From positions 1-37,029 of the forward strand of contig JAITRN010000020.1 of assembly GCA_031288355.1 (NCBI GenBank): a DNA stretch of 37,029 nt, in the 5' to 3' direction. Below, one piece after another: positions 1-37,029 of the stretch. The translations under genes and the position numbers were made by a program. The DNA is from Candidatus Opitulatrix roisinitermitis. Its GTDB lineage: Bacteria; Actinomycetota; Actinomycetes; Actinomycetales; Bifidobacteriaceae. The notes below the pieces were generated by a model. It saw nothing but the letters and a program-made list of their open reading frames with translations. It was not told the DNA's origin and ran no database searches. Numbering within the stretch: position 1 is the first letter of the stretch; every line of letters starts with the position of its first letter.

Positions 1-449
1 CAGGCTTTGTCGCCAACTTTTATTTTATTATTAGCTGCTGTGGTAGATAGGCCAGAGCCTTTATAAATCAAATCTCCGCCGGTCCAGCTGCAAATAGTGT
101 TATAAAAATTAGTGTTGTCGCTGGAAATATTGCCGCTGCGGCCTGTGGAATTGTCGCAATTAGCCATCGCTTTATTCATATAGGCATAAACTGTTTTGGC
201 TGATGGAAAAGTGCTGTTGCTAGAATTTTCGTCTATTGTGTTATTTATCCCTAAATTGGTTAGTGCACCAGCTTGTGTCGTGGCTCCTGTGCCCCCAAAA
301 CTAATAGGCAAAGAAGCTCCTGAACCGGCCGCATTAGAAACCGAAGAGCCTGTTAAAAATGAGGCAATTGTGAAGAGCACGAAAATGGCTAAGGCTCCTA
401 ATTTTTCTAATTTAATTTTCTTTAATTTCAAATTGGTAAAATTACTCAT
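1..449 (-). CDS. Secreted/surface protein, N-terminal part (truncated by window edge)
   Basis: Reverse complement from ATG at 449 gives an open frame to position 1: MSNFTNLKLKKIKLEKLGALAIFVLFTIASFLTGSSVSNAAGSGASLPISFGGTGATTQAGALTNLGINNTIDENSSNSTFPSAKTVYAYMNKAMANCDNSTGRSGNISSDNTNFYNTICSWTGGDLIYKGSGLSTTAANNKIKVGDKA. Basic N-terminus, hydrophobic core and VSNAA-like cleavage site. Missing from the ORF track because it runs off the edge. Confidence 0.85.
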   Translation of the reverse strand, partial: MSNFTNLKLKKIKLEKLGALAIFVLFTIASFLTGSSVSNAAGSGASLPISFGGTGATTQAGALTNLGINNTIDENSSNSTFPSAKTVYAYMNKAMANCDNSTGRSGNISSDNTNFYNTICSWTGGDLIYKGSGLSTTAANNKIKVGDKA

Positions 450-484
450 ACCTAAATTTTTACAAAAAAAAAAAACGCTCACTG

Positions 485-502
485 CCCCAACAAATTATTA
501 CC
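485..502 (-). repeat. Repeat A core motif, third copy, inverted, upstream of the minus-strand gene
   Basis: The reverse complement of 485-502 is GGTAATAATTTGTTGGGG, identical to 720-737 in copy 1. GAAAATATT lies further upstream on the same strand, as in copy 1. Confidence 0.7.
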
Positions 503-545
503 ATAATGTTAAATTTAAATATTTTCAAATTATGCAAGAAAAAAT

Positions 546-686
546 TATTTTTTGAGTACCGCTTGTTTCGCAAGCCTGAGGTTATGCGCAATAATGCGCA
601 ACCTCAGGCGCGAACATACGCGCTGTGCTGAAAAAATGCTTGTCTAATATAAACTACGCACATTTTTTCAGACTACTCAAAAAATA
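546..686. other. Nested multi-hairpin element (outer 13-bp perfect inverted repeat enclosing four hairpins)
   Basis: Outer arms TATTTTTTGAGTA (546-558) / TACTCAAAAAATA (674-686). Inside: GCTTG-TTTCG-CAAGC (561-575); CCTGAGGTT-AT-GCGC-AATAAT-GCGC-AACCTCAGG (575-608); GCGCG-AACATA-CGCGC (608-623); CTGAAAAAATG (628-638) / CATTTTTTCAG (661-671). Confidence 0.8.
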
Positions 687-700
687 TTTTCTCTTGGCAT

Positions 701-808
701 TGAAAATATTAGTTTTCCAGGTAATAATTTGTTGGGGTAGCTCGCTCTGGAAAAAAGTAATTAAATTGTTTTAGTTAATTGTCTTTTATTAGTTGAATTG
801 AAAAATTA
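701..808 (+). repeat. Direct repeat A, copy 1
   Basis: tgaaaatattagttttccaggtaataatttgttggggtagctcgctctggaaaaaagtaattaaattgttttagttaattg...agttgaattgaaaaatta aligns with 901-1013. Confidence 0.75.
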
Positions 809-826
809 GTCTGCAGTCCCACTCAC

Positions 827-876
827 TTTTGAAAATTTTTTTGCTATAAAATAAGCTACCGCAAAAATTTTCAAAA
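827..876. other. Long AT-rich hairpin (terminator-like or structural)
   Basis: TTTTGAAAATTTTTTTGC (827-844) pairs with GCAAAAATTTTCAAAA (861-876) with a 2-nt bulge and a 16-nt loop. Confidence 0.6.
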
Positions 877-900
877 CAATTTCTTGAAAAGCATATTGAC

Positions 901-1013
901 GGTTTTCTAAAATATTAATTTTCCCGGTAATAATTTTTTGAAATAGTTCGCTAGAGCAAAAAAGTAATTAAATTGTTTTTAGTTAATGACGTTTTTGTGG
1001 TTGAATTGAAAAA
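901..1013 (+). repeat. Direct repeat A, copy 2
   Basis: ggttttctaaaatattaattttcccggtaataattttttgaaatagttcgctagagcaaaaaagtaattaaattgtttttagttaatg...ggttgaattgaaaaataa aligns along its length with copy 1. Confidence 0.75.
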
Positions 1014-1056
1014 TAATTGTCAATTTTGGCATTTTATATAACACTTTTTTGGTATA

Positions 1057-1095
1057 TTACATAGTCAGTTTTTTTGGCGCAAATTAAGGCTTTTC
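1057..1095 (+). repeat. Direct repeat B, copy 1 (39 nt)
   Basis: TTACATAGTCAGTTTTTTTGGCGCAAATTAAGGCTTTTC, identical to 1158-1196; degenerate similarity continues downstream. Confidence 0.9.
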
Positions 1096-1157
1096 GCCTT
1101 TATACTCAGCTTTTAAAACTTACATTTAATGTTATTTTAATAATATTTTTTTGCATT

Positions 1158-1196
1158 TTACATAGTCAGTTTTTTTGGCGCAAATTAAGGCTTTTC
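1158..1196 (+). repeat. Direct repeat B, copy 2 (39 nt)
   Basis: Perfect copy of 1057-1095 at a 101-bp offset. Confidence 0.9.
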
Positions 1197-1364
1197 CCTT
1201 TTATATTTCGTCTTTAAAATTCGTATTTAATTATAAAACTATATGACTAATTTTATTAATAAAGTGTTATTTAAGTTTATCATGTCAGTCAAATAACCAT
1301 ATTTCTGTTATTTTTAAAGTATATTGTGTTAAAATATATAATATAATGTGTATTAATGCAACAC

Positions 1365-1378
1365 ATATGTATACATAT
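1365..1378. promoter_or_regulatory. 14-bp perfect palindrome upstream of the giant gene (possible operator)
   Basis: ATATGTATACATAT is self-complementary. It overlaps the first base of a TATAAT at 1378-1383 and lies about 50 nt upstream of ATG 1428. Confidence 0.35.
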
Positions 1379-1427
1379 ATAATGTAGTTGTACATCCGGA
1401 ATCGTAGAAAGAAGGCTTTTTGAGAGA

Positions 1428-4400
1428 ATGAAAAAGTTGAAAAATAATTTTTTGAGGCTTTTGTCTTTCTTGGTTTCGGTTGGAAAAACTTTGATTTATG
1501 AGTTTTCCTCTATTAAAACAAGGCCGCATAATCATAAACATTTGAAATCTGCAACTATAAAAAATTATTTTAAGAAATTAGTCTGTTTTGTAGCAGGTTT
1601 AGCTGTTTTTCTCACAGGAACAATAGTTGCAATCACAACTCCATCTTTAAATCCGGTGTATTCTAACACTTTGATGAAAACTCCGTCTAATAAAGGAGCT
1701 GGTGAAGTTTTGGCTCCACAAGTAGTTTCCACTGCATTTTTGAAAAATAGCGTTGATGAAATATTGAATGTTAAATTGCCTGAATCAAGCTCTAAGAAAA
1801 ATGTAGAAACCTCTAAAAAACATCAGTTATTAGTCAAGGTAGATACTTCTAATGCTAAAAAAGCTGGTGAACTGATTATTGCTGAAAACAATGATTGGAA
1901 TGTGCCAACTCGTGATAAACAGAGTTTTGCTTATAAATACCCTAAAAATAGTTCTAGTTTTGAGGCTTTGGTTAATGTCTCGGATGACAATCATTTAACA
2001 GCTCGTTCCACCACCGACGTAAATATTCGTTTAACTGCTTTGGCTGATTTTTCAGATGTTCCTGCTGTTAGTTTGACAAAAAATTTAGAGTCTGACGGTA
2101 ATGACGATCAATTTCATAAATATTTTAAAGGGGATCCAACTCAAGTAAAACCTGAAACCGCTAAAGGCGAATTGGCTCCAGGCGGCACAAAGGCAATAAC
2201 ACCAGTTGTTTTGTATGATAACCAAGTAGGCATAGGAGCGGCTCTTAGCAAAAATAATTCTCTTTCTGTTTTAGGCAAGGGGTCAATTCCTTCAAGAAGC
2301 GAAAAAGACTCCTATCCTGTCAGGGCGGTATGGCTTACAATTTATGCTGGTGAAAGTGAAGTTAAAATAGGCGGGAGTGTAATTCCGGCTAAAACTAATA
2401 AAACTGTTATAGCCCAGGTGAATGAGGTTGGTTCAGTTGATTTTGAGGTTTCTGATCCTGCTTCTTTTGTTAAAATTTCTGCTTCAGGTTATGTGGGCGC
2501 GTCTTTTTATGATGAGGATCAAACAATTGTGGATGGTGGCATAGCTGTTTTGGGTTCACAAATGGATTCAAGTTTAGCTCAAGGTGTTCAAAATTTTGCA
2601 AAAATTGATGGGATTGAAGGCGGCGCTTTTCTGAATTTAGATAATGCCGATGAACAAAATTATGAACCAAATATAACAATTAATGATATTGGTGAAATAA
2701 CTTTAGGGAAACAAATATATGTTGAAGTAAAAGGAACAGTTGAGTCAAGTCCAGCATTGCAGAATGTTGCAATTTATGCAAATGGTCAATTTATTGCAAT
2801 TGCTAATATTGACCAAACCCAAAGTCCTGCTCGCTATTTTGCTAAAATTGTTCCAGGGGCAGGCCAGGCGAATATTTCGGCAGTGGCCACAACTTATTCT
2901 GGAAAACAAAAAACTGCTAGCACTTTGGCAGATGGGGTTAATGATCCAGGGCCTGATGTTCCTATAGTGTCAGATGACGCTTACACTCTTTCAGATGACG
3001 CTATGAATAGAATTTCTATTCAATCAGCTAATTCATTAACTTTTAAAGGGCCCGAAGACATTGTTGTGCCAGAGTTTGACAATATGGGAAATGTAGTTTA
3101 TGATTCAAACACAGGCAAGCAGCAGGTTCATGTAATTGACGCTGGAGATGTGGTTCTTTCGAATTATAAAGATAAAAGTAATTTTTCTCGAAGGGTTGTG
3201 GCAGTTGATAAATTTCCTTCAAAAATAGTTTTAATTACTTCAGACGCGGCATTGGACGATGTTTTTGAACAGGCCGATATGAAAGAATATCCAACTCTTA
3301 TGCCAAATTCTGCTTTACAGGTGGATTCGGCTTTGAAAAAAAACCAAAAGACAGGTGTCTATGAAGGAGATAAAAAGTTAGAATTATCAGAGGAAGAATA
3401 TAATCAGCTACAAAAAGATAGTAAGACTAGTTCTCAGACTGAGCTAGACTCCGACCAAAGTCAAACGCTTTCAAAAGAGCAGCAGCTTTATAACAGTTCT
3501 GAAAAACAGCCAGATAAAACGGCTCATGTCGGAGAAGAATTTACCGAAAGCGAAAAAAAGACAAATGAGTTTTTGGACGCTTCTGTGCAGCAGATGGAGA
3601 ATGGCGAAAAAATTCAGGGTCTTTATACTGATAAAAATAATACTGATAATTTACATTCCACCGGAGCAATTAAACAAGGGTCAATAACGCAGAATGGAGT
3701 AGCAAGCCCCCAAGCAGATATAGATACTCCTGATGTCCCCTCAGATCCAAATGATCCCCGTAGTGATGACCCTAGCGCATTAAGCGATTCAAACGGAGCT
3801 AATGGGCTTGACATAATAAGTTTGTGCGTTAATGTAGGGTTTGATATTACTGCTAAAGTCACTAGTCAATCAGGTCCTGTCAATCAAGTTGCAGTTAGTG
3901 CAAAAGCTCAGTTAAGGGCTTGTTTCAAATTTAATTTTATAATTGAATTTGGCATAAAGATTTTTTGGAAATGGAATTTTATTCCCCTAAAAGCATCTTT
4001 TCATTTTAAAATAGGTATATACGAACAGTCTTCGGCAAGGGTTTATCTGAAAGGTTCGTTGAATGTTCAAAAGAATTTAGCAGCATATCCTCTTGTGAAA
4101 TTTGATGATTTCTTTGTAGCCATGGTGGCTGCGGTTCCTCTTTGTTTTGAAATTGTTTTCACCACCAGTTATGCTCCCGGTCTAGTTTTTGAGGGAATGG
4201 GGACAGGGTCTATTTATGTTTCGCAAAGTTATATGAATTATTATGAATATAACTCTGGAGCTGACGATAATGGCGTGCATAAACACAGCAAAAATGGCTC
4301 TAAAACAGCTAATGTTTATGGCCAATTTGGAGCTTATTTTGATGCTTATTTTCCCTTGTCGTTAGAGCTTGTAGCATATGGAACGCTTAGACTTGAGTTA

Positions 4401-7400
4401 GCGATTTTGCCTTTTTTCAGAATAGGTTTTCAATTTACATTGTCGAATTATCCACAGCCTGATAATTTGTGTTCTATTTATGGCCCCCCCTGTGGCAGAT
4501 TGAATATATCGTTATATTTTGTTTTCCAAGTTTATATAGCAGCATATGTTAGATTTAAAATTGGCTGGAATTTAGGGCCCCTAAAGCTGCAATTTACGTT
4601 TAAATTTGCGGAGATTGCGTTTGGGCCTATTGGGGTTAATCTTTCTATTATTAGTTTAGTTAGAGAAACTCCGCCTAATCGTTGGATAGACATGTTTTAT
4701 AATCCTAGTGCGCCGGCTCCTGGTCCAGAACCTGGTCCAAGTCCTCCTAATCCAGCATATACGGGTCCGGGTTCAGTTTATAGTTATGGAGATAATGCTT
4801 ATGGTCAGCTGGGCAATGGTGAAAAAGGATCTTCTTCATATGATTTAGAGCCCGCGTTGGGTCTTTCTAATATTAAAAAAGTTGTGTCCTCGCCTTCTTC
4901 AAATGCCACTTACGCTTTAGATGATAAAGGCTATTTATATTCATGGGGCGACAATTCAAAAGGGCAGTTAGGGCGTGGATTTATAGGAGATAAGCCAACT
5001 AATTGGACTTCTTCTTCAAAATCTTCATCTGAGCCTGATAAGGTGGTTGACAAGAATGGTAATCCTTTATCGGGTCTGCAAGATATAGCGGCTTTTGATG
5101 GCGGGGGTTATGCTTTAACTAAACAAGGTTTAGTTTATTCGTGGGGCGACAATTCTTTAGGGCAGTTAGGAGATTCCAGTGCTAATTCAAGAACTTTTGC
5201 TGACCAAATTCCTGCTTTAGAAGCTGTGGAAATGATAGCAGGCGGTTCATCCACAGGTTATTGTGTTAAAGAAGATGGGACACTTTGGGCTTATGGCAAA
5301 AATATAACAAAAACTAGTGGTTCTTGGTCTTCCCCAACACGTTTAGGTTCTATTTCAAAGGCTAACGGTCAAGATGTAAAACTTATAGCTGCCGGAAGTG
5401 ATAATTTTTATTTTGCTTCTGATGATAAAATTTATGGAATAGGTGCTAATAATGGTGTAACTTTTGGTTCAGGGCAGCCAGATTTTATAACTTCTGAAAA
5501 TTATGCACTTGTGGCTAATCAACCTGATACTTCTAAAACTAATGGTTGGCATTCGCTTTCGGCTAATGGCCAAACGGCATACGCTTTAGGCAATGATGCA
5601 CAAGTTTATGCATGGGGAAAAAATGATTTTGGTCAGATTGGAAACGGTCAAAAAGGTTTAGAGAATGTTGGTTTAACAAAATGGCAGAGCACAAAAAGAG
5701 TTGCCAGTATTAGTGCAGGAAACGGTTTTGCTGTTGCAGAAACAGAAGATGGTAATATGTTAGGCTGGGGCAAAAATGATTCTGGTCAGTTAGGCTTAGC
5801 AAAAAATATTTCTCAAACTTCAACACCAACACTTAATCCAGCTAGCCATATTTCGCAAGTGGGGGCAGGGGGCAAAAACTCTTATATTGTTAGGAAAATT
5901 GCTAGTGTTGCAAGCACATCTGGAACTCTAAATCAGGTTGATTATAATTCTGATGGCCAATCTAGCGTATTGCCTGTGCAAGGCATAGCTCAGAACACTG
6001 CTAGTAAAACGGTCACAAATTCTATGGGGACTTTTGTTTTAACCAAAAAGGGAACAGTCAAAAAAATTATTAAAGAAACTCTGAGTTCAGAAGATATTAA
6101 TAATTCCAATAACGAAATAAATAAAGTTGAGGATATTGCTGCTTCTAAAGATGCTATTTTTGCTATGACAGAAGATGGTTCTGTTTTTAGTTGGTCAGAT
6201 AATGTTAATTCTAAGAGTTTAGGCAGAGCGGTTTCTAAAACTGAACAAGCTCAAACTCCAGCAAGAATTAAATTAGATAACACATTAGACGATAAAGGCA
6301 ATGTCATAAAAGAGCGTTGTGGGGAGGCTGATGAATCTGGAGTAACAGGTATTTCAGCTTTTTCAGATAGAGCTTTTGCGATTTGTCAAATCAATGGTGA
6401 AGGTTCTTTAGCAAATCCAGCTCATTTAATTGCTTGGGGGGATAACACAGATGGGGCTTTAGGCATAACAGACACTTCTGCTTATTCACAGGAGCCTCAG
6501 AGGGTCACAAAAATAGATATTGCAGGTTTAGATTTTCAGCCGTCGTCAATAGTGGCAGGAGCAAATTTCACAAGTGTTTTAAATAAGAATGGCTCTGTTT
6601 TAGCTTTTGGACAAACATCAGCTGCCGATTATATAAATGCTGTAAATAGTGCTTATTTCACAAAAGATAAAACTGTTGAAGATAGCAAAAATATAACGTC
6701 AATTACTGCTTCTTGGGGTGGATTTTATTTTGTGAATAAAAAAGGCGAAGTTTGGACATCAGGCCAAAGTGTTAACGATGGCGAAAAGGTTAGTCAAAAT
6801 ATAAAAGTGCCAGTTAAAGTAAATGGCCTTGATTATAATTTTGTAGTTTCTATTTCGGCTTTGAAAACAGATTCTAACAATTTAAATGATACTATTTTTG
6901 CGCAAACTGATGATAGTGAAATAATTGCTTTTGGAAATGATTTAGCGAATCCGCCTGGTTCTATGAAACCTAATAATTTTAATTCTATTTTTAATTCCGT
7001 TAGTGTTTGGTCAGGAGATTCACAAGCCTATATAATAACTGGTGATTATAATAGTCCCTCTGTCTTTAGTGAAGCAGGTTATTTGTTTTCAGCTGGGCAA
7101 AATTCGTCTGGCCAATTAGGCCTGAATTCTTTTGTATCACAAAGCAATTTAGAATTAGCCGAAGCCGCTGAAACTGGTCAAATTACTCAAGCTGCCTCAA
7201 ATAATTCCACAGGTTATGCACTAACTCCTGATGGAAAAATAATTTCTTTTGGCGGCAATTCTTTTGGACAAAGAGGCGTGGGGGATGTTTCAGAGGGCCA
7301 TAATGAAGGCACTTTTGTGACAGGTATGTCAAATGCTGTGCAAATTTCAGCTTCTGGTGATGCGGCTTTTGCTTTAGATAAATTTGGCGATGTTTGGGCT

Positions 7401-10400
7401 TGGGGACGTTTAGCCGATGGGTCATATTTGATTCCTCAGAAGCTTCAAACTGCCAATAATATAATTCAAATTAGTTCTGCTGCTGGTTCTTTATATATGA
7501 TTCGTTCTAATGGATCTGTTTTGTTATGGAATTTGGATTTTCAAAAACCTGCTAAGGTTTTAGAACAATTAAATCATATAGCACAAATTTCGGCTTCATC
7601 CAATTCTCTTTTGGCTTTGCAGAGTTTTAGCTCTGTAGATTCTGACGATTCAAGCAGTTCTGTAAATAATGTTTTAATTTATAATGAAGGTTCTGGCACA
7701 ACGCAAAAACAGGTTTTGCCAAAGGAGAGCGACGGAAAAGATATAACTGTCAAAAATATTGCTGCTAGCATAAATGGCGGAGCTGGGGCGGATGCTTCAA
7801 CATATTATATCACTGATAATAAAGGAGTGCTTTATGCCTGGGGATCAAATTCGGCCGGTCAAGCTAATCCGTATTCTAACGAGCCTAGTTTTTCTACGCC
7901 GCAAGCAGTTACAATTCCTATTAGTTCTAATGCTGTTAAAAGTTTAGCTGCGGGCTGGAAAGATGTTTATTTAACAGATGAGGATGGTGTGGTTTGGGCC
8001 TTTGGCGACAATTCATTTGGCCAGTTAGCTCAAGGAAACACAGATACTATTAGAAAGGTTGTCGCAATATCTGGTTATTCGGCTAAAGGGGTTTCGGCTG
8101 GCGAAAATACGCTTTTTGTTATGGGAGAAACCGAAAAAAATAATTATCAAGCTGGAGCAATTTATGCTTTGGGAGATAATACTAATGGTTCGCTTGGGGT
8201 GGATAGTAAAGAGGCTAAAGTTAATCAGTTTATGCCTGTAAATTCAGCTGTTAATCCATCAGGCGGCACAGCAGGAATAAATTTCATAAAAGTTGTGACT
8301 AACGGCAATACGACCGTTGCTTTAGATGAAAGCAAAAATGTTTGGCAGTGGGGTAAGGATTTTGACTCTTCTTCTGTTAGTAATCAACCAGTGCTTTTGC
8401 AAAGTATAAAAAATGTTTCAGATATCGCCATTGGTGGTCAAGCTGCTTATGCTTTGAAAACTGACAAAACCCTTTGGTCTTGGGGTGCAAATAATTTTGG
8501 TCAGTTAGGGAATAATAAATTGGATATTAAATCTTTGCCTAAATCAAATCCGGGAATAGTTTGGGGATTGTATAATATAGTCAGAATTGGTGCTGGAGGA
8601 GATTTTGCAATGGCTCAAAAATCTGATGGCACAGTTTATTCTTGGGGCAATAATGATTATTATCAGCTTGGTTTAGGGCAATATAAAAAAGACCTTTTTT
8701 ATGGCAGTCCGCAAATAGTTGAGGCTTTGCAAGGTGTGGCAGTTAAACAATTAACAGGCGGTTCTAAAACAGGCTATGTTTTAACAAATTCAGGCGATGT
8801 TTGGTCTTGGGGCAAAGGAGGCAATGGACAATTAGGTGATGGGACAATTTCAGAAAAGAAGGAGTTCCCATCCAAAATTGATATAACTCCAGGAACACGA
8901 AATACTACTCGAGTTTTTGCTTATAATATAGGAGCAAGCGATGATTCAGCTTTTGTTATGGGAAGTGATGGTTTGGTTTATGCTTGGGGCAAGAACGACA
9001 AAAATCAGCTTGGCACCATTGACGGCACCCAGCCAGAGCCTAATCCTTATTTATCAGCTTCACAAAACACTTTTGTTGCCGGTAAAACATCATATTTAAC
9101 TACTGGAAAAAATTCGGTTTATTTTGTAGATTATAATGGTGAGGATGTAGCTGGATTTGGAGGAAATGAAGCTGGGCAATTTGGCGGGTCCGCTCAGTCT
9201 TATGCCACAAAACAAAAACTTATAAAATCCTATAAAGGTAATCCTTTGTCTATTTCTGCTGGCGGCAATCAAATATATATAATTGTGCCAATAGATGTTC
9301 AAACTGGAACAGACACAAATATATGGGCTGTGGGAAATAATGATTCTGGTCAGTTAGGACAAGGTTCATCTGCTGCTAAATCTTCCCAAAAAATTCTTTC
9401 TGTTAGAGCTGTAGATGACGCTCGAGGTGTAACAGCGGCTAATGTGGCAGCAGTTAATCAAACAGGGGCAGCAGCGTTGCAAGACGGCAGAGTTCTATCT
9501 TGGGGTTCGGCTGCTAATGGTCTTTTAGGCAATAATTCTCAAACAGGAACTCGTTCTTTGGCCGATTTTGTTTTGCCGCCAAAAGGTGGTCAGCAGTTTT
9601 TAGTTAATAATTCGTCTGCGTGTATTGAATCATTTTGTGAGGTGCAAGATATTATAAGTGCAGGAGCAGCTTTTTATGCTTTGACTTTTAGCGGAGCAAT
9701 TTATGCTTGGGGGAATTATCAAGGTAATAATAAATTAGTGCCAACTTTGGTTTTGGCTCCTGGCGAAGGTTTAGATAAAATAACAAATATGGACTCTAAG
9801 GGAAGCCGTATTGTTGCCTGGCACGACAAATCTCTTGATAGCTCTTCAGACGATTGTGTCAACAGTCTTTGGGCCTGGACAAATGATACAGCACCTGTCA
9901 AGATAAATATTTCAAATGATAATAAAGACAGTATAGAGAAAGTTTTTGTGACAGCAGACGCTTATTATGCTGTTGTTGTTTTGGCAGCGGGCAATAGAAC
10001 TATTTTTGCTTGGGGCTCTAACACAAATTGCGCTTTAGCAGATACTATCACTTGTAGTTTGGCGTCTGGGCATAAAGAAGGCACTCCTTTTATTCCGGGA
10101 ATGTTGTCTAAAACACCTTTGGTGGATACGGTTAAAGATTTTACTGTTAAAGATAGTCAAAATTTGGCTTTAGATAAAGAAGGTCATATTTGGAAATGGG
10201 GGAAGACTCCTGGTAATATGGATCCGACAATTAGTCAAGATATGACTTTAAGCGGATCAAAATTTGTAGATAATGGTAATTCTCAATTTGTTTATACGAA
10301 ATGTTCGTCAGATTCATCTGATTGTAATCCAACTCAAGTTTATGCTGAAGGCAAAAATAATTATGGACAACTTGGCACAAATAGTGTGTCAGATGTTGCA

Positions 10401-13400
10401 AGTTGGGTTCAAGCCAATCAATTTTCTTCTAAATTAGGTGTCACACAATTAGCTTCAGGATCAAGCGGTTTCACTCTTGCCACAGGCGTCACGCCAGAAG
10501 CTCCTACTATAACTAATACGACTGCAACATATAGATATAATGCAGGCGATAAAATGTTTTTAAAATTTGGAGTGCAAGCTTCGCCATTTCCTGACACTAA
10601 TAATTTAAGTTTCAAATTTTCAAAAGGTTGGACGTCCTTAGATGATTTAGGGCTAGAGGCTCAGTGCGACACCAGCGATTGCTCCGTTTCCGGGACTTTG
10701 CAAGGACTCCCAGGACTCTATACTTTTGTTGTGACAATTTCTTCATATTTAGGGAGTATTTCTCGACAATATCAAATAATTTTAGATGGTGTGGCGCCAA
10801 CGCTAGAGATAAAAAATAAAGATATACCGACATCCTTTAATATAGGAGATGATATAAGTATTCCAATTTACACAACAGGCACACCAAAACCAAATGTGAG
10901 TGCAGATAATTTGCCAGAGGGCCTGCAAATTGCAGAAATTTTTGATCAAGCGGATTTGGATGCAGGCATAACTCATAGAATTGAGGGCAAGATTTCTTCA
11001 ACTGCTCAAAACACTTATAATTCTGTCGTTAAAGCCAAAAATGCTGTTTTACCTGATGGAGTAAGCCAAAATATCGTTTTCAATATTTCGCAAACCCCAG
11101 CTTTCCATATTCCTTGTGAAGAGCAAAAAGAAGGCACTAATACCAAGTGTATTATAAAAGTTTCCACCCAGGATATTCTCAATATAGATTTAAATTTAGT
11201 TTCAAACCCTGAAATAACTGATGTATCAGTTTCGCCGGCTAGTGTTTTGCAAACTCTAGGAATTAATTTGGAGAAAAAAATGATAACTGATGTTGTGGCA
11301 GATAATCCAGCTGATTCAAAAATTTCTGAACATTGGTTTTTAACCACAAAAGGGATTATCGGAAATCATAAAGGCCAATATGAATTGACTGCTAAAGCTG
11401 GTGAAAATGTCTCCGAAAAATTCTGGTTATATGTGGACGATGTTTTGCCGTCTATTTCTAGCAGCACAAATTATTCACAGATTGTCGGAAATCAAATATA
11501 TTTTCCTTTAACTGTTGAGGGCACGCCTTTCCCTGTTTTATCTCCAGCTGGGTATTCTAAAAATGGCGTAAAAAGCCCTGATAATGCTTGGCCGAATTGG
11601 CTGCATTTAGATCTAAATAATGATGGACAAATTGGGTCTAATGCTCTTAAAGGAAATGTTATTAGTTTAACTTCGCCATCCTTAACTAAGGATACTATTG
11701 GTGATTATATAATAAATATACTTGCTAAAAATGTTGCTGGCAGTGTGAATTTATCAGTTTCTTTACATATAACGGGTTCAGATCCTGTAATAAATATAAC
11801 AGATCAGCAGTTCTTTTTTGATAATGCCGATAATTCTAGACCAATTTCAGATTTTTCGGTGACAGGATCGCCAGATCCTTATGTTACGTTAGAAAGTGTT
11901 AGATTTACTTCAGTTGATGGGAATTTAACAAATGCGCCAAGTACTTTGTTTGCTTTGGATGATGGTCCTTTAGGGACAGGACCTTTTAGTATTTTTGCAA
12001 CTACTGATTTAGCGCCAAAAGACGTTGGCGAATATATTTTGAGTTTAAAGGCTAAAAATGCTATGGGAGAAGTTTCTAAACAGGTGAAATTTGACGTTAT
12101 TGAAAAGGCCAGTTTTAATATAACTGGCAAAACAGAATACAATTTGGGTGATGAGGCAGTTTTAAATTTAGGTCTTTCGGGCAATCCGTGCCCTGTTTCA
12201 GTAACAGCTGTTTTGCCAGATGGCGCTGATTTTACAAGTAAAATAGAAGGAACATCCTGTTTACAGGGATATACATTTAAAACATCTCAATTTAAAAAAC
12301 TAGGTTCTTACCAAATCAAGTTTTCGGCAATTCAAAAATACACTGGCGATGTTGCCCAGCTAGAAACTATAGCTTACACAACAATAAATGTTAATCCTGA
12401 CAAACCTCAAATAAAAGTTCCAGCTAATTTGTCAGTTTATTCATCAAGTGCTTTTGAAGAGAATTTTCAAATAAGCGGCAATCCGTGCCCAGCTTTTGTG
12501 AGTTTAGAAAATGCACCTGATTGGATTCAAGTTGCTAAAACAAGTGGAGACTCATGGTGTGGTGGCGGTAAAATTTATGGGACTGTGCCAGATAATGTGT
12601 CGGTAAATACTGCTTTACCAATAACTATTGAAGCGAAAGTAGATGATAATAATAAAACCCAAGCGACGAGTGTTATTCAAATAGTTGGGACAGCGCCAGA
12701 TTTTCATATAAATACTAGTACTAACGGGTCTGTAGGCAAATATTATTCGCTTGATTTAGGTGTGACAGGTAATCCTTTCCCAGATGTGACTGTTCAAAGT
12801 GCCACAGATGGACAAGGAGGTGTTTTACCAAAGGGTTTGTCGCTTTATAATGATAAAGTTAAACAAAAATGGTTTATTCAAGGAATGCCAGAAAAAGTTG
12901 GCCGTTCAGAGTTTTCGTTAGTGGCGACTAATAGTGCTAGCGCTTCGCAAACAGGCAAAAATTCATCAGAATCTATTTTAGTAAGTATTATTATTTCAGG
13001 GAGTTTCCCTGCTTTTAATCCGGTAGGCACAACTAATATTTTTGTTGGACAATTTATTAATATGCCTCTTGGGGTGACAGGAAGTCCATGTCCAGTTGTG
13101 GAAATTGATTCTGCTAGTCCTAAGATAAATGATATTGCTATTGTAGGAAATTGTAATGAGGGTTTTTATTTGAGAGGCGTGGTTGATTCAAATACTTTGC
13201 CAGGGGCATATGACATAAAGATAACAGCAACAAATTCCCAAGGTAAGGCTGTTACAATTTTGCCTTTGAAAATTTTTGCAACATCTTCTCCGCCGACTAT
13301 AACAGACCAAACCGATTATTCAATTTTGCAAACTCGTTTATCATCTATAAATTTGGGTGTTCAAGGTTCTCCTTGTCCAAATGTCAGAGTTGATGACGCT

Positions 13401-16400
13401 AGTAAATTGCCAAAAGGGATGTATTTAGTGCCTAATTTGACTTGTGCAGACCCTTATGGCGCTAGAATTGAAGGTGTTCCGTTAGTGGAGGGTTCATATA
13501 CTTTTAAAGTCACAGCCTCTAATAGTTCAGGAGTTGTTGAAAAAAATATAACTATAAATGTCAAAGCTTATACTCAGGCTCCAAAATTTTATTCGCCAGT
13601 TTCGGCTATCGGCTCAGAAGAAGATTTCTTTATTTTCAACTTAGGCTTAACATCAGATCCTATATCTCATTTGTATTTAGATCGACAATCTGATAAATTA
13701 CCTAATGGTTTGGAGTTGCTAGCAAATAGTGATGGGTCTTATTATATTTCAGGCAGACCCGGTTTAGGCACAGCTGGAATTTATAATTTGATAATTGAAG
13801 CTGATAATGGTATTGAACCAAAAGCTAGTCATTTGTTGACTTTAACAATAACAAAAGATCCAATAGCCCCGGCTTTTCATTTGCCAACAAATACTTTTAG
13901 CCAAATTTTAGAAGATAATTTTCAAATTCCTTTGTTGGTTTCAGGAAATCCATGTCCAGTTTTGAGTTATCAAATAACTTCCCCTGCGTCTAATCCGTCA
14001 GTTTCTAATTTGTCTATTTCAGGAAGTTGCGGTTCGTCTGGGTTTATTTTGCATGGAAATGCTAGTAGTTTAGGGACCACGACTATTAGATTAACTGCTC
14101 AGAATCCTGATGATGAGCAAATGAAAGCTTTTGAAGATATAAATATTATAGTTGGAGGAAATGAGCCACAAATTATTTCCCCGAGTTTTGTTTCTGCTAA
14201 CTCAAATGAAGTAATAAGTGTTCCTGTAGTTGTAGTTGGCGAGCCGGTGCCTAGTTTAACAGCTAAGGATTTGCCTGATGGGTTAGCTTTGGTCGGCAGC
14301 GACCGAAATTGGCGAATTCAAGGCTCAATTGCTAAGGTTGGTGTTTATAAAACAATTCTAACTGCTCAAAATGCTAATTCAAGTAAACAACTATTTATAG
14401 AATTTCATATAGTAGATTCAGCTATTAAATTTAATATGCCAGATTTGGATAATGCCGCTTATGGGGTTTATTATAATATGCCATTAGATATTATAGGAAC
14501 TTGTCCAGATAATGTTAAAATAATTAATGGCAATTTGCCTGATGGTTTAGATATTGTTGGCGGTTGCACAGGCTCGCCTTATGCAATTTCTGGTGTTCCA
14601 AAGTTTAATTCATCTAAGTCAAAAGACTCTTTTCAGATAACCTTGCAGGCGGAAGTCGGCGGAACAAGCGGGCAAACTGCCTCTAAAGATTTTACTTTAA
14701 ATATCCATTCAGAAGCTCCGCAATTTTTTGGTTCAGATACAGCAGTATTTAAAACTGGTGATTTTGCTGTTTTTGATTTAGACGTTGTGGGTAATCCAAT
14801 ACCTATTGTTTCTGTTGAAGACGGTGTTTTGCCAGATGGTTTGAAATTGCAGGTTATAGACCAAGTCACTGGCGATGTTGCTATTTTAGGAACACCTAGC
14901 AGCGCTGATATAGGTTCTAGATATGTGAAATTCAAAGCCCAAAATCCGCAAAATCCATCAATTTTTGCTGAAAAAATAATTAATATAAAAATTGTTGGTA
15001 ATGCCCCGGCTTTTGCTATATCGCCGAATATTGCTTTTAATATAAATAGTGAATTTGTTTATTCGCTGGGCGTCACAGGAAGCCCTTGCCCTAGTGCTTT
15101 GCAATATAATAAAGGTGATTTGCCGCATGGGGTTAGTATTTTAGGGACTAATTGTTCAAGTGACCCTTATAGAATTGCTGGATTGGTGCAAGAGGTTGGT
15201 ACATGGGTTGTTCCTATAAAAGCAGGTAATTCGCAAGGTAGTGCTGAATTAGATTTAACACTTCATTCGGCTTCTAGCATTCCACAAATTGGCGGTCCTG
15301 ACAATATCCAAGCCACTGAAAAGCAATTCTTTGTTGCTGATTTGGCTGTGAGCGGAGATCCTTGTCCATCTTTGTCATTTTCAGCTAGTCAATATTCGGG
15401 TAATATAAAACTTATTCAAGCTAGTGATTTAAGTTGTAATTTTAAATTGGCAGGGGCAATTGATAATTCGGGCGAATATCAAGTTAATATAACGGCTACA
15501 AATTCAGCTGGCTCGGCTCATAAACAAATTATTTTGCATATTGGAGGCACAAAACCAGCTTTTCATTTGGATTCAAATATAACAGTGCCTGAGGAATCGA
15601 CTTTAAAAATTCCTTTAAATGTGACAGGTGATCCAGCGCCAACAGTTATTTTGAAAAATATTGTTTTAGTTGATCCGCCAGCGCTTCCTCCTCTGCCACA
15701 AAACTTGAAAATAGTTAAACAAGATAATTCATGGTATTTAGCAGGTAGTTTAGAAGATTCGTTGATTGACGGATTTGATGAAGTAACTTATGGCATTAAT
15801 ATGGAAGCTTCTAATAAAGATAACAGCAATAAAACATCTGTTACTCCTTTTGAATTGCTCTTAAAAGTTGTTAAACAGCAGCCAAAATTTGTTGCACCAA
15901 ATATTGTATATGCTACTCAAAATTCTTATTATGAACTTCCTTTAGGTCTTGATAAATATATTGTTAGAGTTAAAAATGGTTCAGCTTTGCCAGACGGGCT
16001 AATTTTAGCACCTGCCCAGTCTTCGGTTAAGTCACATTTAGGTTGGATGATATATGGCACGCCAACTGCAATTCAAACCACTAATACAACTTTGGAATTA
16101 GTTTCTTTACAAGGAAGTGTTTTAGATACAGCAGATATTCAATTTAATATTGTTTATTCAGCACAGCCACAGTTTAATCCAACTGGTAAAACTTCAGTTT
16201 TAAATTCTGAAAGAATAAATATTCCTTTAGGTGTTGTTGGCAATCCTGCTCCCGAGGTCACTGTACAAGGCGTTTTGCCAGATGGTTTGAAATTGCTAGG
16301 AAGTGTTGGTTCACAATGGTCTTTACAAGGAAAAATTAGTCAGCCTGCTAAATATTCAATTTTGTTAAAGGCTTGTTCTGGTTCACAGGATAGTTTAATA

Positions 16401-19115
16401 TGTGCTGACCAAAATATTGATATAATTGTCACTGATGGCAGCCCACAATTTAATGTAGCAAATCAAATTTCATTGACTGTTGGTTTAGAAAAAATTGTGA
16501 ATTTACAAGTTTCAGGAAACCCTAATCCTGAAGTTAGTATAGAATCTGGTGTTTTGCCAGATGGCTTATTTATCGATTTTGATAAAACGGCTGGCCTGTA
16601 TTTAATTAAAGGAACTCCGCAAAATGCTGGTGAATATACAGTGACTTTCAAAGCAGTTAATGGAGCCGGTGAAACACGCGCTATAGTAACTTTTCTAGTT
16701 GGTAGTCAAGAACCTACTTTCTTTTTGCCCGCAGTGTCTTCTGCTGTGATAGATGAATATTTTTCTTTGCCAATAAAAGTCGCAGGAGACCCTTGTCCTA
16801 TTTTGGCGCTTGATGAAACTTCTGAAGACCTGCCAGTTGGTTTAACTTTGCAAGGAATTTGTGATTCAAATAAAAGTTCAAGTTATAAAATTGCAGGAAC
16901 AATCACAGACGAGGCTCATTTAGGCAATTATAATATTGTTTTGTCAGCTAAAAATTCTGATACAAAAGTTTTAGGAACAGTCACGATAAGTGTTGTTAGT
17001 CGAGCTCCAGCTTTTTCAATAGGGGCAAAAGCTCAAGCAATATTTGTCAAAAGTAAATTTTCGCGATTTGATTTAGGCGTCACAGGTTCGCCTTATCCAA
17101 ATATAATGTTGGAAAGCGGGAATTTGCCGGCAGGATTGAGTTTACAAACTGATCTTTTGGCTAAAAAAACATATATTTTGGGCTCGCCTGATTCATCAGA
17201 AGTATTTGGCAGCCAAACAGTTGTTAATCTAAAAGCCCAAAATCCAGACAATCCTAGTCAATTTGCTCAATTGCAGTTAACTCTTATTATAAATGATGAT
17301 AGTCCGTATATTTCGCTTCAATCAACTGATAGTGGGCCGACAGTTACTGTTGAATTTAATGAGGAAGCTACAATTAATTTTAATGTTGCTGGAAACCCAA
17401 TACCGCAAGTTAATTTATCTGGCGCTTTGCCGAAAGGTTTTGTTTTAGCTGGTTCTGGTACATCAGTAGTTAGTATAGCCGGCCAAAGCACACAATCAGG
17501 CACTTATCATATCGCTCTTACTGCCGAAAATATTTATGGTAGTCAAACCTATAATTTAATATTAGTTATTTTAGGAGCTCAACCTCGCTTTTTGTCTAAT
17601 CCTGTGATAAATTTAACGGTCGATTCTTTGGCATCTTATGATTTAGGTGTCACTAGCTGTCCTTATGGAGCTAAAGTTGTTTTGAAAAATTCTGAGGACT
17701 ATCCTTTGCCAGAAGGTTTGGAACTAAAACAAGTAAAGAATAATGGTATTAGTAATATTTGTGGAAATATACAAGACGCTAATTCAGCTATTTCCCCAAG
17801 TGATAAATGGATTATTCAAGGCACGCCAAAGGTTTTAGGGGAGCAAAACATCAATCTTGAAGCTTGTGCGGTTAATTCACAGGATCAAATAGTAGGTGTT
17901 TTATGTCAAAGAGAAGAGTTTGAAATAAATATTAGATCATCTGCTCCTAAATTTAATGTAGAAACAGATTCAGAAGGTAAATTGATTATGCCACTAACTT
18001 CTGGCACAGAAGTTAGCTTTGATTTAAATCTTACAGGCAATCCAGCTCCAGAAGTTTCTGTTTCCAAAGGCGCTTTGCCAAAAGGTTTAACCATATCTGA
18101 TGGATTTATTAAAGGCGTTTTAGATAGTGATATTGGTCAGTATTCTTTAGAATTAATAGCTAAAAATAATTCTGGGAAGAATGATAAATTGCCAGTTTTG
18201 ATTAGCGTTTCGGGTCAAAACCCAGCTTTTCATCCGCTTTCTACAAAAATGCATGGCACAATTGGTCAGGTTTTCGATATAGATTTAGGCATTACGGGCA
18301 AACCTTTGCCATTTGTTTTTGTAGAAAGCGGAAAATTGCCGTCTGGCATCAATTTAGTTCAAACAGAAACTGATTGGTATTTACGCGGGCGTTTACAAGG
18401 AGTCCCTGGTTCGTTTGATTTTACTTTGAAAGCTCAAACTCCAGTTTCTAATTCTGTTTTTCAAGAGAATGAAATAGATTCTACTTTACCTAATGCGATA
18501 TCTTCTGCTCAGGACGAATTTGTAATTCAAGCTGATGCTGTGGCACCTAGTTTTAATATGTCTAATGGCAAAATTTTATCTGCTAAACAATATAAATATA
18601 TAAATATACCTTTACATTATTCAGCTGAACCTTGTAAAACGCCAAAAGTTGGCAATTTGCCACTTGGTCTGTCTTTATCAGGCAGTTGTAGCGATGGTTA
18701 TGAAATTAATGGAACAGTTTTGGCTGGCTTGGGTAGTCATAAAATTCATTTATCAGGTGAAAATGCTGGCGGAAAAGCTCAAAAAGATTTGTATTTAAAT
18801 ATTTTGCCAAGTGATAAACCTAATGAATTCCCGACAACCTCAGATAGCAGTTTTAATAATAGCTCAGTTAATCAAAATACTGTAAACAGTCAGTCGAAAA
18901 TTGGAAAATCTCAATCTAGTTTGCCAGAGAATCAAACGCCAGAGAATCAGATTAGTGCAAATTCGGCATATTCAGATTTTGCTAATTTGCAAAATGGTTT
19001 AATAATTTCAGGATTAGGCTTTTTGTTGTTAGCCTTAGCTTATTTTATTTTGCGAAAGTCTTTTTGGCTTAAATTGTTTTTTGCAAAAAAACCAAAAGGG
19101 GGAGATGATGAGTAA
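1428..19115 (+). CDS. Giant surface protein (5,895 aa): export segment, strand-rich region, RCC1-like repeats, He_PIG/Ig-like repeats, C-terminal TM anchor
   Basis: Single uninterrupted ORF. RCC1-type motifs such as YSWGDNSKGQLG, YAWGKNDFGQIG, WSWGANNFGQLG; Ig-like motifs such as GNPxPxVxVxxGxLPxGLxL...xGxPxxxGxYxxxxxAxNxxG; C-terminus GLIISGLGFLLLALAYFILRKSFWLKLFFAKKPKGGDDE. Confidence 0.95.
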   Translation: MKKLKNNFLRLLSFLVSVGKTLIYEFSSIKTRPHNHKHLKSATIKNYFKKLVCFVAGLAVFLTGTIVAITTPSLNPVYSNTLMKTPSNKGAGEVLAPQVVSTAFLKNSVDEILNVKLPESSSKKNVETSKKHQLLVKVDTSNAKKAGELIIAENNDWNVPTRDKQSFAYKYPKNSSSFEALVNVSDDNHLTARSTTDVNIRLTALADFSDVPAVSLTKNLESDGNDDQFHKYFKGDPTQVKPETAKGELAPGGTKAITPVVLYDNQVGIGAALSKNNSLSVLGKGSIPSRSEKDSYPVRAVWLTIYAGESEVKIGGSVIPAKTNKTVIAQVNEVGSVDFEVSDPASFVKISASGYVGASFYDEDQTIVDGGIAVLGSQMDSSLAQGVQNFAKIDGIEGGAFLNLDNADEQNYEPNITINDIGEITLGKQIYVEVKGTVESSPALQNVAIYANGQFIAIANIDQTQSPARYFAKIVPGAGQANISAVATTYSGKQKTASTLADGVNDPGPDVPIVSDDAYTLSDDAMNRISIQSANSLTFKGPEDIVVPEFDNMGNVVYDSNTGKQQVHVIDAGDVVLSNYKDKSNFSRRVVAVDKFPSKIVLITSDAALDDVFEQADMKEYPTLMPNSALQVDSALKKNQKTGVYEGDKKLELSEEEYNQLQKDSKTSSQTELDSDQSQTLSKEQQLYNSSEKQPDKTAHVGEEFTESEKKTNEFLDASVQQMENGEKIQGLYTDKNNTDNLHSTGAIKQGSITQNGVASPQADIDTPDVPSDPNDPRSDDPSALSDSNGANGLDIISLCVNVGFDITAKVTSQSGPVNQVAVSAKAQLRACFKFNFIIEFGIKIFWKWNFIPLKASFHFKIGIYEQSSARVYLKGSLNVQKNLAAYPLVKFDDFFVAMVAAVPLCFEIVFTTSYAPGLVFEGMGTGSIYVSQSYMNYYEYNSGADDNGVHKHSKNGSKTANVYGQFGAYFDAYFPLSLELVAYGTLRLELAILPFFRIGFQFTLSNYPQPDNLCSIYGPPCGRLNISLYFVFQVYIAAYVRFKIGWNLGPLKLQFTFKFAEIAFGPIGVNLSIISLVRETPPNRWIDMFYNPSAPAPGPEPGPSPPNPAYTGPGSVYSYGDNAYGQLGNGEKGSSSYDLEPALGLSNIKKVVSSPSSNATYALDDKGYLYSWGDNSKGQLGRGFIGDKPTNWTSSSKSSSEPDKVVDKNGNPLSGLQDIAAFDGGGYALTKQGLVYSWGDNSLGQLGDSSANSRTFADQIPALEAVEMIAGGSSTGYCVKEDGTLWAYGKNITKTSGSWSSPTRLGSISKANGQDVKLIAAGSDNFYFASDDKIYGIGANNGVTFGSGQPDFITSENYALVANQPDTSKTNGWHSLSANGQTAYALGNDAQVYAWGKNDFGQIGNGQKGLENVGLTKWQSTKRVASISAGNGFAVAETEDGNMLGWGKNDSGQLGLAKNISQTSTPTLNPASHISQVGAGGKNSYIVRKIASVASTSGTLNQVDYNSDGQSSVLPVQGIAQNTASKTVTNSMGTFVLTKKGTVKKIIKETLSSEDINNSNNEINKVEDIAASKDAIFAMTEDGSVFSWSDNVNSKSLGRAVSKTEQAQTPARIKLDNTLDDKGNVIKERCGEADESGVTGISAFSDRAFAICQINGEGSLANPAHLIAWGDNTDGALGITDTSAYSQEPQRVTKIDIAGLDFQPSSIVAGANFTSVLNKNGSVLAFGQTSAADYINAVNSAYFTKDKTVEDSKNITSITASWGGFYFVNKKGEVWTSGQSVNDGEKVSQNIKVPVKVNGLDYNFVVSISALKTDSNNLNDTIFAQTDDSEIIAFGNDLANPPGSMKPNNFNSIFNSVSVWSGDSQAYIITGDYNSPSVFSEAGYLFSAGQNSSGQLGLNSFVSQSNLELAEAAETGQITQAASNNSTGYALTPDGKIISFGGNSFGQRGVGDVSEGHNEGTFVTGMSNAVQISASGDAAFALDKFGDVWAWGRLADGSYLIPQKLQTANNIIQISSAAGSLYMIRSNGSVLLWNLDFQKPAKVLEQLNHIAQISASSNSLLALQSFSSVDSDDSSSSVNNVLIYNEGSGTTQKQVLPKESDGKDITVKNIAASINGGAGADASTYYITDNKGVLYAWGSNSAGQANPYSNEPSFSTPQAVTIPISSNAVKSLAAGWKDVYLTDEDGVVWAFGDNSFGQLAQGNTDTIRKVVAISGYSAKGVSAGENTLFVMGETEKNNYQAGAIYALGDNTNGSLGVDSKEAKVNQFMPVNSAVNPSGGTAGINFIKVVTNGNTTVALDESKNVWQWGKDFDSSSVSNQPVLLQSIKNVSDIAIGGQAAYALKTDKTLWSWGANNFGQLGNNKLDIKSLPKSNPGIVWGLYNIVRIGAGGDFAMAQKSDGTVYSWGNNDYYQLGLGQYKKDLFYGSPQIVEALQGVAVKQLTGGSKTGYVLTNSGDVWSWGKGGNGQLGDGTISEKKEFPSKIDITPGTRNTTRVFAYNIGASDDSAFVMGSDGLVYAWGKNDKNQLGTIDGTQPEPNPYLSASQNTFVAGKTSYLTTGKNSVYFVDYNGEDVAGFGGNEAGQFGGSAQSYATKQKLIKSYKGNPLSISAGGNQIYIIVPIDVQTGTDTNIWAVGNNDSGQLGQGSSAAKSSQKILSVRAVDDARGVTAANVAAVNQTGAAALQDGRVLSWGSAANGLLGNNSQTGTRSLADFVLPPKGGQQFLVNNSSACIESFCEVQDIISAGAAFYALTFSGAIYAWGNYQGNNKLVPTLVLAPGEGLDKITNMDSKGSRIVAWHDKSLDSSSDDCVNSLWAWTNDTAPVKINISNDNKDSIEKVFVTADAYYAVVVLAAGNRTIFAWGSNTNCALADTITCSLASGHKEGTPFIPGMLSKTPLVDTVKDFTVKDSQNLALDKEGHIWKWGKTPGNMDPTISQDMTLSGSKFVDNGNSQFVYTKCSSDSSDCNPTQVYAEGKNNYGQLGTNSVSDVASWVQANQFSSKLGVTQLASGSSGFTLATGVTPEAPTITNTTATYRYNAGDKMFLKFGVQASPFPDTNNLSFKFSKGWTSLDDLGLEAQCDTSDCSVSGTLQGLPGLYTFVVTISSYLGSISRQYQIILDGVAPTLEIKNKDIPTSFNIGDDISIPIYTTGTPKPNVSADNLPEGLQIAEIFDQADLDAGITHRIEGKISSTAQNTYNSVVKAKNAVLPDGVSQNIVFNISQTPAFHIPCEEQKEGTNTKCIIKVSTQDILNIDLNLVSNPEITDVSVSPASVLQTLGINLEKKMITDVVADNPADSKISEHWFLTTKGIIGNHKGQYELTAKAGENVSEKFWLYVDDVLPSISSSTNYSQIVGNQIYFPLTVEGTPFPVLSPAGYSKNGVKSPDNAWPNWLHLDLNNDGQIGSNALKGNVISLTSPSLTKDTIGDYIINILAKNVAGSVNLSVSLHITGSDPVINITDQQFFFDNADNSRPISDFSVTGSPDPYVTLESVRFTSVDGNLTNAPSTLFALDDGPLGTGPFSIFATTDLAPKDVGEYILSLKAKNAMGEVSKQVKFDVIEKASFNITGKTEYNLGDEAVLNLGLSGNPCPVSVTAVLPDGADFTSKIEGTSCLQGYTFKTSQFKKLGSYQIKFSAIQKYTGDVAQLETIAYTTINVNPDKPQIKVPANLSVYSSSAFEENFQISGNPCPAFVSLENAPDWIQVAKTSGDSWCGGGKIYGTVPDNVSVNTALPITIEAKVDDNNKTQATSVIQIVGTAPDFHINTSTNGSVGKYYSLDLGVTGNPFPDVTVQSATDGQGGVLPKGLSLYNDKVKQKWFIQGMPEKVGRSEFSLVATNSASASQTGKNSSESILVSIIISGSFPAFNPVGTTNIFVGQFINMPLGVTGSPCPVVEIDSASPKINDIAIVGNCNEGFYLRGVVDSNTLPGAYDIKITATNSQGKAVTILPLKIFATSSPPTITDQTDYSILQTRLSSINLGVQGSPCPNVRVDDASKLPKGMYLVPNLTCADPYGARIEGVPLVEGSYTFKVTASNSSGVVEKNITINVKAYTQAPKFYSPVSAIGSEEDFFIFNLGLTSDPISHLYLDRQSDKLPNGLELLANSDGSYYISGRPGLGTAGIYNLIIEADNGIEPKASHLLTLTITKDPIAPAFHLPTNTFSQILEDNFQIPLLVSGNPCPVLSYQITSPASNPSVSNLSISGSCGSSGFILHGNASSLGTTTIRLTAQNPDDEQMKAFEDINIIVGGNEPQIISPSFVSANSNEVISVPVVVVGEPVPSLTAKDLPDGLALVGSDRNWRIQGSIAKVGVYKTILTAQNANSSKQLFIEFHIVDSAIKFNMPDLDNAAYGVYYNMPLDIIGTCPDNVKIINGNLPDGLDIVGGCTGSPYAISGVPKFNSSKSKDSFQITLQAEVGGTSGQTASKDFTLNIHSEAPQFFGSDTAVFKTGDFAVFDLDVVGNPIPIVSVEDGVLPDGLKLQVIDQVTGDVAILGTPSSADIGSRYVKFKAQNPQNPSIFAEKIINIKIVGNAPAFAISPNIAFNINSEFVYSLGVTGSPCPSALQYNKGDLPHGVSILGTNCSSDPYRIAGLVQEVGTWVVPIKAGNSQGSAELDLTLHSASSIPQIGGPDNIQATEKQFFVADLAVSGDPCPSLSFSASQYSGNIKLIQASDLSCNFKLAGAIDNSGEYQVNITATNSAGSAHKQIILHIGGTKPAFHLDSNITVPEESTLKIPLNVTGDPAPTVILKNIVLVDPPALPPLPQNLKIVKQDNSWYLAGSLEDSLIDGFDEVTYGINMEASNKDNSNKTSVTPFELLLKVVKQQPKFVAPNIVYATQNSYYELPLGLDKYIVRVKNGSALPDGLILAPAQSSVKSHLGWMIYGTPTAIQTTNTTLELVSLQGSVLDTADIQFNIVYSAQPQFNPTGKTSVLNSERINIPLGVVGNPAPEVTVQGVLPDGLKLLGSVGSQWSLQGKISQPAKYSILLKACSGSQDSLICADQNIDIIVTDGSPQFNVANQISLTVGLEKIVNLQVSGNPNPEVSIESGVLPDGLFIDFDKTAGLYLIKGTPQNAGEYTVTFKAVNGAGETRAIVTFLVGSQEPTFFLPAVSSAVIDEYFSLPIKVAGDPCPILALDETSEDLPVGLTLQGICDSNKSSSYKIAGTITDEAHLGNYNIVLSAKNSDTKVLGTVTISVVSRAPAFSIGAKAQAIFVKSKFSRFDLGVTGSPYPNIMLESGNLPAGLSLQTDLLAKKTYILGSPDSSEVFGSQTVVNLKAQNPDNPSQFAQLQLTLIINDDSPYISLQSTDSGPTVTVEFNEEATINFNVAGNPIPQVNLSGALPKGFVLAGSGTSVVSIAGQSTQSGTYHIALTAENIYGSQTYNLILVILGAQPRFLSNPVINLTVDSLASYDLGVTSCPYGAKVVLKNSEDYPLPEGLELKQVKNNGISNICGNIQDANSAISPSDKWIIQGTPKVLGEQNINLEACAVNSQDQIVGVLCQREEFEINIRSSAPKFNVETDSEGKLIMPLTSGTEVSFDLNLTGNPAPEVSVSKGALPKGLTISDGFIKGVLDSDIGQYSLELIAKNNSGKNDKLPVLISVSGQNPAFHPLSTKMHGTIGQVFDIDLGITGKPLPFVFVESGKLPSGINLVQTETDWYLRGRLQGVPGSFDFTLKAQTPVSNSVFQENEIDSTLPNAISSAQDEFVIQADAVAPSFNMSNGKILSAKQYKYINIPLHYSAEPCKTPKVGNLPLGLSLSGSCSDGYEINGTVLAGLGSHKIHLSGENAGGKAQKDLYLNILPSDKPNEFPTTSDSSFNNSSVNQNTVNSQSKIGKSQSSLPENQTPENQISANSAYSDFANLQNGLIISGLGFLLLALAYFILRKSFWLKLFFAKKPKGGDDE
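4765..10480 (+). other. RCC1-like beta-propeller repeat region of the giant protein
   Basis: About 33 recurrences by eye of a [YWF]xWGxNxxGQLG-like motif followed by V..IxAGxxxxxALxxDGxVxxWG spacing; several copies degenerate. Confidence 0.85.
10500..18810 (+). other. He_PIG/Ig-like repeat region of the giant protein
   Basis: About 30 units of about 90 aa with LGVTGxPxPxVxV...LPxGLxL...IxGTPxxxGxYxxxxxAxNxxGxxxxxxxIxI. Confidence 0.8.
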
Positions 19116-22100
19116 AGTCGTTAGAAAGTCATTTTTAAATACTAATAGATTTTACGGCAAGTTTACAGGACTTATTTGCTGTTTTTTCTTATTGTTGACG
19201 TTTTTTATAACTCTTGATATTGACTCTCCTAATGCTGAGGCTTCTAGTACAACGGGCGCAGGTAGTGTAATTTCTCCTGCTGTGGATTGTGACCCTTATA
19301 CACCAGGTTCAAATACTGCTACTTATAATGTGAATATTAGGGGAACTGTTAATACTACTTCAAAACCTTCAGATTTACAAGTTTATTTGTATGCTGCCAC
19401 CATTTATGATTTAAAATTTGTCACAGGTGATAATTTTACTCCAAACCCATCTTATAAATCGGCTACTTTTCAATCCCTTTCAGTGCCAGCAAATTTTGCA
19501 TGTCTTGCAAGTGTTGGTCTTAATAGTAATTATGCTTATGATTTTTCTAATTTAAAAGTTAGATATTCTATGCCAGCAGAACCGGATATAGGGGCGCCTT
19601 ATAAAGCTGGAGCTAATCAAGTTATTTCTAAAAAACCAGTTTTTTTTGTTAGAGCTCATGATAAAACTGGGCAATATATTGATTCTTGGGGTCAAGATAA
19701 ACTTATAATAGGAAATCTTCTAGGTAATGCTAAACTTGCTGCTTTGCAGCAGCAAGCAGTTTGGAAATTTTATTCTGAAATAAATAATTCACGCCCAGGC
19801 TTTTTTAAAGCACCTAGAGATTTAACAGATGGCATAAATAGTGATTTTTATAATACAGAAGGAGCGGATCAAGCATGGGCATTTTTGCAAGCTTATTGTA
19901 CTGAATCTGTGCCAGATGCGCCATATTATTATTCTCAACAAACTTGTGATCTGCCTCCCTTTCATTATGATGTTTCATCTAATTCAAAAAGAACTTACTA
20001 TTATGGCTCTATGAGTGGCACAACTTTTAGGCATGTACTAAAACAATATTTTGATTTTTTGAAAACCTTTAACGATGCAGACACGAAGATCTGGAATTAT
20101 GGTATTGTGCCAGACCTTAATCATTCAGTGAATTATAATTTGCCTATAGATATGACACAACCAACAGGCGCTTATAAGCCTCAGGATTTGGGTGTTCCAA
20201 AAGATTTAAAGGTTGGAGATCAATTTACAATAAATGATAAAGAAGCGAGCTGTTTTAATAGCAAAAAGCAGCCTTTAGAAAAAAAGACTGGCACAAATGC
20301 GACATATATTGTTAATGCAGCCGATTACAATACACAGATTTATTGTTCAAAATTTAAAACTTTTAATATTGACAACTATAGTACGCTATACGGCAAACCG
20401 GTTACTAAAATAATTGATGATGCTATTAAAACCTTATATCAGACTGGTTGCACCACATATACTCGCGCTTGGGGCAGTGATAATTATTATAAAAAGGTGA
20501 GTTGTTTGCCGCCGGATGGTGTTTTAAGTGCTTATAATAATGACAATAAAATTATGAATGATAATAAGAATTATATTTACGAAAGTCAAACGAATTGGAG
20601 CAATGCTGTAGCTAGTGATTCTGTCACAATTCCAGATACTGGCGCTTTTACTTTTGATAAAGATCCAGAGACAGGTGTTACATCTAATGTTGTTTTATCA
20701 CAGTGTACAACACCTTTTGGAAAGTGCTCTGACGATCCAGCATTTCATTATTCTTATCAATGGCAAAGATGGCAAAATGGCGCTTGGAAAACAGTTTCTG
20801 TTTCAGAAAATAACGGTTCTCAATATATGCCAGTGTCAGCTGATTGGGGAAATGAGTTAGACACTCAGCATTACGGCAAAATGCAAGTGGTGGTGAAAGT
20901 GACTTATACTGGTTCTGTTAGTCACGCTTATAATGAAGCAACGCATTCGGAAATAATTAATTTAAAAGAAGGTATAACACCTGATTTTAATTTTGTGCTC
21001 AATTGTGTGCAAACTAATGATAATGCTAAATATTATAGTGATGGTACTTGTGCGTCGGGTGATAGTTTACATATAGCTGCTGATTTGCCAATAGGCTTTT
21101 CTCAGACTGAATTTGATTGGCAAATTTATGGTTCGGCCAACGGCGGTGAGGAAACTCAGAATATATCTAATACCTCAGATACATTAGTTATAACAGGTGA
21201 TATTGTTAATCAAAATAGTAAATGTAAAGAGGCTTTTTCTAGCGGAAATGGTCAGTGTAAAATAATTGGTTTGCCAAAAGTCAAAACTTTAGGCTATGCT
21301 TGGAAACAAGGTACAGGAAATTCTCAAATTCCTTTTAAACAAGGAGTTGTGCCATTAAATTATACTCCAGCACTAGTTTTTTCGTCAGGGTCAGATCATC
21401 CGGCAGTTGATGATACTGTTAATTTAACAGGTCTTTATAATCCGAATAATGGCTGGAATTCATATTGCAAAATAAGTGAGGTTGATAAAGATGGAACAGA
21501 AAGTCTTGTTCAGGATTGGACTGATTGTACTCCAGGGATTCATGATTTCAATTATTTAGTTTTGTCTGATCAAATAGATAAAAGGCTGAAAATAGGAGTT
21601 AAAACAGTCAATGCAGCTTCGCCAGATGCCTTTTTATCTGGCAATGTTGCTTATGACAACATTACTGCTAAATTTATCACATCACAAACTGTCACAAAAG
21701 GCTCTGCTTTGCCTAGCGGCATTTTAAAGTTTGATCCAAATTATTCACAAGCAAAAGTTGGCGCAATGTTAGAAGTGATAGGCGTGCCAGAAGGTTGGTC
21801 TTTGCAAGCAGGAAGTTGTAAAATTTTGTCTGATGGCAAGGATATAACTCAATTAGACGCCGCTAAATGTTCTGACACTCAGATAAGTTATATACCGCGA
21901 GCTGAAGATTTAGGCAAAAAGATTGTTTTTTCTGGCGTTTGGCAGAAGGCTGGTTTTTTTGATTCTCCTTTGTCAATTGAATCAAAAACTGCTGTTCAAG
22001 CAGGGGATAATGTGGATGTGCCGGCTAAAATAACTGGTCTTTTGCAAAATTCTATGACTGTTTATTTGCAGGGCGTTGATATGGCAGATTGGACATTAAC

Positions 22101-25100
22101 AGAATGTAAATTGAAAAAAATTATAAATTTCCAAGAAACCGTTTTGCAAGATTGTTTAAATTCTAGCAAAAGAAATTATCAAATAGCGCAAACCGATATA
22201 GGTGCTGTTTTACGATTATCTACTCATTATACAAGACCTGGCTATAAGGATAGTATAGGAGATTTCACAAGCGGTGTTGTTCAACCAGGTGATTATCCTT
22301 ATTCTACAGAGCTGAATATTGTTAGTGATATCTCGGGTGGGCAAACTGAAGTTAGAGTGGGACGACAAGTTATTGTTTTAGGTTTGCCAGATCAAACAAC
22401 TGGCTGGAATAGCGATATTCATTGGCAATTATGTTCAAACAATTGCACAAATTCGCAAGGCCAATGGCAAGATACTGCTGAAACTAGTGAAATTTATGAA
22501 CCACAAGTTCAAGATTTGGGCAAATATCTGCGAGTTGTTTCTCATGTCACAAAAGAAGGCTTTATTCCGCAAGATCTTTATTCGGAGGCAGAACTTATTT
22601 TGGAGTCAGCTGACCCAATTTTTTCACCAGTTATAACAGGTAATTTAAATGTTGGACAGATTTTGACAGTTGTTAATATTCCTTCTTCAAATGACCCTGA
22701 ATGGACTAATATAGAATATAAATGGTTCACTAAATTAGAGTCTGAGCCAGATTCTTCTAAAGTCCAATTAGATAATAAATCGCGTCAATTATCAATTGCT
22801 CCTAATTTAGCGAATAAGAAAATTCAGGTGCAAGTTAAGGCTATAAATTCTCAAACTGGTGAAAAAATTGTTAATTCTTCTTGGACAGATCTTATTAATC
22901 CTGGTTTGCCAATAAATTTCCAGCCAAATATAATTGGCAACACTAATGTTGGTGAAGAATTAATTGTGACGGGTATGCCAGCACCAGAAACAGGTTGGTC
23001 TGATGTTGAATATCAATGGTATAGGGTTGATAAAGATAATTTAGATAGTATGGTGGAAATTTTGGGGGCCAAGCAGCCTAATTATAGAATTTCATCTGAG
23101 GATTTTGGATATAGACTTTTAGTTAAAGTTAAATTAATTAATAGTAGCGGAGCTTATTGGCCTTCAGAGAATAAAGCTTTTGCTGGGCAAGATGATTTAA
23201 ATCCATCAGGTAAAGTGGTTGATAAAGGTTCAGCAATTGTTTTCAAGCCTGTTTTGCAAGGCAATTTAACAATGGGGTCGCTTTTGAATATTGTGGATTT
23301 GCCAGATTCGTCTGTTTTTGATATGAATTTTATCTGGCTTAGATGTTCTCAGAATTGTCAAATTGAAAGCAATTGGAGTGTAATACCTGGCGAGAATAGC
23401 CAAATATATCGCACCGTTAAAGACGATGTTGATAAATACGTAAAAGCCAAAGTTGTTGCTACTCATAAAATTGATTTTCAAGCTTATAATGAGTCGATTG
23501 GTTTGAGCGATGCTTTGCAAATTGCTAAAGGGAAAGCCCCTTCTTTTAGCCCTGTTTTAAAGAGCGATTTTAAAGTTGGAGATATTGTTTCAGTAATTGG
23601 TTTGCCCGATTCTAATTGGAAAACAACTTCTTGCATTTGGCATTTTTTCCAATCGGATGGAAAATCGTCTAAAACTGTTGAGGGTGAAATTACTAGCACA
23701 GGATGTAAGCCTTATATATTAACAGGAGATGATTTAGGTTTAGAAATTCAACTAGAAGCGGCAATTGAACATAATGGCGATGTACAATTTTATGAAACAG
23801 GTAAAGGGCTTAGCCAAATTAGCGCAGCAATTTCACAAGGAGTTTTGCCAGATTATTCACCTGTTTTGTCGGGTGTGGCAGAAGTCGATAAAAAATTAAC
23901 AATTGTTGGGCTGCCTTATAATTTGTCTAATGTTCAATTTAGTTATAAATGGCAGAAAAAAACGGCCCCTAATTCGCCAGGTATTGATTTAGATGTGCCG
24001 GAGAATAATTATATAGATTTGACTGCTGATTTGTTAGATTTCTATATTTCAGTTGATATAACAGTTAATATTTTAGGTTATGAACCATATTCTGTTTCGG
24101 TTATAAGTTTTAGTAAAATTGGCAAAGGAGATGCAATTGTTTTTATTCCTAGAATAATTGGTGTTGCTAAAGTTGGTGAAATTTTGCAAGTTGGAGATTT
24201 GCCAGATTCATCATTAGGCTGGAAAACTTCTTTTTCTTGGTTACGGGATGATGGTAAAGTTGTTGGAACTGATAAAATATATAAAGTTGGTCCAGAAGAT
24301 TTAGATAAATCTTTATCTGTAATTGTACGAGCCGTTAAGTCAGGCTATAATGATGCAGTTTGCAAATCCATTTTAACACAAAAAGTTTTACCAGGTGAAT
24401 CAATTATTTTTGAACCACAAATTTCTGGAATGGATAGTCAAAATAAAATTATTGTGGGAGGAATTTTGCAGGCTAAAAATTTGCCGGATGAATCGACTTC
24501 ATGGAAAGTTGATTATGCTTGGTATATCAAAAATGGAGATGTTTATACAAAAATAGATAATTCAGATAATTCAGATTATATGCCTAGCGCCAATGATGTT
24601 GGTAAACAAATATATTTAGGTGCTTTGGCTAAACGTATCGGTTTTGAAGATTTTAGTGCTTATTCTAATGTTGGTGTTGAAGTTGTAAATAGTGTTTTTC
24701 CGACATATAAATTAAGTTTTAACCAAAAACCACAAGTTGAAAGCGAATTAGAAGTGGGCGTTAACCCTCAGCTGCCCACTGATCTTTTGTTAAGTGCAAC
24801 ATATAAATGGTATTTGGCCAGTTCTTTGGAAAGTGAAGGTCAGCTTATTCCGAATGCTGAAAACAAACAATATATGGTTCCTTATAGCGATGCTGAAAAA
24901 TATATTTATGCTACTTTGACATTATCTAAGCCAGGTTTTGAAACAATTACTATTTCAACCAATAGAGAATATATTTCTAATCCGATTGATCCATCTTTTG
25001 CTCCGCAATTTACTTCTAGCACCGCTGTTTTAGGTCAAACAATTGCTTTGGACGAAAATACGCTTTTACCTGATCCATTTATTTTTTCGTCTGCTAGATT

Positions 25101-28071
25101 ATATATTCAAAAAGGTAGTATGCCAGATTTTGATAAGGATGAATTAATTGAAACTACTGCTAATAAAACTTTTTCTTTGGGGAATCCAGAATTTGTTGGT
25201 CATAAAATTTATGCACTTGTGACAATGGCTGATCCAGGCACTAATTCAGTTAGGGCTATAACAAATTCGGTTGGCCCAATTACTCTTGGGGAAATAGATA
25301 ATTTCACGCCTGTTATAAATGATGGCACAGCAGAGGTTGATACTCCAAGAGTTGATGATGTTTTATCTGCTGGTGCTTTGCCAAGTAAAGATCCTAGCGA
25401 GCCGACTTGGGTGCCGGATTTTTCTTATAAATATAATTGGAAGGTTGGAGGAGTTTCTAAATCTCAAAGTGCCAATTATAAAGTACAGGGCGCTGATATA
25501 GGTAAACAGATATCTCTTGAAGTTGAAGTGTCGCGTGATGGGTATAATAATAAAATCGGCATAAGCGTTTTAACTAAATCGGTGGATAAAGGAAAAGCTG
25601 AAGTTTTTGCTCCAAAGCTTGTAGGGACTTTTATGGTTGATGAAGGCATAATAACTGTGGAAGGGCTTTTAGATGGTTATGCTAAATCATTTAGCCTTGA
25701 AGTTTGTTCAGATCCTTCTGATTCTGCTAGTTGCCAAACAGCTTCTACTCAGCCAGAGTTTTTGAATAATAATTTTGTGGCATATCCAGAAATTTCTCAA
25801 TTAAATATTCGTTTAAAAGTAGTTTTGTCAAAGGAATATTATGAAGATTCAATAGCCTGGACGCCAATTTCTGAAAAAATTGCTAAATCGGATCTTTTGA
25901 AAAAATACAAGCCTATTATAAGCGGGAATATGAGAGCCGGCAATACGGTTGGTGTTTACAATATTATTGATGAATTAGACCCTGACACTCAACAAAAAGT
26001 TATATATAATTATTCTTATCAATGGCAAATAGGTGATGATAATTTGAAATTTACTAATATTGAAGGAGCTATAGCAAATACTTATAGGCTGAAAGTGTCT
26101 GATTTTGGTGATAAAGATGTTCCTTCAAAATATGTTAGAGTTCAGGTGACTGTTTCTAGAGAAGGTTTTGACCAAGTTATTAAATCATCCGATCCTGAAA
26201 AGGTTGAAAAAGGTGATATTCCGGAAGATCTAAATACAATTTTATATTGCGGTAATAATTTACAGGGTCAAGCAAATTTGGTATATCAAGTTGGTGTGGT
26301 ATTATCAGTTTGCGGGCTGCCAGAGAACTATGATGATTCCCAATTTTTAGCTTCTTATAAATGGTTTACAGCCCTAAATTCGTCCGGGCTTGATAAAGTT
26401 CAAGTGTCGAGCGATTCACAATGGACTCCTGAATCGCAAGATTTAGGAAAGTATATTTTCACTGAAATAACTTTGCGAGCTAAAGGTTATTTGGATGAAG
26501 TTGTTTTTATAAATTCAGGTGATAAAAAAATTGATTTAGGGGAAGCTTTGGATTTGACAAATTTGACTTTGAGCAATAATTTTCCTAAAGTAAATGATAC
26601 TATCAGAATTGTTGCCACCCCGCAAGATAAATGGAAGTATTCTTATAAAATAAGCCTTATTTCAGGGTTAGATGAAGAAAAGTATTTATCTTGTGGTGCT
26701 CAAGGAGAGCCTGTTTGCAAAGATTCTTTTATTGTTAAGCCGCAAGCCTATAATAAAGTGATTAAATTGGAATTTTCGGCTTTTAGAGACGGCTTTCATC
26801 AAGCAGTCAAAACGCTTCAGACGCAAGCTGTTGCTTTGGGAGATGCTGTGCAGTTTAAGCCTTTTATTAAGCCTTTAATTAACCCCGAATTGATAAATAA
26901 GAAGTTTTCTTCTAATGCAAATTTAGCTAATATAGATATAGCAAGTTTAATAAAGGTTGGTGTTCCTCTGGAAATACAAGGTGTTCCAGAAAGCGGCAAT
27001 CCATCTTTGCCGTTTGATAATTTTCAGGTTGAATATGAGTTTTTAGACGCCAACGGACAAAATCTTTCCAAAAAGTCCGTTTTTACTCCAAGCGGAGACC
27101 TCGCCGATCAAAATATTAGCTGTAAAGTGAAGATTTTGTCCGTTGGTTTTGCTGATTCTCAAAGTTCTTGTGATAGTGTGAAAGTAAATTTTGGGGATTC
27201 TGTTGATTTGGATAGTGCTTATATTAGTGGTGACTTTTCATCAGGTCATTTCATAAGTCTGGAAGGCTTGCCAGAGATATCTCAGGGCTGGAATTTGTCT
27301 TTGATAATTTGGGCTGCTTGTGATAATTTATCTGACGATTTTACTAAATGCAAACCTTTGTCAACAGTTTCAAAGGAAGACTTAGATTCAGATTACACAA
27401 AAGATCCTCCAAGTTATGAATTAACTGATTCGAGAATAGGTAAATATATTAAAGTTTACGTGGAATTTAGTAAAACAGGTTTTGAGGACTCTAAGAGAGT
27501 AGTAAGCTCTTCTGAACCTGTGAAAATTGGCCAGGTGCCATATTTTGAACCTGAAATCGAAGGGGAAAATCGTGTTGGCGCCGTGTTGACCGCTTGGGGA
27601 GCTCCGGCAGAATCTTCTGGCTGGTTGGCGCAATATCAGTGGTTAGAAAACGATAAGATTATTAAAGATGCTAATAAAAATAGTTTTATACTTACAGCTA
27701 GCCAGTTAGGCAAGAACATTTCTGTTAAAATATCAATTTCTAATCCAAATCCGGCTTATAAAGATATGACCGCGGAAAAAACTTCTAAATCAAAAAATAT
27801 TCTTTTAGGCAAGTCTTTAAAGTTCGGTCAAGAGAATTTTAGACCTGAAATAATTCATAATACTTATTTCTTTTTGCCTTATTATGCTTTACAAGGGGAT
27901 GCAGATGCTTTGACAGGTTGGTGGCAGAATATTTCTTGGTTGCACAACGGACAAATAGTTCCTGGTCAGAACAAAGATTATTGGATAACTCAAGCTTCTC
28001 GCAACACTGTTTCAGCAATCCTAAAATTGTCTCGTCCTGGATATCAGCCGAGTGAAGTTTTTTTGCGTTGA
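19105..28071 (+). CDS. Large secreted Ig-like repeat protein (about 2,988 aa), no recognised anchor
   Basis: ATG at 19105 (or 19108) preceded by GGGGGAG and overlapping the upstream stop at 19113-19115. Signal peptide GLICCFFLLLTFFITLDIDSPNAEASS. About 22 units with GxxxxVxGLPxxxxGWxxxYxWxxxxxxIxxxxxxxYxxxxxDLGKxIxVxVxxxxxGY. Confidence 0.92.
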   Translation: MMSKVVRKSFLNTNRFYGKFTGLICCFFLLLTFFITLDIDSPNAEASSTTGAGSVISPAVDCDPYTPGSNTATYNVNIRGTVNTTSKPSDLQVYLYAATIYDLKFVTGDNFTPNPSYKSATFQSLSVPANFACLASVGLNSNYAYDFSNLKVRYSMPAEPDIGAPYKAGANQVISKKPVFFVRAHDKTGQYIDSWGQDKLIIGNLLGNAKLAALQQQAVWKFYSEINNSRPGFFKAPRDLTDGINSDFYNTEGADQAWAFLQAYCTESVPDAPYYYSQQTCDLPPFHYDVSSNSKRTYYYGSMSGTTFRHVLKQYFDFLKTFNDADTKIWNYGIVPDLNHSVNYNLPIDMTQPTGAYKPQDLGVPKDLKVGDQFTINDKEASCFNSKKQPLEKKTGTNATYIVNAADYNTQIYCSKFKTFNIDNYSTLYGKPVTKIIDDAIKTLYQTGCTTYTRAWGSDNYYKKVSCLPPDGVLSAYNNDNKIMNDNKNYIYESQTNWSNAVASDSVTIPDTGAFTFDKDPETGVTSNVVLSQCTTPFGKCSDDPAFHYSYQWQRWQNGAWKTVSVSENNGSQYMPVSADWGNELDTQHYGKMQVVVKVTYTGSVSHAYNEATHSEIINLKEGITPDFNFVLNCVQTNDNAKYYSDGTCASGDSLHIAADLPIGFSQTEFDWQIYGSANGGEETQNISNTSDTLVITGDIVNQNSKCKEAFSSGNGQCKIIGLPKVKTLGYAWKQGTGNSQIPFKQGVVPLNYTPALVFSSGSDHPAVDDTVNLTGLYNPNNGWNSYCKISEVDKDGTESLVQDWTDCTPGIHDFNYLVLSDQIDKRLKIGVKTVNAASPDAFLSGNVAYDNITAKFITSQTVTKGSALPSGILKFDPNYSQAKVGAMLEVIGVPEGWSLQAGSCKILSDGKDITQLDAAKCSDTQISYIPRAEDLGKKIVFSGVWQKAGFFDSPLSIESKTAVQAGDNVDVPAKITGLLQNSMTVYLQGVDMADWTLTECKLKKIINFQETVLQDCLNSSKRNYQIAQTDIGAVLRLSTHYTRPGYKDSIGDFTSGVVQPGDYPYSTELNIVSDISGGQTEVRVGRQVIVLGLPDQTTGWNSDIHWQLCSNNCTNSQGQWQDTAETSEIYEPQVQDLGKYLRVVSHVTKEGFIPQDLYSEAELILESADPIFSPVITGNLNVGQILTVVNIPSSNDPEWTNIEYKWFTKLESEPDSSKVQLDNKSRQLSIAPNLANKKIQVQVKAINSQTGEKIVNSSWTDLINPGLPINFQPNIIGNTNVGEELIVTGMPAPETGWSDVEYQWYRVDKDNLDSMVEILGAKQPNYRISSEDFGYRLLVKVKLINSSGAYWPSENKAFAGQDDLNPSGKVVDKGSAIVFKPVLQGNLTMGSLLNIVDLPDSSVFDMNFIWLRCSQNCQIESNWSVIPGENSQIYRTVKDDVDKYVKAKVVATHKIDFQAYNESIGLSDALQIAKGKAPSFSPVLKSDFKVGDIVSVIGLPDSNWKTTSCIWHFFQSDGKSSKTVEGEITSTGCKPYILTGDDLGLEIQLEAAIEHNGDVQFYETGKGLSQISAAISQGVLPDYSPVLSGVAEVDKKLTIVGLPYNLSNVQFSYKWQKKTAPNSPGIDLDVPENNYIDLTADLLDFYISVDITVNILGYEPYSVSVISFSKIGKGDAIVFIPRIIGVAKVGEILQVGDLPDSSLGWKTSFSWLRDDGKVVGTDKIYKVGPEDLDKSLSVIVRAVKSGYNDAVCKSILTQKVLPGESIIFEPQISGMDSQNKIIVGGILQAKNLPDESTSWKVDYAWYIKNGDVYTKIDNSDNSDYMPSANDVGKQIYLGALAKRIGFEDFSAYSNVGVEVVNSVFPTYKLSFNQKPQVESELEVGVNPQLPTDLLLSATYKWYLASSLESEGQLIPNAENKQYMVPYSDAEKYIYATLTLSKPGFETITISTNREYISNPIDPSFAPQFTSSTAVLGQTIALDENTLLPDPFIFSSARLYIQKGSMPDFDKDELIETTANKTFSLGNPEFVGHKIYALVTMADPGTNSVRAITNSVGPITLGEIDNFTPVINDGTAEVDTPRVDDVLSAGALPSKDPSEPTWVPDFSYKYNWKVGGVSKSQSANYKVQGADIGKQISLEVEVSRDGYNNKIGISVLTKSVDKGKAEVFAPKLVGTFMVDEGIITVEGLLDGYAKSFSLEVCSDPSDSASCQTASTQPEFLNNNFVAYPEISQLNIRLKVVLSKEYYEDSIAWTPISEKIAKSDLLKKYKPIISGNMRAGNTVGVYNIIDELDPDTQQKVIYNYSYQWQIGDDNLKFTNIEGAIANTYRLKVSDFGDKDVPSKYVRVQVTVSREGFDQVIKSSDPEKVEKGDIPEDLNTILYCGNNLQGQANLVYQVGVVLSVCGLPENYDDSQFLASYKWFTALNSSGLDKVQVSSDSQWTPESQDLGKYIFTEITLRAKGYLDEVVFINSGDKKIDLGEALDLTNLTLSNNFPKVNDTIRIVATPQDKWKYSYKISLISGLDEEKYLSCGAQGEPVCKDSFIVKPQAYNKVIKLEFSAFRDGFHQAVKTLQTQAVALGDAVQFKPFIKPLINPELINKKFSSNANLANIDIASLIKVGVPLEIQGVPESGNPSLPFDNFQVEYEFLDANGQNLSKKSVFTPSGDLADQNISCKVKILSVGFADSQSSCDSVKVNFGDSVDLDSAYISGDFSSGHFISLEGLPEISQGWNLSLIIWAACDNLSDDFTKCKPLSTVSKEDLDSDYTKDPPSYELTDSRIGKYIKVYVEFSKTGFEDSKRVVSSSEPVKIGQVPYFEPEIEGENRVGAVLTAWGAPAESSGWLAQYQWLENDKIIKDANKNSFILTASQLGKNISVKISISNPNPAYKDMTAEKTSKSKNILLGKSLKFGQENFRPEIIHNTYFFLPYYALQGDADALTGWWQNISWLHNGQIVPGQNKDYWITQASRNTVSAILKLSRPGYQPSEVFLR

Positions 28072-28105
28072 AAATTAATTTTTTACATATATTACACAAA
28101 TTTTA

Positions 28106-28134
28106 TTGAAAAAAAGATATTAAAAAAGTACAAT
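28106..28134 (+). promoter_or_regulatory. Candidate promoter TTGAAA-17-TACAAT for the LGFP gene
   Basis: TTGAAA 28106-28111, 17-nt spacer, TACAAT 28129-28134; ATG at 28141, so the predicted start site falls at or next to the start codon. Confidence 0.6.
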
Positions 28135-28140
28135 TAATAT

Positions 28141-29619
28141 ATGAAAAAGGTCACTATTTTTTTTGTTGCTTTGGCAATGACGTTGGCGGGTTTTGTATTT
28201 TTATCATTTTATAAATTACAAAATGCCCAAGCAGCAGGTATGGACTATTGGAATGCTGGTCAAATTATATCAGACAGTAATTTTTGGACAAGTGGCAAAA
28301 TGTCAAAAGACGATATACAAACTTTTCTAAAATCAAAAGCGCCCGATTGTAGCTCATCAGGAGATAATAAATGTTTAAAAGATTATAAAGAAAATACTAA
28401 TACTCGAGAAGCCGATACTTATTGTTCTGGGCGATATGCTGGCGCTAGCGGGGAATCATCTGCCACAATTATTTCTAAGGTTTCTGCAGCTTGCAAGATT
28501 AGCGAAAAAGTCCTTTTAGTTATGCTTCAAAAAGAACAGGGGCTGGTGACAGCTTTATGGTCTTATTATGTAGACCCTAACGGCCAACACAAAAATGATG
28601 ATTCTCATTTTAAATCTGCTATGGGTATGGGCTGCCCTGACACAGCAGCTTGCGATTCCAAATATTATGGATTTTTTAATCAAGTTTATAGTGCAGCCAG
28701 GCAGTTAAATGTTTATAAAATTACTGAAAGTTATAATTATAAGCCAGGTCGGGAAAATTTTGTTAGGTATTCCCCAACTTTAGTTTGCGGCGGCACAGAC
28801 CTTTATATTGCAAATTGGGCGACTGCTGCTTTATATACTTATACGCCTTATCAACCTAATGCAGCTGCTTTAGCTAACCCTTATGGCACAGGGGATTCTT
28901 GTTCAGCTTACGGCAATAGAAATTTTTTTAGAACATATAGTGATTGGTTTGGCAGACCAAATTCATATTATGCTTATGGCGCTATAGGTGTTAAATATGG
29001 AGAATTGGGAGGAGCGTCAGGCCGTATGGGCTCTATAACAAGTTATGAAATGCCTGATAATAAAGGGTCAGCCCAAACTTTTCAAGGAGGTAATATTTAT
29101 TGGCTAAAATCTAATGGCGGAACATTTTCTGTTTGGGGCGCTATAAAAAATAGATATTCTAATGCAATGTGGGGCCGATCATCATATTTAGGTTATCCAA
29201 CATCTAATGAGTTGCCTCGTTCAAAAGGGGTTGCCCAAACTTTTCAAGGGGGGACTATTTATTGGGTGTCTAAAACTAATAAGACTTATATAGTTAAAGG
29301 CGCTATAAAAAATAAATATTCTTCCGTTAATGGGACAAATGGATTTTTATCATTTCCAAAATCTGATGAGCTATTAGACTCTCGAGGAGTGGGTCAAATT
29401 TATGATAATGGAAAAATCTTTTGGACGAGCTCAAAAGGCGCTTATATTGTGTATGGCGCAATTGGCGATCTATATAATTCATTGGGGTCGCGGGCAGGCA
29501 GATTAGGTTATCCTGTGAGTGATGAGAAAAAAACTTCTGACGGAAAAACTTATCAGGATTTTGAAAATGGACAGATTTATTGGACAAAATCTAAGGGTGC
29601 TTGGGTTTTGTTTAAATAA
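28141..29619 (+). CDS. Secreted protein with lysozyme-like N-terminal domain and LGFP repeats
   Basis: Signal peptide MKKVTIFFVALAMTLAGFVFLSFYKLQNAQAA. Region with KISEKVLLVMLQKEQGLVTALWS resembles an actinobacterial secreted domain with a glycosidase-like Glu. Then about four LGFP-type repeats (GAIxxKYxxLGGxxGxLGxPxSxExxxxxGxxQxFxxGxIYWxxxxGAxxVxGAI). Confidence 0.85.
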   Translation: MKKVTIFFVALAMTLAGFVFLSFYKLQNAQAAGMDYWNAGQIISDSNFWTSGKMSKDDIQTFLKSKAPDCSSSGDNKCLKDYKENTNTREADTYCSGRYAGASGESSATIISKVSAACKISEKVLLVMLQKEQGLVTALWSYYVDPNGQHKNDDSHFKSAMGMGCPDTAACDSKYYGFFNQVYSAARQLNVYKITESYNYKPGRENFVRYSPTLVCGGTDLYIANWATAALYTYTPYQPNAAALANPYGTGDSCSAYGNRNFFRTYSDWFGRPNSYYAYGAIGVKYGELGGASGRMGSITSYEMPDNKGSAQTFQGGNIYWLKSNGGTFSVWGAIKNRYSNAMWGRSSYLGYPTSNELPRSKGVAQTFQGGTIYWVSKTNKTYIVKGAIKNKYSSVNGTNGFLSFPKSDELLDSRGVGQIYDNGKIFWTSSKGAYIVYGAIGDLYNSLGSRAGRLGYPVSDEKKTSDGKTYQDFENGQIYWTKSKGAWVLFK

Positions 29620-30278
29620 TGTCTGTTAGTTTTAAAAATATTCAAAAAACATACCTCAATAATTCAAAGCCTGTTATTTGTAATTTAAATTTGAAAATAA
29701 AAGAGGGCGAATTTTTAGCTTTAACAGGACCTTCTGGTTCGGGAAAGACCACTGTTTTAAGGATGTTGGCAGGGCTCGAAAAACCCACTTCGGGCGAAAT
29801 TTTCATGGATAAAAAAAATATAATGAATATTCCATCTAAAGACAGATTTATTTCAATGGTTTTTCAGCAAACTAATCTGTATCCTTATATGTCAGCTGCA
29901 AAAAACATTTCTTTTGTTTTAAAATCTTCTGGTTTAGCAAAATCTAAAATAGAGCTATTAGTTAAAGATATTATGCGAGATTTAGAATTGACTCAATTTT
30001 CAAGTTATATGCCTTCAATGCTTTCGGGTGGGCAAAAACGTCGTGTTGCTATAGCTCGAGCTATGGTTAGAGTGATGGCAAAAAAAGCTAGAATTTTTTT
30101 GTTAGATGAACCGCTAGTGAATCTTGAAAGCAGACTTAAAACAAAAATCAGTTTACAAATTTCAGCTTTGCAAAAGGAATTTAAAATTACAACCATTTAT
30201 GTGACACATGACGAGACAGAAGCTTTGGATATTGCAGATAAAATTGTTGTTTTGGACAAAGGTATTTTGCAAAGATAA
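29619..30278 (+). CDS. ABC transporter ATP-binding protein, sugar (MalK/MsiK-like) type, NBD only
   Basis: Walker A GPSGSGKTT, Q-loop VFQQTNLYP, signature LSGGQKRRVAIARA, Walker B IFLLDEP, H-loop VTHDETEA. Starts on the last base of the upstream stop (TAATG). Confidence 0.9.
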   Translation: MSVSFKNIQKTYLNNSKPVICNLNLKIKEGEFLALTGPSGSGKTTVLRMLAGLEKPTSGEIFMDKKNIMNIPSKDRFISMVFQQTNLYPYMSAAKNISFVLKSSGLAKSKIELLVKDIMRDLELTQFSSYMPSMLSGGQKRRVAIARAMVRVMAKKARIFLLDEPLVNLESRLKTKISLQISALQKEFKITTIYVTHDETEALDIADKIVVLDKGILQR

Positions 30279-30313
30279 AGTCTTGCTTTAAATTTTTTCT
30301 TTATTAAATAAGT

Positions 30314-30319
30314 TATACT
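30314..30319 (+). promoter_or_regulatory. Candidate -10 element TATACT for malQ
   Basis: TATACT ends 6 nt before ATG 30326; no Shine-Dalgarno visible. Confidence 0.45.
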
Positions 30320-30325
30320 TATATT

Positions 30326-32467
30326 ATGTCAAAAACCGATAAAAGAAGGTCCCCGTTAGTTCAATTGGCTCAAAAATATAATATAGGAACTTTTTTTATT
30401 GGCCCTAAAAACAAATATATTGAGATTTCTGAAAATAATTTGCAGCTTATTTTAAAGTCTTTTGGGGTTGATACATCAAGTGCAGAATCTATTGAAGAAG
30501 CACTGGCTGATGTAAATTTAAAAAATTGGCGCCGGCCATTAGTCTCGACTATTCATAAAGTTCAAAATAAAGCAGTTCAATTTGATTTTTATATTCCTAA
30601 AGGAAATATTGCTATTGTGATATTGGAATTAGAATCTGGCAAAAAACAGGAACTTTATAGAATTGATTCAGGCAAATATGATGACACGAAAATTGTTGAC
30701 GGCAAACAGATATGTCATATTGTCAAAAAATTTGCTGAAAATATTGAAATGGGTTACCATAAAATAGTTGTTGAAATAAATGGGCAAAAAACAACTTCGC
30801 ATTTTATTATAACGCCCTCGACGATTGATTTGCCACAATTTATTCAAGAGCATAAGCGTTGGGGTTTTATGAGTCAATTTTATTCTGTTAGGTCATCCAA
30901 GTCATGGGGCGTGGGCGATTTTGAGGATTTGGCAATTTCGTGCGAAAAGGCTGCCCAAAACAAGGCCGATTTTATGTTAATTAACCCTACTCATGGAAGC
31001 GAACCTGTTGGTCATATAACGCCTTCGCCTTATTTGCCGACTTCTAGACAGTTTTTAAATAATATATATATAAGACCTGAAGCAATTCCAGAATACGCTA
31101 ATTTATCTGACGAAGATATAAAGGTAATTGATCAGTTATTTTCTGATGTGAAAGATTTGAATTATGATGCAAATTATATAGACAGAGATAAATCATGGCA
31201 GGCTAAAATTCAGGCTTTAAAAATGATTTACAATTCAGGCTTAACAGATAGTCGGCAAAAAGCCTATGAAAAATATAAAGACGAAGAAGGCAGTCATTTA
31301 GAAGGTTTTGCTATATGGTCTATGCTTTATGAAAAATGGGGTGTGCCGGCAGAAGATGAAACCGCTTGGACAAAAAAATATGCAATAGGTGATGAAGAAG
31401 TTCAAAGTTTGGCAAAAGAATATAGACAAGATATTGAATTTTATAAGTGGCTGCAATGGGTGGCAGAGGAGCAGCTTTTTTCAGCTCAAAAAAGAGCAAA
31501 AAACGCTGGTATGAAATTGGGAATTATTGCAGATTTAGCAGTGGGAGTTCATCCTTTAGGGGCAGACGTTTTTGCCCATCCAGAAAATTTTATTTATTCA
31601 GCCACAGTTGGTGCTCCGCCTGATTTATTTAATCAAAAGGGGCAAAATTGGAGTCAACCACCGCTTTCTCCTTTTGCGCTTGAAGAAAAAGGTTATGAAC
31701 CTTTTAGAAATTTAGTTCGCCGGATTTTGAAAAATGTTGGGGCTGTTAGAATTGACCATATTTTAGGAATGTTTAGACTTTGGTATATTCCAGAAAAACA
31801 TTCTGCCACGGACGGAGCTTATGTTTATTATAATCATAATATTATGATAGGAATTTTATGTTTAGAAGCAGCTAGAAATAAAGCGGTTATTATAGGTGAA
31901 GATATGGGAATGATAACGTCTATGGTGAAAAAATATTTGAAAAATCATGGACTTTTAGGAACAACTATTATATGGGAAGAAAGAAAACACCACAAATTTA
32001 AAAAGCCTAAAAAATATCGTAAACTGGCTTTGTCGGCTGTGACAAATCATGATTTTCCGCCCACTGCTGGTTATCTAGAATATGAGCATGCTAAACTCAG
32101 AAATAAATTGGGCTTATTAACAGAACCATATAACGACTTTTTGGAAGGCGTTAAAAAAGATGTTAAAAATATGCTAAAACTTGCTAGAAAAGGCGGGTTT
32201 TTGTTATCAAAAAATCCTAATACTGAGGAAATAGTTTTAGCGCTATATAAAATGCTCGCTTCTAGTCCATCTTATTTAATATGTTTGGCAATGGTTGACG
32301 CTGTAGGAGAAAAAAGGGTGCAAAACCAGCCAGGAACCAATAACGAGTATCCTAATTGGAGAATTCCCTTAGCTGATTCAGACGGTAAAATAGTTTTGTT
32401 AGATGATTTATTTGAAAATCATCGTTATAAAAAATTAGTTGATGTTATAAATAAAGAACTTTATTAG
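30326..32467 (+). CDS. malQ: 4-alpha-glucanotransferase (amylomaltase)
   Basis: GH77 motifs: IIADLAVGVHPLGADVFAHP...TVGAPPDLFNQKGQNWSQPPLSP, VRIDHILGMFRLWYIPE, IIGEDMGMITSMVKKYLKNHGLLGTTIIWEER, TNHDFPPTAGYL. Confidence 0.95.
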   Translation: MSKTDKRRSPLVQLAQKYNIGTFFIGPKNKYIEISENNLQLILKSFGVDTSSAESIEEALADVNLKNWRRPLVSTIHKVQNKAVQFDFYIPKGNIAIVILELESGKKQELYRIDSGKYDDTKIVDGKQICHIVKKFAENIEMGYHKIVVEINGQKTTSHFIITPSTIDLPQFIQEHKRWGFMSQFYSVRSSKSWGVGDFEDLAISCEKAAQNKADFMLINPTHGSEPVGHITPSPYLPTSRQFLNNIYIRPEAIPEYANLSDEDIKVIDQLFSDVKDLNYDANYIDRDKSWQAKIQALKMIYNSGLTDSRQKAYEKYKDEEGSHLEGFAIWSMLYEKWGVPAEDETAWTKKYAIGDEEVQSLAKEYRQDIEFYKWLQWVAEEQLFSAQKRAKNAGMKLGIIADLAVGVHPLGADVFAHPENFIYSATVGAPPDLFNQKGQNWSQPPLSPFALEEKGYEPFRNLVRRILKNVGAVRIDHILGMFRLWYIPEKHSATDGAYVYYNHNIMIGILCLEAARNKAVIIGEDMGMITSMVKKYLKNHGLLGTTIIWEERKHHKFKKPKKYRKLALSAVTNHDFPPTAGYLEYEHAKLRNKLGLLTEPYNDFLEGVKKDVKNMLKLARKGGFLLSKNPNTEEIVLALYKMLASSPSYLICLAMVDAVGEKRVQNQPGTNNEYPNWRIPLADSDGKIVLLDDLFENHRYKKLVDVINKELY

Positions 32468-32526
32468 AGTTAATTTCCTATGACATTTAATTGACTTTTT
32501 TAAAAAACATTCATCTTTTTATTTGT

Positions 32527-32532
32527 TAGAAT
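32527..32532 (+). promoter_or_regulatory. Candidate -10 element TAGAAT for ileS
   Basis: TAGAAT ends 6 nt before ATG 32539; no Shine-Dalgarno visible. Confidence 0.4.
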
Positions 32533-32538
32533 GGATAT

Positions 32539-35500
32539 ATGGCTTATCCTTTAAATAATCCAGGTGAAATTCTTAATTCGTCGCCTGATTTTCCGCAGAT
32601 GGAGTTAAAGGTTTTGGATTATTGGAAAGAAAATAATATTTTTCAAAAATCTATTTTAGAAAGAGATGGTTCAGAAGAATTTGTTTTTTATGATGGCCCG
32701 CCTTTTGCTAACGGATTGCCTCATTATGGCCATCTTTTAACAGGTTATGTGAAAGATGTGATTCCGCGCTTTCAAACTATGAAGGGCAAGAAAACAGAAA
32801 GACGTTTTGGCTGGGATACTCATGGTTTGCCGGCAGAATTAGAAGCTATGAGAGAATTGGGCATCACCAGCAAAGACGAAATTGAAAAAATGGGAATAGC
32901 TAAATTTAATTCGGCTTGTCAAAAGTCTGTCTTAAAATACACTGATGAATGGAAAGACTATGTTAACCGACAAGGCAGATGGGTAGATTTTGATAATCAG
33001 TATAAAACGCTTGATTTAACATATATGGAATCAGTTATTTGGGCTTTTAAAGAACTTTATAAAAAAGGTTTAGCTTATGAAGGTTTTAGAGTTTTGCCTT
33101 ATTGCTGGCAGGATGAAACTCCTCTTTCAAATCATGAATTAAGAATGGATGATGAAATATATCAGAATAGACAAGACAATACTGTGACTGTGGCTGCTAA
33201 ATTAACGAATTCTGATATTTATATATTGGTTTGGACAACGACTCCATGGACTTTGCCGACTAATTTTGCAGTGGCTGTGGGCAAGGATATAGACTATGTT
33301 TTAGTGGAGGCTGAAAGTGAGAAATTTAGAGGCAAGAAATTTATTTTAGGAAAAGATGTTTTGCCTAGTTTTGCCAAAGAATTGTGCGGAAAGGATAATA
33401 AATCAAAGGAAAATTCTTCACCAAAAAATAAATTGCCGAATTTTAAAATTTTGAAAAATTATAAAGGCAAAGATCTTTTAGGCGAAAAATATTATCCAAT
33501 TTTTGATTATTTTGCTGATCCTAAAAGTGAAAATTATCCAGGCGAAAATGCTTGGAAAATTGTTGAAGGAGATTTTGTAACCACCACTGAGGGAACAGGA
33601 CTGGTTCACCTGGCGCCTTATGGTGAGGACGATATGATTGTTTTAAATCGAGAAAAAATTATTCCGCAATTGTCAATTGACGAAAAGGCTATATTCACCA
33701 GCGTGGTTTCAGATTATAAAGGCCTGCATGTTTTTGAAGCGAATAAGCAAATTGTTAAAGATTTAAAAAACGCTGTTGGCCCGCATTCTAAACAAAATGT
33801 TAAACCTATTTTAATTAGAGAACAATCTATGATGCATTCATATCCTCATTGTTGGCGGTGCCGACAGCCGTTAATATATAAACCAGTTTCTTCCTGGTTT
33901 GTTAAAGTGACAGCTATTAAAGATAAGTTGTTGAAATTAAATGAAACTATAAATTGGCTGCCAGAAAATGTTAAAGATGGTCAATTTGGCAAATGGCTAG
34001 AAAATGCTCGCGATTGGTCTATTTCAAGAAATAGATATTGGGGTTCACCAATTCCTGTTTGGGTGAGCGATAATCCAGATTATCCTAGAGTGGATGTTTA
34101 CGGTTCTTTGTCAGAGCTAGAAAAAGATTTTGGCGTGAAAGTTGATAATTTACACAGACCTTTTATAGACAGTTTAGTGCGTCCAAACCCTGATGATCCA
34201 ACAGGGAATTCAAAAATGAAAAGGATTGAAGACGTTTTTGACTGTTGGTTTGAATCAGGCGCTATGCCTTTTGCTTCGGTTCATTATCCTTTTGAAAATG
34301 TAAAATGGTTTGAAAATCATTACCCAGCTGATTTTATTGTAGAATATATTGGTCAAACTCGCGGATGGTTTTATACTATGCATATTTTAGCAGGGGCATT
34401 ATTTAACTGTTCGGCATTTAAAAATTGCATTTGTCATGGAGTCGTTTTAGGGTCTGACGGCCAGAAAATGTCTAAATCTCTGCGGAATTATCCAGACGTA
34501 AATTTGGTTTTTTCAAAAAATGGCACAGATGCTATGCGCTGGTTTTTATTATCATCTTCAATTCTAAAAGGCGGAAATTTATCTGTTACCGAACAGCTTA
34601 TTTTTGACGCTGCCCGAACGGTTATGCTGCCTTTTTGGAATTCATATTATTTTTTTGTGCTTTATGCCAATGCTTCTAATTCTAAAAAAGGTTATTTGGC
34701 AAAAAAAATAGATGCAGAAGAGTATCAAAAATTGAATTTTATGGATAAATATATTTTGCTGAAAACTGATGAACTTATTCTTTCTATTGACAAACTATTG
34801 TCCGATTTTGATATTGCTAGTGCGACCTCTGAGATTAGAGATTTTTTTGATATTTTAACTAATTGGTATATTAGAACATCCAGAGATAGATTTTGGAATG
34901 AGGAAAAAGAAGCTTTTGACACTCTTTGGACAGTTTTAGAAAGATTTGCTAGAGCAATTTGCCCGCTTTTGCCTTTTGAATCAGAGATAATTTGGCAAGG
35001 TTTAACTGGCGGTGAATCGGTTCATTTGTCAAAATATCCGGCAAGATTAATATCAGAAAAGCAGATTCTGCAAAATCAATCAGATGAATTGACTGATAAA
35101 AACTTGGTAGCCACAGTTGACAAAGTTAGATCTATTTTAAATGTTGGGCATTCTTTGCGCAAAAAAAATAATGTTAGAGTGAGGCAGCCTTTAAAAGAGT
35201 TAATTATTGTGACTGATGATATGTCAAAAATTAAAAGTTTTGCGGATCTTTTAGCTGATGAATTAAATATTAAAAAGTTAGTTTTTTACGCATTGCGTGA
35301 TGTGTCTAAAAAAGATTTTGGCATTGCTGATAAATTATCAATTAACGCCAGGGTTTTGGGGCCTAGAATTGGTCAAATGGTTCAAGCAGTTATTAAATCT
35401 GCTAAACAGGGTGATTATATTTTTGAAAATGGCCAGATTAGCGTGAAAATTGATAATGGAGAGATAATAGAATTGCAAGAGGGTGAATATAGTTTAGAGT

Positions 35501-35835
35501 CTGTTATTGAAACTGGTGAAAAACTTTCGAAAAAAGACGCTAGTATGTTGGATTTTGGCGGTTGGGTTATTTTAAATTTAGAAACCGATGATTTAATTTT
35601 AGCTGAAGGCTATGCTCGTGATTTAATACGCGATATACAAGATACTAGAAAAAAACAGAATTTGGATGTCACAGATCGCATAAAGTTGGATTTAGTTTTG
35701 GATAAAAAGGATTTTCAATTTGCCGAATTTGATAATTTGCTGAAATTTCAAAATTTAATTGCCAAAGAAACCTTAGCTGAAAAAATTAGCATAATTGAAG
35801 CTGGTCAGAAAGAGATAAAACTTGCAAAAATTTGA
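32539..35835 (+). CDS. ileS: Isoleucine--tRNA ligase (long, eukaryote-like type)
   Basis: Class I motifs PPFANGLPHYGHLLTGYVKDVIPRFQTMKG...GWDTHGLPAE, SRNRYWGSPIPVW and KMSKS in DGQKMSKSLRNYP; C-terminal anticodon-binding region. Confidence 0.97.
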   Translation: MAYPLNNPGEILNSSPDFPQMELKVLDYWKENNIFQKSILERDGSEEFVFYDGPPFANGLPHYGHLLTGYVKDVIPRFQTMKGKKTERRFGWDTHGLPAELEAMRELGITSKDEIEKMGIAKFNSACQKSVLKYTDEWKDYVNRQGRWVDFDNQYKTLDLTYMESVIWAFKELYKKGLAYEGFRVLPYCWQDETPLSNHELRMDDEIYQNRQDNTVTVAAKLTNSDIYILVWTTTPWTLPTNFAVAVGKDIDYVLVEAESEKFRGKKFILGKDVLPSFAKELCGKDNKSKENSSPKNKLPNFKILKNYKGKDLLGEKYYPIFDYFADPKSENYPGENAWKIVEGDFVTTTEGTGLVHLAPYGEDDMIVLNREKIIPQLSIDEKAIFTSVVSDYKGLHVFEANKQIVKDLKNAVGPHSKQNVKPILIREQSMMHSYPHCWRCRQPLIYKPVSSWFVKVTAIKDKLLKLNETINWLPENVKDGQFGKWLENARDWSISRNRYWGSPIPVWVSDNPDYPRVDVYGSLSELEKDFGVKVDNLHRPFIDSLVRPNPDDPTGNSKMKRIEDVFDCWFESGAMPFASVHYPFENVKWFENHYPADFIVEYIGQTRGWFYTMHILAGALFNCSAFKNCICHGVVLGSDGQKMSKSLRNYPDVNLVFSKNGTDAMRWFLLSSSILKGGNLSVTEQLIFDAARTVMLPFWNSYYFFVLYANASNSKKGYLAKKIDAEEYQKLNFMDKYILLKTDELILSIDKLLSDFDIASATSEIRDFFDILTNWYIRTSRDRFWNEEKEAFDTLWTVLERFARAICPLLPFESEIIWQGLTGGESVHLSKYPARLISEKQILQNQSDELTDKNLVATVDKVRSILNVGHSLRKKNNVRVRQPLKELIIVTDDMSKIKSFADLLADELNIKKLVFYALRDVSKKDFGIADKLSINARVLGPRIGQMVQAVIKSAKQGDYIFENGQISVKIDNGEIIELQEGEYSLESVIETGEKLSKKDASMLDFGGWVILNLETDDLILAEGYARDLIRDIQDTRKKQNLDVTDRIKLDLVLDKKDFQFAEFDNLLKFQNLIAKETLAEKISIIEAGQKEIKLAKI

Positions 35836-37029
35836 AAAACTTCCGGAAGTTGCTCTTCATTTAGGTGAGGTTTTTAGCAAACAAGGTTATGAAATAGCCC
35901 TAGTGGGAGGGTCAGTGAGGGATTTTTTTCTGAAAAAATCTGAGACAGAGTCTTTTGCAAAATTGGAGCCTGATGGCTTTCCAGCTAATAATAATGATAA
36001 AAAAGCTTCTGATTATGATTTCACAACATCTGCTAAACCTGATGAAATTTTAGCGGTCGTGAAGCCGTTAGCTAAAGATTTGTGGACCGTTGGCAAAAAA
36101 TTTGGCACTATTGGAGGAACAATTTTTAATGAAAAAAATGAAATTGTAAAATTTGAAATCACAACATATCGGGCTGATAAATATTTTGATAATTCTCGGA
36201 AGCCGCAAGTCAAATTTGGTAAGACTTTGTTAGATGATTTATGCCGTAGAGACTTTACTATAAATTCTATGGCTGTGAAATTGCCCGATTTAGAATTAAT
36301 TGACGAATTTGGCGGAATAAATGATTTAGCGGCCAAGAAACTTAAAACGCCAATAGAGCCTGAAAAATCTTTTTCTGACGACCCTTTAAGAATTATGAGG
36401 CTTTTTCGTTTTATGGCTCAATTAGATTTTTTGCCAGATGCAAAAACTCTTGAGGCTGCTAGCAATATGGCAGATAGATTAAATATAGTTTCTCGGGAAA
36501 GAATTTCTGAGGAGTTCGCAAAACTGATTATGACCAATGATCCTGTTTTAGCTTTAGATTGTATGACTAAAACAGGTGTTATGGATTTGATAATTCCGGA
36601 ATTGCCTAAACTGAAATTAGAAATAGACGAACGAGGTCAACATAAGGACAATTATTGGCATTCTTTAAAAGTTTTGCAAAATGGCATAGTTTTAGCCCAA
36701 AAAGGAGATTTTTCGGATAATTTGACTATTCGTTTAGCGCTGCTTTTGCATGATATAGGAAAGCCAGCAACTAGAAAATTTGATAATTTTGGAAAAGTTT
36801 CTTTTTATGGACATGATATTGTTGGTTCGCGTTTAGCTTATAAAAGACTTATGAATTTGAGATTTCCTAAAACGGTTTGTCAAGATGTGGCTAAACTCAT
36901 TAAATTACATATGCGATTTTATGGTTATGCAGATAGCCAATGGTCAGATTCGGCAGCTAGAAGATATGCTCATGATGCAGGCGATCTTTTAGATTTATTG
37001 CATATTTTAGCGCGATCAGACTGCACCAC
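35822..37029 (+). CDS. cca: CCA tRNA nucleotidyltransferase, 3' end beyond the window
   Basis: TTG start at 35822 is the only start available near the 5' end (in-frame TAA at 35816-35818): MQKFEKLPEVALHLGEVFSKQGYEIALVGGSVRDFFL...SDYDFTTSA...CRRDFTINSMAV...DDPLRIMRLFRF...LLLHDIGKPATRK. Open to the window end and missing from the ORF track. Confidence 0.93.
   Translation, partial: MQKFEKLPEVALHLGEVFSKQGYEIALVGGSVRDFFLKKSETESFAKLEPDGFPANNNDKKASDYDFTTSAKPDEILAVVKPLAKDLWTVGKKFGTIGGTIFNEKNEIVKFEITTYRADKYFDNSRKPQVKFGKTLLDDLCRRDFTINSMAVKLPDLELIDEFGGINDLAAKKLKTPIEPEKSFSDDPLRIMRLFRFMAQLDFLPDAKTLEAASNMADRLNIVSRERISEEFAKLIMTNDPVLALDCMTKTGVMDLIIPELPKLKLEIDERGQHKDNYWHSLKVLQNGIVLAQKGDFSDNLTIRLALLLHDIGKPATRKFDNFGKVSFYGHDIVGSRLAYKRLMNLRFPKTVCQDVAKLIKLHMRFYGYADSQWSDSAARRYAHDAGDLLDLLHILARSDCT

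Follow-up and report, generated by a model that had tools for sequence, protein, structure and literature searches.

A repeated leader with an exchangeable hairpin and a T tract stands before a secreted-protein gene family in a probable termite-gut Bifidobacteriaceae symbiont

Phase-variable families of surface proteins can carry homopolymers in their promoters or leaders, as in the mycoplasma Vlp system (poly-A) and Neisseria porA (poly-G), and a homopolymer close to the promoter is what usually marks slipped-strand phase variation. Longer structures have also been described beside variable surface-protein genes. In Borrelia, inverted repeats at vlsE were proposed to favour gene conversion in the vls system (PMC11499132), and the leader of Clostridioides difficile cwpV was proposed to be a terminator switch of a cell-surface gene, working via site-specific inversion (PMC2784873). 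Here, a repeated leader module is described from Opitulatrix roisinitermitis, whose type genome comes from the termite Roisinitermes (PMC11707648). The organism is a reduced Bifidobacteriaceae symbiont which probably lives intracellularly, inside termite-gut protists.

The window, that is the whole stretch of 37,029 nucleotides that was analysed, belongs to a genome of 983 kb in 104 contigs, ~86% complete (G000). It was compared with a sister genome (G002) and with two more distant congeners (G001 and G003). All of these are incomplete metagenome-assembled genomes (MAGs) whose contig ends often fall in the repeats described below, and absences are therefore provisional. Read in the orientation of the gene, the module consists of a C' arm, a cassette, an A' arm, a T12–13 tract and the start codon, and its copy in the window was annotated as follows:

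1–449, minus strand: 5' part of a secreted-protein family gene (MSNFTNLKLKKIKLEKLGALAIF...SLPISFGGTGATTQAGALTNLGI..), start codon at 449–447, cut by the contig end
451–524, minus strand: A' unit, leader- or promoter-proximal (39 scored copies)
464–475, minus strand: T12 tract (A12 on the plus strand), between hairpin and start codon
476–502, minus strand: A' arm of the basal stem, on its 3' side in gene orientation, ending 1 nt from the T tract
525–719, minus strand: cassette type 1, the exchangeable palindromic centre
546–686, no strand assigned: 141-nt element in the middle of cassette type 1, comprising 13-bp arms and four inner hairpins
720–796, minus strand: C' unit, of which 720–746 is the other basal-stem arm, an inverted copy of the A' arm (63 C-region matches in the genome)
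797–925, minus strand: outer half of a cassette of type 2, left from a further unit and recognised by comparison with full type 2 cassettes
926–1003, minus strand: second C' unit, end of the array toward a giant gene

A sequence-only reading had singled out positions 546–686 as a perfect 13-bp inverted pair around four hairpins with short linkers, either a structured RNA or a small TA-flanked mobile element, and unexplained by the neighbouring genes. The pair is real: 546–558 (TATTTTTTGAGTA) is the exact reverse complement of 674–686 (TACTCAAAAAATA), and inspection of the sequence showed the four inner hairpins, joined by short linkers, inside it. Folding of 540–692 gave −59.7 kcal/mol (z −8.6) on the plus strand and −64.8 kcal/mol (z −9.5) on the minus strand, with none of 200 shuffles as stable. 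The five-way junction that had been suggested is one among several structures of nearly the same stability, since an alternative fold merges the inner hairpins. That the element is structured and occurs repeatedly was borne out by 26 matches to 540–692 in the genome, with conserved stems and some compensatory changes. The TA flanks did not hold up, the left flank being ATCAC or ATTAC in most copies, and Rfam returned no match to the element above the gathering threshold.

A second stem, formed by 476–502 with 720–746, encloses the element. Since the A and C arms are inverted copies of each other, the whole of 476–746 is one quasi-palindrome of ~270–300 bp. The 141-nt element is neither a stand-alone structured RNA gene nor a miniature inverted-repeat transposable element (MITE). 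It belongs to cassette type 1, the swappable middle of this quasi-palindrome (~300 bp) directly 5' of a gene, and the adjoining leftward gene (449→1) is exactly the explanation that the neighbourhood had seemed not to offer.

Other features of the window lie beyond the array. A ~60-bp stretch (..acatagtcagtttttttggcgcaaattaaggcttttc..) occurs twice, ~100 bp apart, at 1038–1220, upstream of a giant open reading frame (ORF). Two such ORFs are adjacent, 1428–19115 (5895 aa), with RCC1-like repeats and putative Ig/PKD domains, and 19081–28071 (2996 aa), with Ig-like matches. Both are likely surface proteins, and their size is unusual for a ~1-Mb genome. Downstream of them, at 28141–29619, a gene for an LGFP-repeat protein lies beside one for an ABC-transporter ATPase.

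The repeat unit proved larger when alignments were extended, and 43 A-region matches were found in G000, with 39 scored A' units. Thirty-six of these 39 stand directly 5' of a family gene in the same orientation, and contig C77 carries the remaining three. The distance from A to the start of the family gene is mostly 8–50 bp, the gene running away from A. The N-terminus of the family has 51 matches in G000, and 67, 43 and 11 in the three congeners. Members share a signal or anchor segment and a conserved linker (..ISFGGTGATTQAGALTNLG..), followed by differing C-terminal modules. These include a TIG domain accompanied by a weak, below-cut-off match to a FISUMP-like domain (TIGR02145), and repeats without a confident family. 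Nearly every copy of this secreted family of ~50 genes stands behind a hairpin module.

The T run between A and the start codon is T12 in 20 copies and T13 in 13 (range 9–14). Runs of at least 11 T number 41 in the 983-kb genome; 38 of these are at leader units and one is unrelated. T13 tracts without a hairpin were also seen 48–67 nt before two other secreted or membrane protein genes, L149 (C25:29250) and L155 (C77:8799), so that the putative switch would extend beyond the family. At the same place, family genes of G003 carry ~T11 followed by GGAATAATTTTAGTATG, and those of G001 a G8–9 tract with T7. A repeated motif, GGACTGCTACCCTTTTAGTTAACAAA, was seen upstream of family genes in G003 (L094–L111), and is perhaps the counterpart of the C' unit. 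A homopolymer is therefore present beside the start across the genus, in the same position near the promoter of many paralogues, as expected of slipped-strand phase variation. Like the Vlp and porA systems, this one combines many paralogous secreted proteins with an 8–14 nt homopolymer beside the start, of a kind otherwise rare in the genome. Unlike them, it has a large exchangeable hairpin before the tract and occurs in a reduced actinobacterium, probably a protist endosymbiont, in which switching is putative. According to PMC11707648, Bifidobacteriaceae generally lack mutS and mutL, and such a lack would make these tracts unstable.

Arrays consist of a single A unit and between one and five C units. 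Four unrelated types of palindromic cassette share the one slot between A and C; cassettes are complete beside A, whereas between the C units further on only the outer part is left. The order A–cassette–C–cassette–C brought integron-like gene cassettes to mind, an idea rejected as the cassettes contain no genes and the ~40 arrays are scattered, each bound to a gene start. On the far side, arrays border either another member of the family or housekeeping genes, among them fusA, gyrB, mraZ and gcvH. Runs of ~10–13 C or G, further homopolymers in these regions, were noted inside some arrays (L018, L009 and L019, e.g. on C73, C12 and C63).

Cassette type was mapped on a tree of 25 family N-termini and required 13 changes, against 14.3 with shuffled labels. 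Its distribution on the gene tree is thus random, which indicates that cassettes move between gene copies. Orthologous loci gave the same picture: the locus of a 212-aa family gene has a type 4 and half a type 1 cassette in G000 and a full type 1 in G002 (Roe453_bin58), and cassettes likewise differ at the gcvH, C5 and ABC-transporter loci. The basal arms have changed together between the two genomes (TGTTGGGG versus TTTTGGAA). Within a single genome, the advantage of an arm's own partner over others in A–C pairing is slight (p about 0.1).

Among 59 genomes of the genus, family and order, the DNA repeat was found in G000 and G002 only, plus one short A-like match in G003. Among 85,000 named genomes, the cassette core was recovered only in the MAG Bifidobacteriaceae bacterium Roe453_bin58, plus two single matches at chance level. 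A viral origin was rejected, the core pattern being missing from 2.9 million viral contigs. Upstream folds in G000 had z-scores of about −10 (about −3 for type 4), and those in G003 and G001 were near 0, barring one tRNA-containing stretch and one G001 copy (z −2.8). The hairpin is lineage-specific to the two sister genomes, and the homopolymer is genus-wide. No family gene was present in the fusA neighbourhood in G003 or G001, or in the gyrB neighbourhood in G003; insertion of gene and hairpin as one unit was discarded as an account, synteny with these genomes being too broken for a clean empty site.

To this arrangement we give a tentative reading, held at somewhat short of even confidence, in which the repeat is the leader module of a phase-variation-like surface-protein family, with hairpin and U-tract serving as a terminator or attenuator, and the hairpin centre being swapped by gene conversion. 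Slippage in the T or G homopolymer beside the start would switch transcription or translation. On a transcript running toward the gene, the hairpin of the C' and A' arms, ending 1 nt before U12, could form an intrinsic terminator or attenuator, which would bar read-through from neighbours or C'-side promoters into silent copies. C-side neighbours run in the direction of the family gene in about as many cases as they diverge from it, which argues that insulation from read-through is not the sole need. The hairpin may have originated when A' was duplicated in inverted orientation, and exchange of the hairpin centre would run through the flanking A and C homology. Four unrelated cassettes in one slot point to the shape of the hairpin, not its sequence, as what matters.

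The evidence on the strand and molecule involved was mixed. In full type 1 copies, the lowest basal pair lies 1 nt before the T tract on the gene-sense strand; the stem thus ends beside a U tract on the transcribed strand, which is the geometry of an intrinsic terminator. The basal stem is AT-rich and encloses ~200 nt, and so is not the compact GC-rich stem of such terminators. A scan with standard terminator models found none, the hairpin being too long for them, and no consensus promoter could be placed with confidence. Across 18 type 1 copies, eight of 99 predicted pairs have changes on both sides, and basal and inner stems are kept. G-U pairs number 32 on the gene-sense strand and 10 on the other, and after subtraction of shuffles the gene strand folds ~8 kcal/mol better in types 1–3, but not in type 4. 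In stems with Watson-Crick pairs only, derived changes to G-T and to A-C were near symmetric (100 versus 88 cells), so that selection at the RNA level is possible but weakly supported. The raw strand difference in folding energy was not taken by itself to prove RNA, since part of it follows from composition and since the two kinds of derived change are so evenly balanced.

By analogy, the CwpV leader of C. difficile would be the nearest precedent for a terminator-type switch of a surface gene. The two are alike in having a hairpin and poly-U between an upstream region and a cell-surface gene; they differ in that no invertible leader segment is known here, and in the ~300-nt length of the hairpin.

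The main rival, by analogy with the vls inverted repeats of Borrelia (PMC11499132), is a recombination function, in which the palindrome would be a DNA-level hot spot whose extrusion as a cruciform promotes gene conversion among family members. Both systems have long inverted repeats or palindromes beside a variable surface-protein gene, but the symbiont has ~40 dispersed copies with no single expression site identified, and interchangeable palindrome centres. A hot spot is favoured by the swapping of cassettes without regard to gene phylogeny, by the chimeric make-up of arrays that hold outer half-cassettes, by an inverted hairpin tip in one copy (L073), by the near symmetry of G-T and A-C changes, and by a common N-terminus joined to differing C-terminal modules. 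However, two congeners with the same gene family have no palindrome, and swapping may result from repeated homology rather than be the function. SbcD, part of a nuclease that destroys long palindromes in other bacteria, was not found in the four congeneric genomes; this counts against a hot spot, and the absence of SbcCD would explain why the palindrome is tolerated. A hot spot would also leave the promoter-proximal position with its T tract and the gene-sense G-U bias unexplained, and on balance we consider it somewhat unlikely.

Also unlikely, and placed after it, is that these are selfish or neutral palindromic repeats without function, which gene conversion spread after they had arisen through duplication of A' in inverted orientation. 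Their confinement to two sister genomes, the many truncated and tandem remnants and the lack of a conserved cassette sequence would fit, but stems are kept with compensatory changes, all four unrelated cassettes are palindromic, and the basal stem abuts the T tract in full type 1 copies.

A more elaborate scheme, in which half-cassettes stacked upstream of one gene are transcribed and pair in trans with matching hairpins of other copies as a combinatorial identity code, so that expression is limited to copies with chosen cassettes, appears improbable. A metabolite-sensing riboswitch or other sequence-specific regulatory RNA would agree with a conserved structured 5' leader, but is very improbable given four unrelated cassettes in the same slot with no core common to all, no Rfam match, and absence from the congeners. 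Least credible is a MITE or other transposable element mobilised in trans, of IS630/Tc1-mariner or REP/IS200 type: the repeat is multicopy, its arms resemble terminal repeats and, like MITEs and REP/BIME elements, it is short, palindromic and non-coding, but the TA flank is unconserved, the 13-bp arms lie inside a larger palindrome, the copies are bound to a fixed place before one gene family without target duplication or a cognate transposase (no DDE_3 in the four congeneric genomes, which are incomplete, with control genomes positive; no Y1_Tnp in the same four, which told against REP/BIME with RAYT), and related MAGs were reported without transposable elements (PMC11707648).

A large repeated structure is hereby added to genomes reported without transposable elements. 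If the leader-module reading holds, a reduced, probably intracellular symbiont would maintain a broad set of secreted proteins that can be switched, with a module in which a homopolymer switch is coupled to a swappable hairpin. Whether long palindromes next to antigen-like genes act via transcription termination or recombination could then be tested in a natural system, and the interaction between protist and symbiont may involve variation of the antigenic type.
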